The position numbers were made by a program, and so were the translations under genes. Below, piece after piece: positions 1 through 64,000 of a stretch of 64,000 nt of DNA. Source of the DNA: Prauserella alba (GTDB lineage: Bacteria > Actinomycetota > Actinomycetes > Mycobacteriales > Pseudonocardiaceae); contig NZ_JAMTCH010000004.1 of assembly GCF_024171735.1 (NCBI RefSeq), positions 124,001 through 188,000 of the forward strand, read 5' to 3'. Numbering within the stretch: the first letter of the stretch is position 1; each line of letters opens with the position of its first letter. Below the pieces are notes generated by a model that saw nothing but the letters and a program-made list of their open reading frames with translations, had not been told where the DNA came from and made no database searches.

Positions 1-2
1 TC

Positions 3-584
3 TACGCGTGTTCGCCGTACAAGTTCTTCGGCCCGCACCTCGGCTTCGTCGCGGCGCGGCCGGAACTGCTGGAGACGCTGACCCCGGACAAGCTCGCTCC
101 GTCCACGAACGCCGTCCCGGAACGGTTCGAGCTCGGCACGCTGCCGTACGAACTGCTCGCCGGCACGACCGCGGCCGTCGACTTCCTCGCCGGCATCGCG
201 CAGGCTTCGTCCGCGAGTGCCTCGCGACGAGAGGCACTCGCGGACACGTTCGGCGTCGTGGCCCGGCACGAGGACGCGCTCATGGCGCGGATGGAGGACG
301 GCCTGGCCGCGACCGGCCGGGTGAGGCTGTACGGCTCTCCGGTGCGGCGGCGGACGCCCACGGTGCTGTTCTCGGTGAACGGCCTCGCCCCGGCTGACGT
401 CTACGCCCGGTTGGCCGAACGCGGCGTGAACGCCCCCGCAGGCACGTTCTACGCACTGGAATGCTCGCGGCGCCTCGGCCTCGGCGACACGGGCGCGGTC
501 CGCGCCGGGATCGCCCCGTACACGACCGAATCCGAGGTGGATGCCCTCGTGGCTGCGGTCGAGGACCTCACGGCAGCCGGCTGA
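3..584 (+). CDS. Cysteine desulfurase-like protein (class V aminotransferase), C-terminal part
   Basis: This reading frame is already open at the window edge and ends at TGA 582-584, so only the last 193 residues or so are present. The first visible residues include SPYKFFGPHLGF, the PLP-lysine region of class V aminotransferases: the Lys of YK should form the Schiff base, followed by the usual G-P-H-x-G segment. The rest matches the small C-terminal domain of the cysteine desulfurase-like family, with a typical GVNAPAGTFYALE stretch near the end. Family members are PLP enzymes of the NifS/SufS fold, often of unknown substrate. The N-terminal half lies outside the window, so the exact subfamily cannot be settled. 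Confidence 0.8.
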   Translation, partial: YACSPYKFFGPHLGFVAARPELLETLTPDKLAPSTNAVPERFELGTLPYELLAGTTAAVDFLAGIAQASSASASRREALADTFGVVARHEDALMARMEDGLAATGRVRLYGSPVRRRTPTVLFSVNGLAPADVYARLAERGVNAPAGTFYALECSRRLGLGDTGAVRAGIAPYTTESEVDALVAAVEDLTAAG

Positions 585-712
585 CCCGCTCGGCGGACCG
601 GCGCGGCACCCGAAGGTCGCGCCTGTAACGACGGCGGGCCGGAATCCGACGTCAAGGCACATCCATCGGCAAATCGCGGCACCGTCCAGGCCGCGTTCCC
701 GAAAGGTTCGCC

Positions 713-1159
713 ATGCGAAGATCCCTCGCCACAGCTCTGCTCACGGTCGGCATGCTGGCACTCGGCCTCGTCACGGCGCTCCCGGCGGAGGCCGCGGCAC
801 GGATGCAGATCGCCGCTGTCCAGTACGACTCGCCAGGCACGGATCGAGGCGGCAACAGCAGTCTCAACGCCGAGTGGGTCAAGCTGCGGAACACGTCCCG
901 GGTGCCCATCAACATCACGAGGTTCCGAGTGCACGACCGCCAAGGACACACGTATCGCTTCCCGCAGACGACCGTGATGCCCGGCAAGGAGATCACGGTG
1001 CACACCGGCCGCGGGAAGAACAACCCGTGGCACCGCTACTGGGGCCGCACCTCGTACGTCTGGAACAACACCGGCGACGGCGCCACGCTGCGCGACACCC
1101 ACGGCCGGTGGCTCGACGGGTGCGGCTGGGGCGATGGCCGCGGCTGGGTCAGGTGCTGA
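713..1159 (+). CDS. Secreted lamin tail domain (LTD) protein
   Basis: This 148-residue protein starts at ATG 713, six bases after a GAAAGG ribosome site. Residues 1-29 form a classical signal peptide: MRRS, a hydrophobic core, then an AEAAA cleavage region. The mature part (about 31-148) looks like a single lamin tail domain, a small Ig-like beta sandwich: it has the EWVKLRNTS core, a V-H-D-R turn, a middle strand leading to MPGKEITV and a final DGCGW segment. Two cysteines (137 and 148) could form a disulfide. Small secreted LTD proteins are common in actinomycetes; their role is unknown, perhaps surface or nucleic-acid binding. It stands alone, with no operon partner. Confidence 0.75.
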   Translation: MRRSLATALLTVGMLALGLVTALPAEAAARMQIAAVQYDSPGTDRGGNSSLNAEWVKLRNTSRVPINITRFRVHDRQGHTYRFPQTTVMPGKEITVHTGRGKNNPWHRYWGRTSYVWNNTGDGATLRDTHGRWLDGCGWGDGRGWVRC

Positions 1160-1320
1160 ACTCGACCGGCTGACCCGACAGCCCGGCGGGAACGCCGTCG
1201 CGGCGACACGCTCGGCGGATTCGCGCACTGGGCCGGCATCCGCATCTAGCGGTGCCGACCCCGGGCAGGCGATGTCCGGAGCATGGGCAACCCACCTACA
1301 CGCATGGGGCACGGCAACGA

Positions 1321-1369
1321 CGAAACCGCCCCTGACCGACAGTGTTTCTGCAGGTCAGGGGCGGTTTCG
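1321..1369 (-). terminator. Hairpin terminator after tRNA-Pro
   Basis: A perfect 17-bp inverted repeat (1321-1337 with 1353-1369, 15-base loop) lies just past the 3' end of the minus-strand tRNA-Pro. The arm is GC-rich and begins with GAAAC rather than a long T run, as is usual for actinobacterial terminators. Confidence 0.7.
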
Positions 1370-1373
1370 CTAC

Positions 1374-1449
<76 letters not shown>

Positions 1450-1524
1450 TCCACCACGCGGGGTGGTGTGAATACACCATAGCGCTACCGGTAGACTGCC
1501 CACGCAGCCGGTCACCGGCAGCAT

Positions 1525-1595
1525 GCGGGCGTAGCTCAATGGTAGAGCCCCAGTCTTCCAAACTGGTGGTGCGGGTTCGATTCCCGTCGCCCGCT
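1525..1595 (+). tRNA. tRNA-Gly (UCC)
   Basis: A 71-base cloverleaf with acceptor stem GCGGGCG/CGCCCGC, short D arm GCTC-AATGGTA-GAGC, anticodon stem CCAGT/ACTGG and loop CTTCCAA, so the anticodon is UCC. The discriminator base is U and CCA is not encoded. It lies 75 bp from, and divergent to, the tRNA-Pro gene. Confidence 0.95.
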
Positions 1596-1719
1596 CAGAG
1601 CACGAAACCCAGGTCAGGTGCCCGCAGGGCCCTGGCCTTTCGTGTGCCCGGCGACCATGTGGTCCGGCAACGGACCCGTTACCGCCGGGCCGCGGACCGC
1701 CTCCGACACCGGCGCGTCG

Positions 1720-2175
1720 TCAGAGTGTCCTCGTCATGAAGACGCTGTTCGGGTCCGGCCGGTAGTCGGCGAACGGGTCGCAGTAGGAGAAGCCGAACTT
1801 CTCGTACAGCTTCCGCGCGGGGACGAAGAACTCGTCCGAACCGGTTTCCAGGCTCAGCCGCGACAGTCCCATTCCCCGTGCCTCGGCGAGGATGTGCTTC
1901 AGCAGCCCGGACGCGACACCGCCACGGACGCGGTCGGACGAGGTGCGCATCGACTTCAGCTCGCCGTGTCCGACGTCGAGACGCTTGATCGCGCCGCAGC
2001 CGACCACCACGTCGCCGTCCAACACGGACCAGAAGGTCACCTCCGGCTTGCGCAGGTCGTCGAGGTCCAGGGCGTGCTTGCTCTCGGGCGGCGACGTGGC
2101 CCGCAGCTGCCGCAGGTGATCGGCCAGGAACTCCGCGATCCGCGGTCCGGACAGATCGTCGACGACGATCCTCAT
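1720..2175 (-). CDS. GNAT family N-acetyltransferase
   Basis: A 151-residue protein. The start ATG at 2175 is chosen because GTGGTGGAGG sits six bases upstream, and the longer open frame runs into tandem repeats. Most of its length fits the GNAT fold: a central strand ending in VVGCGAIKRL, then acetyl-CoA motif A (DRVRGGVASGLL), and a C-terminal YEKFGF motif typical of motif B and its following strand. GNAT enzymes transfer an acetyl group from acetyl-CoA to an amine; the substrate is unknown here. The ribosome site is formed from the last copy of a 17-bp tandem repeat (2183-2260), which is unusual. Confidence 0.8.
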   Translation of the reverse strand: MRIVVDDLSGPRIAEFLADHLRQLRATSPPESKHALDLDDLRKPEVTFWSVLDGDVVVGCGAIKRLDVGHGELKSMRTSSDRVRGGVASGLLKHILAEARGMGLSRLSLETGSDEFFVPARKLYEKFGFSYCDPFADYRPDPNSVFMTRTL

Positions 2176-2182
2176 GCGCGCC

Positions 2183-2260
2183 TCCACCACTCGGTCCTGC
2201 CCACCACTCGGTCCTGCCCACCACTCGGTCCTGCCCACCACTCGGTCCTGCCCACCACTC
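2183..2260. repeat. 17-bp tandem repeat, about 4.6 copies
   Basis: The unit CCCACCACTCGGTCCTG occurs four times head to tail (2183-2199, 2200-2216, 2217-2233, 2234-2250; the first copy differs at its first base), followed by a 10-base partial copy. It fills the gap between the methyltransferase stop and the GNAT start. The 17-bp length is not a multiple of three, so it is not coding. Its minus-strand end provides the GNAT ribosome site. Confidence 0.95.
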
Positions 2261-3005
2261 AGCCCCGACCGTCACGTGTCACGAGCCGGAAGCCGACATC
2301 CAGTTCGTCGCGGCCCAGCAGATCACGGTGACGTTCATGCCAACGACCGGACTCCAGGTCCCGCCGCAGTCGCTCGACACCCCGCGAGACCGCCGCCGCA
2401 TCGGTCTGGGCCAGTGCGGAACAGTTCCACCGGACCCGGGCGTCCAGATACGCCTCCGGGCGCCGCCAGTACGCCGGGAAGACACCGTCGGTGAAATCCC
2501 ACGGCACGGGCAGCACCGATACGTTCTCGGCGCCGAGCTCGTCGGCGATGTCGGTCGCGGACGGCCGCGAGACCTCCAACCGCGCGATCTCGGGAATGTA
2601 GTCGCGCGTCAGCCAGAACTCGGCGTGCAGGCGGGTCTCGTAGGCCACGATCACCTGACGGCTGGAGACGCGGCGCAGTTCCGCCAGGCCGCGGCGCCAG
2701 TCACCCCAATGATGCACCGTGAGCACGGCCAACGTGACGTCGGCGGCATCGTCGCGCAACGGCAGCTGCTCGGCGACGGCCTGCACCGCCGGCGCCGCCG
2801 GACCGGCCCGCTGCGCGAGCATCCGCCGTGACGGTTCCACCGCCAGCACGGTGGTCCGGTCGGGCTCGTACGAACCCGTACCCGCACCGACATCGACGAG
2901 CGCGCCGTCGCCCACGGCCTGTGATATCCGCGCCATCCACCGCGGATCGGTGCGCCGGCCACGGGCATAACCGGTGCCGATGCGGTCGTACACGTGCGGC
3001 GCCAC
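2259..3005 (-). CDS. SAM-dependent methyltransferase (class I)
   Basis: A 248-residue protein. The GTG at 3005 is chosen over an upstream start because GGAGG lies five bases before it. The N-terminal Y-D-R-I-G-x-G-Y-A-R element is typical of ubiE/arsM-like class I methyltransferases. Motif I is VDVGAGTGSY (SAM-binding glycine loop), followed by an acidic strand-end VLAVEPS and the LAVLTVHHW segment in the post-II position. The C-terminal half is variable and would hold the acceptor site, so the substrate cannot be told. It follows the SnoaL-like gene by 111 bp on the same strand. Confidence 0.8.
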   Translation of the reverse strand: MAPHVYDRIGTGYARGRRTDPRWMARISQAVGDGALVDVGAGTGSYEPDRTTVLAVEPSRRMLAQRAGPAAPAVQAVAEQLPLRDDAADVTLAVLTVHHWGDWRRGLAELRRVSSRQVIVAYETRLHAEFWLTRDYIPEIARLEVSRPSATDIADELGAENVSVLPVPWDFTDGVFPAYWRRPEAYLDARVRWNCSALAQTDAAAVSRGVERLRRDLESGRWHERHRDLLGRDELDVGFRLVTRDGRG

Positions 3006-3116
3006 GGAACCTCCGGATTCCCGGCCCCGGCAACTGGTTGCGGAGCGTCCCCGAGAGGACACCACTCGTGCGACGTCCCGTCCAGACCGCGTCGACTCTC
3101 GTCACAGCACCCGCCG

Positions 3117-3575
3117 TCACGAGGCCGTGTCGCCCTCCACCTGACGTGCCGTTGCCGCCGCACGGTCGGTCTCCCAGAACGCGCGGACCGACAGGAGCCG
3201 CCCGTCGGGACCGGCACGGTAGACGATCACGCAGTCCGTGTCGACGCGGTAGCCGCCGTCGAAGAACGTGGTGATCGTGGCGACGTTGGCCACCTCGTCG
3301 CCACCGGCGTGCGAATCGCGGACGACGAACTCGAAGCTGCGCACGTTCGCGATCGTCAGATCCCAGAACGCCGAGATGCCCTCCGCGCCATGGTGCCCCT
3401 TGCCCTGCTCGTCGAAGGGCGAAGGACCGACCGGGTCCTCGATCACCGCCGCAGGGTCGAACAGGGCGAGCCAGCGCTGTTTGTCCCCCGCCGCGACGGC
3501 CTCCATCGAACGCAACGCCGCGAGCCGCGCCGGCGGCTGCTGCGCGTCGGCGTCCCAGCACACCGTGACACCCAT
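3117..3575 (-). CDS. SnoaL-like / NTF2-fold polyketide-cyclase or isomerase-type protein
   Basis: A 152-residue protein of the NTF2-like superfamily. It has the N-terminal helix pattern LAALRSMEAVAAGD, then the typical WLALFDPAAVIEDPVGPSPFD segment, where an Asp/Glu pair lines the pocket in SnoaL and ketosteroid isomerases, and a C-terminal sheet ending VRAFWE. It lies 13 bp downstream of the F420-dependent oxidoreductase gene on the same strand, so the two are probably co-transcribed. A small-molecule isomerase, hydratase or binding role is likely; the substrate is unknown. Confidence 0.7.
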   Translation of the reverse strand: MGVTVCWDADAQQPPARLAALRSMEAVAAGDKQRWLALFDPAAVIEDPVGPSPFDEQGKGHHGAEGISAFWDLTIANVRSFEFVVRDSHAGGDEVANVATITTFFDGGYRVDTDCVIVYRAGPDGRLLSVRAFWETDRAAATARQVEGDTAS

Positions 3576-3588
3576 ACTTCCGCCTTCC

Positions 3589-4458
3589 TCAGAACCGCTC
3601 GATGATCTCGTCGGCGAACTTCCTGATCGAGTCCTTCTTCTGCTCGACCGGGGCGTCGAACCCGAGACCGTCGAAGACCCAGGGCACGGTGATCACGTCG
3701 GTCACGCCCACGTCGGCCTGTTCGCGGTAACCGTCGAGGCCGAACCGGTCGATGCACACGGCCTGGAACTCGAAGGGCTCGTCGGCTCGGCCGTACTCGG
3801 CGCGCAACGCGTTCAGCCGGGCGATCGTGTCGCGCAGGTCGTCGAGCTTCATCATCGCCGACGACCAGCCGTCACCGACCCGTGCGGCACGGCGCAACGC
3901 CGGTTCACTGTGCCCGCCGATGTAGAACGGCACGTGCCGTTTCGGTGCGGGACTCATGCACAACTTGTCGAAGTCGAAGAACTCGCCGTGGTACTCGACC
4001 ATGCCGCCGCCGAGGATCAGCCGGAGCACGTCGATGGCCTCGTCGACGCGTTTGCCGCGCCGCCGGTACGGCACCCCGCACCATTCGAACTCCTCTGGGG
4101 CCCAGCCAACGCCGAGCCCCAGCCCGAACCGGTCGCCCGTGAGGTTCGCGACCGACCCCACCTGCCGTGCCAACAGCACCGGATTGCGCGAACCGAGCTT
4201 CAACACGGATGTGTAGAACGTGATCCTGTCCGTGGCCGCCCCCATCGACGCCGCCGCGATCAGCGGGTCGACCCACGGGGTGTTCTCGTCCCAGAACCGG
4301 CTCCCGTCCGGAGTGTACGGATAGTCCGCGGACACCTGCTCGGAATAGAAAAGCGAGTCGGGAAGGGCGATCGAGGAGAACCCGCACTCCTCCGCCGTGA
4401 CGGCCAGCTCGGTCAGTTGATCCAGCGGGGTCAGGGCCACCGACAGTGTGAACCTCAT
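3589..4458 (-). CDS. LLM-class F420-dependent oxidoreductase
   Basis: A 289-residue protein of the luciferase-like monooxygenase superfamily. The N-terminus (MRFTLSVALTP, then AEECGFSSIALPDSLFYSEQ) and the LARQVGSVANLTGDRFGLGLGVGW segment are hallmarks of the TIM-barrel F420-using group (TIGR03619-like). Later, PFYIGGHSEPALRRAARVGDGW forms the cofactor-phosphate region. Such enzymes use reduced coenzyme F420 for hydride transfer to diverse ketones, imines or unsaturated compounds. The gene heads a two-gene unit with the SnoaL-like protein and is divergent from the NlpC/P60 gene across a 231-bp gap. Confidence 0.85.
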   Translation of the reverse strand: MRFTLSVALTPLDQLTELAVTAEECGFSSIALPDSLFYSEQVSADYPYTPDGSRFWDENTPWVDPLIAAASMGAATDRITFYTSVLKLGSRNPVLLARQVGSVANLTGDRFGLGLGVGWAPEEFEWCGVPYRRRGKRVDEAIDVLRLILGGGMVEYHGEFFDFDKLCMSPAPKRHVPFYIGGHSEPALRRAARVGDGWSSAMMKLDDLRDTIARLNALRAEYGRADEPFEFQAVCIDRFGLDGYREQADVGVTDVITVPWVFDGLGFDAPVEQKKDSIRKFADEIIERF

Positions 4459-4689
4459 GCCGCAAAACAGTAACGTGTTCTAGTTGCGTGCGCCAGGGTG
4501 GACGGCCATCCGGAACGGTTCACGGCTTCACCGATGTGGGTGCTCTCGACTCGCGGCGGCCGCGGAACCCGTGTTTACCGTCGTCCCGGCCGGTGGTTCA
4601 CCCCATCGGCCCAGCACGGTGCCGATGTCACGACGGCCTCGGCGAGGTCGGGGGACCATGACGTGTGACGTTCCTGTTGGAGGATCGGC

Positions 4690-5472
4690 GTGTCCACACC
4701 GTGGAAGCGCACAGCGGTCGTCGGACTGGTCGGCGGCACGGCCCTCGTGGCCTTCGCGGGCAACGCCGCGGCCGTCGTACCCAGCGAACAGTCCCTGCAC
4801 GACGTATCCGACACCGTCGAGAAGGGCACACGGGTGACGCTGTCGGGCACCCTCACCGGGCAACGGGACCGCCCGGTGAGCGGTGAGCGAATCACCCTCG
4901 AACGCCGGACGGCCGAAAGCGGGTGGGAAGCCATCGGTGCCGCGACCACCGGTGACGACGGCACCGCCACGTTCCACCGCACCCCACACCGCACGGCCGA
5001 GTGGCGGCTCAGCTACGAGGGCAGCACGTTCCTCGACCCGTCGGCCTCACCGCCCCAGCGGGTCGAGGTGCGCCTGCCTCCTCCGCCACCACCACCGCCG
5101 GCACCCGAGCGGCCCGTGAAACCGATCGGCCGCCAGATCGTGGACGTCGCGGCGTCCCAGGCGGGAAAGCCGTACGCGTACGGAGCCTCGGGCCCTCAGC
5201 GGTTCGACTGCTCCGGGTTCGCGCAGTTCGTCCACCGCCAGGTCGGTATCCGGCTGCCCCGCACGTCGAGCCAGCAACACCGGGCCGTGCGGGCCGCGGC
5301 CAATCACGCGAAGGTGCCGGGTGACCTGGTGTTCTTCCACGAGGGTGGCTCCGTCTACCACGTCGGCATCTACGCGGGCGGCGACCACGTGTGGGCCGCG
5401 CCGGAGAGTGGTGACGTCGTGCGCAAACAGCGGATCTGGACGGACACGTACTATGCGGGCCGCGCCTGGTGA
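4690..5472 (+). CDS. Secreted NlpC/P60 peptidoglycan hydrolase with N-terminal Ig-like domain
   Basis: A 260-residue protein starting at GTG 4690, preceded by TTGGAGG. Residues 1-28 are a signal peptide. Residues 40-127 form an Ig/bacterial surface-like sandwich (VSDTVEKGTRVTLSGTL, later WRLSYEGSTF), joined through a poly-proline stretch at 129-137 to an NlpC/P60 domain (about 147-260). The catalytic Cys174 lies in FDCSGF, His224 in YHVGIY, and His233 may be the third residue. NlpC/P60 enzymes cut D-Glu-meso-DAP bonds in peptide stems. The Ig-like part may bind the wall. No operon partner is evident, although the DUF1542-like gene follows after 123 bp. Confidence 0.88.
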   Translation: MSTPWKRTAVVGLVGGTALVAFAGNAAAVVPSEQSLHDVSDTVEKGTRVTLSGTLTGQRDRPVSGERITLERRTAESGWEAIGAATTGDDGTATFHRTPHRTAEWRLSYEGSTFLDPSASPPQRVEVRLPPPPPPPPAPERPVKPIGRQIVDVAASQAGKPYAYGASGPQRFDCSGFAQFVHRQVGIRLPRTSSQQHRAVRAAANHAKVPGDLVFFHEGGSVYHVGIYAGGDHVWAAPESGDVVRKQRIWTDTYYAGRAW

Positions 5473-5595
5473 CAGCGACGGGAACTCCCGGGACACCACG
5501 GGCGTTGTCCTGTTCGAAGGAGTTTGTCCGGTCCGCCGGCGGCCTCCCTCTGCACCGCGCACGCCCCTGGAGCGCCTCATGGAGCGGAGTACCTC

Positions 5596-6390
5596 ATGGA
5601 GCTCGTCCTCGTCGTCCTCGTACTGATCATCGTCGGTGGCGGGTACTACCTGATACAGTCGCACCAGAAGGCGAAACGCAACCGGCTCGAGGATGCGAAG
5701 GCCGAGGCACGCCGCTGGCTGGAGCGGCTCGGCGGCCAGGTGCTCAACCTGACCGGCACCGACGCGGCGTCACAGCAGGCGATCGCCGACGCCTCCGAGC
5801 GCTACAACGCAGCCGGGTCGCAGATGGAACAGGCGCAGACCGAGGAGCAGGCCAAGCTCGTCAAGGAAACCGCGCTCGAAGGGCTCTACTACGTTCGCGC
5901 CGCGCGGGAGGCGATGGGCCTCGACCCGGGACCTGCGCTGCCCGAGGACCGCGAGCGGCAGGCCGCGGGCAAGGTCACCGAGCATCGCTCCGTCGACGTC
6001 GAAGGCAGGCACTACGAGGCATCGCCGGAGCCGGGCGCCGACACCCCGCACTACTACCCCGGCGGCCGCGTCGCGGGCAGGCCCGTGCCCCAGGGCTGGT
6101 ACAGCGAGCCGTGGTGGAAGCCCGCGCTGGTGGCGGGCGCATGGGGCCTTGGCTCGATGATGCTGTTCAGCGCCATGTTCTCCGGCATGGCCGGCATGCC
6201 GAGCGGCGAGGCATGGGCCGACGGTTACGACGCGGGCCAGGAGGACGCCATGAGCGAAGGCGGCGACGGTGGTGGCGACGCCGGTGACGGTGGCGACATG
6301 GGCGGCGACGCCGGCGGTGACATGGGCGGCGACTTCGGTGGCGACATGGGCGGCATGGGCGACATGGGCGGATTCGACTTCGGGTTCTGA
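5596..6390 (+). CDS. Membrane-anchored DUF1542-like protein with Gly-Asp-Met tail
   Basis: A 264-residue protein beginning at ATG 5596, with GGAG six bases upstream; a longer frame to 5524 lacks a ribosome site. Residues 1-20 form an N-terminal membrane segment (LVLVVLVLIIVGGGYYL), followed by a charged helical region of about 100 residues that resembles DUF1542 repeats. A second hydrophobic stretch (ALVAGAWGLGSMMLFSAMF) lies near residue 200. The last 45 or so residues are a low-complexity G/D/M tail made of GGDMGGDAGGDMGG-like units that ends in FDFGF. Similar proteins exist in related actinomycetes without a known role. The tail could be a flexible or metal-binding acidic segment. Confidence 0.75.
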   Translation: MELVLVVLVLIIVGGGYYLIQSHQKAKRNRLEDAKAEARRWLERLGGQVLNLTGTDAASQQAIADASERYNAAGSQMEQAQTEEQAKLVKETALEGLYYVRAAREAMGLDPGPALPEDRERQAAGKVTEHRSVDVEGRHYEASPEPGADTPHYYPGGRVAGRPVPQGWYSEPWWKPALVAGAWGLGSMMLFSAMFSGMAGMPSGEAWADGYDAGQEDAMSEGGDGGGDAGDGGDMGGDAGGDMGGDFGGDMGGMGDMGGFDFGF

Positions 6391-6408
6391 CGGCCCCGGT
6401 AGGTCACC

Positions 6409-7218
6409 TCACGCGGGCTGGCAGGCCGGGCACCAGTAGAGGTGTCTGCCCGCCAGTTCGGTGTGGGCGATCGGCGCGGCGCAGACCAGGCATGGCTGCC
6501 CGGCCCGCCGGTAGACGTACACCTCGCCGCCGTGCCGATCCTGGCGCGGCGCACGGCCGGTGACCTCGGGCAGGTGTTCGTCGGCGACGGTGTCGATCCG
6601 TCCGCTGCGCACACCCACACGCATGAGCGCGACGAGGTCGTCCCACATCGCCTTCCACAGCGTCTCGTCGAGGTCGCGACCCGCCAGCGTCGGAGCGACA
6701 CCGTGCCGGAACAGCACCTCGGCGCGGTAGACGTTCCCGACCCCCGACAGCACCTTCTGGTCCATCAACAGCGCCGCGATCGACGTGCGAGAACGCGAGA
6801 TGCGCTGCCAGGCCTGCTCCGGCCGGGCGTCCCGCCGCAGCGGATCGGGGCCGAGCCGCGCGGTGATCGCATCGACCTCGGGCTCGGTGAGGAGTTCACA
6901 TCGCGTGGGACCGCGCAGGTCCGTCCAATGTGTGCGGCCGGCGAGCCGCATCCGCACCTGCCCCACGGGCTCCGACTCGGGAAGCTGAGATTCGGCGAAT
7001 GCGCCGTACAGCCCGAGATGCACATGGACGACGCCGAGCGGACCGTAGTCGTGGAACAGGTGCTTGCCGTGTGCATCGGCCCTCACGAACGTCGCACCGT
7101 CGAGCCGCGCGGCCTCGGTCGCGAACCGGCCCTGGGGGCTGCTCACCCGCACCGGCGCACCCGCGTAACGCCGCTGATGCAGCCGGGCGAGCCGGTGCAG
7201 GGTGTGCCCTTCGGGCAT
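6409..7218 (-). CDS. nei: Fpg/Nei family DNA glycosylase-lyase (endonuclease VIII type)
   Basis: A 269-residue protein whose N-terminus MPEGHTLHR gives the catalytic Pro2 (exposed after Met removal) and Glu3 of the Fpg/Nei family. A conserved Lys in the HGKHLFHDY loop, the H2TH helix region around VLSGVGNVYRAEVLFRHGV and the C-terminal zinc finger C-x2-C ... C-x2-C (CLVCAAPIAH ... YWCPAC) follow in order. It removes oxidised pyrimidines from DNA and nicks the strand. Its ATG overlaps the rpiB stop codon (TGATG), so the two are translationally coupled; the same pair occurs in mycobacteria. Confidence 0.93.
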   Translation of the reverse strand: MPEGHTLHRLARLHQRRYAGAPVRVSSPQGRFATEAARLDGATFVRADAHGKHLFHDYGPLGVVHVHLGLYGAFAESQLPESEPVGQVRMRLAGRTHWTDLRGPTRCELLTEPEVDAITARLGPDPLRRDARPEQAWQRISRSRTSIAALLMDQKVLSGVGNVYRAEVLFRHGVAPTLAGRDLDETLWKAMWDDLVALMRVGVRSGRIDTVADEHLPEVTGRAPRQDRHGGEVYVYRRAGQPCLVCAAPIAHTELAGRHLYWCPACQPA

Positions 7219-7691
7219 CAGGCCTCCGGCAGGGCGGGGGCGTTGCCGGTCTGTTCGAAGTCGGTCAGCTGCTGCACCCGGCGCGTGTGCCGCGGGTCGT
7301 CGTCGACCGCCGTGTCCAGAAACGCCTCGACGATCGCGCTGGCCTCGTCGGTGCTGTGCATCCGCGCACCGACGCCGATGACCTGAGCGTGGTTGTGCTG
7401 CCGCGTCAGTTCCGCGGTCTCCACACTCCACGCCAGTCCCGCGCGGCAGCCCGGCACCTTGTTGGCCGCGATCTGCTCGCCGTTGCCCGAACCGCCGATG
7501 ACGACGCCCAGGCTGCCCTCGTCGGCGACGACACGGCGCGCGGTCTCGATGCAGAACGGCGGGTAGTCGTCGGCGGCGTCGTAGACGTGCGGGCCGACGT
7601 CGGTGACGTCGTGGCCCTGCTGCTCGAGGTGGGCGACGAGGTGATTCTTCAGCTCGAAGCCGGCATGGTCGGATCCCAGATAGACACGCAC
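7218..7691 (-). CDS. rpiB: Ribose-5-phosphate isomerase B
   Basis: A 157-residue protein of the RpiB/LacAB family, which interconverts ribose-5-phosphate and ribulose-5-phosphate in the pentose phosphate pathway. The start is GTG 7691. A CACACT -10-like hexamer six bases upstream hints at a leaderless message, and no Shine-Dalgarno is visible. Key motifs are GSDHAGFELKN at residues 6-16 (phosphate and sugar binding) and GGSGNGEQIAANK at 66-78, where Glu72 stands at the place of the catalytic Cys of E. coli RpiB, as in the M. tuberculosis enzyme. It overlaps nei by one base. Confidence 0.93.
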   Translation of the reverse strand: MRVYLGSDHAGFELKNHLVAHLEQQGHDVTDVGPHVYDAADDYPPFCIETARRVVADEGSLGVVIGGSGNGEQIAANKVPGCRAGLAWSVETAELTRQHNHAQVIGVGARMHSTDEASAIVEAFLDTAVDDDPRHTRRVQQLTDFEQTGNAPALPEA

Positions 7692-7750
7692 AGCGGCAGT
7701 GTGCCATCCCCGCTGCACATGGCCTCGGGCCACCCGGCAGGGTGGGAGAC

Positions 7751-8485
7751 ATGACGGATGCGTTGCCCGCGAACCCGACTCCTGCGACACCTGCCGCCGC
7801 GGCCACGCAGGTCCCTGCTGTCCTCACCCAGGACGGCCACGACGTACGACTCGACTGGGGCCCAGCAGGGCTGGCGGCGCTGAGCGGAGGCTGCGCGGTG
7901 CTGGTGATCGTGGACGTCCTCTCCTTCTCCACGCAGGTGGATCTGTCGGTCGCGGCGGGCACCCCGGTGCGACCGGTGCGGTGGGCCGACGAGGAGACGG
8001 CAGCGACCTCTGACCCTGCCGAGCCGCTGCGGTCGCCGAACGGGGCGACGCTGACGGCCGATGCCGCCACGACGGGTGCTCACGTGCTCACGGCCTGTCT
8101 CCGTAACGCGGACGCCGTGGCGAAGAGCGCCGCGGAGCTGGCGGCCGGAGGACCGATCGGCGTGCTGGCCGCGGGCGAACGGTGGAGCGTGCAGCCGGGC
8201 GCCGCGGCGGGAACCGACGGACCGCTCCGCCCGTGCGTCGAGGACCAGCTCGGCGCAGGGGCCGTCGTCGCCGGACTGCAGTCCTACGGCGCCGTCTCCC
8301 CCGAGGCCGTCGTGGCGGCGCAGGCGTTCGCCGTGGCCGACGTGCCCGCCGTGGTGCGCGGCTCGGCCTCGGGCCGCGAACTGACGGCACACGGCGACTG
8401 CGAGATCATCGAGCGCGCCGTCGAGGTCGGCGCGTCCGCCTGTGCGCCGAGACTGGGCCCCGACGGGGCGCTGGCCCGTGCCTGA
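7751..8485 (+). CDS. 2-phosphosulfolactate phosphatase (ComB) family protein
   Basis: A 244-residue protein recognised by the ComB-type elements IVDVLSFST (Mg2+-site region), LRSPNGATLT and CLRNADAVA. In methanogens ComB dephosphorylates 2-phosphosulfolactate in coenzyme M synthesis; actinomycetes lack that pathway, so the true substrate here is unknown. The start is ATG 7751; GTG 7742 is an alternative nine bases upstream. The stop overlaps the start of the metallo-hydrolase gene by eight bases, indicating co-translation. It diverges from rpiB. Confidence 0.75.
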   Translation: MTDALPANPTPATPAAAATQVPAVLTQDGHDVRLDWGPAGLAALSGGCAVLVIVDVLSFSTQVDLSVAAGTPVRPVRWADEETAATSDPAEPLRSPNGATLTADAATTGAHVLTACLRNADAVAKSAAELAAGGPIGVLAAGERWSVQPGAAAGTDGPLRPCVEDQLGAGAVVAGLQSYGAVSPEAVVAAQAFAVADVPAVVRGSASGRELTAHGDCEIIERAVEVGASACAPRLGPDGALARA

Positions 8486-9287
8486 CTGGTCCGAACAGGC
8501 ACCGGGCGTGTACGCGCGCCGCTACACGGAGCTGGACCTGACCGTCGGACTCGTCGTCGGAACCGAGCGGTGCCTGATCATCGACACCCGTGGATCACGA
8601 GAACAGGGTGACGAGCTGGCCGCGGCGGTCCGTGCGGTGACATCGGTGCCACCGGTGATCGTGTTGACGCACGCCCACTTCGACCACGCCTTCGGTGCCG
8701 CCTCGCTGTCCGCGGCGTTCGGCGACTGTCCGATATGGGCGCACGCGGGGTGCAGGGACGCATTGGAAGAGCACGCCGAGTCCGACCGTCGCGAATGGAT
8801 GGAGCGGTACCGGGCCGAGAAGCGGCACGCGGCGGCCGCCGACCTCGCGGCGACGCCGATCGCCGCACCGACACGGACCTTCGACCGCGCAGCACTGCTG
8901 GATCTCGGCGACCGCACCGTCGAACTCGTCCACCCCGGTCCCGCTCACACCGGCCACGACGTGATCGCCCTCGCCGGTGACGTCGTGTTCGCGGGCGACC
9001 TCGTCGAGCACGCACCGGGTGGATCGTTCTCCGAGGAGTCCTTCGGGCCCGACACGCACCTCGCGGCGTGGCCCGCCGCCCTCGACCGCGTGCTCGCCCA
9101 CCGGCCACGGGTGGTCGTTCCCGGCCACGGCGACCCCGTCGACGCCGCGTTCGTCGCGCGGGCGCGGGAGGATCTGCACACGTTGGCGGATCTGCGGGCC
9201 GGGGTCCGCGCCGGCACGCTCACCCTCGCCGCGGCCGTCGACGCCGCACCCCTGCCGCCGGAGGTGTGCCGGGCCGCGCTGTCGTGA
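8478..9287 (+). CDS. MBL-fold metallo-hydrolase
   Basis: A 269-residue protein of the metallo-beta-lactamase fold. The HxHxDH zinc motif is seen as THAHFDH at residues 64-70, followed by the third histidine in HPGPAHTGHD, the bridging aspartate in FAGDLVEH and the distal histidine in VVPGHGD. GTG 8478 lies inside the end of the ComB-like gene (8-base overlap), so the pair is coupled. Similar actinobacterial proteins are generic thioester or phosphodiester hydrolases; the substrate cannot be deduced. Confidence 0.85.
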   Translation: MPDWSEQAPGVYARRYTELDLTVGLVVGTERCLIIDTRGSREQGDELAAAVRAVTSVPPVIVLTHAHFDHAFGAASLSAAFGDCPIWAHAGCRDALEEHAESDRREWMERYRAEKRHAAAADLAATPIAAPTRTFDRAALLDLGDRTVELVHPGPAHTGHDVIALAGDVVFAGDLVEHAPGGSFSEESFGPDTHLAAWPAALDRVLAHRPRVVVPGHGDPVDAAFVARAREDLHTLADLRAGVRAGTLTLAAAVDAAPLPPEVCRAALS

Positions 9288-9320
9288 ACGGCCACGCTCG
9301 ACCGGGCCCGCACCTCGGGT

Positions 9321-9396
9321 CCCGCCAGGCGTTCGGGCCGTCCCGCCGGGCGTTCGGGCGGTCGCGCCACGGCGGTCAGGCCGTCCCGCCACGGCG
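9321..9396. repeat. Imperfect 21-bp tandem repeat
   Basis: Two near-identical 21-bp units (9321-9341 and 9342-9362; cccgcc-a/g-ggcgttcgggc core) are followed by a more diverged 22-bp unit and a partial unit ending inside the last codons of the desaturase. The repeat fills the convergent gap between the metallo-hydrolase and the desaturase. Confidence 0.7.
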
Positions 9397-10462
9397 AAGG
9401 GGCTCGCCGACACGGTGCAGATGGCCGAGCGCCTCGCGCCACGACTCGATCAGTCCCGTCTCGTGGTACGGCACTCCGATCTCCGCGCAGTACCGCTTCA
9501 CGATCGGCTGCGCCTTCCGCAGGTGCGGCGTCGGCAGGTGCGGGAACAGGTGGTGCTCGATCTGGTAGTTCAACCCGCCCATCAGGTTGTCGACCAGTAC
9601 GCCGCCGCGGACGTTGCGGGTCGTCAGCACCTGCTTGCGCAGGAAGTCGAGCTTCTCGCCCGCCTTCAGCGTCGGCATCCCCTTGTGCCCCGGCGCGAAC
9701 ACCGATCCCATGTAGACGCCCCACAACGCCTGATGGACGAGCACGAACGCGATCGCCTTCCCCGGGGGAGAGGACGAGCAGCAACGCGCCGAGGTACCCG
9801 GCGATGTGGAGCGCGAGCAAGGACGCCTCCACCGCCCGGTGTTCGATGCGCCGGTTCGCGCGCCGGCCGATCACCGCTCGCACGCTGGAGAAGTGCAGGT
9901 TGAACCCCTCCAGCGTCAGCAGCGGGAAGAACCACAGCGCCTGCCTGCGCCCGATCCTGCGCGGCAGTCCCCTGCTGGCCAGTGCCTGCTCGCGGGACCA
10001 CACCAGGATGTCCGGGATCACGTCCGGGTCGTGTTCCTCGTGATTCGGATTGGCGTGATGCCGGGTGTGCTTGTCCATCCACCAGCCGTAGCTCATGCCG
10101 ATACCGAGATTGCCGGCGAGGAGCCCGGCGATCTTGCCCGCTCTGCGAGTGCGGAACACCTGTCGGTGCGCCAGGTCGTGCGACACCAGTGCGACCTGCG
10201 CGAACACGACCGCGAAGAACGCGGCGAGCAGCAACTGCCACCAGGTGTCGCCGAGCGACAAGAACGCGGCGATGCCGCCGCCGTACAGGGCGGCGACGAT
10301 GCCCCCGCGCGCGGCGTAGTAGCCCGGGCGCCGGGCGAACAGCCCTGCGGCGGCGATACGGCGGGACAGCACGGCGAAGTCGCTGCCCCGCCGGGTCTCG
10401 GAGGGTCCGCCCTGGACGGATGGTTCGGCTGCGGAGGCCGTGTCGGCCGAGGTGGACGTCAT
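9376..10462 (-). pseudogene. Fatty acid desaturase (acyl-CoA/acyl-lipid), interrupted by a one-base frameshift
   Basis: The reading frame from ATG 10462 encodes a membrane desaturase with His box 1 (HDLAHRQ) and box 2 (HTRHHANPNHEEHD), then, after LLLVLSPG, loses homology. The third box (QIEHHLFPHLP) and the C-terminus lie in another frame reaching back to about 9770. The switch falls in a CCCCC/GGGG run at about 9760-9768; removing one base there would join LSPG to KAIAFVLVHQ, as expected for the family. All three boxes are needed to bind the di-iron centre, so the gene as written is non-functional. A sequencing error in the homopolymer is an equally good explanation. It was otherwise a delta-9/delta-5-type desaturase of about 360 residues. 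Confidence 0.8.
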
Positions 10463-10580
10463 GCCCTCAACACTGGCGCGAACCGCCGCAGCGCCGACAT
10501 CCTGCGCTCCCCCGACGTTCCGCTGGTGCAGGCCCCACCGGGCCGTCGCACCGGCGGAACGTCACTCGACCCGCCCGCGG

Positions 10581-11192
10581 TCAATCGAAGTTGAGTTCGC
10601 CGGTACGGGTGCGCTTGAGCTCGTAGAAGTCCGGGTAGCTCGCCATCGCGACGGCGCCGTCGAACAGCTTCACCGCGTCCTCACCACGCGGAATGGACGA
10701 GAGCACCGGGCCGAAGAACGCGACGCCGTCCACGTGCAGCGTCGGCGTGCCGACATCCATGCCCACCGGGTCCATGCCCTCGTGGTGGCTCTTGCGCAGC
10801 GCCTCGTCGTAGTCGGTCGAGGTCGCCGCGTCCAGCAGCTGCGTCGGTGCCGACACCTCGGCGAGCGCCTCCTTGAGTACCAGGTCGATGTCCTTGTTGT
10901 CCTGGTTGTGGTAGCGCGTGCCGAACGCCGTGTAGTAGTCGCGCAGCACCTGCTCCCCCTGCTGCTGCGCGAGCGCCACGGCCACCCGCACCGGGCCCCA
11001 CGCCTTCTGCATCAGCTCGACGTACTCGTCGGGCAGGTCGCGTCCGGAGTTGAGCAGGGCCAGGCTCATCACGCGGAAGTTGAGGTCGATGTCCCGGTGT
11101 TTCTCGACCTCGAGGATCCAGCGCGACGTGATCCACGCGAACGGGCACATCGGGTCGAAGTAGAAGTCGACACGGGTGCGGGACTCGGTCAT
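10581..11192 (-). CDS. DsbA-fold oxidoreductase, mycothiol-dependent nitroreductase (Rv2466c) family
   Basis: A 203-residue thioredoxin/DsbA-fold protein that closely resembles M. tuberculosis Rv2466c along its whole length (for example the [40 protein letters not shown] and [13 protein letters not shown] segments). Rv2466c reduces with mycothiol and activates nitro-prodrugs such as TP053. As I recall, that protein has a CPWC active site; here residues 16-19 read CPFA, so only one active-site cysteine remains. This would allow a monothiol, mycothiol-linked mechanism but not a dithiol one. The gene is divergent from pepN as in mycobacteria, with a 299-bp gap in which I see no further gene. Confidence 0.88.
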
Positions 11193-11491
11193 GAAGGTAG
11201 CTCCTCGGTCTGCCTGGTCGGATCTATCCCGGCCAACACCACCGGCACGGATGTTGTTCCCACGACCGGCCCGGTTTCCCGTTGCCCGGGCCGGCCCCGC
11301 CCCGGTGCACGTGATCCCGCTCCGCGAACGGGGCGGCGTGGTCTGCGGCGGATTCGGACGCCCTCACCTGCCGCGTCCGCCCGCCCGGCGGATCACACCG
11401 GGCCCGGGCGGGCCGCTGAGACGATTCCGCGTGCGGGCGGAGCAGCGGCCATGATTGGATCGGCGGACGTCCTGTTGTCCGCCCACGATCG

Positions 11492-14068
11492 ATGACCGAG
11501 GTGTCCGTGCCCGCCCCCAACCTGACCCGGGACGCTGCCCAGCAGCGCGCCGACCTGCTCGACGTCCAGTCCTACGACATCCTTCTCGACCTCACCGACG
11601 GCCAGGGCCGCCCCGGCGAGAAGACGTTCGACTCCAGGACCACGATCACCTTCGCCGCAGCCCGCCCCGCGGCCGAGTCGTGGGTGGACATCGCCGCCGA
11701 GGGTGTGCGGTCCGCGACGCTCAACGGCACCCCGCTGCCGGTCGACGGATACGTCGAGGACGACGGACTCACCCTGCCGGACCTCGCCGAGACCAACGAA
11801 CTCACCGTCGAGGCCGACTGCCGCTACATGAACACCGGTGAGGGGCTGCACCGCTTCGTCGATCCGGTCGACGAGTCGGTGTACCTGTACTCGCAGTTCG
11901 AGACCGCCGACGCCAAGCGCATGTTCGCGTGCTTCGACCAGCCGGACCTCAAGGCCACCTACCGGCTCACCGTCATCGCGCCGCAGGGCTGGAAGGTCGT
12001 CTCCAACGCGCGGGTCGAATCGGAGTCCGAGACGCCCGAGGGCGCGGTGCGGCTCGTGTTCGCCGAGTCCGAGCGCATCTCGACGTACCTGGTCGCCCTC
12101 GTGGCGGGCCCGTACGCCGAGTGGCGCGACGAGTACCGCGACGAGCACGGCACCATCCCGCTCGGCATCTACTGCCGCGCGTCGCTGGCCGAGTACATGG
12201 ACGCCGACCGGCTCTTCGCCGAGACGAAGCAGGGCTTCGGCTTCTACCACGAGAATTTCGGCGTGACCTACCCGTTCTCGAAGTACGACCAGCTGTTCGT
12301 GCCGGAGTTCAACGCGGGTGCGATGGAGAACGCGGGAGCCGTCACGTTCCGGGAGGACTACGTCTTCCGCAGCCGCGTCACCCGCTACTCCTACGAGCGC
12401 CGCGCCGAGACACTGCTGCACGAGATGGCGCACATGTGGTTCGGCGACCTCGTCACCATGCGCTGGTGGGACGACCTGTGGCTGAACGAGTCGTTCGCGA
12501 CGTTCGCCAGCGTCCTCGCGCAGGCCGAGGCGACCGAGTACACCGGTGCCTGGACAAGTTTCGCCAATATCGAGAAGTCGTGGGCCTACCGGCAGGACCA
12601 GCTGCCCTCCACCCACCCGATCGCCGCCGACATGGTCGATCTGCAGGCGGTCGAGGTGAACTTCGACGGCATCACCTACGCCAAGGGCGCGAGCGTGCTC
12701 AAACAGCTCGTCGCCTACGTCGGGCAGGACAACTTCCTGTCGGGGCTCAAGGTGTACTTCGACCGCCACGCATGGGGCAACGCGACGCTGGCCGATCTGC
12801 TCGCCGCCCTCGAAGAGGCGTCCGGCCGCGATCTGTCGTGGTGGAGCGCGCAGTGGCTCGAGACGACGGGGCTGAACTCGCTGCGCCCGGCGTTCGAGAC
12901 CGACGCCGACGGCCGGTTCACCTCGTTCGAGATCCTGCAGGGCGGCGCCAAGCCGGGTGCGGGCGAGCTGCGGACCCACCGCGCGGCCGTCGGCATCTAC
13001 GACGACGTCGACGGCAAGCTGGTGCGCACCACCCGCGTCGAGCTCGACATCGACGGCGACCGCACAGCGGTGCCCGATCTCGTCGGCGCCGACCGCGGCA
13101 AGCTCGTGCTGGTCAACGACGACGACCTCACCTACTGCACGATGCGGCTGGACGCCGACTCGCTGGTGACGCTGGTCGATCGGATCGGCGACATCACCGA
13201 TCCGCTCCCCCGGACCCTGTGCTGGTCGGCCGCGTGGGAGATGACGCGGGAGGCCGAGCTCAAGGCCCGCGACTTCGTCACGCTCGTGCAGCGCGGCATC
13301 GGTGCGGAGACCGAGGTGGGCGTGGTCCAGCGACTGCTGATGCAGGCCCAGACGGCACTGAACTCCTACGCCGAACCGACGTGGGCGCAGCGGGAGGGCT
13401 GGCCCGCGTTCACCGCACGACTGCTGGAGTTGGCGCGCACCGCCGAGGCCGGCTCGGACCACCAGCTCGCGTTCGTCAACGCGCTGACCGCCGCGGTGCT
13501 CGACGAGCAGACGCTGTCGGTGCTGGCTGGCTGGTTCGACGGCTCTGCGACCCTCGACGGCCTCGTCGTCGACACCGACCTGCGGTGGCGGCTGCTGCAT
13601 GCGCTGGTCGCCCACGGCAGGGCGGGTGAAGCGGAGATCGCGGCCGAACACGAGCGGGACAACACGGCGACGGGCCGCCGCCACGCCGAGCGTGCCCGCG
13701 CGCTGCGTCCGACGGCCGAGGCCAAGGCTGAGGCGTGGGAGCGCGCGGTCCACGACGACGAGCTGCCCAACGCGGTGAACGAAGCCATCATCACCGGCTT
13801 CTCCCACCCGGGCCAGAAGCACCTGCTCGAAGGCTACGTCGACACCTACTTCGCCACGATCGACGAGGTGTGGGCGCGCCGTTCCAGCGAGGCCGCCCAG
13901 CCGACGGTGGTGGGCCTGTACCCGTCCTGGTCGGTCACGCGCGAGTGCATCGCCGCGGCCGACGCGTGGCTGGAGGGTGAACATTCACCCGCGCTGCGCA
14001 GGCTCGTCTCCGAGGGCCGGGCCGGGGTGGCGCGCGCCCTCGCCGCCAGAGAGTTCGACGAGAGCTGA
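11492..14068 (+). CDS. pepN: Aminopeptidase N (M1 family)
   Basis: An 858-residue zinc aminopeptidase that removes N-terminal residues from peptides in the cytoplasm. The substrate-recognition motif GAMEN is at residues 276-280, the zinc motif HEMAHMW starts at 310 and the third ligand is Glu333 in LNESF. The N-terminal beta domain (about 10-230) and the long helical C-terminal ERAP1-like domain are both intact, as expected for the roughly 850-residue actinobacterial PepN. ATG 11492 is taken as the start, but GTG 11501 and 11507 are close alternatives, and no clear ribosome site distinguishes them. A strong hairpin follows. Confidence 0.95.
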   Translation: MTEVSVPAPNLTRDAAQQRADLLDVQSYDILLDLTDGQGRPGEKTFDSRTTITFAAARPAAESWVDIAAEGVRSATLNGTPLPVDGYVEDDGLTLPDLAETNELTVEADCRYMNTGEGLHRFVDPVDESVYLYSQFETADAKRMFACFDQPDLKATYRLTVIAPQGWKVVSNARVESESETPEGAVRLVFAESERISTYLVALVAGPYAEWRDEYRDEHGTIPLGIYCRASLAEYMDADRLFAETKQGFGFYHENFGVTYPFSKYDQLFVPEFNAGAMENAGAVTFREDYVFRSRVTRYSYERRAETLLHEMAHMWFGDLVTMRWWDDLWLNESFATFASVLAQAEATEYTGAWTSFANIEKSWAYRQDQLPSTHPIAADMVDLQAVEVNFDGITYAKGASVLKQLVAYVGQDNFLSGLKVYFDRHAWGNATLADLLAALEEASGRDLSWWSAQWLETTGLNSLRPAFETDADGRFTSFEILQGGAKPGAGELRTHRAAVGIYDDVDGKLVRTTRVELDIDGDRTAVPDLVGADRGKLVLVNDDDLTYCTMRLDADSLVTLVDRIGDITDPLPRTLCWSAAWEMTREAELKARDFVTLVQRGIGAETEVGVVQRLLMQAQTALNSYAEPTWAQREGWPAFTARLLELARTAEAGSDHQLAFVNALTAAVLDEQTLSVLAGWFDGSATLDGLVVDTDLRWRLLHALVAHGRAGEAEIAAEHERDNTATGRRHAERARALRPTAEAKAEAWERAVHDDELPNAVNEAIITGFSHPGQKHLLEGYVDTYFATIDEVWARRSSEAAQPTVVGLYPSWSVTRECIAAADAWLEGEHSPALRRLVSEGRAGVARALAAREFDES

Positions 14069-14086
14069 CGCGGCTCCGAGCAGCAA

Positions 14087-14123
14087 AGCGCCCCGGCACC
14101 GAACGAATCGGTGCCGGGGCGCT
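14087..14123 (+). terminator. Terminator between convergent pepN and DUF5130 gene
   Basis: A perfect 15-bp inverted repeat (14087-14101 with 14109-14123, loop AACGAAT) lies 18 bases after the pepN stop. It begins with AAAG and could serve both strands. Confidence 0.8.
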
Positions 14124-14182
14124 GCAGTTCGGCTGTGCTGGGCGGCCGCGCCGCGAACGGCGTCGCCGTTCGGGATCGGCCG

Positions 14183-14680
14183 TCAGTGGGCGGGGCGGCT
14201 GCCCGCCTGGTCGGCCATCATGCGCAGACCACCGACGAAACCACCCGTCAGGTCGCCTTCCTTGAACGAGGCGACCATGCTCATGACGGCCAGCTTCACG
14301 GCACGGTCGGGCACCCGCTGGGTCGTGTTCGCACCGGTCACGATCTCGACGACCCGCTCGCCCGGCGACACGGCGATCAGCACGGCGTCGTCGCCCTGCT
14401 CGCCGAGCCGGTCGTGCAGTTGCTCGGCGGCCGCGCGCGTGTCCTCGGTGCCGAGTGGGCCGAGGTAGATGCTGAAGTCGATCCCGGTGTCACGCGTCGC
14501 CAGCGCGAGCGCCTCGTCGATACGGCTCAGCTGTTGGGTCGTGAATGGGCCGTTCGGAGCATCGGGTACGTACTCCTGGGCGCGGGAAATGCGCCCGCTT
14601 TCCGTAACCGCGGCCCCGTACGGCAGGTCGGCGGGGTCGACCGCGGATTCACGGTCGTGGACCAGCTCACCAGTTCCCAC
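14183..14680 (-). CDS. DUF5130 (TPM-fold-like) protein, Rv2468c homolog
   Basis: A 165-residue protein. GTG 14680 is chosen because GGAGG is placed five bases upstream. The body has the alternating pattern of a TPM/YgcG-like domain: IDFSIYLGPLG, the helix AAEQLHDRLGEQ, the strand DDAVLIAVSPGERVVEIV and a final helix around MSMVASFKEGDLTGGFVGGL. There is no signal peptide or membrane segment. The family is confined to actinobacteria and conserved next to pepN; its role is unknown. The gene overlaps ctaJ by 14 bases, so coupling to that cytochrome oxidase subunit is likely. Confidence 0.8.
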   Translation of the reverse strand: MGTGELVHDRESAVDPADLPYGAAVTESGRISRAQEYVPDAPNGPFTTQQLSRIDEALALATRDTGIDFSIYLGPLGTEDTRAAAEQLHDRLGEQGDDAVLIAVSPGERVVEIVTGANTTQRVPDRAVKLAVMSMVASFKEGDLTGGFVGGLRMMADQAGSRPAH

Positions 14681-14888
14681 GGGCACCTCCTCGGTCCGTC
14701 GACGGTTTGCCGGACGTGCCGGCACTCACCGGGTTGGCACTCCACCATGTCGCTGGGTGGTCCCACTCCTGCCCCGGGCGATAGCGTGGCCGGCCTGCGA
14801 ACTTCGTGCGCAGGGTGACCAGGGCGAACACGCCGCAGATGGCGAGTGGGATCACCGCGAAGACCAGGGTCGTCTCGAGGATGCTCAC
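14667..14888 (-). CDS. ctaJ: aa3-type cytochrome oxidase small subunit CtaJ
   Basis: A 73-residue protein with one N-terminal membrane helix (about residues 4-27, SILETTLVFAVIPLAICGVF) followed by the characteristic RPRYRPGQEWDHPATWWSANP motif region of CtaJ, an accessory subunit of the actinobacterial bcc-aa3 respiratory supercomplex. The GTG at 14888 is chosen because a TACCCT -10-like box ends six bases before it, which suggests a leaderless transcript; no Shine-Dalgarno is visible. It overlaps the DUF5130 gene by 14 bases. The tail beyond the motif is short and polar. Confidence 0.8.
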   Translation of the reverse strand: MSILETTLVFAVIPLAICGVFALVTLRTKFAGRPRYRPGQEWDHPATWWSANPVSAGTSGKPSTDRGGARGNW

Positions 14889-14894
14889 GAGCGC

Positions 14895-14900
14895 AGGGTA
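14895..14900 (-). promoter_or_regulatory. -10 box giving a leaderless ctaJ start
   Basis: On the minus strand TACCCT stands six bases before the GTG at 14888, the spacing seen for leaderless actinobacterial messages. The -35 region is weak. The 294-bp gap 14889-15182 otherwise holds the promoter side of the hexapeptide-repeat gene, in which I see no further gene. Confidence 0.45.
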
Positions 14901-15182
14901 TCCGACCAGCCCGCGGGTGCGGCCACCTGGAGCCTCCGCCACGCCGCGTTGTCCCGTGCCGCTCGCCGCATCTCAACCACCGTCCGCCGCTTGCCGGAGA
15001 CGTAATGGCACGTTGGGCTGAAGCGCAGCTGGCAGACGGTTGCAACTCGACGTACACCCGGACTCACCGGCCGCATCGTGCTTGTCAGAGGTCAGGGACC
15101 CTCGTACGTTTTTCACACGTACGGGTTCTTGCGCCCCGATGTTCCCAACCCCACTGATTTCCGCCTGTCACAGGAGGCCCAC

Positions 15183-15566
15183 ATGTTTCACGTCCTGAGC
15201 CCCGCCGCGACGAGCGACAACGCGACGTCGTACGACGCCGCCCGCCCCGCAGAGCTCGGAACGCGAGTCACGCGCGGTACCCGCGTCACCTGTGGCACCC
15301 GAGTGACGGCGGGCACGCGTGTCACGCGCGGTACACGGGTGACCCGTGGCACGCGCGTCACGATGGGCACCCGTGTCACCCGCGGCACCCGGGTCACCGG
15401 TGGCACCCGCGTCACCATGGACACCGACGCCACGATGGGCACGCGTGTCACGCGCGGCACCCGGGTCACCAGTGGCACCCGCGTCACCATGGGCACCCGC
15501 GTCACCATGGACACCGACGCCACCATGGGCACCCGCGTCACCCGCGGCACCCGGGTCACCGCCTGA
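15183..15566 (+). CDS. Hexapeptide-repeat protein (17 x GTRVTx), predicted beta-solenoid, unknown function
   Basis: This 127-residue protein starts at ATG 15183, six bases after AGGAGG, the best ribosome site in this part of the window. Residues 1-25 are a non-repetitive Ser/Ala/Asp-rich segment without a signal peptide. Residues 26-127 are exactly 17 hexapeptides of the form G-T-R-V-T-x, ending at the stop codon. Two units read DTDATM instead. The x position is R, M, G, A, S or C. Read as V-T-x-G-T-R, the unit agrees with the left-handed beta-helix hexapeptide pattern (aliphatic residue at i, Ser/Thr/Ala at i+4), so about 5.7 coils of 18 residues can be predicted. Copies differ almost only at third codon positions, showing that the protein sequence is selected. 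I know no named family for it. Confidence 0.8.
   Translation: MFHVLSPAATSDNATSYDAARPAELGTRVTRGTRVTCGTRVTAGTRVTRGTRVTRGTRVTMGTRVTRGTRVTGGTRVTMDTDATMGTRVTRGTRVTSGTRVTMGTRVTMDTDATMGTRVTRGTRVTA
15258..15563. repeat. 18-bp coding repeat, 17 units
   Basis: Seventeen 18-bp units encode the hexapeptides. They vary among GGC/GGT, ACC/ACG/ACA, CGC/CGT/CGG/CGA and GTC/GTG while the residues stay constant. The block from GTRVTM-DTDATM to GTRVTR-GTRVT occurs twice (units 9-12 and 14-17), a sign of later segment duplication. Confidence 0.95.
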
Positions 15567-16159
15567 CCGGTACGACCCGGAACGTCGCCGTGGCGTTCCA
15601 CCCTCGGCGACGTTCCCGACGAAAGTTCCATGGGCGACCGCCGCACCTGACCGTCCACAACCCCACGAGCACCGCTTCCCGAGCGACGTGCGGGAAGGGC
15701 GGCGACGTGTCGGGACGGGACGTGCCGGGAAGGACCGTGCGGGTAAGGACCGTGCGGGTAAGGACGGAGTCACGTGCGGCCGGCCAGCAGGCCCACCCGC
15801 ACGGACGACCCGGGGCACGTACCCGCCGCAGGCGACTGCCACCCGGCGGATACGTGCTCCGAGGTGGCGGGCGACGTCGCTGATGCGGCCCGCACCGCGA
15901 CCGTAAGGGTCCCGACAACCGTGCGCCCGAGAACAAGGCTTCGTGCAGCGCTCGGACACCGCCGTCCGCGGCGCTCTGCTGATACCTACCCGGCCGATAC
16001 CGACCGGGCTGATATCCGCCGGGCCGACACCCGGCCAGGCCGGCACCGGCCGGATGCCCGAACCGCTGCCGGCGGGGATGCTGCCGGCCACACCGCTGTG
16101 GACCACACCACTGGCGGCGCCGCTGCCGGTGCCACTGCCGACGCCGGTGGCGGCACGCG
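15567..16159. other. 593-bp stretch without a convincing gene; contains 15-bp tandem repeats
   Basis: Open frames here lack ribosome sites and have Arg/Pro-rich shadow composition. Two short tandem repeats stand out. One is three 15-bp units at 15724-15768 (core GGGTAAGGACCGTGC-like), and the other is four 15-bp units at 15978-16037 (core GAT-A-CC-G-CCGGGC). Both could be remnants of slippage-prone coding sequence. Confidence 0.6.
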
Positions 16160-16894
16160 TTATGCGGCGGGTGCTCCGAGGTACTGCCGCCACAGTGGAT
16201 CGGTTTCCTTCGCATGCGCCAGGAGCCGCCAATGGGGGCCGTGCGGCGCCCGCGGGATGGTCCGCAACGTCCAGCCGAGTTCCGAGAGCAGCTTGTCGGC
16301 CTTGCGATGGTTGCACTTGGCGCAGCAGGCGACGCAGTTGTCCCACGAGTGTTCGCCGCCGCGGCTGCGCGGCTGGACGTGGTCGATCGTCTCGGCACGG
16401 CCGCCGCAGTAGGCGCACCGAAAGCGATCCCGGTGCATCAGACCGGCGCGGGTCAGCGGCACCTGCGCACGGTAGGGCACGCGAACGTAGTTCGACAACC
16501 GGATCACCGACGGCACGTCCACGGTCATCGTCGCGGCATGCAACGTGAGCCCCGCCGGGTCCTCGTGCACGACTTCGGCCTTGCCACAGACGAGCAGGAC
16601 GATCGCCCGCCGCAACGGTAGCGCCGTCAGCGGTTCGAACGTCGCGTTCAGCAGCAGCACCCGGCGTTTTCCCCAGCCGGGGCCCGACGAACCGGAGCCA
16701 GCCTCACGGGAGCGCCACGCCCCGGGCGTCCGGGGAACCCTGCCCGCACGCGGCGGGCCGGTGGGATGCGGCCCCGTCGGAGCCGTTCCACCGCGGTTCA
16801 CGCCGGATGCCGGCGCGCACAGCATGACCTCCGACGCCGTCCCGGCCGGCTGCCGGGGGTGAGCGCCGTGAGGGCTCGGTTGTCGGTCTGGCAC
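16160..16894 (-). CDS. HNH endonuclease (Rv2469c-like)
   Basis: A 244-residue protein starting at GTG 16894, seven bases after GGTGGAGG. The first 75 or so residues are Pro/Gly-rich and probably disordered. Then comes the conserved VLLLNATFEPLTALPLRRAIVLL domain and a C-terminal HNH fold: C-x2-C (CAYC), the catalytic region IDHVQPRSRGG, and CCAKCNHRKADK. Small HNH proteins of this type are widespread in actinobacteria and are not linked to a mobile element. This one keeps the pepN-glbO neighbourhood seen in mycobacteria. It may nick or repair DNA; the physiological role is unknown. Confidence 0.85.
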   Translation of the reverse strand: MPDRQPSPHGAHPRQPAGTASEVMLCAPASGVNRGGTAPTGPHPTGPPRAGRVPRTPGAWRSREAGSGSSGPGWGKRRVLLLNATFEPLTALPLRRAIVLLVCGKAEVVHEDPAGLTLHAATMTVDVPSVIRLSNYVRVPYRAQVPLTRAGLMHRDRFRCAYCGGRAETIDHVQPRSRGGEHSWDNCVACCAKCNHRKADKLLSELGWTLRTIPRAPHGPHWRLLAHAKETDPLWRQYLGAPAA

Positions 16895-17095
16895 GCGACC
16901 ACCTCCACCGGTGCTGCCCTAGTCGACCACACATCGCCCCTGAAACGCACGTGTGTTAATGCACGTGTCCGCCCCGAGTACCGTGGCTGTGGAGTTCGAC
17001 GTGGTCAACATGCCTCACCTGCGCCCGGGCGGGACCAGTGAAGTGGGCGGCGTCACACATCGCTCGATCATGCGACGGAAGGACAACCAACCCCC

Positions 17096-18079
17096 GTGGA
17101 CCAGTTGCTCAGCGAACCCCCGTCCTGCATCCAGGAGGCGGGCACCTGGTGCCAGCAGATCTGGCAGCTCACCGGTAACGAATGGCTGGCCGGTTCGGCG
17201 AACTGGCTGATCGCGAAGCCGTTCACCATCCTGCTCATCGCCGTCGTCGCGTTCGTCGTGCGCCTGGTCATCCGCAGGCTCATCGACCGGATGACCCGCA
17301 CTCCCGAGGATGACGGCAAGGACAAGGTCCCGGCGCTGCTGAAGCCGCTCAAGGAGAAGGCCCCCGACCTCATCGGCCCCGGCATCCTCGAACGCCGCAG
17401 GCAGCGGGCCAGGACCATCGGCTCGGTGCTGAAGTCGATCACGACCGTCGTGGTGTACACGATCGCGGTGGTGCTCATCCTCGGCGAGCTGGGCATCAAC
17501 CTGGCCCCGATCATCGCCTCCGCCGGCATCGTCGGCGTGGCCGTCGGGTTCGGCGCGCAGAACCTCGTCCGCGACTTCCTGTCGGGCATCTTCATGATGA
17601 TGGAGGACCAGTACGGCGTGGGCGATGTCGTCGACGTCGGCGAGGCCGTCGGCACCGTCGAGGCCGTGGGGCTGCGCATCACGACGTTGCGCGACCTCAA
17701 CGGCACCGTCTGGTACGTCCGCAACGGCGAGGTGCTCCGGGTCGGCAACTTCAGCCAGGGATTCGCCGTCGGCGTCGTCGACATCCCGGTCGCCTACGAC
17801 GCCGACCTGGACCGCGCCACGACGCTGCTCAAGGACGTCCTGGCCACGTCGGCCGAACGCGAGGACCTCGCGCCCGACATCCTGGAAGCCCCGGCGGTGC
17901 TGGGCGTCGAGAGCGTGACCCCGGAGGCGGTGCTGCTGCGCCTGACCGTGAAGGTGCGCCCCGGCAAGCAGTGGGCCATCCAACGTGCACTGCGTGCCGA
18001 CGCGATGGCCGCCTTCGAGCGCGCCGGCTTCCAGCCACCGCTGCGGCGACTGTTCCCGAACGGGGGCAACAACGCATGA
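17096..18079 (+). CDS. Mechanosensitive channel MscS family protein
   Basis: A 327-residue membrane protein from GTG 17096. It has an amphipathic N-terminus, a first hydrophobic helix (about 44-60, FTILLIAVVAFVVRLV), a charged loop, a second at about 118-135 and the pore helix GIVGVAVGFGAQNLVRDFLSGIF, the glycine-alanine rich TM3 of MscS. The beta domain with GDVVDVGEAVGTVEAVGLRITTLRDLNG and a mixed alpha/beta cytoplasmic end follow. It should release solutes at low osmolarity. Only three membrane helices are evident, as in the minimal MscS. It is followed by glbO on the same strand, 89 bp on. Confidence 0.9.
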   Translation: MDQLLSEPPSCIQEAGTWCQQIWQLTGNEWLAGSANWLIAKPFTILLIAVVAFVVRLVIRRLIDRMTRTPEDDGKDKVPALLKPLKEKAPDLIGPGILERRRQRARTIGSVLKSITTVVVYTIAVVLILGELGINLAPIIASAGIVGVAVGFGAQNLVRDFLSGIFMMMEDQYGVGDVVDVGEAVGTVEAVGLRITTLRDLNGTVWYVRNGEVLRVGNFSQGFAVGVVDIPVAYDADLDRATTLLKDVLATSAEREDLAPDILEAPAVLGVESVTPEAVLLRLTVKVRPGKQWAIQRALRADAMAAFERAGFQPPLRRLFPNGGNNA

Positions 18080-18107
18080 CGCCCCGGGGACAATGAAACC
18101 CAGCACT

Positions 18108-18160
18108 GTTCGAGATAGCCCCAACGTTCGAAACAACCCCAACGTCCGAGACAACAGAGG
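18108..18160. repeat. 18-bp tandem repeat upstream of glbO
   Basis: Three imperfect units GTTCGAGATAGCCCCAAC, GTTCGAAACAACCCCAAC and GTCCGAGACAACAGAGG (18108-18125, 18126-18143, 18144-18160) run into the glbO ribosome site. They may be a regulatory or chance slippage element; each holds a TTCGA or TCCGA core. Confidence 0.8.
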
Positions 18161-18168
18161 TGCCCGAA

Positions 18169-18573
18169 GTGTCTGAGGCCAGCGGCGGAACCGCCGACCC
18201 GCGCACGTTCTACGACGCGGTGGGCGGTGAGGAGACGTTCCGGAAACTCGTGGCGCGGTTCTACGCCGAGGTCGCCGACGACGAGGTGTTGCGGCCGCTG
18301 TACCCCGAGGAGGACCTCGGCCCGGCCGAGGACCGCCTGCGACTGTTCCTCATGCAGTACTGGGGCGGTCCGCAGACCTACTCGGAGCAGCGTGGCCACC
18401 CGCGACTGCGGATGCGGCACGCGCCGTTCAAGATCGGCCCGATCGAACGGGACGCGTGGCTGCGGGCCATGCGCATCGCCGTCGACGAGACCGGCATCCC
18501 CGAGCCCTACCGGACGAAACTGTGGGACTACCTGGAGATGGCGGCCCAGTCGATGATGAACAGCTGGGTCTGA
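18169..18573 (+). CDS. glbO: Truncated haemoglobin, group II (trHbO)
   Basis: A 134-residue globin of the 2-on-2 type. Hallmarks are the B-helix FY pair in RFYAEV (TyrB10), the YPEEDL segment after the CD turn, the proximal histidine in MRHAPFKIG (HisF8) and the tryptophan in RDAWLRAM (TrpG8). Group II proteins bind O2 tightly and are tied to respiration and redox defence; M. tuberculosis GlbO associates with membranes. GTG 18169 is preferred (GAGG eight bases upstream); GTG 18160 would add three residues. The gene is in the position that Rv2470 has next to the HNH gene. Confidence 0.93.
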
Positions 18574-18586
18574 CCGCCGGCCGAGA

Positions 18587-18620
18587 CAGGGTGCTGTGAT
18601 CGCACGGTCACGGCACCCTG
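18587..18620 (+). terminator. Hairpin terminator after glbO
   Basis: A 13-bp inverted repeat with one G-U pair (18587-18599 with 18608-18620, eight-base loop) begins 14 bases past the glbO stop, in the gap to the convergent clpC2. Confidence 0.65.
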
Positions 18621-18694
18621 GTGCATCGGCGGCCCGTCCTGACTGCGGGTTCGGCGGGCGGGGCGGATTCCGAACTCGCCCGGGACGGCCGGAG

Positions 18695-19441
18695 TCACGA
18701 GTCGCTGCGGCGCGCGACCAGCTCGGCGAGTGCGGCGTTGACGAACGTCTCGACGCGGGCTTTGGTGACACCGGCCGCGGTCAGGACACCGTCGTCGTCC
18801 TCGTGTTCGAGCAGCGCCAGCAGCACGTGCTCCGTGCCGATGTAGTTGTGCCCCAGGCGCAGCGCCTCACGGTAGGTCAGTTCGAGCGCCTTCTTCGCCT
18901 CCGCCGAGAACGGCGGCAGGTCCGGAGCCGTCCCGGACTCGCCGTCCTCGGGCAGTGCCGCGGTCGCGGCCGTCCGGAGGGTTTCGCCGGTCACGCGCTG
19001 GTCGGCGAGCGCTTTCGCGGCCAGCGCATCCGGTTCGGTCAGTAGGCCGAGCACGAGGTGGGCGGGCGTGATCGCGGAATGGCCGTGCTCGCGGGCGACG
19101 TCGCCCGCGGCCATGACCGCGTTCCTGGCGCGCGGGGTGAACCGCGAGAACCCTTCCTCGGGGTCCAGCACGTCGTCGCCTTTCGCGACGAACCGCTTCT
19201 GCGCGGCCTGCTTGCTGACACCCATGCTCTGGCCGATGTCGGTCCACGAGGCCCCGGCACGACGTGCCTGGTCGACGAAGTGCCCGATCAGATGGTCGGC
19301 GATCTCACCGAGGTGCTCACCGGCGAGGACGGCGTCGGAAAGCTGGTCGAGCACATCGGTGCGCGCGGTCTTGATGGCGTCGATCAGGTCGTCGAGCCTG
19401 ACCGGGTATGCGGTGACGCGTGGCTTCGGCGTGTCGGTCAT
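18695..19441 (-). CDS. clpC2: ClpC2-like protein: HTH domain plus Clp N-terminal repeats, no ATPase
   Basis: A 248-residue protein close to mycobacterial ClpC2. Residues 11-62 (YPVRLDDLIDAIKTARTDVL...) and a helix-turn-helix at about 64-84 (SWTDIGQSMGVSKQAAQKRF) are followed by two Clp N-type repeats (about 99-150 and 176-245) that resemble the ClpC1 N-domain. There is no Walker motif. ClpC2 in mycobacteria is reported to bind ClpC1-targeting peptide antibiotics as a decoy and to regulate itself. Here the ATG at 19441 seems leaderless: a TATGGT -10 box ends six bases before it, and two perfect palindromes overlie the promoter. Confidence 0.88.
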   Translation of the reverse strand: MTDTPKPRVTAYPVRLDDLIDAIKTARTDVLDQLSDAVLAGEHLGEIADHLIGHFVDQARRAGASWTDIGQSMGVSKQAAQKRFVAKGDDVLDPEEGFSRFTPRARNAVMAAGDVAREHGHSAITPAHLVLGLLTEPDALAAKALADQRVTGETLRTAATAALPEDGESGTAPDLPPFSAEAKKALELTYREALRLGHNYIGTEHVLLALLEHEDDDGVLTAAGVTKARVETFVNAALAELVARRSDS

Positions 19442-19443
19442 GC

Positions 19444-19488
19444 GTCAACCATAGGTTGACCCCCGCTGGCCGTCAACCGTGGGTTGAC
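19444..19488 (-). promoter_or_regulatory. clpC2 promoter with two 17-bp palindromic operators
   Basis: The palindromes GTCAACC-ATA-GGTTGAC (19444-19460) and GTCAACC-GTG-GGTTGAC (19472-19488) are 28 bp centre to centre. On the minus strand the -35 TTGACG (19471-19476) and the -10 TATGGT (19448-19453) have a 17-bp spacer, and each lies within a palindrome, so a bound repressor would block RNA polymerase. The HTH of ClpC2 is the obvious candidate ligand. Confidence 0.8.
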
Positions 19489-19490
19489 CG

Positions 19491-19551
19491 GCAGCTCCGT
19501 CGGATGCAGCTCCGTCGGATGCAGCTCCGGTCGGCTGCGACTCCGGTCAGC
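19491..19551. repeat. 15-bp tandem repeat
   Basis: Two exact GCAGCTCCGTCGGAT units (19491-19505, 19506-19520) are followed by two diverged ones. They lie between the clpC2 operators and the end of the small hypothetical gene. Confidence 0.8.
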
Positions 19552-19897
19552 CCTCGCCACCCATGCCCAGGTCGCCCATCCCGCCGGGGTCGACGGACTC
19601 CTCGGCATGGTCGTCGTAGGCCCGGGCACTGACCCAGCCCGCCGCGCTGCCCGCCGCCAGATAGGGCGTTGCGCCGCCGAGAGCGCCCGCGACCCGCTGG
19701 AAACGGGTCCGCTCGTTGGCGTCGGGAATCGGCTGCGCGGCCTGCTCGGCGGGCGGACGTTCGATCCGCCACGGAGTTTCCTCGGGACGCACGTCCGCCA
19801 GGAACTCGGCTGTGGGATCCGCAGGATCGTCGGCCCACTGCTCGTCGGCCCACTGCTCGTCGGCCCGCTGGTCGTCGGCCCGCTGGTCGTCGCTCAT
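19547..19897 (-). CDS. Hypothetical protein with N-terminal acidic repeats
   Basis: A 116-residue protein from ATG 19897. The N-terminus carries duplicated seven- and five-residue repeats of the DDQRADDQRADEQWADEQWADD type, and the DNA below is repeated as well (19845-19890). The middle is rich in Glu/Pro, and the C-terminal half holds a short hydrophobic stretch (GGATPYLAAGSAAGWVSA) followed by a Gly/Met tail. I cannot assign a family. The codon pattern suits a real gene, but no strong ribosome site is seen. It sits between clpC2 and the Rv2474c-like gene on the same strand. Confidence 0.55.
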   Translation of the reverse strand: MSDDQRADDQRADEQWADEQWADDPADPTAEFLADVRPEETPWRIERPPAEQAAQPIPDANERTRFQRVAGALGGATPYLAAGSAAGWVSARAYDDHAEESVDPGGMGDLGMGGEG

Positions 19898-19978
19898 CGG
19901 CCAACGATGACACCGGCAACGGGCCGCTGCCACTGGTTCGCCGAGATCACCGCAGTGCCACCGCCCCGATGGGCGGAT

Positions 19979-20614
19979 TCAGAACAGCAGCGGCAGCAAC
20001 GCGTGCCTGCGGCGGACGACCGCGCCGTACCGGCCGTCGAGCCGCAGCCACGCGTCGGTGGCCGTGACACGCACGACGTCGCCGTCGACCGAGGAGTCGA
20101 CGAACCCCATGCCGGACAGGGCGAACAGGCACCGCATCGGCACCTCGAGTTCGGTGTCGTCGCCGGACACGGTCAGCACGGTCTGGTCCATGAGCGACGC
20201 GGGCGGCGTGCCCTGCGGGCCGACGTTCTCCTTGGCCACGGCGACCCCACGATCGGCCAGGTCGGCGACGACGGCCGCAGGGAGAGTGTCGACCTGGCGC
20301 CATCCCGCTCCGGCCGGCAGTTCGGAACGCCACAGCAGATCGCGCGACGGCCCTGGGTCCATCCGCTCTCCCGGCGCGACGGTCAGCGCAGCGAGCAGTT
20401 CCGACCCTGACACGGTCACGTCGCCCGGATCGATCTCACCTTCCACCGCGCGCGTCACGAGCACCTCGAACGGGGTGCTCGCCCATGCCTCCAGCACGCC
20501 GGGTCCGCGCATGCGCAGCCGCACGACCGCCTGCCCGTCCAGGCGCACCGCCCTGGCGATGAACGCGCCGAGCGATTCCCGGTCGGCCGCGTCGGGGATT
20601 CGCAACTCAGGCAT
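19979..20614 (-). CDS. Conserved hypothetical protein (Rv2474c-like position)
   Basis: A 211-residue protein from ATG 20614, which overlaps the end of the thioesterase gene by eight bases. It starts MPELRIPDAADRESLGAFIARAVRLDG and later has the VVRLRMRGPGVLEAWASTPFEVLVTR segment and a C-terminal AWLRLDGRYGAVVRRRHALLPLLF. No membrane segment or signal is visible. The overlap with the thioesterase gene, and that gene's overlap with gdh, make a three-gene unit that is preserved in M. tuberculosis (Rv2476c-Rv2475c-Rv2474c order). I do not know its function; a role linked to acyl-CoA or glutamate metabolism would be a guess. Confidence 0.75.
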   Translation of the reverse strand: MPELRIPDAADRESLGAFIARAVRLDGQAVVRLRMRGPGVLEAWASTPFEVLVTRAVEGEIDPGDVTVSGSELLAALTVAPGERMDPGPSRDLLWRSELPAGAGWRQVDTLPAAVVADLADRGVAVAKENVGPQGTPPASLMDQTVLTVSGDDTELEVPMRCLFALSGMGFVDSSVDGDVVRVTATDAWLRLDGRYGAVVRRRHALLPLLF

Positions 20615-21044
20615 CGCCGCTCTCCGGGATATGGTCCGCGAGGAACGCACGCTCCTGATCGGCGAGCCTGCGGGGACGGGCGGAGCCGACGTCGTACGGC
20701 GCCAGCAGCGTCCACGCCGTGACGGCCACCGGATCCGATTCGGACGGTCCGTTGTGGACACGGTAGGCGAGGGTGAAGGATGCCCTCCGCAGCAGGGTCA
20801 TCGTGATACCCACCCGCAGTTGTTTGCCGTCAACGATCACCGGCTCCTTGTAGTCGACCCCGAGCTTCACCACGACCGTACCCTTCGCGAACTCGCCGAG
20901 GCCCTGCGCGCTCGCGTCGTCGAACAGCAACGGCACCCGCGCCTCCTCCAGCAACGTCACCATACGCGCATGGTTGACGTGACCGAACGCGTCCATATCG
21001 GACCAGCGCGGCCGGACATGCGTCACGTACTCACCGGCGCTCAT
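20607..21044 (-). CDS. Acyl-CoA thioesterase (hot-dog fold, 4-hydroxybenzoyl-CoA type)
   Basis: A 145-residue hot-dog protein. The catalytic-type motif RPRWSDMDAFGHVNHARMVTLLEEAR near the N-terminus has the Asp and His-Val-Asn of the 4HBT/YbgC family, and the sheet strands VVVKLGVDYKEPV and SFTLAYRVHN follow. These enzymes hydrolyse acyl- or hydroxyacyl-CoA esters. The ATG at 21044 shares four bases (ATGA) with the gdh stop, so translation is coupled. It corresponds in position to Rv2475c. Confidence 0.85.
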   Translation of the reverse strand: MSAGEYVTHVRPRWSDMDAFGHVNHARMVTLLEEARVPLLFDDASAQGLGEFAKGTVVVKLGVDYKEPVIVDGKQLRVGITMTLLRRASFTLAYRVHNGPSESDPVAVTAWTLLAPYDVGSARPRRLADQERAFLADHIPESGDA

Positions 21045-24000
21045 CCGACCGTGCTCCGGATCTGCCGTGCTGCCACCGACAGCGTCGCGAGGTCGATGCG
21101 CCCGGATCGCGAGATCTCGTCGAGCGTGACGCGTGAACGGGCCAGCCGGGAGGCGTTGGCCTGCTCCCACTTGGCGATCTTGTCGTCGACCGAGTCGCCG
21201 GGGTCGCTGTGCCGCAATGCGTCCCGCGTGATCGCCCGCAACGAGCCGTACAGGTCGTCACGCAGCGCGAGCCTCGCCAGCGCGTGCCACCGGTTGTCCC
21301 GCTCGAGCTGGTTCACCGACGCCAGCATGTGGTCGAATCCCAGGTGGTCCGACAAGGCGAGGTACAGCTCGGCGACGTCCACCGGGGTGCCCTCGCCGTC
21401 CGGCTCGGCCAGCTCGGCCACCTCCGTGATGTCCAGCAGCGCATACCCGAGCAGCAGCTCACTGACGCGCTCCGCGAGCGCAGCGGGAACACCCGCGGCG
21501 GTCAGCCTGCCGACCTCGGCGCGGACCTTCTCGGCCTCGCGCCCGCGCACCAGCTTGCCCAGCTGACCGTTCATCGCCCGCACCGGCTCGCCGAACCGGT
21601 TGATCTCCGCGCCGACCGCCAGCGGCTGCGGACGGTTCGTCAGGAACCATCGGGACGCCCGGTCGAGGAGCCTGCGGGTCTCCAGCACCATCTCGTCGGC
21701 GATGTCGGTCGCCACGAGGTTGTCGAGTTCCGCGATCGCCTGCCACACCTCGGAAAGGCCGTAGACGTTCGTGACGACCGAGTAGGCCCGCACCGCGTCG
21801 GTCGCCGTGGCGTTGAGCTCCTCGGCGAGGCGGAACGCGTACGTCAGGCCCGCACCGTCGACGACCTCGTTGACCAGCCACGTCGTCGTGATCTGCCGCA
21901 GCAGCGGATGCTTGGCCACCGACGCGCCGAACCGGTTGCGCAGCGGCGTCGGAAAGTACTCGGCGGCGCGGCGGCTGAACACCTCGGCGTCGGGCAGTTC
22001 ACTGGCGAGGATCTCGTCCTTCAGGTCCAGCTTGACGTGCGCCAGCACAGTGGCCAGCTCCGGCGACGTCAGCCCCTGCCCGTCCTTCTCGAGCTCGCCG
22101 AACCCGGGGTCGGCGGGCAGCGCCTCCAGCTGCCGGTCCAGTGCACCCTTCGCCTCGAGCGCACCGACCAGCCTGCGGTGCACGGACACCATCGCATCCG
22201 TGTGGTGGCGCGCGACCCCCAGCACCGCGTTCTGCGTGTAGTTGTCCCGCAGCACCAGTTCGCCGACCTCGTCGGTCATGACCTCGAGCAGCTCGTTGCG
22301 CTCGGAGACGGCCAGCTCCCCGGTCTCGACGAGCTTGTCGAGCAGGATCTTGATGTTGACCTCGTGGTCGGAGCAGTCCACGCCCGCCGAGTTGTCGAGC
22401 GCGTCGGTGTTGACCTTGCCGCCGTGCCGGGCGAACTCGATACGCCCGCGCTGCGTGAGGCCGAGGTTGCCGCCCTCCCCGATGACCTTGGCGCGGACCT
22501 GGCTGCCGTTGACACGCACGGCGTCGTTGGCCTTGTCGCCCGCGTCCGCGTGCCGTTCGCTCTCAGCCTTCACATAGGTGCCGATGCCGCCGTTCCACAG
22601 CAGATCGACCGGCGCCTGCAGGATCGCGTGGACCAGCTCGGCCGGCGACATGCTGTCGACGCCGTCGATTCCCAGGGCCTCGGCCACCTGCGGCGTGATC
22701 GGGACGGTCTTCGCGCTGCGCGGGTAGATCCCGCCGCCCTCGCTGATCAACGAGCGGTCGTAGTCGTCCCACGTCGAACGCGGCAACTCGAACAAGCGCG
22801 TGCGCTCGGCGAACGCACTCGCCGCGTCGGGGTTCGGGTCGAGGAAGATGTGCAGGTGGTTGAACGCGGCCACGAGCCGGATGTGCTCCGACAGCAGCAT
22901 GCCGTTCCCGAACACGTCGCCGCCCATGTCGCCGATGCCGACGACCGTGAAGTCCTGGCTCTGCGTGTCGACGCCGACCTCGCGGAAATGCCGCTTGACG
23001 CTCTCCCAGGCACCCTTCGCGGTGATGCCCATGTCCTTGTGGTCGTAGCCGACCGAACCGCCGGAGGCGAACGCGTCGCCCAGCCAGAAGCCGTAGCTCT
23101 TGGCGACCTCGTTGGCGATGTCGGAGAACGTCGCGGTGCCCTTGTCCGCGGCGACGACCAGGTAGTTGTCGTCCCCGTCGTAACGGACGACGTCGCGCGC
23201 GGGCACCGTGACGCCGTCGACGAGGTTGTCGGTGAGGTCCAGCAGGCCGGAGATGAACATGCGATAGCAGGCCACGCCCTCGGAGTGCTGCGCCTCGCGG
23301 TCGATACCCGGGTCGCCGGTGGCCATCGGCGGGCGCTTGACGACGAACCCGCCCTTGGCCCCGACCGGCACGATGACCGCGTTCTTGACCGCCTGCGCCT
23401 TCACCAGACCGAGCACCTCGGTGCGGAAGTCCTCGCGGCGGTCCGACCAGCGCAGCCCACCCCTGGCGACCGAGCCGAACCGGAGGTGGACACCTTCCAC
23501 CCTCGGTGAGCACACGAAGATCTCGTAGGCCGGACGGGGTTCGGGTAGGTCCGGCACCTGCTGCGGATCGAGCTTGAACGCGAGGTACGGACGCGCGGCG
23601 CCGTCGGCGTCGGTCACCCGGTAGTTCGTGCGCAGCGTTGCCACGATGACCGACAGCAGCCTGCGCAGGATCCGGTCCTGATCCAGGCTCGTGACCTCGT
23701 CGATCATCGCGTTGATCTCGTCGACCTGTTCGCTCGCACCGTCCTCGCGCAGCGCGTCGTCCTGACCGAACCTGGTTTCGAACAGCCGCACCAGCGCAGT
23801 CGCGATGTCGGTGTGGGCCAGCAGCGTCGTCTCGATGTAGTCCTGCGAGTACGGCGAACCCGCCTGCCGCAGGTAGCGGGCGTAGGAGCGCAGCACCGCG
23901 ACCTGCCGCCAGTCCAGTCCGGCACGCAGCACGAGAGCGTTGAACCCGTCGACCTCGGCGTCACCCCGCCACTCGGCGGCGAAGGCGTCCTGGAAGCGCA

Positions 24001-25987
24001 CCTGGAGGTCCTTCTCGGCCTCGATCGCCGCGAGCACGTCCGGGTCGATACGGAGGCCGAAGTCGTAGATCCACAGGCGGGCGCCGTCCTCCCGCGAGAG
24101 TTCGTACGGCCGCTCGTCGACCACCTCGACACCCATGCGCTGCAACAACGGCAGCATCGTCGACAGTGTCACGCCGTCGCCCTGGGTGTAGAGCTTGAAC
24201 CGGCGCTCCCCCGGCGCCGCATCGTCGGGCAGGTAGAACGACATGCGCACGTCGCCACGGCCGTCGAGGGACTCGAGCAGCCTCAGATCGCGCAACGCCG
24301 ACTCGGCGTCGAAGTCCTCCTTGTACGCCTCGGGGAACACCGTGGCGTAGCGCTGCGCCTGTTCCGTGGCCGATTCCTCGCCCGCGAACGTCACGGCCTT
24401 GCCGTCCCCCGCGCGCTCGCGCCGCTCGGCGAGGATCGCCTCCACCATCAGGTCGTCCCAGCTGCGCATGGCCTCGGACAGCCGCTCCTGGATGCGCAGC
24501 GTGTCGGGCTCGACGGTCGCACCCGGATCGGTGTGGACGGTGAAGTGCACCTGCGCGAGCTGCGTCTCACCCAGCCTCGTCGCGTACTCCAGGTGCGTGC
24601 CCTCGAGCTCGTCCAACAGCACCTGCTGCATCGCCAGCCGCGACCGCGTCGTGTACCGGTCGCGGGGCAGGAACACCAGGCACGAGTAGAACCTGCCGTA
24701 CGTGTCGCGGCGGAGGAACAGTCGCAGCCTACGGCGATCGGCCAGCGTGATCGCGCCCGTCGCCGTGGCGTACAACGAATCCGGATCCGCCGAGAACAGG
24801 TCCGCCCGCGGCCAGTTCTGCAGCACTTCCAGCATCCGCTGGCCGGAGTAGGACTGCATCGGGAACCCGGCCCGGTGGATGACCTCCCGGACACGGCGTT
24901 CGACGACCGGGATGTCGAGTACGTCCTCGTGCAGTGCGGTCGTGGTGAACATGCCGAGGAAACGGTGCTCACCGGTGACGTTGCCGTCGTTGTCGAACGT
25001 CTTCACGCCGACGTAGTACGGGTAGATCGGCCGGTGCACCGTCGACGGCGCGCCGGCCTGCGTGAGCACCAACAGCTCCGGCTTCAGCGCCTGAGCCGTC
25101 GAATCCGGCCCAGCGGTGAGGTTGCGCGCGGCGAGGCTGTCCTGCCGCAGCACCCCCAGTCCCGACGCCAGTACCGCACGCAGCGCGGCCTCACCGCCGT
25201 CGTCGATCACCTCGTAGTGCCGGTAACCGAGGAACGTCAGGTGACCGTCGGCCAGCCAGCGGAGCAGCTGCGCACCGTCGCGAACCTCCTGCTCCGGCAA
25301 CGGCGGCGGGGTGACGTCGAGTTCGTCGGCCAGCGAGACCGCGGTGGCGGCCATGCGATCGGTGTCCTCGACGACCTCCCGGACGTCTTCGAGCACCGCC
25401 AGCAGCCGATGGTCGCACTCGCGGGCGCGGTCCACATCGGTGATCGAGTCGATCTCCAGGTACATCCACGACTCGACGGTCGCGCCCGCGGGCGGCTGCT
25501 CGACGTCGCCACCCGGATGGAGCTCCTGCAACCCGCCGGACATGTCGCGCGTGACCAACATGATCGGGTGCACGATGCGCTGCACGTGCACACCGCCTCG
25601 CGCCAGCTCCGCCACGACCGAGTCGACCAGGTACGGCATGTCGTCGGTGACGACCTGGATGACGGTCGACTCGCTCGACCAGCCGTCCTCCGCGGTCGTC
25701 GGATTGAACAGGCGGAGCGCGGGCCTGCCCGGAACCCGGTTGCGCGCCAGCTCCAGGTGCGACCGCACGGCGCCGACGAGATCGTGCGGGCTCTCACCGA
25801 TGATCTCCTCGGCGGGGATCAGGCGGTAGTAGTGACCGATGAGGTCGCCGATGTCCGGCGCCTGCGCCGCAGCGGCGGCGATCAGGTCGTCCCGGAGTTG
25901 TTCCGGGCTCCGCCGGCTGGGGGTCGGGCCTCCCCGGTCCGCGTTCTGCGGACGGGACTGGACACCGGTCGAGCTCATGTCGGGCAA
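21041..25987 (-). CDS. gdh: NAD-specific glutamate dehydrogenase, large (180-kDa class)
   Basis: A 1648-residue enzyme of the large NAD-GDH class, about the normal length. The N-terminal half holds the ACT-like regulatory domains of this class (for example ADGHLTFLGYRHYEV). The catalytic part contains GSVARGGLRWSDRREDFRTEVLGLVKAQ, KNAVIVPVGAKGGFV (substrate lysines) and the Rossmann segment TVVGIGDMGGDVFGNGM. It oxidises L-glutamate to 2-oxoglutarate and ammonia in the cytoplasm. In mycobacteria this enzyme is regulated by GarA and contributes to nitrogen balance. The start is TTG 25987 with GGAGAG five bases before it; ATG 25978 is possible. It is coupled to the thioesterase by ATGA. Confidence 0.95.
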   Translation of the reverse strand: MPDMSSTGVQSRPQNADRGGPTPSRRSPEQLRDDLIAAAAAQAPDIGDLIGHYYRLIPAEEIIGESPHDLVGAVRSHLELARNRVPGRPALRLFNPTTAEDGWSSESTVIQVVTDDMPYLVDSVVAELARGGVHVQRIVHPIMLVTRDMSGGLQELHPGGDVEQPPAGATVESWMYLEIDSITDVDRARECDHRLLAVLEDVREVVEDTDRMAATAVSLADELDVTPPPLPEQEVRDGAQLLRWLADGHLTFLGYRHYEVIDDGGEAALRAVLASGLGVLRQDSLAARNLTAGPDSTAQALKPELLVLTQAGAPSTVHRPIYPYYVGVKTFDNDGNVTGEHRFLGMFTTTALHEDVLDIPVVERRVREVIHRAGFPMQSYSGQRMLEVLQNWPRADLFSADPDSLYATATGAITLADRRRLRLFLRRDTYGRFYSCLVFLPRDRYTTRSRLAMQQVLLDELEGTHLEYATRLGETQLAQVHFTVHTDPGATVEPDTLRIQERLSEAMRSWDDLMVEAILAERRERAGDGKAVTFAGEESATEQAQRYATVFPEAYKEDFDAESALRDLRLLESLDGRGDVRMSFYLPDDAAPGERRFKLYTQGDGVTLSTMLPLLQRMGVEVVDERPYELSREDGARLWIYDFGLRIDPDVLAAIEAEKDLQVRFQDAFAAEWRGDAEVDGFNALVLRAGLDWRQVAVLRSYARYLRQAGSPYSQDYIETTLLAHTDIATALVRLFETRFGQDDALREDGASEQVDEINAMIDEVTSLDQDRILRRLLSVIVATLRTNYRVTDADGAARPYLAFKLDPQQVPDLPEPRPAYEIFVCSPRVEGVHLRFGSVARGGLRWSDRREDFRTEVLGLVKAQAVKNAVIVPVGAKGGFVVKRPPMATGDPGIDREAQHSEGVACYRMFISGLLDLTDNLVDGVTVPARDVVRYDGDDNYLVVAADKGTATFSDIANEVAKSYGFWLGDAFASGGSVGYDHKDMGITAKGAWESVKRHFREVGVDTQSQDFTVVGIGDMGGDVFGNGMLLSEHIRLVAAFNHLHIFLDPNPDAASAFAERTRLFELPRSTWDDYDRSLISEGGGIYPRSAKTVPITPQVAEALGIDGVDSMSPAELVHAILQAPVDLLWNGGIGTYVKAESERHADAGDKANDAVRVNGSQVRAKVIGEGGNLGLTQRGRIEFARHGGKVNTDALDNSAGVDCSDHEVNIKILLDKLVETGELAVSERNELLEVMTDEVGELVLRDNYTQNAVLGVARHHTDAMVSVHRRLVGALEAKGALDRQLEALPADPGFGELEKDGQGLTSPELATVLAHVKLDLKDEILASELPDAEVFSRRAAEYFPTPLRNRFGASVAKHPLLRQITTTWLVNEVVDGAGLTYAFRLAEELNATATDAVRAYSVVTNVYGLSEVWQAIAELDNLVATDIADEMVLETRRLLDRASRWFLTNRPQPLAVGAEINRFGEPVRAMNGQLGKLVRGREAEKVRAEVGRLTAAGVPAALAERVSELLLGYALLDITEVAELAEPDGEGTPVDVAELYLALSDHLGFDHMLASVNQLERDNRWHALARLALRDDLYGSLRAITRDALRHSDPGDSVDDKIAKWEQANASRLARSRVTLDEISRSGRIDLATLSVAARQIRSTVG

Positions 25988-26085
25988 CGCAACTCTCCAA
26001 CTCTGGCGATGACAGCTCGGACATGCCGTTCGGTCGTCGCCACTGTATCGGGACGCTGCCCTTCGGGTCGCCGGATGGCGCCGGT

Positions 26086-29000
26086 CTAGCGATCGTGGCG
26101 ACCGCCGCGCCCCCGAGCATGCGTGCTGCCGTTGCGGCGGCTGCCGTTCACGCCCACGCCACTGCCGACGGCGTGGCCCTCACGGTCCTCCCCACTCGGC
26201 GTCGACGCGAGCGCGGCACCCGAAGCGACCTGGTGCTCGGCGAGGGCGCGCGCGAGCAACTCCGCCAACCCGGCGTCCTCCGGCGGTTCGTCGAGCGGGA
26301 GCTCGTGCCGGGGCAGGTCCGGCACCCCGGCCGCGGTGTCGGACACTGCCGGTTCGCCGACGTCGGAGTCCGACACGCTGGGGTCCCACCGGCTGGGCTC
26401 CCACCGGCTGGGCTCCCACCGGCTGGGCTCCGAGACGGCCGACGACAGGGCGGCGGATTCCGGGTTCGCGGATTCCGGGGTCGCCGACTCCGGGGTTGCG
26501 GGTTCCGACGCAGCAGGTTCCGAACGGGAGGGTTCGGAACCTGCGGGTTCGGGAGCTGCGGGTTCGGGAGCTGCGGGTTCGGGAGCGGAGGACGCACGAG
26601 TGGCAGGCAGGTCCGCTTCCGCATCGGCCGTCGCCGCCCGTTCCGGCTCGGCCGCCGCGGCGCCCTCACCGGAGTCCGGATCCCCGCCCGACGTGAACGC
26701 TTCGATCGGCAACAACGGCGGCGGCAACTTGACCCGCGGCAGCCACGGGTCCGCTACGGACTCGTGGGCGGCACCGAAACCACTGTCGGAACCTCCGGTC
26801 TCGGCTATGGCCCCGAACGCGCCGTAGCCGACATCGGCGCACTCACCGGCACGGCGGTCGGTGACACCGTGTTCAGCGGCACCGTGGTGGGTGGCACCCA
26901 CACCCGGTGCGCCGCCATCAGGCATGGCGTGATGCGTGGTGCTGGGACCCGCAATGCTGCGATCCGTGGTGTTGTGATCCGTAATGCTGCGATCCGTCGT
27001 GTTGTGATCCGTGGTGTTGGGATCGTTGCCGCTGTGCCCGCCGGGCGCCCCGCGCATGTCGGAACCCGCGGTCTCGACATGCGACGGGGCCGCCGTGGTC
27101 TCGTCAGTGACGGCGGAGATGATCGCCGTGGAGTCGTCGAGCTGGGGTGCGGAGGCCGTCGCTGCAGCGAGGATCGGCTCGACGCTGGCTCCGGCCGTTC
27201 CGGAATCCAGCACGTCCGAAGCCGCCGACTCCGTGGATCGGGACGTCGCTGCGTCGAGCTCGGCCGTCCTGGCGGCCAGGGCGTCTGTCTCGGCGGCCGA
27301 CGGCAAGCCTGACATTCCCGAACCCGCCGACGCGGACGAGTATGCCGCCGTTCCCGGCACCGTGCGCTCCGGCGGCGATCCGGCCACCGGAGAAGCCGCG
27401 TCCGGAACCCGGTGCGACGCGGCCTCGCCGGACCCGTCCACCTCGGGAGTGTCCGATGCGGCTGCGTGGCGGCGCCCGCCCCGGGACGGCGAAATGCCCA
27501 GCCGGTCCAGGACCGAACGTGCAGTGATCGAGCCGTGCTCCACGTCGTGACGCCGCCGCTTCCTCGGAGAGCCCCGCTCGGCGGACTGTTCGGACGCCGT
27601 GTCGGCAGCGGCGGCAGTCGACCCGTCCGGCGCGACGTCGCCTCCCACGGAGGCCGCCTCGCCGGAGGACGTGTCAGCCGTCGCCGCCCCGTCGGTGGGT
27701 TCGGCACCGGCAGCGGCGTCGTCGGTCCTGGTGGGCGCCGAGGCCGCCCGTTCCGCTGCCCGCTGTTCCGTGACTTGCTGTTCTGTGACTTGCTGTTCCG
27801 TGCCAGGAGAGGCCGTGTGCGCCTGCGCGGTCTCCGCGGGTGCCGTGTCGGCCGAAGCGGTGTCGGTCGGAGCGGTGTCCGCGGGGTCGGTGCGCATGGC
27901 CGTAGGAGCGGCCGACTCCGCGGTCGTGGACCGATCCCTCGGCGGCCCGTCCGAACGCGGTATCGCGGGCATGACCATGGTGGCTTCGGCTGCTGTCTCC
28001 GCCGGCTCGTGCGTGGAGCGCCGGTCGTCGGCAGCGGTCGTCCCGTCGCTCGACGCCGACGATGCCGTGCCCGCTGTCGATGCGGCGTCGCCGGCGACTG
28101 CCGCTCCGTTCCGGGGCTTCGCACCGTGGCCGTTGACCGGCTGATGACCGTTCACCGCCGTGCCGCCGGCGAGCCCGGAGCCGTTTCGCTGAGTGGGATG
28201 GCCGGCGACCGGAGTGCCGTTGGCCGCACCGGCGTGCTCGGCTCCGACGGCGACCTGCGAGGGGGCAGGACGCGCGGGCTCCGGCTCGGCGGCCGCTACG
28301 GGGGCGGAGGGCGTTTGCTGCGGGCGGGCCGAGGTGACGATCTCCGCGAGGTCGACCGGCGCTTGTTCGCCAGAACCGAACTCGCCGTGCAGTACGGCAC
28401 GCGCTTGGCTGCGGGCCCGCGCGTACCGCTGTTCGGCTGCCCTGGCGTTGTGCAGGCACGTCACGGCTTCGGCGGCATTGCCGATGCGTTCCTCGACGTT
28501 CGCCAACTCCAGCCACAGCCGCGCGACCACCGCGTCGAGGTCGTGGCGCACGACTCCGTACAGGGCGTCACGCAACATCGTGGCGGCGGATTCGGCCGCA
28601 CCGTTGCTGAGCAGGACCCGTGTAGCCAGTGCGGCACGGAGCCACGCGGTGGGCGCGACGGCCGCGGCGCGTTCCGGTTGGTCGAACAGTGACTGCGCCG
28701 CTTCCAGTGCGGGCTCTCCGTCGCCGCGGTCCAGCAGCGAGCACACCAGCTCGAGGACGAGCCGCACCCTCGCGACGCCGCCGTCGCGAGCCGGGTCTTC
28801 CATCCGGTCCAGAAAGCCGATGCCGGTGCGGGCTGCGTCGGCGGCACCCATCGTGTCGCCGTGCCGCCTGCGGTGCGCCGACACCCCGAGCCGGATCATG
28901 CCGCGCGCCATGAGCTTGTCGTCCTCGTCGAGCGTGGCGTCACCGGCCACGAGACGATCGCCTTCGAGCAGCACCCGGTCGAGTTCGGCCTTGCGTCCCA

Positions 29001-29505
29001 GCGTGCCGAGGCAGCCAACGAGATGGCACAACGCGGTCGCCCTGCGCACGGTCGACAGGCCGCTCACGGTGAGCACCGGCCGCAGGATGGCCAGGCCGGT
29101 GAGGGGCGCGCCGACACTGCGCGCGCACACGGCCAGGTCGGTGCGGACCTGCGCGGCGATCACCGGCAGCTCGGCGTCCTCCGCTGCACGCAGGGCCGCG
29201 ACCGCGCGGCCGACGGTCGAGGCACGATGCCCGAGCAGCACGTGGGCGTGGACGACGGTGGCCTCGGCTCGGACCCACAGCGCATTCGCGCCGGCGGCTT
29301 CTGCCAGGCTCGCTGCCCGTTCCCCGAGGATCGCGGCGAGTTCCGGCGCACGCCACTCCATCGTCTCGGCACGGTCCAGGAGCTGCTCCACCGCGGAGAG
29401 GTCGCCGACGCCGCCCGACGTGACGTCGTCTCGGTGCACACCACGAGGAACCGCGGTGTCGCGGTCGTTGACCGCGTGCGTACCGGCCGACTCAGTGGCA
29501 ACCAC
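26086..29505 (-). CDS. Large hypothetical protein: TPR-like helical head, long disordered repeat-rich tail
   Basis: A 1139-residue protein starting at GTG 29505, with CGGAG five bases before it. Residues 30-385 or so are regular alpha-helical hairpins resembling TPR/LuxR-type ATPase helical repeats (AVEQLLDRAETMEWRAPELAAILGERA; later LARLWLELANVEERIGNAAEAVTCL). From about residue 390 to the end the chain is Ala/Pro/Ser/Thr/Glu-rich and low complexity, with internal repeats such as EPSRW x3, TEQQV x2, PAAPE and TTDxNTTD. The last residues are Gly/Arg-rich (GRGGRHDR). There is no signal peptide or membrane segment. It lies between gdh and ettA on the same strand. I cannot name a function; protein-protein scaffolding is an inference. 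Confidence 0.7.
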   Translation of the reverse strand: MVATESAGTHAVNDRDTAVPRGVHRDDVTSGGVGDLSAVEQLLDRAETMEWRAPELAAILGERAASLAEAAGANALWVRAEATVVHAHVLLGHRASTVGRAVAALRAAEDAELPVIAAQVRTDLAVCARSVGAPLTGLAILRPVLTVSGLSTVRRATALCHLVGCLGTLGRKAELDRVLLEGDRLVAGDATLDEDDKLMARGMIRLGVSAHRRRHGDTMGAADAARTGIGFLDRMEDPARDGGVARVRLVLELVCSLLDRGDGEPALEAAQSLFDQPERAAAVAPTAWLRAALATRVLLSNGAAESAATMLRDALYGVVRHDLDAVVARLWLELANVEERIGNAAEAVTCLHNARAAEQRYARARSQARAVLHGEFGSGEQAPVDLAEIVTSARPQQTPSAPVAAAEPEPARPAPSQVAVGAEHAGAANGTPVAGHPTQRNGSGLAGGTAVNGHQPVNGHGAKPRNGAAVAGDAASTAGTASSASSDGTTAADDRRSTHEPAETAAEATMVMPAIPRSDGPPRDRSTTAESAAPTAMRTDPADTAPTDTASADTAPAETAQAHTASPGTEQQVTEQQVTEQRAAERAASAPTRTDDAAAGAEPTDGAATADTSSGEAASVGGDVAPDGSTAAAADTASEQSAERGSPRKRRRHDVEHGSITARSVLDRLGISPSRGGRRHAAASDTPEVDGSGEAASHRVPDAASPVAGSPPERTVPGTAAYSSASAGSGMSGLPSAAETDALAARTAELDAATSRSTESAASDVLDSGTAGASVEPILAAATASAPQLDDSTAIISAVTDETTAAPSHVETAGSDMRGAPGGHSGNDPNTTDHNTTDRSITDHNTTDRSIAGPSTTHHAMPDGGAPGVGATHHGAAEHGVTDRRAGECADVGYGAFGAIAETGGSDSGFGAAHESVADPWLPRVKLPPPLLPIEAFTSGGDPDSGEGAAAAEPERAATADAEADLPATRASSAPEPAAPEPAAPEPAGSEPSRSEPAASEPATPESATPESANPESAALSSAVSEPSRWEPSRWEPSRWDPSVSDSDVGEPAVSDTAAGVPDLPRHELPLDEPPEDAGLAELLARALAEHQVASGAALASTPSGEDREGHAVGSGVGVNGSRRNGSTHARGRGGRHDR
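26382..26590. repeat. Low-complexity coding repeats in the tail of the 1139-residue protein
   Basis: A 15-bp unit GGCTCCCACCGGCTG is repeated three times (26382-26431), followed by several imperfect GGTTCGGGAGCTGC-type units to 26590. They encode EPSRW and EPAAP pentapeptides on the minus strand. Similar pentads at 26951-27020 and 27763-27803 encode DxNTT and QQVTE units. Confidence 0.75.
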
Positions 29506-29660
29506 GGGGACTCCGCTCTGTGAGGCCTTCCATTCCTGCAGATGGGCGTGCCGACGAGTCGACGGTCCGGGGCCGGGCCCCGCTCGGGTTACCCGGCCCG
29601 GCCGCCGACTCGTGAGAGACCGACCCTATCCAACGTTGCAGCGGTCCCTGGTCCGGGTGA

Positions 29661-31337
<1,677 letters not shown>

Positions 31338-31343
31338 ACCGCG

Positions 31344-31349
31344 ATCGTA
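31344..31349 (-). promoter_or_regulatory. -10 box for a leaderless ettA message
   Basis: TACGAT on the minus strand, six bases before ATG 31337. No good -35 hexamer is evident, so the call is tentative. Confidence 0.4.
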
Positions 31350-31433
31350 GAGCCGAGCCGTGAACCGGCTGACGGCGCCTCGCCTTGTCGCCCGCGACGG
31401 TCCGCATCTCGGCTCTCGACGTTGCGGACACGG

Positions 31434-31874
31434 TCAGGCCGCCGAGGCGGCCGCCATCGCCGGCTCCGCCGTTTCCCCGGCTTCGTGACCAGGAGCGGGA
31501 CGGTTCCTGCCCCGGGGGCGCCGCTGGACACCGCTGGTGCACCACGACAGATTCGGGCCGACGGCCTGTGCCTCCAGCTCGGTGACCGTGCGCGGCTGCC
31601 CGTCGGTGACGAACTCCGTCGTATACAACCGTCCGCTGACCACGACCGGATCACCCTTGGACAGCGAGTCCCGCACGTTCTCCGCGAGCCGTCGCCAGCA
31701 CGAGACGCGCACCGCGAGGGAACGGCCGTTGCACCACTCCCCCGTTTCCTTGTCGTAGCGCCGTTCGTTGCTGCGCAGCCAGAATCCGGCTACCGCGCCG
31801 CTGTGGGTGTCCTTCATGAACACGTCACTGGAGATGTTGCCCACCACGGTCACCGTGGTCTCACCGATCGCCAT
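31434..31874 (-). CDS. ssb: Single-stranded DNA-binding protein (short OB-fold form)
   Basis: A 146-residue protein from ATG 31874, with AAAGGA six bases upstream. The OB fold opens with TTVTVVGNISSDVFMKDTHSGAVAGFWLRSNERRYDKETGEW, and has the VSCWRRLAENVRDSLSKGDPVVVSGRL core of the SSB family. The acidic C-terminal tip of replicative SSB is replaced by a neutral Ala-rich end (EPAMAAASAA), so it is likely a paralogous SSB with a recombination or competence role, comparable to Rv2478c. It lies upstream of ettA on the same strand, 96 bp away. Confidence 0.88.
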   Translation of the reverse strand: MAIGETTVTVVGNISSDVFMKDTHSGAVAGFWLRSNERRYDKETGEWCNGRSLAVRVSCWRRLAENVRDSLSKGDPVVVSGRLYTTEFVTDGQPRTVTELEAQAVGPNLSWCTSGVQRRPRGRNRPAPGHEAGETAEPAMAAASAA

Positions 31875-32027
31875 TGCCGTTCCTTTCTCGCCGGGGTTCG
31901 GTGACTCCACCGTGCCCTGCGAGGACGGCCCGCGGCGCCGCCGCGGCGAATCTGTGGACAGCCGTCGGCGACGTGGACAACCAGCCGCGATCGGGCTGGG
32001 TCGCACTGAAATCGTCGGTGGGGCGTG

Positions 32028-34043
32028 CTACTCGCGCCGGGTGCCGCTCGCGAGTTCCTTGAGCATCGCGTTGTAGGCGGCCAGATCCTGCTCGCCCGTG
32101 GCGTCCTCCCGCCGGTCGCGGCGACGTGCCTCCCGGTCGTCGGCCCTGGCCCATTGGACGAGCAGAGCGACCATCACGACCACCACGGGAATCTCACCCG
32201 TCGCCCATGCGATACCTCCGCCGGTTCGCTGGTCCAGCAGCAGGTCCTCGACCCACGGCAGCCCGAGACCGCGGTAGAACGGCTCACCGATCACCGTCTG
32301 CATGTTCATCAGCGTCACGCCGAAGAACGCGTGGAACGGCATCGAGACGAACACCATGCCGAGCTTGGCCAGGTGCGGCAGCTTGCGCGGGGACGGGTCG
32401 ATGCCGATCACCGGCCAGTAGAAGACGTAGCCCGCCAGCAGGAAGTGGGCCTTCATCGCCAGGTGCGCCCAGTGATAGTTCAGCGCGGAGTCGAACATCC
32501 CCGAGTAGTAGAGGCCGTAGAAGGAACCGACGAACAACGTCGTCGCCACCACAGGGTTGGTCAGCGCTCGCGTCACAGGCGAGTGCACGAACGCCAGCAG
32601 CCACTCCCGTGGCCCAGGCGGTGCGTCCCTGCCCGCGGTCGGCAGCGCGCGCAGGGCCAACGTGACCGGTCCGCCGAGGACGAGCAGCACGGGCACGCCC
32701 ATCGACAGGAACATGTGGCTGACCATGTGCATGCTGAACATCGACGGCGAATAGCGCCCGATTCCGGACGATGTCGCCACGAGCAGCATGGCGCAGCCGA
32801 GCACCCACGCCCAGGTGCGGCCGACGGGCCAGGGGTCACCGCGGCGGCGCAACCTGCGCACCCCGGCCAGATAGAGACCGGCCAGCACGATCGCCGCGGT
32901 GCCGTAGACGAGGTCGAACCGCCATGCCGTGAGCAGCGTCCAGGACGTGGGGGCACCGGAGAGCTCGTAGCCGAGCAGCAGCTCGGTCGTCGACGGCTGT
33001 GCGGCGATCTCCGCGGGCGGAGGGGTCCGTGCGAGTGCCGCCGCGAGTCCGATGGTGACCAGCATGATCAGCACTTCGACACCGGCGAGACGCAGCAGCT
33101 GCCCCCCTCCCGCGCCGTCGCGGAGCCCAGCGATGCTGCGGCTGCGCTGCTGGTGCCCGAACACGCCGAGCATCAGCAGCAGGACCACTTTCGCCAGCAC
33201 GAGCAGGCCGTAGTCGGTGGTGAGCAGGTCACCCGGCGCGACCCGCACGAGGGCGTTGACGACCCCGGACGCGGCCATGACGATCCAGGCGACCAGCGCG
33301 ATCTTCGAGAACCGGGTTGCGGCGAGCGTCAGGTGGGCGCCTCTCCTTCGCCCGTGGGCGAGCAGCGCGATGAGCCCGCCGACCCACAATGCCGCGCCGA
33401 GCAGGTGGTACAGCAGGCTGTTCGTGGCCATGTCGTGGGAGCCGCCGCTGGCGGAGTGGCCGGTCACGGCCACGGGCAGCAGGCCTGCGACGGCCACGAA
33501 GAACAGCACCGTCGTCCAGCCCCACGTCAGTACCAAGCGACAGCCGAGGACGAGCAGCAGCGCGATGCCCGACGTCATGAGCCAGGCCTTCGGCTGTTCG
33601 ATGGCCCCGACGAAGTTGAGGAACACCTCGGGATCGAGCAGGTCGGTGACCGGACGGCCGGCACCGTCGGCGGCGACGAAGAACACCGAGGTCAGAGCGA
33701 GGACGAACCAGGCCCACGCGGCGTGGCCCGCGGTGCGGACGGCCGCGTATCCGTCGGCGGCGAGCGTGCCGGACCGCTGGGGTGGCACGAGGAACGCGGC
33801 GAGCAGCAGCGATCCGATGCACACAGCCGAGGCGAGGTCGGCGGCGACCCGCACAACGGTGATGCCGTAGGTGGTGAGCGGGCCCGGGTCGGAGATACCG
33901 GCGACCGCGCCGAGTCCGCCCGTCAGCGCTATCAGGCCGACGGCGACGACGATGCCGAGGAGTGCGCCGACCGTCAGGAGGGGTGCGATACCCGCTCCGC
34001 GCGGCACGCGGACGTCGGACTCGGGGTCGGCTTCGGTGGACAC
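32028..34043 (-). CDS. Bifunctional copper resistance CopD / cytochrome oxidase assembly CtaG membrane protein
   Basis: A 671-residue multi-spanning protein of the Rv0102 type. The N-terminal half (about 1-330) has CopD-like helices with HSASGGSHDMATNSLLYHLLGAALWVGGL. The C-terminal half is a caa3-type CtaG domain with several His/Met pairs (SMFSMHMVSHMFLSMGVPVLL, HWAHLAMKAHFLL and HAFFGV). It probably takes copper to cytochrome oxidase or exports it. The GTG at 34043 is preferred since TACCCT lies seven bases before it, suggesting a leaderless transcript; an upstream GTG at 34106 also fits the frame. It is divergent from the I36-like gene. Confidence 0.85.
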   Translation of the reverse strand: MSTEADPESDVRVPRGAGIAPLLTVGALLGIVVAVGLIALTGGLGAVAGISDPGPLTTYGITVVRVAADLASAVCIGSLLLAAFLVPPQRSGTLAADGYAAVRTAGHAAWAWFVLALTSVFFVAADGAGRPVTDLLDPEVFLNFVGAIEQPKAWLMTSGIALLLVLGCRLVLTWGWTTVLFFVAVAGLLPVAVTGHSASGGSHDMATNSLLYHLLGAALWVGGLIALLAHGRRRGAHLTLAATRFSKIALVAWIVMAASGVVNALVRVAPGDLLTTDYGLLVLAKVVLLLMLGVFGHQQRSRSIAGLRDGAGGGQLLRLAGVEVLIMLVTIGLAAALARTPPPAEIAAQPSTTELLLGYELSGAPTSWTLLTAWRFDLVYGTAAIVLAGLYLAGVRRLRRRGDPWPVGRTWAWVLGCAMLLVATSSGIGRYSPSMFSMHMVSHMFLSMGVPVLLVLGGPVTLALRALPTAGRDAPPGPREWLLAFVHSPVTRALTNPVVATTLFVGSFYGLYYSGMFDSALNYHWAHLAMKAHFLLAGYVFYWPVIGIDPSPRKLPHLAKLGMVFVSMPFHAFFGVTLMNMQTVIGEPFYRGLGLPWVEDLLLDQRTGGGIAWATGEIPVVVVMVALLVQWARADDREARRRDRREDATGEQDLAAYNAMLKELASGTRRE

Positions 34044-34325
34044 GGTTACGAGGGTAGGCCGCCGACCAGCGGCCGGGTCCGCCGGTGGGCGCGTGACGCC
34101 GGGCACGCCGCGAAGGCCTCGACATAGCAGCGTTCGACACGGGCCACAAGCAGGTTCTCGGAAACTGTGGACAACCGGCGAACGTGAGTAGGTACCCGTA
34201 ACTCGAACGAGTCTTTCCTCGTGAGTTGTCCACAGAATCGCGTTTTCCTACTGACATTCCGGTCATCCTTCGCCATCGTTGGATCACACCCGAACACGAC
34301 GTTTCGACCATGGGGGAGAAAACCG

Positions 34326-34799
34326 ATGACCCGACGCCACGTCACCTTCCGCACCGCGTTGCCGGCCGTTCTGCTCGGCGCCGTCGCCGCGACGGCCGGC
34401 CTGGCCGCACCGGCCACGGCGGGAACGCCCGACGGCGCAGCCCCGCGCTCTGCGAGCGCACACTCTGCTGCCCCGGCCTCCGCGTCACCCTCGCCGGGGT
34501 CAGAGCATCCGCACCATCCGGAGTTCGCCTGCAACTCGGGGGAGTTCTGCGCCTGGCAGGAGGAGTTCTACGGCGGAAAGCTACAGCGGTTCGACCTTCG
34601 CAATACGCAGACGGAACAATGCGTGACGCTGGACGATGCAATGGAGGCACACTCGTTCGTAACCAGAATGGAACGGCATGTCACCGTCTACCAGGACAGT
34701 GAATGCGCCACGCAGGCCGATTTCAGCACCTATCCGGGACCGGGGACGTTCGTTCCGCAGGCACCGTACGTCGTGCGCGCGATCCAGGTCTGGGAGTGA
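34326..34799 (+). CDS. Secreted peptidase inhibitor I36 / beta-gamma crystallin-like protein
   Basis: A 157-residue protein from ATG 34326, with GGGGGAGA just upstream. Residues 1-33 are a Sec signal (TALPAVLLGAVAATAGLAAPATA). After a Ser/Pro/His linker comes CNSGEFCAWQEEFYGGKLQRFDL, the Cys-x4-FCxW pattern with a G-G turn of the peptidase inhibitor I36/SMI family, and then a second sheet with YQDSECATQADFS. Four cysteines may pair as two disulfides. SMI in Streptomyces inhibits metalloproteinases; whether this protein does so is uncertain. The upstream 280 bp holds AT-rich spots but no clear operator. Confidence 0.75.
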   Translation: MTRRHVTFRTALPAVLLGAVAATAGLAAPATAGTPDGAAPRSASAHSAAPASASPSPGSEHPHHPEFACNSGEFCAWQEEFYGGKLQRFDLRNTQTEQCVTLDDAMEAHSFVTRMERHVTVYQDSECATQADFSTYPGPGTFVPQAPYVVRAIQVWE

Positions 34800-35255
34800 C
34801 GGCACCGCAGGCCCCGAACCCGGCCGGCTCACCGGGACGTCGCGGATGGGGAACCCGTGACGTCCGGGAGGCCGGTCAGGATGCGGTCACGTAGCCCCGA
34901 CCGTGACCGCGCCGTGGGGGCGCCGTCCGATGGAGCGTGCTCCCCGCGCTCCGCCCCGCGCCCGGCGCCCCCACGGCACCTCCTCGTTCACCCGCGGCGG
35001 TCCGCGCCGTATCCTGGCCCTCGGTTCTAGTGGACACCGCCGCCCACCGTGGTGTCGGACACGGCCGACATGCGCGACCGGCGGGATGCGGACACGACGC
35101 CCGCGGGGCACCCGCGGCACGGTGGCCCGTTGGGGCGGGGCGAGTGTGATCCACGTAGCACCATGAGACACGAGTGAAACGAATCGGGCACATCGCACGA
35201 TCACATACACGGCGATGACTAAGCTGGCTCACCGCGGTCGGCACGGTCGCGCCAG
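34800..35255. other. 455-bp gap with no convincing gene
   Basis: Possible frames here are short, Arg/Pro-rich and without ribosome sites. Nothing is recognised apart from the region directly before the tRNA. Confidence 0.6.
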
Positions 35256-35329
35256 GCCTCCGTAGCTCAGCTGGATAGAGCAAGAGCCTTCTAATCTCTA
35301 GGTCGCAGGTTCGAGTCCTGCCGGGGGCG
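35256..35329 (+). tRNA. tRNA-Arg (UCU)
   Basis: A 74-base cloverleaf. The acceptor stem is GCCTCCG/CGGGGGC with a G-U pair, the D arm is GCTC...GAGC and the T arm is GCAGG-TTCGAGT-CCTGC. The loop CTTCTAA gives anticodon UCU. The anticodon stem AGAGC/TCTCT has a C-U mismatch at its inner end (31-39). CCA is not encoded. Confidence 0.9.
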
Positions 35330-35547
35330 CCCTCTCTGACCTGCAGGTTTTTCTGCGGGCGCCGAGAGATCCTGCCGGCTGGTGCTCCCTTCGTGGTGCC
35401 GGTCGTTCCGCGGGATCCCTACCGCGGCACGGACCGTGACCGCCCCTCCGCTCGTGACTGCGCCGATAGCCGACGATGAGGTCGTCGCCGATCGTGGCGT
35501 GCGAACCCGCCACGCGACGCCGGTAACGGGGAAGCCGGGCGCGGTCG

Positions 35548-36522
35548 TCAGATCAACGCCGTCACGTCGGGTTCGGAGCCGGTGGAGATCGTTCCGACCG
35601 GCTCGAACGTCTCGAGGTCGAGGATCGCGACCGTGTCGATGTCCAGCAGGGTGACGAACGCCGTCGGCTCGGACGGGTGGAACGAGATCCCCGCCGGGAT
35701 GCCCTCGAACCGGACGGAACGCTCCTCCCGCAGGTCGGAGTCGTACCGGGTGACGGTGCGGTTCTCGATGTCGGTGGTCAGCAACGCGTCCTGCCCCGGA
35801 ACGACGTAGACGCGCAACGGGTCACCCGGCACGGTCGCCCGCTTCCGTTCCTGCAGCGTCCGCGCGTCCAGCGCGACGAGTTCCCTGTCCTGCCTGGCGC
35901 CCACGTACAGCCACTTCTCGTCGTGGCTCAGCGCGCAGCTCTCCGGCAACCGTCCCGGCGAGACCACCACGGGCGGCTCGGCGGCGTCGTGCGGGTCGAC
36001 CCTGCTCACGGTGTGCGACAGCAGGCCGGTGACGTAGGCCAGCGACCCGGCACGGTTCGTCACCACCATGTGCGTCTTGATCCCGGCGGTGTGCACCGCG
36101 GCGGAGGGCACCTCGGCACGCTGCGGATCGTCGACGCGCAGCAGAACCGCCTTCTCCTCGCTCAGCACGTAGAGGCGGTCCCGTTCGTCGATCGCGATGC
36201 CGTGCAGCCGGTTGAACGGGCTGAGATCGATGGTCCGGACGAGCGCACGTGCCGCCAGATCGACGACGAACACGCTCGACCCACCGGCGCCCACGTCGCC
36301 GGACATGCGCACGCCGTAGTGTCCGATGTAGGCGAACTCCCGCGCACCGTCGACCACCATCTCGTGCGGGTACTTGCCGAGCTCGATCCGGTCGAGCAGG
36401 CTGCCGTCGGCGACGTCGTGGAAAGCGACGGCGTGGCCGCTCTTCTCCACCACCACGAGCGTTCCTTCGACCCGGCCGTCCCGGCCGCTGCCCGCTTCGT
36501 TCACCGTCGCCACTCCCACCAC
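35548..36522 (-). CDS. YncE/YVTN-type beta-propeller protein
   Basis: A 324-residue protein made of repeated beta-propeller blades. Examples are the YVTN-like units GTLVVVEKSGHAVAFHDV, AYIGHYGVRM, YVLSEEKAVLLRV, AYVTGLLSHTVSRVD, WLYVGARQDRELVALDART and AFVTLLDIDTVAILDLET. No signal peptide is seen, so it should be cytoplasmic unless a start further upstream exists. These propellers often act as binding or oxidoreductase-like scaffolds and carry no catalytic motif. It stands alone between tRNA-Arg and the M20 peptidase, with 217 and 204 bp gaps. Confidence 0.75.
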   Translation of the reverse strand: MVGVATVNEAGSGRDGRVEGTLVVVEKSGHAVAFHDVADGSLLDRIELGKYPHEMVVDGAREFAYIGHYGVRMSGDVGAGGSSVFVVDLAARALVRTIDLSPFNRLHGIAIDERDRLYVLSEEKAVLLRVDDPQRAEVPSAAVHTAGIKTHMVVTNRAGSLAYVTGLLSHTVSRVDPHDAAEPPVVVSPGRLPESCALSHDEKWLYVGARQDRELVALDARTLQERKRATVPGDPLRVYVVPGQDALLTTDIENRTVTRYDSDLREERSVRFEGIPAGISFHPSEPTAFVTLLDIDTVAILDLETFEPVGTISTGSEPDVTALI

Positions 36523-36726
36523 GTCGACACCGTCCTCGATACCGCCCGGGATCCCCGCGCAACACTATGACCGGGCACGGCCGGGATCAACGACCCGCCG
36601 CCGCGCTGTACCGCCGACGGCCACAGGTGGTCGACGACCGGGAGCACGATGCCCGGCTCGGTGGCCGGCCGAGACATGTGCCCGGCCACCGACCTCATCC
36701 GCCCGATGCGCACCCCTGTGACGCGA

Positions 36727-37875
36727 TCACCTGTCGGCCAGTGCCATGAGCAGCTCTGCGATCAGCGCCGTGCGGCCGGGCACGTGATCGAGGAGCACGT
36801 GCTCGTGCCGGGCGTGGGCACCGCCGCCGACCGCACCGAGCCCGTCCAGCACCGGCCTGCCCAGCGCCGACACGAAGTTGCCGTCGCTGGCACCGCCGAC
36901 ACCGACCTGCCCGAGTTCCCAGCCCGCCTCGGCCGCGATGCTCTCGGCGAGGCGGAACAACTCGTCGGAACCGGGATTGCGCACCATCGGCGGCCGGTTC
37001 CACTCCCCCTCGACCGTCACGCTCGCCCGCGCGTCGGACGTCCGCAACGCCGCGAACGCCGCGTCGATCCTGCCCATCTCGTCGGGCTCCGACACGCGCA
37101 CATCGATACCGCAGGTCGCGGACCCCGCGACGACGTTGCAACCGGTGCCGCCCTCGATGAGACCAACGTTGACGGTCGTCCCCCGGTCGCGGTCCCCGAA
37201 CGCAGCGATCTGCCCGACCAACCGCGCGAGCTCGTGGATCGCGCTGACACCCGCGTCGGGGTCGAGCCCCGCATGCGACTCGACACCGGCGACCGTGACG
37301 TCGAACAGTCCGACCCCCTTGCGCACGGTCTTCAGGTTCCCGTCCGCAGCCCCCTCGAACACCAGCGTCGCCAGCACGTCCTCGCTGAGTCGTTCGATGA
37401 GCGGCCGCGCGACCGGGCTTCCGATCTCCTCGTCACCGTTCAGCAGCAGCCGAACCGTGGGACGCGGCATGCCGAGCTCAGCGAGGCACCGCAACGCCCA
37501 CACCGACTGCACGAGACCCAACTTCATGTCGAACGCGCCGGGCCCAGTCGCACGGTCACCGTCCACCGAGAACGGCCACGCCGTCAGCGTTCCCTCCGGC
37601 CAGACGGTGTCGTAGTGGCACAGCACGAGCACCGTCCCCGGCGCGGTACCGGGGTAGCCGACCTCCAGCGCGTCCCCGTACTTCCCGCCGTCGTGCAGCC
37701 GCCGCTCACCCGGCTCGCCGAGTCGTTCGGCCAGCCAGCGCTCGATCTCCCCGATCCCCGTACCCAGCAACGCCTTGTCGTCGCTGGGGGTTTCCAGTTC
37801 GACGAGCGTGCGCAGGTCGGCGGTCATGTCCGGCAGTGCGCGCTCCGCCCAGCCCTGGATCGTCAGTTCCGACAC
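36727..37875 (-). CDS. M20 family metallopeptidase (carboxypeptidase G2-like)
   Basis: A 382-residue zinc peptidase starting at GTG 37875 after GAGGAGGGGAG. Metal-site motifs are LVLCHYDTVWPEG (His and Asp ligands), the bridging Asp in GAFDMKLG and LLLNGDEEIGSP (catalytic Glu and ligand). The dimerisation domain lies between them. The closest matches are to glutamate carboxypeptidases such as CPG2, which cleave the glutamate from folate or p-aminobenzoyl-glutamate. The gene lies 18 bp downstream of abgT, which supports uptake and cleavage of folate breakdown products. Confidence 0.88.
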   Translation of the reverse strand: MSELTIQGWAERALPDMTADLRTLVELETPSDDKALLGTGIGEIERWLAERLGEPGERRLHDGGKYGDALEVGYPGTAPGTVLVLCHYDTVWPEGTLTAWPFSVDGDRATGPGAFDMKLGLVQSVWALRCLAELGMPRPTVRLLLNGDEEIGSPVARPLIERLSEDVLATLVFEGAADGNLKTVRKGVGLFDVTVAGVESHAGLDPDAGVSAIHELARLVGQIAAFGDRDRGTTVNVGLIEGGTGCNVVAGSATCGIDVRVSEPDEMGRIDAAFAALRTSDARASVTVEGEWNRPPMVRNPGSDELFRLAESIAAEAGWELGQVGVGGASDGNFVSALGRPVLDGLGAVGGGAHARHEHVLLDHVPGRTALIAELLMALADR

Positions 37876-37893
37876 TGTCTCCCCTCCTCTTCG

Positions 37894-39450
37894 TCAGCGC
37901 ACGGGTGCGCCGGGTCCGAGCGGGAGGCCGATTCCCCACCAGACCAAGAACAACAACGTCCACGCCGTGAGCACGCTCAGCGCGATCGGCAACGTCAACG
38001 ACATCAGCGTCCCGATGCCCGCCTGCTTCCGGTACCGCTGCAGGAAGCCGAGCGCCATCGCGAAGTACGGGCTCATCGGGCTGATCAGGTTCGTACCCGA
38101 GTCGGCGATGCGGTACAGCGCGAGCGTCGTCTCCGCCGGAACGTTCAACAACAGGAACATCGGCACGAACACCGGCGCGATCAGCGTCCACAACGCGGAC
38201 CCGCTGGTCAACAACACGCCCATCACCGAAGCCGCGACCAGCATGCCGAGGAACATCACGACCGTCGGCACATCGGCGTGATCCAGCAGCTCCGCACCCC
38301 GGATCGCGACGACCTCGCCCATGTTCGTCCACTTGAAGTAGGCGATGAACTGGCTGGCCGCGAAGAACAACACGATCACGGGTGCCAGGTCCCGCACGCC
38401 CTGCGCCATGGCGACGGGGATCTCGCGAGCTCTCGTCAGACTGCCGGTGGTGCGGCCGTAGACGTACCCGGTGAGCAGGAACGTCAGCCCGAGCACGACG
38501 GCGATACCCGTGACCACGGCCGAGTCGAGCACCCCGCCGTCCTCGCCGCGCGCCGGCGAACCCGGCGGGATCAACGCGGCCGCCACCACGCCGACGATGC
38601 CCAGCAACACCCAGCCTGCGTTGCGCAGCCCCTTACGCTCCGCATCGGACAGCGTCATCGAGCCGAGCTCCTCGTCGACCCCGTCGCCGTCGACCTCGAT
38701 GCTTTGCGCACGCCGGGTCAGCACGAACTCGGTGACGGCCGTGATCACCAGCGCGAGCACGATCGCCGAGGACGCGGTGAAGAAGTAATTGGCCAGCGGG
38801 CTGACCACATGGCCCGGCTCGACGAGTTCGGCGGCGCTGGTCGTGATCCCGGCGAAGAGCACGTCGCCCGCGGTGATGAAGACCGAAGCGTCGTAGCCCG
38901 CCGCGATCGACGCGTACGCGACGACCAGCCCGAGGATCGGGCTCCGGCCCGCCGCCTTGAACACGAGCGCACCCAGCGGCACGAGGACGACGTAGGCGGC
39001 GTCCGAGGCCACGCTCGCGGAGATCCCGGCGAGCGACAGCGCGAACGTCAGGTACTTCGGCTGGACCCGCGTCACCGTGCGCCGCAGCAACGCCGTGAGC
39101 ATGCCGCTGCGCTCGGCGACCGCGACGCCGAGCATCACCGCGACGATCAGCGCCAGCGGCGGGAACGACGCGAAGTTGTCGACGGCCTCACCGAGCATCA
39201 CGTGCAGCCCGTCCCGGGACAGCAGGCTCGTGATCTCGACCCGTTCGCCGTCGGCCGGCGAGACCGCGAACACGCCGACGGCGTCCAGGACGGCGCTGAG
39301 CACGATGACGACGCCCGCCATCAGCACGAACAGCCAGAACGGGTGCGGCAGCTTGTTCCCGACGCGCTCGATGACGCCGAGCAACCGCAACAGCAACCGC
39401 AGCGGTCGCGATGTCTCCGGCGGCACCGCGTTCGTCTCGGTGGAAGTCAC
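37894..39450 (-). CDS. abgT: AbgT-family transporter (p-aminobenzoyl-glutamate)
   Basis: A 518-residue membrane protein of the AbgT family. GTG 39450 is chosen since GGGGG lies just upstream and a promoter sits at 39487-39516. Family segments are GNKLPHPFWLFVLMAGVVIVLSA, MLGVAVAERSGMLTALLRRTV, PLGALVFKAAGRSPILGLVVAYASIAAGYDAS and TNLISPMSPYFAM. E. coli AbgT imports p-aminobenzoyl-glutamate; other members export sulfonamides, so direction is not certain here. It forms an operon with the M20 peptidase and is divergent from the Lrp-type regulator. Confidence 0.9.
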   Translation of the reverse strand: MTSTETNAVPPETSRPLRLLLRLLGVIERVGNKLPHPFWLFVLMAGVVIVLSAVLDAVGVFAVSPADGERVEITSLLSRDGLHVMLGEAVDNFASFPPLALIVAVMLGVAVAERSGMLTALLRRTVTRVQPKYLTFALSLAGISASVASDAAYVVLVPLGALVFKAAGRSPILGLVVAYASIAAGYDASVFITAGDVLFAGITTSAAELVEPGHVVSPLANYFFTASSAIVLALVITAVTEFVLTRRAQSIEVDGDGVDEELGSMTLSDAERKGLRNAGWVLLGIVGVVAAALIPPGSPARGEDGGVLDSAVVTGIAVVLGLTFLLTGYVYGRTTGSLTRAREIPVAMAQGVRDLAPVIVLFFAASQFIAYFKWTNMGEVVAIRGAELLDHADVPTVVMFLGMLVAASVMGVLLTSGSALWTLIAPVFVPMFLLLNVPAETTLALYRIADSGTNLISPMSPYFAMALGFLQRYRKQAGIGTLMSLTLPIALSVLTAWTLLFLVWWGIGLPLGPGAPVR

Positions 39451-39486
39451 GAAGGCCCCCGTTCGCCGTGGGTGGGAAGTTGCTTG

Positions 39487-39516
39487 ATTAGAGAACCTAA
39501 CGAACGCTTTGGTCAA
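39487..39516 (-). promoter_or_regulatory. Promoter of the abgT-M20 operon
   Basis: On the minus strand TTGACC (39511-39516), an 18-bp spacer and TCTAAT (39487-39492) form a sigma-70-type promoter, placing the start site near 39480, about 30 bases before abgT. Confidence 0.6.
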
Positions 39517-39577
39517 GTTACGAGTTGGTGTCGCACGCTTCACGCGCTGAACCCAGGCTGAGTGCTAGTTTCATTCG

Positions 39578-40579
39578 ATGAGCGCTGGGGAGTTGACGAA
39601 CGCAGGGGAACTGGAACCCGGGGATCTCGACCTCGTCGCCGCGTTGCAGGTCGCGCCGCGCGCCCCGCTGGCCGCGATCGCCTCGGCACTCGCCGTCTCC
39701 TCCAGCACCGTCAGCAGGCGGATGGCGCGTCTCGAGGCCGACGGCGTGCTCCGCGTCATCGGGCAGCTCGACTGGTCGGTGACCGGGCACGGGAACCCGT
39801 GGCACGTGTGGGTCAACGCGGGCGCGGGCCGCGCCCGGCAGGTGGCGGCCACCATCGCGGAGCTGCCCGAGTCGCAGCTCGTCGCGACCACCGCCGGCCG
39901 CGCGGACGTCTACTGCGCGGTGCAGGCCACGGATCAGCACACCGTGCAGGACCTGCTCGGTGAGCGGATCGCCGCGATCCCCGGCGTCGATTCGGCGCAC
40001 AGCGAGCTGGTGCTGCGCGGCGTGGCCCTGGCCGATTCGTGGCAGCTGCCCAGACTGTCCGACGATCAGGTCGACGCGCTACGGCCGCACGCGGAGGCCG
40101 AGGAGCCCGGCACGGGCCCGCCGGGCGAACTCTCGGAGGACGCGCTGCGCGTGGCGCGCCTACTGCGCGATCACGGCAGAGTCACCGCAGCACAGGTCGC
40201 CAGGGAGCTCGGCAGCACCCAGTCCACCGCTTACCGCCTGCTGCACACGCTTTTGGACCGCGGCACGGTGCGGCCACGCGTCGAGATCGAGCCCCGGCTG
40301 CTCGGATACCGATTGGAGGCGGTGGTCGCACTGACCGTCGCACCCGGCTCCATCCGCGCCGTCAGCGAGTCGCTCGGGCGCCACGCCTCGGCGCGCTACG
40401 TCTCGATCGTCGCCGGCAACTCGTCGGTGATCCACCAGGGAGTGTTCCGCGACGAGGACGGTCTCGCGGCGTTCCTCACCAACGATCTCGGCGCGCTGCC
40501 CGGCGTGTTGTCGTTCGACGTGTCGGTGCTGCTGGACGTCCGCAAGCGGTACTGGCGGGACCGAGCGGCCGTGCGCTGA
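39578..40579 (+). CDS. Lrp/AsnC-family regulator with two HTH-ligand modules
   Basis: A 333-residue protein, twice the usual Lrp length. The first module has an HTH (IASALAVSSSTVSRRMARLEADGV) and a RAM-like ligand half. The second, from about residue 185, has its own HTH (AQVARELGSTQSTAYRLLHTLLDRGTV) and a RAM-like part ending GVLSFDVSVLLDVRKRYW. Such tandem forms are known in actinomycetes. It is divergent from abgT across 127 bp and so likely controls that operon in response to an amino acid or glutamate-type ligand. Confidence 0.85.
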   Translation: MSAGELTNAGELEPGDLDLVAALQVAPRAPLAAIASALAVSSSTVSRRMARLEADGVLRVIGQLDWSVTGHGNPWHVWVNAGAGRARQVAATIAELPESQLVATTAGRADVYCAVQATDQHTVQDLLGERIAAIPGVDSAHSELVLRGVALADSWQLPRLSDDQVDALRPHAEAEEPGTGPPGELSEDALRVARLLRDHGRVTAAQVARELGSTQSTAYRLLHTLLDRGTVRPRVEIEPRLLGYRLEAVVALTVAPGSIRAVSESLGRHASARYVSIVAGNSSVIHQGVFRDEDGLAAFLTNDLGALPGVLSFDVSVLLDVRKRYWRDRAAVR

Positions 40580-40599
40580 CCCGGCCGGCCGACGTCGTC

Positions 40600-40637
40600 A
40601 CGGCTCCCCGGTCACCGCATCGGGACCGGGGAGCCGT
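40600..40637 (+). terminator. Bidirectional hairpin terminator
   Basis: A perfect 14-bp inverted repeat (40600-40613 with 40624-40637, ten-base loop) lies between the convergent Lrp regulator and the sugar porter genes. It can end transcription on both strands. Confidence 0.75.
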
Positions 40638-40658
40638 TGCCGCTGGGCCGCCGGTGCG

Positions 40659-42080
40659 CTACCTGGAGGAACCCGAGCGATTCCGCTGCCGGTCGCCGAC
40701 GCCGAGTACGCCCCGCAGCTTCTCGAGCGGAACGCCCTTGGTCTCCGGCATCAGCAGCAGCACCCACACGAGCTGGGCGACCATGCACACGAAGAAGAAC
40801 GCGAACGCCGCACCGCCGCCGACGACCTCGGCCAGCAGCGGGAAGATCCAGGAGATGGCGGCCGCGAATCCCCAGTGGACCAGCGAACCGAACGCCTGCC
40901 CGCGGGCCCGGACGGAGATCGGGAAGATCTCGGAGATGAAGACCCAGATCACCGCGCCCTGACCGAACGCGTGCGCGGCGACGAACAGCATCACCAGCAG
41001 GACCACGAACATGCTGGCGGTGCCGGAGAAGTCCTGCCCCTGAACGAAGAAGACCACCGAGAGAAGGCCCAGTGTCACCAGATACCCGACCGATCCGATG
41101 AGCATCAACTTCCGCCGGCCGAGCCGGTCGATCACGAACAGCGCGAGCATCGTCGAGATCAGGTTGATCAGCCCGACACCACCGCTGCTGAGGAACGAGG
41201 CGCTCTCGCCCATCCCTGCCGAGGCGAAGATCGACGGGGCGTAATAGAGCACCGCGTTGATCCCGGAGAGCTGGTTGAACGCGGCGATCGCGAACGCGAG
41301 GAAGATGACCTTCCGGTGGCGGCGGGTGAAGAACGTGGCGTGCTGCTCCGCGTCGTCGGTCTCGAGAGCCTCGGCGATCTCCTGGTGGGCGAGCCGCGCC
41401 TCGTCCGGATCCGGTGCGAGGGCGGTGATCACGCGGTCGGCCTCGGCCACCCGGCCCACCTTCATCAGCCAGCGCGGGCTCTCCGGCACCAGAACGAGCA
41501 ACAGCACGAACGCGAGTGCGGGCAGTGCCTCGACACCGAACATCCACCGCCACGCCGTCGCCTCCGGCGCCAGTTGCAGCATGACGTAGTTCGACAGGTA
41601 GGCCAGCAGGATGCCGAGCACGATGTTGAACTGGAAGAGCCCCACCATGCGGCCGCGGAGCTTGGGGGGAGAGACCTCGGCGTTGTAGATCGGTGCGACC
41701 GCCGCCGCGGCACCGACCCCGACGCCGCCGACGAACCGGAACACCATGAACGTCACCCAGTCCGGCGCGAGGGCGGAACCGACGGCGGATACGAAGTAGA
41801 GGATGCCGATCGCGTAGAGGACCTTCTTGCGGCCGAACAGGTCGGCCGGTTTCCAGAGTCCGGTCGCCGCGGCGCCCACGATGGTGCCGATCAGTGCGGT
41901 CGCGACGGTGAATCCGAGTCCACCCGCGGTCAGGGAGAACACGTCCTGCAGCGCGTCGGTGGTACCGGAGATCACGGCGGTGTCGAAACCGAACAGCAGA
42001 CCGCCGAGCGCGGCGATGACGGCACTGCGCATGGCCAGTCGGCTCCCGGACGTGCCTGCCCGGGTCGGTGCGTTCTGCAT
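40659..42080 (-). CDS. Sugar porter family MFS transporter
   Basis: A 473-residue, 12-helix MFS protein of the sugar porter family. Signatures include GLLFGFDTAVISG, the DLFGRKKVL loop after helix 2, RFVGGVGVGAAAAVAPIYNAEVSPPKLRG, PESPRWLMKVGR at the central loop, QLSGINAVLYYAPSIF and ETKGVPLEKL at the end. It should import a hexose or a disaccharide by proton symport. The start ATG 42080 has AGGAAGG upstream. It follows the DeoR gene across a 240-bp gap that holds a hairpin, and belongs with the GH32 gene by context. Confidence 0.92.
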   Translation of the reverse strand: MQNAPTRAGTSGSRLAMRSAVIAALGGLLFGFDTAVISGTTDALQDVFSLTAGGLGFTVATALIGTIVGAAATGLWKPADLFGRKKVLYAIGILYFVSAVGSALAPDWVTFMVFRFVGGVGVGAAAAVAPIYNAEVSPPKLRGRMVGLFQFNIVLGILLAYLSNYVMLQLAPEATAWRWMFGVEALPALAFVLLLVLVPESPRWLMKVGRVAEADRVITALAPDPDEARLAHQEIAEALETDDAEQHATFFTRRHRKVIFLAFAIAAFNQLSGINAVLYYAPSIFASAGMGESASFLSSGGVGLINLISTMLALFVIDRLGRRKLMLIGSVGYLVTLGLLSVVFFVQGQDFSGTASMFVVLLVMLFVAAHAFGQGAVIWVFISEIFPISVRARGQAFGSLVHWGFAAAISWIFPLLAEVVGGGAAFAFFFVCMVAQLVWVLLLMPETKGVPLEKLRGVLGVGDRQRNRSGSSR

Positions 42081-42240
42081 GGCGGGAAACCTTCCTCGTT
42101 GAAGGAACGGGTAGGGGGAGCGTGGCGCGAGGCCGGCGAACTACGTCGGGGCCGGTTTGCTGCGCAGCCGAGCGGGGTTGCTGTGCAGCCGTGTGTTGCT
42201 ACGCGGGGGCGGGTCTGTTGCCCGGGGCCGGATTGGCAGC

Positions 42241-42275
42241 GCGAACCAGCGGATCGGGGACATCCGCTGGTTCGC
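42241..42275 (-). terminator. Hairpin between deoR and the sugar porter gene
   Basis: A perfect 14-bp inverted repeat (42241-42254 with 42262-42275, loop CGGGGAC) lies 45 bp past the deoR stop. It may end the deoR transcript or attenuate read-through into the porter gene. Confidence 0.7.
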
Positions 42276-42320
42276 GGACGGGACGAAGGCCGTGCCGACG
42301 CGGGCCGGCACGCGTCGCGA

Positions 42321-43082
42321 TCATGCGAGCATCACCTCGATCGCGGCCTCGTTGAGTTCGGCCACGGCCTGTTCGTCGAGGCCGGAGTCGGTCACCACGA
42401 CGTCGATCTCACCGAGCGTGGCGAAGCGGGCGAACTGGTCGTCGCCGTATTTGCTGTGATCGCTGAGCAGTACGCGACGACGGCAGGCGCCCACCATCGC
42501 CGCCTTGACCGCTGATTCGGCGGTGTCCGGAGTGGTACAGCCCCTGGCGGCGGAGAATCCGTTGGTCCCGAAGAAGCCGATGTCCACGGTCAACCCGGCC
42601 AGGACGTCGAGCGCCCAGGACTCGACCGTCGCCAGCGTCGCGGGTCGGATCCGGCCGCCCAGCATGTGCACGGCGACGTCGGTGCGGGCGGCGAGCTGGG
42701 AGGCGATGGGCAGCGAGTTCGTGACGATCGTCAGTTCCCGCCCCTGCGGCAGCAAGGCCGCAAGACGACTGCTGGTGGTACCGGCGTCGAACAGCACGGT
42801 TCCGCGCCCGGGCACCAGGTCGAGTGCGGCCCGCGCGATCCGATCCTTCTCGTCCGAGCGCGTCCGGTCCCGGTCGCTGACCGCGGGCTCGAAGTCGAGT
42901 CGTTCCAGCAGGATCGCGCCGCCGTAGACCCGGCGGACGAGGCCCTGCCGTTCCAGGGCTGCGAGGTCACGTCGGATGGTCTCGGGCGCTACCCCCAGCT
43001 CCTCGGACGTGGCGGTGACATCGATCCGCCCGTCGGTGCGCACCTGCTGTGCCAGCAGCTGTTGCCGCTCCGCACCATACAT
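42321..43082 (-). CDS. DeoR/GlpR-family transcriptional repressor (fructose/fructan module)
   Basis: A 253-residue DeoR-family protein, normal length, with ATG 43082 after GGAGG. The N-terminal winged HTH reads VTATSEELGVAPETIRRDLAALERQGLV with the QQLL motif before it. The C-terminal sugar-phosphate domain has FDAGTTSSRLAALLP, VTNSLPIASQLAA, GGRIRPATLATVESWA and DHSKYG. It is close to FruR-like repressors that sense fructose-1-phosphate. It is divergent from the GH32 gene and shares a 31-bp promoter block with it, so it likely represses both itself and the fructan hydrolase. Confidence 0.88.
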   Translation of the reverse strand: MYGAERQQLLAQQVRTDGRIDVTATSEELGVAPETIRRDLAALERQGLVRRVYGGAILLERLDFEPAVSDRDRTRSDEKDRIARAALDLVPGRGTVLFDAGTTSSRLAALLPQGRELTIVTNSLPIASQLAARTDVAVHMLGGRIRPATLATVESWALDVLAGLTVDIGFFGTNGFSAARGCTTPDTAESAVKAAMVGACRRRVLLSDHSKYGDDQFARFATLGEIDVVVTDSGLDEQAVAELNEAAIEVMLA

Positions 43083-43114
43083 GCCCGTTTACCTCCGGTG
43101 CGATTTGGTTTTGC

Positions 43115-43145
43115 CTGATTCTGACTGTTGTTACGTACTTGTCAA
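43115..43145 (-). promoter_or_regulatory. deoR promoter/operator block
   Basis: On the minus strand TTGACAA, six bases, AACAACA, five bases and AATCAG. This gives a -35 TTGACA and a -10 CAGAAT with 16 bp between. The same arrangement occurs at 43356-43386 for the GH32 side. Confidence 0.75.
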
Positions 43146-43355
43146 CCCTCGCAGGCCGAACCGACGGGACGTGACCGCGGTCGAGCCGGCTCCCCACCGG
43201 CACCTCACGACACGGACCTCGGCGGACCTGTTTCCTGCACAGCGAGTCCCGCCGGGCACACGAAAGATGCCGGACAACGCTCAGGGAGCGATCGAAACGC
43301 AGGAGGCGTCCGCCCCGTGCGGCGAGGCGGGTGCGCGTCCGCGGGCTTCACGGCA

Positions 43356-43386
43356 TTGACAATCCCGCAACAACAAGCACAATCAG
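43356..43386 (+). promoter_or_regulatory. GH32-side promoter/operator block
   Basis: TTGACAA, six bases, AACAACA, five bases and AATCAG, matching the deoR block. The -35 TTGACA (43356-43361) and -10 CACAAT (43378-43383) point toward the GH32 gene, leaving a leader of about 400 bases. Confidence 0.75.
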
Positions 43387-43788
43387 TCGGCACCAGAGAT
43401 GAACCGGCTACAACCGGGCATACGCAACCGGGCCCACGGCGAGGATCGACCGGGCGCGGCATCCGGACACTCCGAGCCACCTCCGGCAGTTCCGAGGGAC
43501 TCGCCGGACCCCCGCAACCGGTGCAGCGGCATCCCGCCACGGAATCCGGCTCCCCCGACCCGTCCGTCACCCCGATCAAGGAGGATCGCGTGACTGCAGG
43601 CTCGCCACGGTCGTCCGTTCCCACTCCCGACGCGAACCGGCATGGCTTGCCCGGTGTCGACCGGCCGGCACGAGACGGCCCGGCCCCGGCCGGTCGACAC
43701 CGGTAGAACGCCGCTCCGGAATCCGCAGGACATCCACCCACGAACTCCCGCGTGCCCACACACGGCGGGAACAGACGAGGAGCGAACG
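43387..43788 (+). other. Long GH32 leader with a strong stem-loop
   Basis: About 400 bases with no credible gene. A perfect 18-bp inverted repeat (43651-43668 with 43686-43703, 17-base loop) lies 85 bp before the GH32 start. It has no T run, so it could be an attenuator or a protected 5' structure as well as a terminator. Confidence 0.6.
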
Positions 43789-45378
43789 ATGGAACACTCC
43801 GCTGGAAACACCGCCGACTCCCGGCAACCGGTGGAAGGGGGATTCGGGCGCCGCAGCTTCCTGGCAGGGGCGGGCGCACTGGCCGGTCTGGGATTGACGG
43901 CGGCGCTGCCCGGTTCACCGGCCGCCCGCGCCGCAACGACCGGCACGAGCTCGGAAACGTCGCAGTGGCGTCCGTCGGTGTGTTTCACCCCGGAGCGCAA
44001 CTGGATGAACGACCCGAACGGGATGGTGTACTTCAAGGGCGAGTACCACCTGTTCTTCCAGCACAACCCCTACGGCGACCAGTGGGGCAACATGTCCTGG
44101 GGCCACGCGGTCAGCACCGATCTCGTGCATTGGAAACAGCTGCCGGTGGCACTCGAACCCGACGAACTCGGGGCGATCTTCTCCGGCTGCGCCGTGGTCG
44201 ATCACCACGACACCAGCGGTCTCTTCGGTGGCGGGCCCGGTCTGGTCGCGCTCTACACCAGCGCGGGCGACACGCAGCAGCAGAGCCTGGCCTACAGCAG
44301 CGACCGAGGCCGCACCTGGACCAAGTACTCCGGGAATCCGGTGATTCCCAACTCCGGCGAAGCGGATTTCCGCGACCCCAAGGTCTTCTGGCATGCGCCG
44401 ACGAGCCGGTGGGTGATGTCGATAGCCGTCGGTGACCGCATTCGGTTCTACGGCTCGCCGAACCTGCTGCAGTGGGAGCAGCTCAGCGAGTTCGGCGCGA
44501 ACCACGGCGCACACGGTGGCGTATGGGAGTGCCCGGACCTGTTCCAGCTCCCGGTGGACGGCGATCACCGGCGCGGCAAGTGGGTCCTCATCGTGAGCAT
44601 CAACCCGGGCGGACCGGCCGGCGGCTCCGGGATGCAGTACTTCCTGGGCGATTTCGACGGCACCACGTTCACGGCCGACGGCGCACCCGGCGACGTCCTG
44701 TGGGCCGACGAAGGCGCGGACTTCTACGCCGCAGTGTCCTGGTCGGACGTTCCCGACGGCCGGCGACTGTGGCTGGGCTGGATGAGCAACTGGTCCTACG
44801 CCGCCGACATCCCCACCTCTCCCTGGCGCGGTGGCATGTCCGTCCCGCGCGAACTCGGACTGGTCTCCACCGCGGCCGGAACACGGCTCGCCCAGCAGCC
44901 GGTCAGGGAGCTCGAGCGAGTACGCCGCAACCGGCGCACGTGGAAGGGCACGGTCTCCGAACAGGGCGGGGCTCCCGATACCGAGGGAACGGTGCTCGAC
45001 ATCGCCGTCGAGTTCCGGCTCACCGGCGCGACGGCGACCTCGTTCGGATTCGACGTCTTCGCGGACGGTTCCCACCGCACCCGCATCGGCTACGACGTCA
45101 CCACGCAGGAGCTGTTCGTGGACCGACGGCATTCCGGGCAGACGACCGTCCACACCGATTTCCCGGCAAAGCACACCGTCGCGCTCACACCGGTGGACGA
45201 CGTCCTCCGCATCCGCATCGTGCTGGACCGGGCCAACGTGCAGGTGTTCGGCGACCGCGGCCAGGCCGTCATCACCGACCTCGTCTTCCCTGACGGCGGA
45301 AGCACCCGGGCGAGCACGTTCGCCACCGGTGGCGAGGTCGCCGTGCCGTCACTCGAGGTCTTCGACCTGGACGCGTGA
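43789..45378 (+). CDS. Secreted GH32 fructan/sucrose hydrolase (levanase-like)
   Basis: A 529-residue glycoside hydrolase family 32 enzyme. ATG 43789 follows GAGGAG. A Tat-type signal is present (GRRSFLAGAGALAGLGLTAA, residues 20-39). Catalytic motifs are WMNDPNG (72-78, nucleophile Asp75), FRDP (194-197, transition-state Asp196) and ECPD (247-250, acid/base Glu247), followed by the C-terminal beta-sandwich that ends in VAVPSLEVFDLDA. It should release fructose from levan, inulin or sucrose outside the cell. The sugar porter could then import the product, and the DeoR protein likely controls the gene. Confidence 0.93.
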   Translation: MEHSAGNTADSRQPVEGGFGRRSFLAGAGALAGLGLTAALPGSPAARAATTGTSSETSQWRPSVCFTPERNWMNDPNGMVYFKGEYHLFFQHNPYGDQWGNMSWGHAVSTDLVHWKQLPVALEPDELGAIFSGCAVVDHHDTSGLFGGGPGLVALYTSAGDTQQQSLAYSSDRGRTWTKYSGNPVIPNSGEADFRDPKVFWHAPTSRWVMSIAVGDRIRFYGSPNLLQWEQLSEFGANHGAHGGVWECPDLFQLPVDGDHRRGKWVLIVSINPGGPAGGSGMQYFLGDFDGTTFTADGAPGDVLWADEGADFYAAVSWSDVPDGRRLWLGWMSNWSYAADIPTSPWRGGMSVPRELGLVSTAAGTRLAQQPVRELERVRRNRRTWKGTVSEQGGAPDTEGTVLDIAVEFRLTGATATSFGFDVFADGSHRTRIGYDVTTQELFVDRRHSGQTTVHTDFPAKHTVALTPVDDVLRIRIVLDRANVQVFGDRGQAVITDLVFPDGGSTRASTFATGGEVAVPSLEVFDLDA

Positions 45379-45384
45379 CGACCC

Positions 45385-45418
45385 GGTGCCGCCCCGCACC
45401 AGGCCGCGGGGCGGCACC
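45385..45418 (+). terminator. GH32 terminator
   Basis: A perfect 13-bp inverted repeat (45385-45397 with 45406-45418, loop ACCAGGCC) begins six bases past the stop. Short direct repeats with the GGCGTCGTTCAT unit follow it. Confidence 0.75.
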
Positions 45419-45485
45419 TGCGTTCACCACCCTCGCAGGCGGCCTCGCCCTTGCAGGCGGCGTCGTTCATCGGGAGCGGCGTCGT

Positions 45486-46706
45486 TCATGGCGAGTTCGG
45501 TGCCGTGTCCCCGGGCCGGACGGCGATGCGGCTCGCCGCGAACGGGAACGCCAGCACCGTGACGGCGCCCGCCGTCACCATGACCGAGGCGGTGGCCGCG
45601 GTGATCAACTGCGACGAGGCGGCGATCTGCGTGACGGCCACGATGATCGGCAGGCCGGTCGCCGCGTAGAGACCCAGGGCGAGCCGGTCGCGGGTCGCCG
45701 TGACGCCGGAATGGGTGGTCGTCCACATCTCACGCGCGAACACCGGCAGCCCGCGCACGACGAGGATCACGCCGACGAACGCGAGCAGCAGGGGCCACTT
45801 CGACGCGACGGCGCCCAGGTCGATGGCCATGCCGCTCGTCACGAAGAACACGGGGATGAGCAGGCTGAACCCGACGATCTCCAACTTGTGCGCGATCTCC
45901 TCCGAGTGGCCGGGCGCGACCGCCCGCAGCATCGCGTTGGACAACAGGCCCGCGGAGAACGCCCCGAGTGCGACGTCGAGTTCCAGCACGGCCGTCAACA
46001 ACATCAGTGTCACCAGCACCAGGACGGTGATCCGGGCCGTGGTCTGCATCGTCGTGTTCGACGCCCGCATCACGGCACGTCCCAGCAGCGGCACGCGGCG
46101 CAGAATCCTCGCCGGCAGCGCCACGACGACCACCGCGGCCGCGGCGAACGCCAACAGCACCACTGCCGCCTGCCACGTCGCCCGCGTCGACAACAGCACC
46201 GACATCGCCAGGATGGGCAACAGCTCACCGTAGGCGCCGTGGGTCATCGCCGCCCTCCCCAACGGTGTCGCCAGTGCACCGGAGTCCTTGAGGATCGGCA
46301 GCAACGTGCCCAGCGCCGTGGACGTCGAGGCGATCGCGAGCACGATCGCCACCTGGACGTCACCCCGCACCAGCAGCAGCCCGGCGCCCACCCCCAGGAC
46401 CGCACAGGCCAGCCACGTCAACGCCGCGTGACCGCCCTGCCTGCCGCGCATGTCCTCCACCCGCACCTCGAACCCGGCGAGCAGGAACAGGAAGCCGAGC
46501 CCGAGTTCGCGCAGGAACCCGACCGCCTCGGTCTCGGCGGCCAATCCCAGGGAGTGGGGTCCGATGATCGCGCCGAACACCAGCAACCACACCACGTCCG
46601 GAATCGCACGCCGGGTGATCAACGCCAGCACGGGCCCCAGCGCGGCGGCGAGCACGATCCACCACACCGACAGCAGATCCGCGACCAGTGCGTGCCCCTC
46701 GCTCAT
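45486..46706 (-). CDS. Cation:proton antiporter (Kef/CPA2-type)
   Basis: A 406-residue membrane protein of the Na+/H+ exchanger superfamily, with 11-12 hydrophobic helices. It has FLRELGLGFLFLLAGFEVRVEDMRGR, the characteristic loop after helix 2-3, and ASTSTALGTLLPILKDSG, the helix-disrupting region. No TrkA-N or USP domain follows, so it is the short form. It should exchange K+ or Na+ for protons and aid pH or osmotic balance. It is transcribed against GH32 and has no obvious link to the neighbours. Confidence 0.85.
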   Translation of the reverse strand: MSEGHALVADLLSVWWIVLAAALGPVLALITRRAIPDVVWLLVFGAIIGPHSLGLAAETEAVGFLRELGLGFLFLLAGFEVRVEDMRGRQGGHAALTWLACAVLGVGAGLLLVRGDVQVAIVLAIASTSTALGTLLPILKDSGALATPLGRAAMTHGAYGELLPILAMSVLLSTRATWQAAVVLLAFAAAAVVVVALPARILRRVPLLGRAVMRASNTTMQTTARITVLVLVTLMLLTAVLELDVALGAFSAGLLSNAMLRAVAPGHSEEIAHKLEIVGFSLLIPVFFVTSGMAIDLGAVASKWPLLLAFVGVILVVRGLPVFAREMWTTTHSGVTATRDRLALGLYAATGLPIIVAVTQIAASSQLITAATASVMVTAGAVTVLAFPFAASRIAVRPGDTAPNSP

Positions 46707-46824
46707 GGCCGCAACGCTAGCCCGCGGTGGACGGAGCAGCAGTCCGAGCCGTCAGCTGGTCCACACCGGCCGATGACGAACGACGCCGTCCACTGCCGGT
46801 CGGTGGGTATCCGCCCGCCGATGC

Positions 46825-47811
46825 TCAGCGCTGGACCGGGTCACCTCCCGAAGCGAGAAACGCCTCCAGCTCGGACGGGGTCGGCGCCGCCTCCCAGTCG
46901 CCGGGCATCGTGCACATCACGGCGCCGCAGGCGTTCGCACGCGCGAGCTTCTTCTCGACGCTCCAGCCGTGCACGTCGCCGCTGAGGTAGCCGGCCACGA
47001 ACGCGTCCCCTGCACCGACGGTGTCGACCACGTCGACGTGGTGCCCGGGGGCGTCGACGAAGGCCCCGTCGCGGTACGCGCTCGCACCGTCGGCGCCGCG
47101 CTTGACGACGATCTCGCGCGTCCCTCCGGGATCGAGCGCACGGACCAGCGCAGCGATGTCCTCGGTGGCCGCCGCGTCGGGCAGCCCGGCGGCACCGTCG
47201 GGGGCGATGTGCGCGAGCTCGTCGGGTGAGCCGAACACGAGGTCTGCCTGTTCGGCCAGTTCACCGAGCACCTCGGCGGCGACGGGCGCGGGTGCGAGCG
47301 TCGACCGGTAGTTCACGTCGACGCTCACCCGCACGCCTGCCGCCCGCGCGCGGCCGACCACCGACCGGCACGCCTCCCGCGCCGAGTCCGACAGCAGCGG
47401 TGTGATGCCCGTCAGGTGCACGAGCGCGGCGTTCTCGACCAGGCCGACGGGAACGTCCGCCGCGGCCAGCCGGGAACCGGCCGAGCCCGCACGGTAGTAG
47501 TACACCCGCGCGGTCCCCCGGCCCGTGAGTTCCTTGAGCATGAGCCCCGTCGCCGCTTCGGTGTCGACCTGCGCTCGCACGTCGACACCCTCACCGCGGA
47601 CCTCACGCACGATCCGCCTTCCGAGGGAGTCGTCGCCGACCCGGCCGAGCCACGTGACGGGCACCCCGAGCCTGCTCAGGCTCACGGCGACGTTCGTCTC
47701 CGCACCGCCGATGCCCACGTGCGCCTCCGACACGTGGGCGAGCGACCCGATGCGGCCGCCGGTGATCAGGCCCATCGTCTCGCCGAGTGTCAGCACCGGG
47801 GAGTCGCTCAT
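46825..47811 (-). CDS. kdgK: 2-keto-3-deoxygluconate kinase (PfkB family)
   Basis: A 328-residue ribokinase-like enzyme. ATG 47811 shares ATGA with the aldolase stop. Key features are LTLGETMGLITGG at the start, the GGAETNVAVSLSRLG motif (first PfkB signature), the YYYRAGSAGSRL strand common in KDG kinases and DTVGAGDAFVAGYLSG (second signature, with the catalytic Asp). It phosphorylates KDG to KDPG, the substrate of the aldolase encoded directly upstream. It is last in the uxuB-kdgK operon. Confidence 0.9.
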   Translation of the reverse strand: MSDSPVLTLGETMGLITGGRIGSLAHVSEAHVGIGGAETNVAVSLSRLGVPVTWLGRVGDDSLGRRIVREVRGEGVDVRAQVDTEAATGLMLKELTGRGTARVYYYRAGSAGSRLAAADVPVGLVENAALVHLTGITPLLSDSAREACRSVVGRARAAGVRVSVDVNYRSTLAPAPVAAEVLGELAEQADLVFGSPDELAHIAPDGAAGLPDAAATEDIAALVRALDPGGTREIVVKRGADGASAYRDGAFVDAPGHHVDVVDTVGAGDAFVAGYLSGDVHGWSVEKKLARANACGAVMCTMPGDWEAAPTPSELEAFLASGGDPVQR

Positions 47812-48455
47812 GCGCTTCCACTCCCCGCGCACACGTCGACGAACCGGCGCGACCTGGCGGCGAGGGCGGCCAGGTCGCCGCCGGCGAGCGCGTCCCCGAG
47901 CAGCGGCCCGCCGACGCTGACGGCCGCGGCGCCGGCCGCGAGCCACGCCCCGGCCGCGTCGAGATCCACCCCTCCGGACGGAACGACCGCCAGGTCCGGG
48001 AACGGGCCGCGCAGATCCTTGAGATACCCCGGCCCCACCTGGCCGGCCGGGAACACCTTCACCGCGGGTACCCCGCGTCTCCAGGTGGACCACACCTCGG
48101 TCGGTGTGAGCCCGCCGGGGACGACGGCGACGTCGCGGGCCAGGGCCCGGTCGACGACCGTGACGTCCGATACCGGGGTGACGAGATACCGCGCTCCCCC
48201 GTCGGCGGCGGCGTCGACCTCGCCGGGGCGGGTCACGGTGCCGACGCCGATGTCGGCCGTGTCGCCGTACCGTTCGACGAGGCCCGGCAGCGCGGCGACC
48301 GTGCCGGGCGTGGTGAGCGTCAGCTCGAAGCTGCGCACCCCGGCTTCGACCATGGTGTCGATCACCGGTACGTAGTCGTCGGCGCGTTCACCGCGGATCA
48401 CGACGACGAGCCGGGTTTCGGCCGTCCACCGCGGCAGTGCCTGTCGCTGACTCAT
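47808..48455 (-). CDS. eda: 2-keto-3-deoxy-6-phosphogluconate (KDPG) aldolase
   Basis: A 215-residue class I aldolase. GAGAGGA lies eight bases before ATG 48455. Glu44 in FELTLTTP and the Schiff-base Lys133 in AVKVFPAG correspond to Glu45 and Lys133 of E. coli Eda. GVGTVTRPGEV and VPSGGVDLDAAG form the phosphate loops. It splits KDPG into pyruvate and glyceraldehyde-3-phosphate. It lies 20 bp downstream of manD and overlaps kdgK by four bases. Confidence 0.92.
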   Translation of the reverse strand: MSQRQALPRWTAETRLVVVIRGERADDYVPVIDTMVEAGVRSFELTLTTPGTVAALPGLVERYGDTADIGVGTVTRPGEVDAAADGGARYLVTPVSDVTVVDRALARDVAVVPGGLTPTEVWSTWRRGVPAVKVFPAGQVGPGYLKDLRGPFPDLAVVPSGGVDLDAAGAWLAAGAAAVSVGGPLLGDALAGGDLAALAARSRRFVDVCAGSGSA

Positions 48456-48475
48456 GACGTGTGTCCTCTCCCTGC

Positions 48476-49720
48476 TCACCAGTCGTGCACGGTGCCGTCG
48501 AGCAGCCGGTTCACCGGTAGGTAGGCGGCCGTGTACGGGTGGCGGGCGGCGACGTCCTCGTCGAGTTCCACGCCCAGTCCCGGAGTGTCGCCCGGATGCA
48601 GGAAGCCGCGGTCGAACGTGTACGAGGTGCGGAACGCCTCCAGGGTCGTCTCGCTGTGCGGCATGTACTCCTGGATACCGAAGTTGTGGATCGCCAGGTC
48701 GAGGTGCAGCGCGGCCGCCATGCCGACGGGCGAGACGTCGGTCGGGCCGTGGATGCCCGAGCGGATGCCGTAGATCGCCGCGAAGTCGAGCAGCTTCTTC
48801 ATCCCGGTGACACCACCGGTGTGGGTGGGCGCCGAGCGCACGTAGTCGATGAGCCGCTCGGTGATCAGCGTCCGGTAGTCGTGCACCGAGTTGAAGACCT
48901 CACCGGTGGCCAGCGGCGTGGTGCTGTGCTGCCGGACCAGCCGGAACGCCTCCTGGTCCTCGCCGGGGGTCGCGTCCTCCAGCCAGAACAGGTCGTACGG
49001 TTCGAGCGACTTCGCCAGCCGCGCAGCCTCGATCGGTGACATGCGGTGGTGGGCGTCGTGGAGCAGCCGCAGTTCGGGGCCGAACTCCTCCCGCACCTTC
49101 GCGAAGATCGCCGGCACGTGCCGCAGGTAGGCGGGCGTGTCCCAGTCCTCCTCCTCGGGCCGCGTCGCGGCGCCGCCGTCGGCACCGCGGTGCGCGGGTT
49201 CGTAGTCGTAGCGTTCGCCCGGCTCCGCGGTGTCGGACACGCCGTAGACCCGGTGGAGCCCGGGGACGCCCGTCTGGATGCGTACCGCCGTGTAACCCTC
49301 GTCGACGTACCCGCGAATCGCCCGCGCCAGCGCCGGATAGTCGTTGCCGGAGGCGTGGGCGTACACGCGGAGCTTGTCGCGGCTCGCGCCGCCGAGCAGC
49401 TGATACAGCGGAACGCCAGCCTTCTTGGCCTTGATGTCCCACAACGCCACGTCCACGGCGGCGATCGCTGCCATCGTCACCGGCCCGCGTCGCCAGTACG
49501 CCCCGCGGTAGAGGTACTGCCACGTGTCCTCGATGCGGTCCTCGTCCCTGCCGACGAGCGTGCTCACCAGGTGGTCCCGCAGGTACGAGGCCACGGCCAG
49601 TTCCCGCCCGTTGAGGGTCGCGTCGCCCCAGCCGACGACCCCGTCGGAGGTGACGACCTTGAGCGTGACGAAGTTGCGTCCGGGGCTGGTGACGATGACG
49701 TCGGCGGTCGCGATGCTCAC
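48476..49720 (-). CDS. manD: D-mannonate dehydratase (ManD subgroup, enolase superfamily)
   Basis: A 414-residue enolase-superfamily dehydratase. The metal ligands are Asp222, Glu248 and Glu274 ([23 protein letters not shown]). The Arg147/Tyr159 pair and His224 match the general base and acid described for ManD enzymes. The C-terminus has the RYPYTA-like [21 protein letters not shown] end of the group. It dehydrates D-mannonate (sometimes D-gluconate) to KDG. Low-efficiency members are often found beside L-gulonate or L-idonate dehydrogenases, as here. The start GTG 49720 has GGGAAG upstream. Confidence 0.9.
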
Positions 49721-49813
49721 GGCGGGTACTTCCCTACTTCCTGACTGATGTGTCGACAGTGGACGGTGCGGCGGCCGGCGGGTGCGGCCGCGGCGGCCGC
49801 ACCCGGGGCAGGC

Positions 49814-51214
49814 TCATACCGCGTTACGCGGATCCCGCAGGTCGCGGCCCGCGACCTCCGGCATGAACAGGGTGCCGATGAGCGGGCACAGCGTGAAGAA
49901 CCCGAGCAGGATCGCGACCGGGATCCACGAACCGGTCGTCGCGGCGACCCAGGCCGCTGCGACCACCGGGCCGATACCCGTGGCGATCATCGCGGCGATC
50001 TCCCTGATGACACCGGTCGCGGCGTAGCGGTGGCGCGAGCCGAAGATCTCCGGCAGCGTCAGGTTCTCGAGTGAGGCCAGCGCCATGACCGACACGTTGT
50101 GCATGACGATGTAGCCGACGAACACCTGCGGCACATCCGCACCGGCGATCAGCATCATCGTCGGAACGATGAGCACGAGCGAGATCACGCTCATCACCTG
50201 GTACATGCGGCGCCTGCCGAACCTGTCGCCGAGCGCACCGACAATGGGCACCGTGGCGAACGCGCACAACGACGAGATGATCACGACGCTGGTCCCCACC
50301 GAGGCCGACATCGCCAGCGTCACGGTGATGAACGAGACCATGTAGGTCTGCAGGATCCCCGAGTTTCCGGCCTGCCCGAACCGCAGCAGGAACGCGGGCA
50401 CCAATGCGCGCCACTTCTTCTGCTCCAGCGCTTCCAGCATGCGCGTGTCGTTCTCCCGTTCGGCCTTCGCCCTGACCTCGTCGGTCGACATGGCCACGCC
50501 GTCGGAGACGTGCGAGCTCTCCTCGAACACCGGGCTCTCCTTGAGCCGGAACCGGATCCACACGGCCACCAGCAGGATCACGGCGCTGCCGAGGAACGGG
50601 ATGCGCCAGCCCCATGCCAGCAGCTGCTCCTCGGAGAGGACGGCCACGAGGATGCCCCAGATCGCGGACGCCCCGAGCGTGCCGCAGTTCGTGCCCAGGG
50701 CCACGAGCGAGGCGATCACGCCGCGCCGCCGTCGGGGTGCGTACTCCGCGAGCATGACACCGGCACCGGAGATCTCAGCACCGGCTCCGAAGCCCTGGCC
50801 GAGGCGCAGCACCACGAGCAGGATCGGCGCGAGGATGCCGATGTCGTGGGCCGTGGGCAGCGCGCCGATGAGCGTCGTCGAACCACCCATGAGCGCGATC
50901 GTGATGAACAGGACCTTGGTGCGCCCCACCCGGTCGCCGAGGCGCCCGAAGTACCAGGCGCCGACGGGGCGTGCGACGTAGCCGACCGCGTAGGTGGCCA
51001 TCGCGGCGACGACGGCGAGCGCGGCGCTGTCGCCCACGAAGAAGAGCTGGCCGAAGACGAGGCCGGCCGCGAGCGAGTACAGCTGGAAGTCCATGAACTC
51101 GAGCGCGGTGCCCAGCCAGCCGGACATCGCGGCGCGCGTCAGGTCACTGGTACTGCGTTCGGCCCTGCCTGCTTCGGCGGTGCCCGTTTCGGGCGGCGGT
51201 GCTGAAGTGGACAT
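49814..51214 (-). CDS. MFS transporter, metabolite:H+ symporter (MHS) family
   Basis: A 466-residue 12-helix MFS protein of the MHS (ShiA/ProP/KgtP) type, with ATG 51214 after AAGGA. Signatures are SGWLGTALEFMDFQLYSLAAGLVFGQLFF at helix 1, YVARPVGAWYFGRLGDRVGRTKVL between helices 2 and 3 and GFGAGAEISGAGVMLAEYAPRRRRG. MHS members import organic acids and zwitterions with protons. Its place in the uxuB-kdgK operon makes a sugar acid such as gulonate, idonate or mannonate the likely substrate. Confidence 0.9.
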   Translation of the reverse strand: MSTSAPPPETGTAEAGRAERSTSDLTRAAMSGWLGTALEFMDFQLYSLAAGLVFGQLFFVGDSAALAVVAAMATYAVGYVARPVGAWYFGRLGDRVGRTKVLFITIALMGGSTTLIGALPTAHDIGILAPILLVVLRLGQGFGAGAEISGAGVMLAEYAPRRRRGVIASLVALGTNCGTLGASAIWGILVAVLSEEQLLAWGWRIPFLGSAVILLVAVWIRFRLKESPVFEESSHVSDGVAMSTDEVRAKAERENDTRMLEALEQKKWRALVPAFLLRFGQAGNSGILQTYMVSFITVTLAMSASVGTSVVIISSLCAFATVPIVGALGDRFGRRRMYQVMSVISLVLIVPTMMLIAGADVPQVFVGYIVMHNVSVMALASLENLTLPEIFGSRHRYAATGVIREIAAMIATGIGPVVAAAWVAATTGSWIPVAILLGFFTLCPLIGTLFMPEVAGRDLRDPRNAV

Positions 51215-51262
51215 CGTTGTTCCTTCTGCGGTGTCGGACGGGGAGGTGAGGGCGGGTAGGGA

Positions 51263-52267
51263 TCAGAACTCGATGAGGACCTTGCCGGAGGCGGCCGAGT
51301 CCTTCGCCGTCGCGAACGCCTCGACCGCATCGGCGGCGGGCAGGACGTGCGTGACGACCCCGGCGATCGCGGGGTGGGCGGCGAGCATCTCGACGGCGTC
51401 GTCGATCTCCGTCGAGAAGCGGAACGTGCCGCGCAGCTGCAGCTCCTTCGACACGAGCGGGGCGAGGTTCACGTCGATGGAGGTGTCGGCGAGCATGCCG
51501 ACCTGGACCACGACTCCCGCCCGTGCCGCGGATGCGACCGCCTGCGTCAGCGAGGCCGGCGCACCGGAGCATTCGAACACGACGGGATACGACGTCGCAG
51601 GCACGTCGTCGCGTCCGATGAGGAACGTCTCGTGGGCGCCGAGTTCGTGGGCCCGGTCGAGTGCGGACTGCTGGATGTCGCCGACCGCCACGTGGCCGAC
51701 GCCCCGCGCGGCGAGCGCCGCGACGGTGAGCAGGCCGACGGGGCCGGCACCCAGCACGAGGGCGCGATCGTTCAGGTCGCCGCCCGCGACGGTGAGCGCG
51801 TGCAACGCGACGCCGAGCGGTTCGGCGAGCGCGGCCTCCCGCAGTGACAGCCCGTCGGGCAGCCTGCGGAGCATGGGCTTCTCGACGAGCACGTATTCCG
51901 CCGCCGCACCTTGGCGGTGGGGGAAGTCCGCGGCACTGCCGAGGTAGTCGCCGCCGGGCCGGAGGTGCGGCCGATCGTCGAGGCCCGGCGCCGGGGGACC
52001 GTACCGCGCGGGGTGCACGGTCACCGGTGTGCCCGGCGCCCACTCCCCGCTCGGATCGGCTTCGACGAGGGCCGAGAACTCGTGGCCGGGCGCGAACGGT
52101 TCGCGGACGAGGTTCTCGCCGTTCTTGCCGTGGAAGTAGTAGTGCAGGTCCGAACCGCAGATGCCGACGTAGCGCACGCGCAGCAGCACCTCGCCCTCGC
52201 CGGGTTCGGGCACGGCGACGTCGTCGAGGCGCATGTCCTCGGCGCCGTGGATGAACAGGCCTTTCAC
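51263..52267 (-). CDS. L-idonate/L-gulonate 5-dehydrogenase (medium-chain dehydrogenase)
   Basis: A 334-residue medium-chain dehydrogenase. The catalytic zinc site is retained (GICGSDLHYY with Cys and His, GHEF with the Glu) along with the Rossmann segment VLGAGPVGLLTVAALAARG. The usual structural-zinc loop with four cysteines is replaced by a Pro/Gly-rich segment (HPARYGPPAPGLDDRPH), a form seen in actinobacterial L-idonate dehydrogenases. It likely oxidises L-gulonate to D-fructuronate or L-idonate to 5-ketogluconate. Operon position between uxuB (30 bp) and the MHS transporter (48 bp) favours the gulonate route. Confidence 0.85.
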   Translation of the reverse strand: MKGLFIHGAEDMRLDDVAVPEPGEGEVLLRVRYVGICGSDLHYYFHGKNGENLVREPFAPGHEFSALVEADPSGEWAPGTPVTVHPARYGPPAPGLDDRPHLRPGGDYLGSAADFPHRQGAAAEYVLVEKPMLRRLPDGLSLREAALAEPLGVALHALTVAGGDLNDRALVLGAGPVGLLTVAALAARGVGHVAVGDIQQSALDRAHELGAHETFLIGRDDVPATSYPVVFECSGAPASLTQAVASAARAGVVVQVGMLADTSIDVNLAPLVSKELQLRGTFRFSTEIDDAVEMLAAHPAIAGVVTHVLPAADAVEAFATAKDSAASGKVLIEF

Positions 52268-52297
52268 GGGTGATCAGCTCCAGGGGTCGGGGCGGGC

Positions 52298-53776
52298 TCA
52301 GCGGGCGGCGGCGGCCACATCGGCGGCCGCGGCGCGCACCCCGTCGTGGGTGATGATCGCCAGCAGCTCGGCGACGCGGGCGGTGAAGGCGTCCTGGTCG
52401 GCGAGCGCCTCGGGGAAGAAGCCGCCGGTCATGATCCGGCGTACGTGGTCGCCCGCGGCCACGGTGCCGTCGGTCGCCGCGGCGAGCCGGTCACGTGCGG
52501 GCTCGGCGATGCGCTCGGCCAGCGGGTCCGGTGTGAAACCCGCGGGCGGGGCGACGCACGCGATCCATGCTGCGGTGCACAGCGCGAGCCGGTGCGGCAT
52601 GCGGCCGCGCCGGAGGTGCACCAGCGCAGCGTCGGGAATGCGCTGGAGCAGCTTGACCGAACCGTCGGAGCCGACCTGGGTGGTGGCGTGCCCGATCAGG
52701 GGGTTGCGCCACCGGGCGTCCAATTCCGACACGTACGCGTCGGGGTCGAACCCGGTCGGCGGGGTGAACGTGGGCAGATAGTCGTCGGCGATGCCGCCGA
52801 GCACCGCTTCGCGGACGAAGTCCAAGCTCCACGCGGCGTCGATCGTGGGAGCGCCGGCGAGGATGCCGAGGTAGGCGATGAGCGAGTGCGACCCGTTCAG
52901 CAGCCGCAACTTCACCATCTCGTACGCCTCGATCTCGGTCGAGAACGTCACGCCCGCTTCTTCCCATGCCGGGCGGCCGCCGGCGAAGTCGTCCTCGAGG
53001 ACCCACATGCTGAAATCCTCGGCGGGGACGGGACAACGGTCGGTCACACCGAGCAGTTCGGCCACCTGCCGCGTGTGCTCGTCGGTCGTCTTCGGCACGA
53101 TGCGGTCGACCATCCCGTTCGGGAACGACACCGACGAGGACACAAAGGACAGTACGTCGTCGCTCGCGCCCGCGGCGTGGAGGAACTGCTCGACCACGGC
53201 CCGCGTCACGTCGCCGTTGGCTTGAAGGTTGTCACACGACAGCACGGCCAGCGGCGCCCCCGTGTCGGCGCGCAGCTCGAGCCCCCTGGCGATCATGCCC
53301 ATCGCGGTACGCGGTGTAGCACCGGCGACGAGGTCCGCAGCGACCTCGGGATGGTCGAGTGCCAGCCGGCCGGTCGCCGGATCACGCGTGTACCCGACCT
53401 CGGACACGGTCAGCGAGACGATGCGATGGGCCGGGTCGGCGATCGCGGCCACGACGGCAGCGGGGTCGTGAGCCGCCACGCCGGTGTCGCGGTGGACGTC
53501 GACGACACCTGCCCTGGCGCCGTGCTCGGTGAGCTGCAGGATCGAGTACACGTTGTCCTGGGCGCGCATCGGCGCGACGACCCGGTCCGACGAGTGCGCG
53601 AAACCGCGGATGCCCCAGTCACCACCGGCAGCGGCCATCGCCTGCGCCGTGTGGACGGCACCGTGCGCGCGGTGGAAGTTGCCGAGACCGAGGTGCACGA
53701 TGCCGGTCCGGTCGGGTGCGGATGCCCCGATGAGCGTTCCCGCGGGCACGCTGCGGCGCCCGAGTCCCTGTGTCAT
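52298..53776 (-). CDS. uxuB: Mannitol dehydrogenase family protein: D-fructuronate reductase (D-mannonate oxidoreductase)
   Basis: A 492-residue NAD(P)-dependent polyol/uronate dehydrogenase of the long-chain MDH family. Motifs are GNFHRAHGAVHTAQAM near the N-terminus (binding GxG-like region IVHLGLGNFHRAH) and the family signature K-x4-N-x2-H in VKLRLLNGSH. It should reduce D-fructuronate to D-mannonate. It is first in the operon, starts at ATG 53776 with AAGGACGTC before it, and is divergent from the IclR regulator across a 147-bp region with tandem 21-bp motifs. Confidence 0.9.
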   Translation of the reverse strand: MTQGLGRRSVPAGTLIGASAPDRTGIVHLGLGNFHRAHGAVHTAQAMAAAGGDWGIRGFAHSSDRVVAPMRAQDNVYSILQLTEHGARAGVVDVHRDTGVAAHDPAAVVAAIADPAHRIVSLTVSEVGYTRDPATGRLALDHPEVAADLVAGATPRTAMGMIARGLELRADTGAPLAVLSCDNLQANGDVTRAVVEQFLHAAGASDDVLSFVSSSVSFPNGMVDRIVPKTTDEHTRQVAELLGVTDRCPVPAEDFSMWVLEDDFAGGRPAWEEAGVTFSTEIEAYEMVKLRLLNGSHSLIAYLGILAGAPTIDAAWSLDFVREAVLGGIADDYLPTFTPPTGFDPDAYVSELDARWRNPLIGHATTQVGSDGSVKLLQRIPDAALVHLRRGRMPHRLALCTAAWIACVAPPAGFTPDPLAERIAEPARDRLAAATDGTVAAGDHVRRIMTGGFFPEALADQDAFTARVAELLAIITHDGVRAAAADVAAAAR

Positions 53777-53825
53777 GACGTCCTTGTCCTTCCGCGACGC
53801 ACGGCGACGACTGCGACGTCACCAT

Positions 53826-53867
53826 GTTCGTTTCATATCGCGAACCGGTCGTTTTGTATGTCGGACC
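53826..53867. promoter_or_regulatory. Tandem 21-bp motifs between uxuB and iclR
   Basis: Two 21-bp units, GTTCGTTTCATATCGCGAAC-C (53826-53846) and GGTCGTTTTGTATGTCGGAC-C (53847-53867), match at 15 of 21 positions and abut exactly, so they are on the same face of the helix. Each has a short dyad (GTTCG/CGAAC; GGTC/GACC). They lie 50 bp before uxuB and 57 bp before iclR and are likely IclR operators. Confidence 0.65.
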
Positions 53868-53923
53868 ATAAGCTAAACTCGCACTGAACGCGACGCAATA
53901 CCGACCCCGGCGACAATGGAGCC

Positions 53924-54715
53924 ATGGAGACCGAACCCACATCGGAAACGCCGCCCGTGACGAGCCTCGACCGTGCACTCGTCGTGCTCGAGACGGTCGC
54001 CGCCGCCGGGCCGGAGGGCATGCCGCTCGGCGAGATCGCGGCACGCACCGGCATCAACAAGGGATCGGTCCACCGGCTGCTCCGCGGGCTGGCACACCGC
54101 GAATACGTGACGCGTGACGACGAGGACCGCAACTACCTCCTCGGCGAGGCGCTCCGGCGGATCGTGCGCACGTTCGGCGCGGAGGAGAACCTCCCACTGC
54201 TGTTCCGGCCGCTGCTGCTCGAACTGTCCCGCCGCACCGAGGAGCTCGTCCACCTGGGCATGCTCGACGGACGCCGCGTCGTCTACCTCGACAAGATCGA
54301 GCCCGAGCGTTCCGTCCGCGTCTGGTCGCGCGTCGGAAGGCGAGCCCACATCGCGAGCACGGCGCTGGGGCGTGCACTCATCGCCGCCGCTCCCCCGAGC
54401 GACGCACTGCTGACCGGCTACGTCGACGAGGCCGACCCCGACGGGCACCACCCGACCCTCGCCACGAGGTTCCGCCACGCCGTCGAATCGGCACGCACGC
54501 TCGGCTGGGCGGTCGAGAACGAGGAGAACGAACCCGGCATCGCCTGCGTCGGCGTCGCCCTCACATCGGGGACCGGACAGGACGTCGCGATCAGTGTCAC
54601 CGGACCCGCCGACCGCATGACCACCGACCGACTGGCCGAGGTCGGCGCACTCGTTCGGGAACTCGCAGGCAAGCTCGCACCCGAGGAGTACACACTGACC
54701 CCGACCACCGGCTGA
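53924..54715 (+). CDS. IclR-family transcriptional regulator
   Basis: A 263-residue protein. The N-terminal winged HTH (ALVVLETVAAAGPEGMPLGEIAARTGINKGSVHRLLRGLAHREYV) is followed by the GAF-like IclR effector domain with EELVHLGMLDGRRVVYLDKIE, RRAHIASTALGRALIAA and AVENEENEPGIACVGV. ATG 53924 has GGAG only two bases away, so a poor or leaderless start is possible. It is divergent from uxuB and most likely controls the uxuB-kdgK operon in response to a sugar acid or KDG. Confidence 0.9.
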   Translation: METEPTSETPPVTSLDRALVVLETVAAAGPEGMPLGEIAARTGINKGSVHRLLRGLAHREYVTRDDEDRNYLLGEALRRIVRTFGAEENLPLLFRPLLLELSRRTEELVHLGMLDGRRVVYLDKIEPERSVRVWSRVGRRAHIASTALGRALIAAAPPSDALLTGYVDEADPDGHHPTLATRFRHAVESARTLGWAVENEENEPGIACVGVALTSGTGQDVAISVTGPADRMTTDRLAEVGALVRELAGKLAPEEYTLTPTTG

Positions 54716-54783
54716 GGCCTTCGGGAACGTCGCACCGGGAACACGCGCGGCATCGCGCGACCGAACAACGAGCTCCCCAATGA

Positions 54784-54852
54784 TGTTGATTTTCCAACAT
54801 CTCCGCAGTCGCTTCCCGAATCACCGACGCCGCACGTGTACTATTTCGAACA
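54784..54852 (+). promoter_or_regulatory. Two copies of a 16-bp operator upstream of deoR (second)
   Basis: TGTTGATTTTCCAACA (54784-54799) and TGTACTATTTCGAACA (54837-54852) match the consensus TGTTSWYTTTCSAACA. Two more copies occur upstream of the kinase gene (55705-55741). The second copy ends 20 bp before the start codon, a good place for autorepression. Confidence 0.7.
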
Positions 54853-54872
54853 ACTAAGAGGGAGGATGTGGC

Positions 54873-55661
54873 GTGGACGGGGCACCTGCCGGACTGCTGC
54901 GCTACGACGACGCCCCCGCGCGCCGCGGTGTGATCCTCGAACAACTCCACGCCGCGGGGTTCCTCGCGATCAGCGACCTCAGCAAACAGCTCGGCGTATC
55001 GGACATGACCGTGCGGCGCGACGTGCGCCGGCTCGAACGGGACGGCAAGGTGCGGGTCGTGCACGGCGGGGTCAGCCTCCCCCCGGCCGACCAGCCACCG
55101 GCTTTCGAGGGCCGGGTCCGTGCCAGCCACGAGGCCAAGCAGCGAATCGGCTCGCACGCGGCCGGACTGCTGACCGGGTCGGACACGATCGCCGTCGACG
55201 CCGGTACGACGCCGTACGAACTCGCGCTCGCACTGCCCGACGACTTCGCCGGTTCGGTCGTCTCCCATTCGGTTCCCGTACTGCAGCGCATGCTGAGCCT
55301 GCCTGCCGCCCGCACGGTCGCGCTCGGCGGTGACCTCAACCACGACAGCCAGGCCTTCGTGGGGCCCATCACCGTGGACACCGCGGCCCAGTTGCGGGTG
55401 AAAACGTTCTTCCTGGGCGCTGCGGCCATCGACGACCGCGGCGTGTACGTCGCGACCGACCGGGAACGCCCGACCAAGCTCGCGCTGATGGACATCGCCG
55501 ACCGCGTGGTTCTCCTCGCCGATCACAGCAAGTTCGACGCCTCCGCGGCGGTCCTGCTGTGTCCGCTGAGCCGGCTCGACGCCGTGGTCAGCGACCGCAG
55601 GCCAGCGCTCGCCGAACTCTTCGACGACGCCGGCGTCGATCTCGACCTCGCCACGGACTGA
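54873..55661 (+). CDS. DeoR/GlpR-family regulator (YihW-like position)
   Basis: A 262-residue DeoR-family protein starting at GTG 54873, seven bases after GGAGG. The HTH is LHAAGFLAISDLSKQLGVSDMTVRRDVRRLERDGKV, and the effector domain has DAGTTPYELALALP, VVSHSVPVLQRML, ALGGDLNHDSQAFVG and LADHSKFDASA. It heads the kinase-aldolase-dehydrogenase-transporter unit and shares a 16-bp operator with the kinase promoter. In E. coli the regulator of the sulfoquinovose genes (YihW/CsqR) is of the same family. Confidence 0.88.
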   Translation: MDGAPAGLLRYDDAPARRGVILEQLHAAGFLAISDLSKQLGVSDMTVRRDVRRLERDGKVRVVHGGVSLPPADQPPAFEGRVRASHEAKQRIGSHAAGLLTGSDTIAVDAGTTPYELALALPDDFAGSVVSHSVPVLQRMLSLPAARTVALGGDLNHDSQAFVGPITVDTAAQLRVKTFFLGAAAIDDRGVYVATDRERPTKLALMDIADRVVLLADHSKFDASAAVLLCPLSRLDAVVSDRRPALAELFDDAGVDLDLATD

Positions 55662-55704
55662 CCCGGCCCGCTCCGACTTCCGGGGCATCAGTGCATCCGC
55701 ATCA

Positions 55705-55741
55705 TGTTCTATTTCCGACAGTGGATGTTGACTTATGAACA
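55705..55741 (+). promoter_or_regulatory. Two copies of the 16-bp operator before the kinase gene
   Basis: TGTTCTATTTCCGACA (55705-55720) and TGTTGACTTATGAACA (55726-55741) match the consensus seen upstream of the DeoR gene. The second overlaps TTGACT, a possible -35, so binding would block transcription of the operon. Confidence 0.7.
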
Positions 55742-55783
55742 TCTCCGGTCGACACTATGGGCGCCATCCGGCGAGGAGGAATC

Positions 55784-56683
55784 GTGGACAATGTTGTCTT
55801 CGTTGGTGCGGCGACCGAGGACGCCATCGCCGTCACCGCGCATCACCCATCCCCTGACGAACGCGTCGTCGTCGACGACTTGGTCCGCAGTGGCGGCGGC
55901 CCTGCCGCGACCGCGGCAGTCACGGCCGCACGACTCGGCATCCCGGCCCGGATCATCGCGGCGGTGGGAGACGACCGGCCGGGACGCGACGTCATCGACG
56001 GCCTCGACGCGGCCAACGTCGACACGCGCCACGTGCAGGTGACCCCGGACGCGCGAACCCAGTCGGTCGTCGTCATCTGCAGCCGCAGCGACGCCACCCG
56101 TGCGATCTGCACCACCGTCGCCCCGCCCCTCGACCTCGACGCGGCCGCCGCCGAAGCCGTGCGATCCGCCGGCTGGGTCCACGTCGACCACCACGGGTGG
56201 CCACCGGTCGCACGCCTGCTCGCGGGCATGTCGCCCGCCGATCGTCCGAAGCTGTCCGTCGATGTGGGCTACGCAGTCGAAGACCTCCGTTGCCGCCCCG
56301 ACGAGGTCACCCTGTACGCACCCACGGCCGACCGGCTGCGGGCCGAGCACGCATCGACCGACCTCCACGCAGCTCTCGTCGCCTCCACGGCGAACACCGT
56401 CGTGGCCACCGACGGTGCGAACGGCTCGATCGGCCGCGACGAACGCGGTGAGCTGTACCGCGTGCCGGGCCTGCCCATCGAGCCGGTCAGCACCCTCGGC
56501 GCGGGCGATGTCTTCCACGGCGCGCTGCTCGCTGCCGTCGTCCGCGAACGTCCGCTGCACGAAGCGATGACATACGCGGGTATCGCCGCGGCGCTCTCGT
56601 GCCGGGCCGTCGACGGCCGTTCCGGCATCCCCACCCGCCACGAGATCGAGACCCGCATGAGCGAACTGAAGGAGTACGCGTGA
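55784..56683 (+). CDS. PfkB-family sugar kinase, YihV-like (sulfofructose kinase-type)
   Basis: A 299-residue ribokinase-fold protein; GTG 55784 follows GAGGAGGA. The N-terminal signature is RSGGGPAATAAVTAARLG, the catalytic signature is STLGAGDVFHGALLAAVV, and the end has VDGRSGIPTR. As I remember E. coli YihV, it has the same GGGPAATAAVAAARLG, TTGAGDVFHGAL and GGRAGIP elements, unlike most PfkB kinases. It would phosphorylate a ketose at C1, sulfofructose in YihV. Its stop overlaps the aldolase start by four bases (GTGA). Confidence 0.82.
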   Translation: MDNVVFVGAATEDAIAVTAHHPSPDERVVVDDLVRSGGGPAATAAVTAARLGIPARIIAAVGDDRPGRDVIDGLDAANVDTRHVQVTPDARTQSVVVICSRSDATRAICTTVAPPLDLDAAAAEAVRSAGWVHVDHHGWPPVARLLAGMSPADRPKLSVDVGYAVEDLRCRPDEVTLYAPTADRLRAEHASTDLHAALVASTANTVVATDGANGSIGRDERGELYRVPGLPIEPVSTLGAGDVFHGALLAAVVRERPLHEAMTYAGIAAALSCRAVDGRSGIPTRHEIETRMSELKEYA

Positions 56684-57603
56684 CGAACCCTGCGCCTTAC
56701 GACCTGACCGACCTGGCACGACCGTCGGGCGGCTTCGCGATGCTGGCGGTGGACCAGCGTGAGGCACTGCGACTCATGCTGGCGGGGGCGGCAGGCCCCG
56801 CCCCGGACGGCACGACGCCCGACGACGTGCTCCGGCGCGTCGACGACGCGACGCTCACGGAGTTCAAGCTCGCCGCCACCCGTGCGCTCACCCCGCACGC
56901 CTCGGGTGTGTTGCTGGACAAACAGTTCGTCTTCGACGCCGCCGTCGACACGGGAGCCGTTGCCCCTGACTGTGGGCTCATCGCCGCCGCCGATCGGTTC
57001 GTGCCCGGCGACGGCGAGGCTGTCACCGACTCGGTACTGGACGAGACCGTCGACCCGCACACGGTGCGTGCCCAAGGTGCCGTGGCGATGAAGCTTCTCG
57101 TCGTGTGGCGGCCCGACGAGGACACCCGCCGCCGAGTCGCCATGGTCGAGCGCTTCGTCGCCCGGTGCCGAGCAGCGGGCCTCGTCAGCATCATCGAACC
57201 GGTGTCGAAAGCTCCTCGCCGCGGAGGCGACTGGGACTGGAACGCCGGCGTCCACGCGGCAGCCGACGAGCTCGGCGGGCTCGGCGCCGATCTGTACAAG
57301 TCCGAGGTTCCGTTGCACGGCAGGGCCGACACCGACGTCCTGCACCGCGAATGCACCCGGCTCGGCGCACGGATCGCGTCACCGTGGGTGGTGCTGTCGT
57401 CCGGTGTGGACGCCGACGAGTTTCCCCGTGCCGTCGAGATCGCCTGCGCGGCAGGGGCGTCCGGGTTCCTCGCGGGCCGTGCCGTGTGGCGCACATGTGT
57501 CGGAGCCGAGAACCTCGCCGACGCGCTGGAGGCGGACGCCGTCCCGCGGTTGCGGCGGCTGGCGGAGCTGGTCGATCGCGCGGTCACCGCTCCCACCCAC
57601 TGA
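56680..57603 (+). CDS. Class I aldolase, YihT-like (sulfofructosephosphate aldolase-type)
   Basis: A 307-residue TIM-barrel aldolase from GTG 56680. It resembles E. coli YihT in order and spacing of motifs: SGGFAMLAVDQREA at 16-29, KLLVVWRPDED, GLVSIIEPV, DLYKSEVPL (predicted Schiff-base Lys207), PWVVLSSGVDADEFPRAV and AGASGFLAGRAVW at the end. YihT splits 6-deoxy-6-sulfofructose-1-phosphate to DHAP and sulfolactaldehyde. The related LacD family cuts tagatose-1,6-bisphosphate, so the leaving aldehyde could differ. The preceding YihV-like kinase supports the sulfosugar reading. Confidence 0.85.
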   Translation: MTNPAPYDLTDLARPSGGFAMLAVDQREALRLMLAGAAGPAPDGTTPDDVLRRVDDATLTEFKLAATRALTPHASGVLLDKQFVFDAAVDTGAVAPDCGLIAAADRFVPGDGEAVTDSVLDETVDPHTVRAQGAVAMKLLVVWRPDEDTRRRVAMVERFVARCRAAGLVSIIEPVSKAPRRGGDWDWNAGVHAAADELGGLGADLYKSEVPLHGRADTDVLHRECTRLGARIASPWVVLSSGVDADEFPRAVEIACAAGASGFLAGRAVWRTCVGAENLADALEADAVPRLRRLAELVDRAVTAPTH

Positions 57604-57611
57604 AGGAGGAC

Positions 57612-58622
57612 ATGGTGCTGGTCAAGGAGATCCGCTTCCCCGACGTCGGTGCGGTCGAAGTCGGCGAGGTGAACGACCATCGTCGCCCCGGTCCGGGAGA
57701 AGCACTGGTGGCACCCTCGTACGTGGGCATCTGCGGCTCGGATCTGCACGTCTACGCCGGACGACATCCGTTCGTCCGGCCTCCCGTGGTCACCGGGCAC
57801 GAAAGCGTCGGCGACGTGGTCGCGGTCGGCGACGGCGTCGCCGGGATCGCCCGCGGCGACCGCGTGCTGATCAATCCGCTGGTCCATTGCGGACAGTGCG
57901 TGGCGTGCGCGGCCGGTTCCCTCAACACGTGCGAATCCGCGCGGGTTCTCGGTTTCAAACTACCGGGCACGGCGCGCACCCGCACCGTCCAGCACGCGTC
58001 GCGACTGCATCGCGTCCCCCACGAGGTGGCCACGGATGTCGCCTGCCTGGCCGAGCCACTGGCCACCGCCGTCCACGCGGTGGGCCGCCCGCACGGATCG
58101 TCGGCCATGGAGAACGTGTTGGTGATCGGCGGCGGCTGTATCGGGCTGGCCGTGCTGCTGGCCGCTCGGGCCCACGGTGCCGGCAGCGTCACCCTCGTCG
58201 AACCCGTCGCGGCGAAGCGCGCGCTGGCTTCCCGGCTGGGAGCCGATCGGGTGGTGGAGCCCGAGCACCTTGACGAGCTCAGCGGATTCACGACGGCGTT
58301 CGACTGCGTGGCCGGGGCGGACACGCTGCGCGCGGCCGTGGACGGCACGCGCGGTGGCGGACACGTCGTGGTGGTCGGCGTGCCGTCCGGAACCGAGCTG
58401 ACCCTGCCGTTGCCGCGAATGCAGCGTTTCGAGGTCGATCTCGTCGGCAGCGGTATGTACCTGCCCACCGACATCGACCGCGCGCTGTCGCTCATCGCCG
58501 ACGGCACCATCGACCCCGGTCCCCTCATCTCCCGACGCTTCCCACTCGCCGACGCCCCGGCCGCCTACCCGGCGGCAGCCGACCCCGACACCGTCAAGGT
58601 TCTCGTCCAGCTCTTCGACTGA
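57612..58622 (+). CDS. Zinc-dependent alcohol/threonine-type dehydrogenase
   Basis: A 336-residue medium-chain dehydrogenase whose ATG 57612 follows AAGGAGGA directly. It has a full catalytic zinc site (GICGSDLHVYAG and GHES) and structural zinc cysteines CGQCVACAAGSLNTC (C-x2-C-x2-C-x7-C). The Rossmann glycine motif is VLVIGGGCIGLAVLLAARAHG. In the operon it could convert the aldehyde from the aldolase (for example sulfolactaldehyde to dihydroxypropanesulfonate) or oxidise a polyol to the ketose that feeds the kinase. In E. coli the reducing step is done by YihU, a different family. Confidence 0.85.
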   Translation: MVLVKEIRFPDVGAVEVGEVNDHRRPGPGEALVAPSYVGICGSDLHVYAGRHPFVRPPVVTGHESVGDVVAVGDGVAGIARGDRVLINPLVHCGQCVACAAGSLNTCESARVLGFKLPGTARTRTVQHASRLHRVPHEVATDVACLAEPLATAVHAVGRPHGSSAMENVLVIGGGCIGLAVLLAARAHGAGSVTLVEPVAAKRALASRLGADRVVEPEHLDELSGFTTAFDCVAGADTLRAAVDGTRGGGHVVVVGVPSGTELTLPLPRMQRFEVDLVGSGMYLPTDIDRALSLIADGTIDPGPLISRRFPLADAPAAYPAAADPDTVKVLVQLFD

Positions 58623-58632
58623 AGGAGCACAC

Positions 58633-59994
58633 ATGACAACCGTCTCGCAGCGTGGCGAGCGGACCCGCATGCGCACCGTCGCCATCGCCAGTTTCATCGG
58701 CGCTCTCATGGAGTGGTACGACTTCTTCCTGTTCGGTACTGCCTCGGCACTGGTGTTCGGCCCGGTGTTCTTCCCCGATGCGGACCCCACCGTCGGCACC
58801 CTGGCCGCATTCGCGACGTTCGGCGTCGGCTTCGTCGCTCGTCCGCTCGGCGGTGTCGTGTTCGGACACTTCGGCGATCGCGTAGGGCGCAAGTCGATGC
58901 TCGTGATCACTCTGATGATCATGGGCGTCGGTACGTTCGCGATCGGGTGTCTGCCCGACTACGACCAGATCGGCATCGCCGCTCCGATCCTGCTCGTCGT
59001 TTTCCGCCTTGCGCAGGGACTCGGACTCGGTGGCGAGTACGCCGGCGCGGCCCTGATGACCATCGAACACGCACCCGAGGCCCGGCGCGGGTTCTGGGGC
59101 AGTCTCCCGCAAGCCGCCGCGTCCGGTGGCATCCTGTTGTCCACCGGCGCTTTCGCCCTGGTCAGCCAACTGGACCGGGCGGAGTTGCTGTCCTGGGGCT
59201 GGCGGATGCCGTTTCTCGTCAGCCTCGTACTGCTCGGTGTCGGCCTGGTCATCAGGCTGAAGGTGAGCGAAAGTCCCGAGTTCGAGCGGACCGCGGCGGA
59301 ACGTCGGAGGAACAACAGTGGCAAGCAGCCGATCCCGCTGTTGCAGGTGTTCCGCAAGCATCCCCGTAACCTGTTGCTCGCCTTCGGCGCACGCCTCGGC
59401 GAGACGGTCACCTCGAACGCGATCAACGCGTTCGGTATCTACTACGTCTCGACCCAGGTCGGCGTCGCCGAGTCGACGGCGCTGAACGGCATGCTGCTGG
59501 CCTCGGCGATCGGACTGGTCGCCGTACCGATCATCGGAGCTCTGTCCGACCGGATCGGCCGACGAAGGATCTATCTCGCGGGGTCGGTGTTCGGCACCGT
59601 GTTCGCCGTCCCGTTCTTCCTGATGCTCGACTCGGGGTCGATACCGCTCATCACGCTGGCGTTCGTGATCGCCTACGTGTTCGTGCCGACGATGATGTTC
59701 GCCGTGCAATCGACGTTCTTCTCGGAGCTGTTCGGGGCGGACGTACGCTACACCGGCCTGTCGTTGGCCTACCAGGTCTCCGCGATCGCGGGTGGGTACG
59801 TACCCGCCGTCGCCACCTCGCTGCTGGTCGCCGGCGGTGGTGAGCCGTGGTTGGTGGCTGCGGTGTTCGCCGGGGTGTGCCTGGTGACGACGGCATGTGT
59901 GCTGTCGGTGGCACATCGCCACGCAGGAGCCGACGCCTCCTCCGACGCCGAACCCGCCGGTCGGCCGGAGGCGACCGGCGGGCGCGTCTCGTAG
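58633..59994 (+). CDS. MFS transporter, MHS family
   Basis: A 453-residue 12-helix protein, ATG 58633, 10 bp after the dehydrogenase stop. Typical MHS segments are ASFIGALMEWYDFFLFGTASALVF, RPLGGVVFGHFGDRVGRKSML and GLGLGGEYAGAALMTIEHAPEARRG. It should move a small acid or zwitterion with protons. As the last gene of the kinase-aldolase unit it may import the sugar or export the C3 end product. It is clearly distinct in sequence from the MHS protein at 49814-51214. Confidence 0.9.
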   Translation: MTTVSQRGERTRMRTVAIASFIGALMEWYDFFLFGTASALVFGPVFFPDADPTVGTLAAFATFGVGFVARPLGGVVFGHFGDRVGRKSMLVITLMIMGVGTFAIGCLPDYDQIGIAAPILLVVFRLAQGLGLGGEYAGAALMTIEHAPEARRGFWGSLPQAAASGGILLSTGAFALVSQLDRAELLSWGWRMPFLVSLVLLGVGLVIRLKVSESPEFERTAAERRRNNSGKQPIPLLQVFRKHPRNLLLAFGARLGETVTSNAINAFGIYYVSTQVGVAESTALNGMLLASAIGLVAVPIIGALSDRIGRRRIYLAGSVFGTVFAVPFFLMLDSGSIPLITLAFVIAYVFVPTMMFAVQSTFFSELFGADVRYTGLSLAYQVSAIAGGYVPAVATSLLVAGGGEPWLVAAVFAGVCLVTTACVLSVAHRHAGADASSDAEPAGRPEATGGRVS

Positions 59995-60008
59995 CCCGGC
60001 GCCTGCGA

Positions 60009-60049
60009 CCCGGCCGCTGTCACGTATCGACACGCGGACAGCGGCCGGG
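60009..60049 (+). terminator. Hairpin terminator after the MHS transporter
   Basis: A perfect 13-bp inverted repeat (60009-60021 with 60037-60049, 15-base loop) begins 14 bp past the stop, in the 200-bp gap to the convergent SDR gene. Confidence 0.7.
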
Positions 60050-60194
60050 GGCTGGGACTGGGGCTGAGGCCTTCGGCGATGCCGGGCCTCCGCCCGCGGC
60101 AGGTTCCGTCACACCGGCTGCGGCCAGCGGAATGGGCGTTCGGTCGGCCGTGAGACCCGCTCGCGCTGCCGACCGGGCTCCGGATGCCACGGCG

Positions 60195-60959
60195 TCAGCC
60201 GATGGCCGCACCGCCACACACCTTGAGCACTTGGCCCGTCACGTATCCCGCGCCCGGACCCGCCAGGTAGCCCACCGCCGCGGCCACCTCCTCCGGCGTG
60301 CCCATGCGGTTGATCACCTGGTCGTCAAGGGCGTAGGCGACGTCCGCGGTCAGCGCCGTCGCGATCGGGCCGGGCGCCACCGAGTTGCAGGTGATCCCGT
60401 CGGCGCCGAGCTCCTTGGCGAGCCACTTCGTCAACGCGATCACGCCACCCTTGGAGGCCGCGTACGCGGGACCGGAACGACCGCCGCCTGCACCTCCCGA
60501 CCGCGGTCCGCCCATGATCCCGGAGATCGAGCTGATGTTGATGATCCGCCCCGACCCCTGTGCCTTCATGTGGGGTTCGGCGGCGCGGCAGTAGAGGAAC
60601 ATCCCGCGCAGATTGGTGTCGAGATCGCGGTACCACTCGTCGTCGGTGAGCGTGCCCAGCCCGTTCCTGCTGGCCGTCCCGGCGTTGTTGACGAGCACGT
60701 CGAGCGAGCCGAGCCGTTCGGCCGCCGCGTCGACGGAGGCGCGCACCGCCTCCTCGTCACGCACGTCGACCTGCCGGTACAGCACGTGCTGATCCGGGAA
60801 GTCGGCGGCGAGCGCGGTGACGTCGTCGCACGCGTCGGCCAGGTCGACGACCACGACGTGCGCACCCTGCCTCGCCAGGCCGTGCGCGATGGCCAGCCCG
60901 ATGCCGCGTGCGCCGCCGGTGACGAGCGCGACCCGACCGGTGAGGTCGAACGGATTCAC
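60195..60959 (-). CDS. Short-chain dehydrogenase/reductase (SDR)
   Basis: A 254-residue classical SDR, GTG 60959. The cofactor motif is TGGARGIGLAIA (TGxxxGxG), NNAG follows at about 90 residues, the active site has Ser in ISSISGIMGG and Tyr-x3-Lys in AYAASKGG, and the end is TGQVLKVCGG. An unusual Gly/Ser/Arg-rich insertion (GGPRSGGAGGGRSG) lies just before the catalytic Tyr. It follows the TRAP large permease by 14 bp, so it probably acts on the imported sugar acid or polyol, for example as a gluconate-type 5-dehydrogenase. Confidence 0.85.
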   Translation of the reverse strand: MNPFDLTGRVALVTGGARGIGLAIAHGLARQGAHVVVVDLADACDDVTALAADFPDQHVLYRQVDVRDEEAVRASVDAAAERLGSLDVLVNNAGTASRNGLGTLTDDEWYRDLDTNLRGMFLYCRAAEPHMKAQGSGRIINISSISGIMGGPRSGGAGGGRSGPAYAASKGGVIALTKWLAKELGADGITCNSVAPGPIATALTADVAYALDDQVINRMGTPEEVAAAVGYLAGPGAGYVTGQVLKVCGGAAIG

Positions 60960-60973
60960 TCCCGTGTTCCCTT

Positions 60974-62359
60974 CTAGAAGCCCAGCAGATCCGGAAGCCA
61001 GTTGGACAGTTCCGGCACGTATGCCACGAGCAGCAGCACGACCAGGCCTGCGGCGAAGAACGGGCGGATGCCCTTGACCACTTCGGCCAGCGGCACCTTC
61101 GCGATGCCGGCCGCGACGAACAGGTTGACGCCGACCGGCGGTGTGACCAGCCCGAGCGCCAGGTTCACGACCATCATCACGCCGATGGTCGTCACGTCGA
61201 CACCCGCTTCGAGCAGCACCGGCGCGATGATCGGGACGAACAGGTACAGCGCGGACACCGCGTCGATGAACGCGCCGACGATCAACAGCACCACGATGGC
61301 CAGCAGCACGATCAGCACGGTGTTGCCGGTCAGCCCCAGCAGGGCGTCGGAGAGGTTCTCCGCGATCTGGTTGACGGTCACCACGTAGGCGAACACCGAC
61401 GCGGCACCCACGATCAACATCACCACGGCCGACTGCGCCGACGCGGTCACGAGGATGCGGTACAGCTGCCGCGGGCTGATCTCCCGGTAGACCAACAGGC
61501 CGACCAGCAGCGCGTAGACCGCCGCGACGACCGCCGACTCGGTCGGCGTGACGATGCCGCCGTAGATGCCACCGAGGATGATCAACGGGACCAGGAGGCC
61601 GGGGACGGCCTTCCCGAAGGACGCGCCGAGCCCGCGTGATGCGGCCGCCTCGGCACCCTCGCCGGCGGGCGGCGAGCCCGCGTCACCGCCATCGCCGCGG
61701 TCGCCACCGTGACCGCCGCCCGAGCCCGCGCCCGCCCCCGCGGCGACCTTGACCGGTTGGGTCCGCGGCAGGAACAGGCTGGCCACCACGAGCGCGGCCG
61801 CCAGCAGAATGCCCGGCACGATGCCCGCCACGAACAGCCGCACGATCGACACCCCCGCGTAGTCGCTGACGACCACCGCGAAGATGATGAACGCGACGCT
61901 GGGAGGCACGATGATGCCCATCGAACCCGCGCTGGCGAGCAGCGACGTCGCATGCCGGGCGGCGTAGCCCTGGCGGATCAACGCCGGAATGAGGATCGAT
62001 CCGATGGCCGCCACCGTCGCGGGACCCGAGCCCGAGATGGCCGAGAAGAAGAAGGCGGCGATGATGACGACGATCGCCAGCCCGTGTTTGCGCCTGCCCA
62101 CGCATGCGTGTGCGAAATCCACGAGCCTGCGCGAGATGCCGGCATACTCCATGATCACGCCGGCGAGGATGAAGAACGGGATGGCTAGCAACGTCTCCGA
62201 TGCCACCGACGCGGTGAAGACGTTCGGCACGATCGACAGTTCGCCGAAGCCGCCCATCGCCACCAGCGAGACACAGGCCGCCATCCCGAGCGCGAACGCC
62301 ACGGGAACACCCAGCAGCAGCAACACGAAGAAGCTGCCGAACAGCACGACACCGATCAC
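60974..62359 (-). CDS. dctM: TRAP transporter large permease (DctM)
   Basis: A 461-residue protein with about 12 membrane helices, GTG 62359. DctM features include GVPVAFALGMAACVSL, IPFFILAGVIMEYAGISRRLVDFA, PATVAAIGSILIPALIRQGY and SMGIIVPPSVAFIIFAVV. A Gly-rich acidic loop (about 215-240, GAGAGSGGGHGGDRGDGGDAG) in the middle is an unusual insertion. It overlaps dctQ by four bases (GTGA). Confidence 0.9.
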   Translation of the reverse strand: MIGVVLFGSFFVLLLLGVPVAFALGMAACVSLVAMGGFGELSIVPNVFTASVASETLLAIPFFILAGVIMEYAGISRRLVDFAHACVGRRKHGLAIVVIIAAFFFSAISGSGPATVAAIGSILIPALIRQGYAARHATSLLASAGSMGIIVPPSVAFIIFAVVVSDYAGVSIVRLFVAGIVPGILLAAALVVASLFLPRTQPVKVAAGAGAGSGGGHGGDRGDGGDAGSPPAGEGAEAAASRGLGASFGKAVPGLLVPLIILGGIYGGIVTPTESAVVAAVYALLVGLLVYREISPRQLYRILVTASAQSAVVMLIVGAASVFAYVVTVNQIAENLSDALLGLTGNTVLIVLLAIVVLLIVGAFIDAVSALYLFVPIIAPVLLEAGVDVTTIGVMMVVNLALGLVTPPVGVNLFVAAGIAKVPLAEVVKGIRPFFAAGLVVLLLVAYVPELSNWLPDLLGF

Positions 62360-62868
62360 CGGTCGGCCTCCTCACTCGGCTGCGAATCCATTGTGGACCT
62401 GCGGAAGCCGGCCCGGCTCGCCTGCACGGTCCGGTACACGCCGAAGAGCGCACCCACCGGAAGGGCGGCGGTGAACAACCATTGCGGAATCCGGATCGAC
62501 GGGGTCGCCCTGCCGCTGTCGAGCTGCGCGATCGCCATGTCGACACCGAAGTACAGCAGCACGACCAGGAACGTCAGGATCGCGACCGTGATCAGCACCG
62601 TCATGACCTGCCGCGCGATCCCGGTGGCCTTCTCGTGCAGTGCGCTGAACCCGAGATGAGCACCTTCCCGCAGTCCGATCACCGCGCCCATCATCACCAT
62701 CCACACCGCGAGGTTCACGGTCAGTTCCGAGGTGAAGGCCAGTGATGCGTTGAGGAAGTACCGGCTGATGACGTTGACGAACGCGACCACTGCCACCACC
62801 GCGAACGGGACGGCGGCCAGCACGTTCTCCGCGGTCGTGAGCACGCGTTCCGAACTCGACCTCTGCAT
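62356..62868 (-). CDS. dctQ: TRAP transporter small permease (DctQ)
   Basis: A 170-residue, four-helix DctQ protein starting at ATG 62868. It has the NVISRYFLNASLAFTSELTVNLAVWMVMMGAVIGLREGAHLGF segment, the WxxE-like E-L region and helix 2 conserved in the family, and ends in a short charged tail. It lies three bases after dctP and links DctP delivery to DctM transport. Confidence 0.88.
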   Translation of the reverse strand: MQRSSSERVLTTAENVLAAVPFAVVAVVAFVNVISRYFLNASLAFTSELTVNLAVWMVMMGAVIGLREGAHLGFSALHEKATGIARQVMTVLITVAILTFLVVLLYFGVDMAIAQLDSGRATPSIRIPQWLFTAALPVGALFGVYRTVQASRAGFRRSTMDSQPSEEADR

Positions 62869-62871
62869 GGC

Positions 62872-63879
62872 TCAGCGCTCCGGGCTCACGGCGCGGACCA
62901 TCTCGGGGCCCCACACCGGCTCGTAGGATTCGTACAGCGGCCGCACCGCCGCACGGAAACGGGCGACCTGCGCATCGGTCAGCACGGTCGTCTTCATCAG
63001 CTTCGACTGCTCGTCGATCTGCTGCTGTTCCAGCCCCCGGTTGGTCTCGATCTGGAACGCGTTCGCATCGGCCGCGGCCGCCTCCACGATCTTCCGGTCC
63101 GCCGGGCTCAGCGAGCGGAACAGGTCCTGGTTCATCCCGAGGATCAGCGGGTCGTAGACGTAGTTCCACACGGTCAGATGCCGCTGCACCTCGGCGAGCC
63201 CTGCCGACGAGATGACGTCCATCGGATTCTCCTGGCCCTCGATCGTGCCCTGCTGGAGCGAGGTGAACACCTCGGAGAAGTTCATCGTCGTCGGGTTGGC
63301 ACCGAGCCTGCGGAAGATGTCGGTGAACATGCCGATACCGGGGATGCGCACCTTGATGCCGGCCAGGTCGGCGGGCTCGTTCACCGGGCGGACGTTGTTC
63401 GTCAGCTGCCGGAAGCCGCTCTCGCCGAACCCGAGCATCTTCACACCGATCTCGGAGGAGAGCTTCTCGTAGGCGGCGGTCGCACCGCCCTGCAGTGCGC
63501 GGTCGGCCTCGTCGTAGTCGCGGTACAGGAACGGGGCGTTGATCGCGCCGAACCGCGGGTCGATGCCCGCGTAGATGATCGTGGAGTTGTAGGAGAAGTC
63601 CTTGTCGCCGTTCATCAGCTGTTCGACCCCTGCTGCGGGGTCGCCCGCCGAGAGCTGCTCGCCGGTGAAGATCCGGAGTTTCATCCGGCCACCGGACTCG
63701 CGGGACAGGGTCTCGGCGAACCGCTGGGCCGCTTGGTACCAGGTGGAGGACTCTCCGACCGTGACGGTCATGTCCCAGGTGTAGACCGGTTTGTCCGGCG
63801 TGGCCGTCACCGAGCCGCATGCGCCGAGCACCAGGCAGGCCAGCAGTGCGACGGCGCCCCGAAGGCGCTTCGACATCAT
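62872..63879 (-). CDS. dctP: TRAP transporter substrate-binding lipoprotein (DctP)
   Basis: A 335-residue lipoprotein, ATG 63879 with GGAGAA six bases before it. The signal ends in the lipobox LGAC (MSKRLRGAVALLACLVLGAC). DctP motifs include YQAAQRFAETLSRESGGRMKLRIFTGEQL, a long helix start, the AGIKVRIPGIGMFTDIFRRLGANPTTMNFSEVFTSLQQGTIEGQENP core with the conserved Arg for the carboxylate of the ligand, and VWNYVYDPLI. TRAP binding proteins of this subgroup often bind uronates or other sugar acids. The gene is preceded by a good promoter and an IclR-type palindrome. Confidence 0.92.
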   Translation of the reverse strand: MMSKRLRGAVALLACLVLGACGSVTATPDKPVYTWDMTVTVGESSTWYQAAQRFAETLSRESGGRMKLRIFTGEQLSAGDPAAGVEQLMNGDKDFSYNSTIIYAGIDPRFGAINAPFLYRDYDEADRALQGGATAAYEKLSSEIGVKMLGFGESGFRQLTNNVRPVNEPADLAGIKVRIPGIGMFTDIFRRLGANPTTMNFSEVFTSLQQGTIEGQENPMDVISSAGLAEVQRHLTVWNYVYDPLILGMNQDLFRSLSPADRKIVEAAAADANAFQIETNRGLEQQQIDEQSKLMKTTVLTDAQVARFRAAVRPLYESYEPVWGPEMVRAVSPER

Positions 63880-63916
63880 TGTCCGTTCTCCTCGTCCGCC
63901 CCGGAAGGGCACACCG

Positions 63917-63946
63917 ATATTGAGAGAAGCCGATCAGCAATGTCAA
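63917..63946 (-). promoter_or_regulatory. dctP promoter
   Basis: On the minus strand TTGACA (63941-63946), an 18-bp spacer and CAATAT (63917-63922), about 38 bp before the dctP start. Confidence 0.65.
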
Positions 63947-63964
63947 TGCACAACCGGGATCAGT

Positions 63965-63981
63965 GGTCCACAATATGGACC
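63965..63981. promoter_or_regulatory. 17-bp palindrome, likely IclR-type operator
   Basis: GGTCCA-CAATA-TGGACC is a perfect six-base-arm dyad 18 bp upstream of the dctP -35 box. Its place fits an activator or a repressor site. The sequence ends soon after, so the regulator gene may lie just beyond the window. Confidence 0.65.
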
Positions 63982-64000
63982 GTTGCGGTCAGGCGGGAAT

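Follow-up and report, generated by a model that had tools for sequence, protein, structure and literature searches.

Which compound would be degraded by an operon that encodes a kinase and an aldolase of the sulfo-EMP type together with a zinc-dependent dehydrogenase? This question was raised by five co-directional genes of Prauserella alba, which form one predicted operon at positions 54873-59994 of the window (the whole 64-kb stretch of DNA that was analyzed), with a 4-base GTGA overlap between the kinase stop and the GTG start of the aldolase gene. A preliminary description had reported this arrangement and had quoted motifs for the kinase and the aldolase, and we recovered the former in the sequence and the latter in the translations. 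The genes and predicted operators are listed below.

54782..54801, no strand: operator 1 (predicted), GATGTT-N8-AACATC, upstream of the DeoR gene
54873..55661, + strand: DeoR-family regulator, CsqR-like; GTG start; Pfam DeoRC
55724..55743, no strand: operator 2 (predicted), GATGTT-N8-AACATC; its TGTT core starts 31 bases before the kinase start
55757..56683, + strand: PfkB-family kinase of the sulfofructose kinase (YihV) type; Pfam PfkB; GAGD motif
56680..57603, + strand: class I DeoC/LacD-family aldolase of the YihT clade; GTG start; Pfam DeoC/LacD
57612..58622, + strand: zinc-dependent medium-chain dehydrogenase; Pfam ADH_N and ADH_zinc_N
58633..59994, + strand: MHS-family proton symporter, proposed importer; Pfam Sugar_tr/MFS

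The same gene order was observed in Prauserella salsuginis (L010), with 87-94% protein identity across the five genes. Nothing in the 64 kb was matched when YihS, SqvD, GH31, SlaB, SuyB, TauE, and YihU were used as tblastn probes with a cut-off of 1e-5, in agreement with the earlier observation that a sulfoquinovosidase, an isomerase, and YihU are missing here. Sugar-acid and fructan genes adjoin the operon.

The Kinase and the Aldolase Group with Sulfoglycolytic Enzymes

The aldolase was 47% identical to YihT and 27% identical to LacD, and its best matches among solved structures were sulfofructosephosphate aldolases (276 bits), followed by a DUF2090 protein (62 bits) and then by tagatose aldolases (at most 41 bits). 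In the tree, it fell within a 23-row clade including YihT (support 100/99), with the aldolase of L042 as its nearest neighbor (99/95); it thus joined YihT and the sulfoquinovose-cluster aldolases rather than LacD, the grouping with which had been named beforehand as speaking against a YihT assignment, and that assignment was borne out by identity and tree alike. L042, the source of its nearest relative outside Prauserella (70% identity), is a full sulfoquinovose cluster that holds an isomerase, a GH31 protein, an aldehyde dehydrogenase, and TauE. The aldolase matched 67 of the 68 columns invariant among 14 sulfoquinovose-cluster aldolases, and fitted 11 of the 12 columns that separate these 14 from 15 aldolases of other contexts. 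Its lysine 207 aligned with position 193 of YihT, which we take to be the catalytic lysine position, and is the proposed Schiff-base lysine. A sister clade of YihT-like aldolases came from loci that were mostly negative for the sulfo probes. The LacC/LacD tagatose-6-phosphate pathway has the aldolase Pfam family in common with the operon, but was ruled out by the low identity to LacD and the separation in the tree; LacC matched the kinase only locally, over 47 residues.

For the kinase, the best solved-structure match was sulfofructose kinase (92.6 bits, compared with 77 for the best ribokinase). It was 31% identical to YihV and 56% identical to the kinase of L042, so that its nearest relative outside Prauserella also belongs to a full sulfoquinovose cluster, and the tree likewise upheld its earlier assignment to the YihV-type kinases, with weaker support at the deep fork (99/100 for the junction with L042, only 82/53 for the fork with YihV itself). 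Conserved columns across sulfoquinovose clusters were used as a stand-in for the published sulfonate-binding residues, and of the 59 columns in which 12 sulfoquinovose-cluster kinases do not vary, the Prauserella kinase kept 57. N109 and R138 of E. coli YihV, presumably its sulfonate contacts, are absent in the Prauserella kinase, and their conservation among actinobacterial sulfoquinovose kinases is also inconsistent. At YihV position 110, 11 of 12 actinobacterial sulfoquinovose kinases have an arginine, the L042 kinase has a leucine, and the Prauserella kinase has a threonine.

The Regulator and Operators Match Those of Sulfoquinovose Clusters

The DeoR-family regulator shared 65% identity with its counterpart in the L042 cluster and 29% with E. 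coli CsqR; R150 of CsqR is replaced by asparagine in Prauserella and is variable among relatives. Two TGTT-N8-AACA palindromes flank the regulator gene, one on each side. The ATGTT-N8-AACAT core matched twice in the 64 kb and in none of 100 shuffles, and genome-wide the full GATGTT-N8-AACATC pattern occurred exactly at the two operon sites only, with a single further site at one mismatch (C2:362179) and none for the backward control pattern. This operator type was found at promoters of 10 of the 13 actinobacterial sulfoquinovose (isomerase) clusters examined, and at both promoters of the operon in P. alba and in P. salsuginis. At the level of sequence, both the CsqR-type regulator and the operator type match those of actinobacterial sulfoquinovose clusters.

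These findings bear on whether the substrate is sulfonated at all, as sulfo-EMP enzymes might have been recruited for a polyol or a 6-deoxyketose. The arginine shared by related kinases is missing here, the YihT-like sister clade sits in loci largely empty for sulfo probes, and the neighboring genes concern sugar acids and fructans, all of which would suit a non-sulfonated substrate. However, the aldolase columns, the regulator, and the operator all follow the sulfoquinovose clusters, and the genome carries a C3-sulfonate locus (described below), and we consider this explanation decidedly improbable.

A Zinc-Dependent Dehydrogenase in Place of an Isomerase

We searched genomes G000 and G511 for both known isomerase types and found neither a PF07221 (YihS-type) protein nor a relative of the SqvD-type isomerase of L042; G773 was matched in both searches, G886 in that for PF07221, and G171 by its own protein. 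The operon cluster contains no GH31-type sulfoquinovosidase, and the single GH31 protein of G000 lies on another contig and shares about 29% identity with the sulfoquinovosidases of clusters. The operon was not classed as a complete sulfoquinovose pathway, both isomerase types having been sought and neither found. An ordinary sulfoquinovose pathway could nonetheless be present if an unrecognized isomerase were encoded elsewhere, the zinc-dependent dehydrogenase then being secondary. Consistent with this, L042, to which the operon is most closely related, is a full sulfoquinovose cluster, and Arthrobacter strains without a recognized sulfoquinovosidase gene grew on methyl sulfoquinovoside, from which it follows that unrecognized enzymes do occur in sulfoquinovose pathways (PMC8873060, in excerpt). 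The empty searches for both isomerase types, the distant and dissimilar GH31 protein, and the fact that no cluster-type ABC importer was called adjoining the operon argue against such a pathway, which we regard as unlikely.

The dehydrogenase is of the polyol dehydrogenase/ketose reductase/threonine dehydrogenase kind, and zinc-ligand and four-cysteine motifs were read in its sequence. Its solved relatives include ketose reductase and sorbitol and L-arabinitol dehydrogenases, and threonine dehydrogenases scored equal to the polyol dehydrogenases against it. A homologue at E <= 1e-70 turned up in none of the 295 other sampled genomes of the class, with the best seven candidates scored in the genomes listed. 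Across the 25 loci of the sulfo clade, 14 had an isomerase only, 9 a zinc-dependent dehydrogenase only, 2 neither, and none both, so that a dehydrogenase lay nearby in 9 of the 11 loci without an isomerase. This count takes in L053, L054, L091, and L132, and omits L012, which lies on the same contig as L084. When the mutual exclusion was assessed by independent pairs, on a tree omitting two LacD rows, the long-branch L053 and L054, L091 (whose aldolase frame is split), and L132 (with an aberrant end), the independent events were too few for significance in a sign test: four pairs were supported and two were informative in most pairings. L093 and L094, which carry an SqvD-type isomerase, were treated as isomerase loci in this assessment and in the aldolase and kinase column comparisons. 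The Prauserella enzyme was about 28-31% identical to the dehydrogenases of other isomerase-less loci; with identity this low, the enzymes may differ in function.

A Separate C3-Sulfonate Locus on the Same Contig

Sulfolactaldehyde dehydrogenase-, sulfolactate dehydrogenase-, and sulfolyase-like genes were found on the contig of the operon, 26-37 kb past the window. They comprise a SlaB-like gene (65% to the L042 enzyme), a SuyB-like gene (80% to that of cluster L082), and SuyA-, SlcC-, and ComC-like genes, all of which are kept in P. salsuginis at 90-98%. The locus need not serve the operon: it has GntR- and LysR-like genes of its own, the GATGTT-N8-AACATC operator was not found there in the genome-wide search (nor at the SlaB-like and YihU-like genes, 33-37 kb past the window), it looks like a dihydroxypropanesulfonate pathway, and its SuyB is also present in G490, a Prauserella without the aldolase. 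A regulon shared through this operator was ruled out by the restriction of exact matches to the operon.

The preliminary description had left two roles for the dehydrogenase, feeding the ketose or reducing the C3 aldehyde. The former is favored over the latter by two observations: a sulfolactaldehyde/sulfolactate locus is present in the genome, and the searches for sulfoquinovose isomerases of known type found none. Sulfo-EMP clusters do normally include an enzyme for sulfolactaldehyde, and the window yielded neither a SlaB- nor a YihU-like gene, so the dehydrogenase might act on this aldehyde in place of YihU or SlaB, yielding dihydroxypropanesulfonate or sulfolactate. We hold this to be highly improbable, since the SlaB homologue and a YihU-like protein are encoded farther along the contig and the Cereibacter sphaeroides cluster has both a zinc-dependent dehydrogenase and a SlaB-like enzyme. 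Moreover, a recombinant zinc-dependent dehydrogenase of Paracoccus wurundjeri, whose gene cluster encodes a kinase and an aldolase of these families, failed to oxidize sulfolactaldehyde, oxidation being the direction reported (PMC12421959, in excerpt).

Comparison with Known Systems

The operon has in common with the E. coli yih and Arthrobacter sulfo-EMP systems a DeoR/CsqR-type regulator, a PfkB-type sulfofructose kinase, and a class I PF01791 aldolase of the same clade, but differs in having a zinc-dependent dehydrogenase and an MHS symporter and no YihS- or SqvD-type isomerase, SQase, or SLA reductase/dehydrogenase; a recognized sulfoquinovosidase is likewise missing from some known sulfo-EMP clusters (PMC8873060, in excerpt). 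The hybrid actinobacterial clusters with an SqvD-type isomerase (L042, L043, L044, L082, and others) resemble it in regulator, kinase, aldolase, and operator type, whereas they carry a FucI-like isomerase and an ABC importer and mostly also GH31 and SlaB. Sulfo-EMP2 is defined by a cluster that encodes a PF00365 kinase and a class II PF01116 aldolase (PMC9594981, in excerpt), whereas the Prauserella proteins belong to PF00294 and PF01791 and so fall outside it. A plasmid cluster of C. sphaeroides (L130) has a YihT-type aldolase, a YihV-type kinase, a zinc-dependent dehydrogenase, and, as far as found, no isomerase, but has an ABC importer and SlaB-like and tartrate-dehydrogenase-like genes, and the C. 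sphaeroides and Prauserella dehydrogenases share about 28% identity. Cluster 2 of the sulfofucose degrader P. wurundjeri combines a PF00294 kinase, a PF01791 aldolase, and a zinc-dependent dehydrogenase with SuyAB, SlcC, and ComC and has no isomerase, although the genome encodes a PF07221 isomerase homologue outside the cluster; on sulfofucose its kinase and aldolase were not induced, and the demonstrated route is Entner-Doudoroff-like (PMC12421959, in excerpt).

The best NCBIfam model for the Prauserella transporter was metabolite/H+ symporter 2A0106 (419.8 bits, under the cut-off of 443.45). MHS carriers import organic anions, which would fit direct import of a sulfoketose (sulfofructose or sulfotagatose), with the dehydrogenase interconverting epimers or serving some other side product. 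For the P. wurundjeri kinase-aldolase pair, which is clustered with a zinc-dependent dehydrogenase, action on sulfotagatose has been raised as a possibility (PMC12421959, in excerpt). However, the dehydrogenase gene directly follows the aldolase gene, and a dehydrogenase is seen again in clusters that lack an isomerase, which suggests that it provides a core step, and we judge direct import quite unlikely.

A Proposed Dehydrogenase-Initiated Pathway

Taken together, the family and clade of the kinase and the aldolase, the shared operator, the lack of any isomerase of known type among those sought, and the presence of a C3-sulfonate locus lead us to think it somewhat probable that the operon is a variant of sulfo-EMP in which the dehydrogenase supplies the sulfoketose. 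From these we infer the substrate, what the dehydrogenase, the regulator, and the transporter do, and a connection to the C3-sulfonate locus. The MHS symporter would import a sulfonated hexitol, such as a 6-deoxy-6-sulfohexitol, and the dehydrogenase would oxidize it to a 6-sulfoketohexose (sulfofructose or an epimer), replacing the aldose isomerase. The YihV-type kinase would then phosphorylate this ketose at C1, and the YihT-type aldolase would split the product into dihydroxyacetone phosphate and sulfolactaldehyde, which the distant locus may convert to sulfolactate and then to pyruvate and sulfite. The DeoR protein would repress the operon from the two palindromic operators until the sulfosugar arrives. 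The earlier proposal that a ketose or polyol is degraded by kinase and aldolase chemistry was sustained by the clades, the operators, and the C3-sulfonate locus.

Sulfoquinovose is described as among the most abundant organosulfur compounds in nature (PMC12890257, in excerpt), and the routes in reviews start by isomerizing or oxidizing sulfoquinovose itself or by cutting its C-S bond; six sulfohexitol names were all absent from the literature searched, a point against the hexitol reading. We tentatively propose, as a possibility with somewhat less than even chances, a dehydrogenase-initiated sulfoglycolysis in which sulfohexitols are oxidized to sulfoketoses that enter the sulfo-EMP kinase and aldolase steps, with Prauserella, C. 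sphaeroides, and the PfkA-type loci L085-L091 representing separate inventions. The shared operator offers a handle for finding more members of the regulon. Because a zinc dehydrogenase stands in place of the usual first enzyme, the operon suggests that this soil actinomycete eats a hitherto undescribed sulfonated compound, perhaps a sugar alcohol, and its genome could take the carbon and sulfur to pyruvate and sulfite inside one cell. The retention of the splitting enzymes alongside an exchanged entry step points to a pool of substrates for which perhaps nobody has looked.

Organization of the Operon

The source genome (5.6 Mb in 11 contigs) carries in the window a five-gene operon read in one direction, and three further gene groups were observed beside it, the names in the last two coming from reading of the translations.

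54873-59994, one direction: DeoR regulator, PfkB kinase, DeoC/LacD-family aldolase, zinc medium-chain dehydrogenase, MHS symporter
60195-63912, minus strand, just past the operon: SDR dehydrogenase and three-subunit TRAP transporter, conserved in P. salsuginis
46825-53776, minus strand: sugar-acid operon with KDG-kinase-, KDPG-aldolase-, mannonate-dehydratase- and L-idonate-dehydrogenase-like genes, a second MHS symporter and a mannitol/fructuronate-type dehydrogenase
43642-45378: secreted-looking GH32-type fructan hydrolase, adjoining genes for a sugar-porter-like protein and a DeoR regulator

The kinase-aldolase-dehydrogenase-MHS operon noticed in the preliminary description proved to be real: the genes were found in this interval, the stop codon of the kinase overlapped the start codon of the aldolase in GTGA, and gaps of 8 and 10 bases preceded the dehydrogenase and the transporter, respectively. 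All five genes, plus the flanks on either side, were kept in P. salsuginis, the nearest named relative for the aldolase (91%). None of the five operon proteins reached an NCBIfam cut-off. Matches to solved structures, pairwise identities and the aldolase tree supported the YihV/YihT-like reading, and the operon is best described as a variant of the sulfo-EMP kind with a putative sulfonated substrate.

Phylogeny of the Aldolase and Kinase

Aldolase relatives were collected from searches that each included the source genome, at the level of the phylum (396 genomes, 12 matching at 1e-20), the family (249 genomes, 16 matching at 1e-20) and the class (394 genomes, 41 matching at 1e-45). Neighbourhoods were taken from 13 + 20 places, four named contigs and the E. 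coli yih region, and seven plasmid stretches were added, two of which supplied LacD. In matches to solved structures, the aldolase scored 276 bits with sulfofructosephosphate aldolase, 62 with a DUF2090 protein and at most 41 with tagatose aldolases; by BLAST it was 47% identical to E. coli YihT versus 27% to LacD. In two trees the window aldolase formed one group with those of P. salsuginis and L042, a sulfoquinovose cluster (support 99/96 and 99/95), nested in the second tree in a 23-row clade containing YihT (100/99), whose own branch was long. Sixteen aldolases of other gene context lay on the opposite side of the tree and LacD far outside, so that the grouping with LacD and tagatose enzymes considered earlier was not found. 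The window aldolase kept 67 of the 68 columns invariant among 14 sulfoquinovose-cluster aldolases, and had the sulfo letter in 11 of the 12 columns that distinguish this group from 15 aldolases found in other gene contexts.

YihT-like aldolases from other gene contexts (L095-L101 and L046-L052) made up a sister clade; they have motifs such as LSQGV and YKAQ, or similar ones, and were observed beside genes read as FGGY- or DUF1537-like kinases, glycoside hydrolases and racemase-like proteins; annotation could mistake such proteins for sulfofructose-phosphate aldolases.

The kinase matched the sulfofructose kinase structure at 92.6 bits and the best ribokinase at 77, and was 31% identical to YihV (BLAST) and 56% to the L042 kinase. 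At YihV position 110 it has Thr, versus Arg in 11 of 12 actinobacterial sulfoquinovose kinases; the L042 kinase, its nearest relative, has Leu there, though it lies within a sulfoquinovose cluster. YihV N109 and R138, sulfonate contacts in the E. coli enzyme, were not kept in the window kinase, nor consistently in the actinobacterial kinases. These substitutions count against the proposed reading, and the ketose accepted by the kinase may differ somewhat.

Relationship to Sulfoquinovose Clusters

Sulfo-EMP clusters are already known in Actinobacteria (PMC8873060), and hybrid clusters that draw on both enzyme sets have been described as well (PMC12890257; PMC9594981). L042 carries counterparts of the window's regulator, kinase and aldolase together with an isomerase, a GH31, an ABC importer, an aldehyde dehydrogenase and TauE. 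The sole NCBIfam match of its isomerase was sulfoquinovose isomerase SftI (269 bits; cut-off 700).

The isomerase that the preliminary description found missing from the operon was also sought across the genome: searches for PF07221 proteins and for relatives of the L042 isomerase gave nothing in the source genome or in the second Prauserella genome (G511), and detected G773 by both, G886 by PF07221 and G171 by its own protein. The only GH31 protein of the source genome shared ~29% identity with the sulfoquinovosidases of the clusters and 24% with YihQ.

The palindrome ATGTT-N8-AACAT occurred twice in the window, 5' of the DeoR gene and 5' of the kinase gene (0 of 100 shuffles); genome-wide, GATGTT-N8-AACATC was exact only at these two sites, with a single one-mismatch site elsewhere. 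Of 13 actinobacterial isomerase loci, 10 had TGTT-N8-AACA, often as TGTTGACTTTCCAACA or near, at a promoter (L011, L013, L042, L043, L044, L082, L083, L084, L086 and L088), in L013 59 bases before the first cluster gene; no promoter site was found in L045 (contig edge), L093 or L094. Markov resampling yielded 0 to 0.4 matches for each locus. The regulator and its predicted operator thus probably descend from those of a sulfoquinovose cluster. Among five isomerase-less loci with PfkA-type kinases, four showed no TGTT-N8-AACA site around the tested gene starts, and L090 had a variant.

A Zn-Dehydrogenase in Isomerase-Less Loci

We surveyed 43 neighbourhoods by tblastn (E 1e-12), each reaching ~9 kb to either side or less where a contig ended. 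A sulfo-clade aldolase was present in 25. An isomerase was found in 14 of these, never together with a Zn-dehydrogenase; 9 of the 11 without isomerase had a Zn-dehydrogenase (the window, L010 of P. salsuginis, L085, L087, L089, L090, L091, L130 and L131, in the last 7 kb away), and L129 and L132 had neither. Among the 18 other-aldolase loci, two had a Zn-dehydrogenase (L048 and L053). This mutual exclusion is a pattern, short of proof, because the window dehydrogenase is 28-31% identical to those of the other isomerase-less loci, and the aldolase tree shows four changes of label, with only two or three informative pairs.

The solved structures nearest to the window dehydrogenase were a putative zinc-binding dehydrogenase, an NADP(H)-dependent ketose reductase, threonine dehydrogenases, sorbitol dehydrogenase and L-arabinitol dehydrogenase. 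By reading, the protein has GICGSD and GHE, which are zinc-ligand motifs, a four-cysteine motif and one acidic residue, a feature that suggests NAD preference.

A Paracoccus wurundjeri cluster resembles the operon in combining a Zn-dehydrogenase, a PF00294 kinase and a PF01791 aldolase with no isomerase, and also contains SuyAB; a PF07221 homologue is encoded outside the cluster, the Zn-dehydrogenase was sulfofucose-induced and did not oxidise sulfolactaldehyde, and the cluster kinase and aldolase showed no induction on sulfofucose (PMC12421959).

Several other arrangements were observed. L085, L087, L089, L090 and L091 (genome code f93) hold a YihT-clade aldolase, a PfkA-type (PF00365) kinase, an ABC importer and a Zn-dehydrogenase, with no isomerase found in them, and some such clusters also have an enolase-superfamily protein and a SlaB-like enzyme; G773 and G659 carry a separate isomerase-type cluster besides the PfkA-type one. 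The isomerase-less L130 (Cereibacter sphaeroides KD131 plasmid pRSKD131A, 43018-63866) encodes an ABC importer, a Zn-dehydrogenase, YihT-type aldolase, YihV-type kinase, and SlaB-like and tartrate-dehydrogenase-like proteins; other C. sphaeroides plasmids gave aldolase matches at similar identity. In L129 (Arthrobacter sp. YA7-1 plasmid pYA7-1a, 80959-101804), a single cluster joins YihV/YihT-type genes, a SlaB-like gene and TauE to genes of the SDR, lactonase, galactonate-dehydratase and DHDPS families, which looks like a combination of EMP-like and ED-like sulfosugar routes. YihT-like aldolases were also found in genomes with the code f99 (15 in the class search; small, 1.3-1.9 Mb; G+C below 50% in the two loci examined), where L093 and L094 unite a SqvD-type isomerase, YihV/YihT-type genes and SuyB within one cluster.

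A Distant C3-Sulfonate Locus and the Proposed Pathway

A second locus (L120) lies on the same contig.

G000:C2:214140-224706 (window-equivalent 90140-100706), 26-37 kb beyond the window: sulfolactate/dihydroxypropanesulfonate locus

It encodes GntR-like and LysR-like regulators, a ComC-like dehydrogenase (top NCBIfam hit L-sulfolactate dehydrogenase at 168 bits, against a cut-off of 500), SlcC-like and YihU-like dehydrogenases, SuyA-like, SuyB-like and SlaB-like enzymes, a YeiH-type exporter and an MFS carrier. The SuyB-like protein was 80% identical to SuyB of L082, an actinobacterial isomerase cluster, and the SlaB-like protein 65% to the L042 enzyme; all the genes were present in G511 (90-98% identity). 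No NCBIfam model named the SuyA-, SuyB- or SlcC-like proteins, and these names are tentative, taken from relatives in sulfosugar clusters. The gene set fits a dihydroxypropanesulfonate/sulfolactate pathway of the kind known from Actinobacteria; in the survey describing it, such clusters lay apart from sulfoglycolytic ones, a single exception aside (PMC10599462). Among seven Prauserella genomes, SuyB occurred in three (G000, G511 and G490) versus the aldolase in two (G000 and G511); thus, the C3 locus can stand alone.

We propose that the MHS symporter would import a sulfonated polyol, which the Zn-dehydrogenase would oxidize to a 6-sulfoketohexose. Because of the clade membership of the two enzymes, the kinase would phosphorylate this at C1 and the aldolase would cleave the product by retro-aldol reaction to dihydroxyacetone phosphate and sulfolactaldehyde; the distant locus could then convert sulfolactaldehyde via sulfolactate to pyruvate and sulfite. 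In the open-licence literature searched, six names for sulfohexitols or sulfopolyols were absent, none of the 20 papers listed among 69 matches linked a sulfoketose to a polyol dehydrogenase, judged by counted terms, and none of the sulfosugar papers found named Prauserella. Sulfohexitols may be a natural growth substrate.
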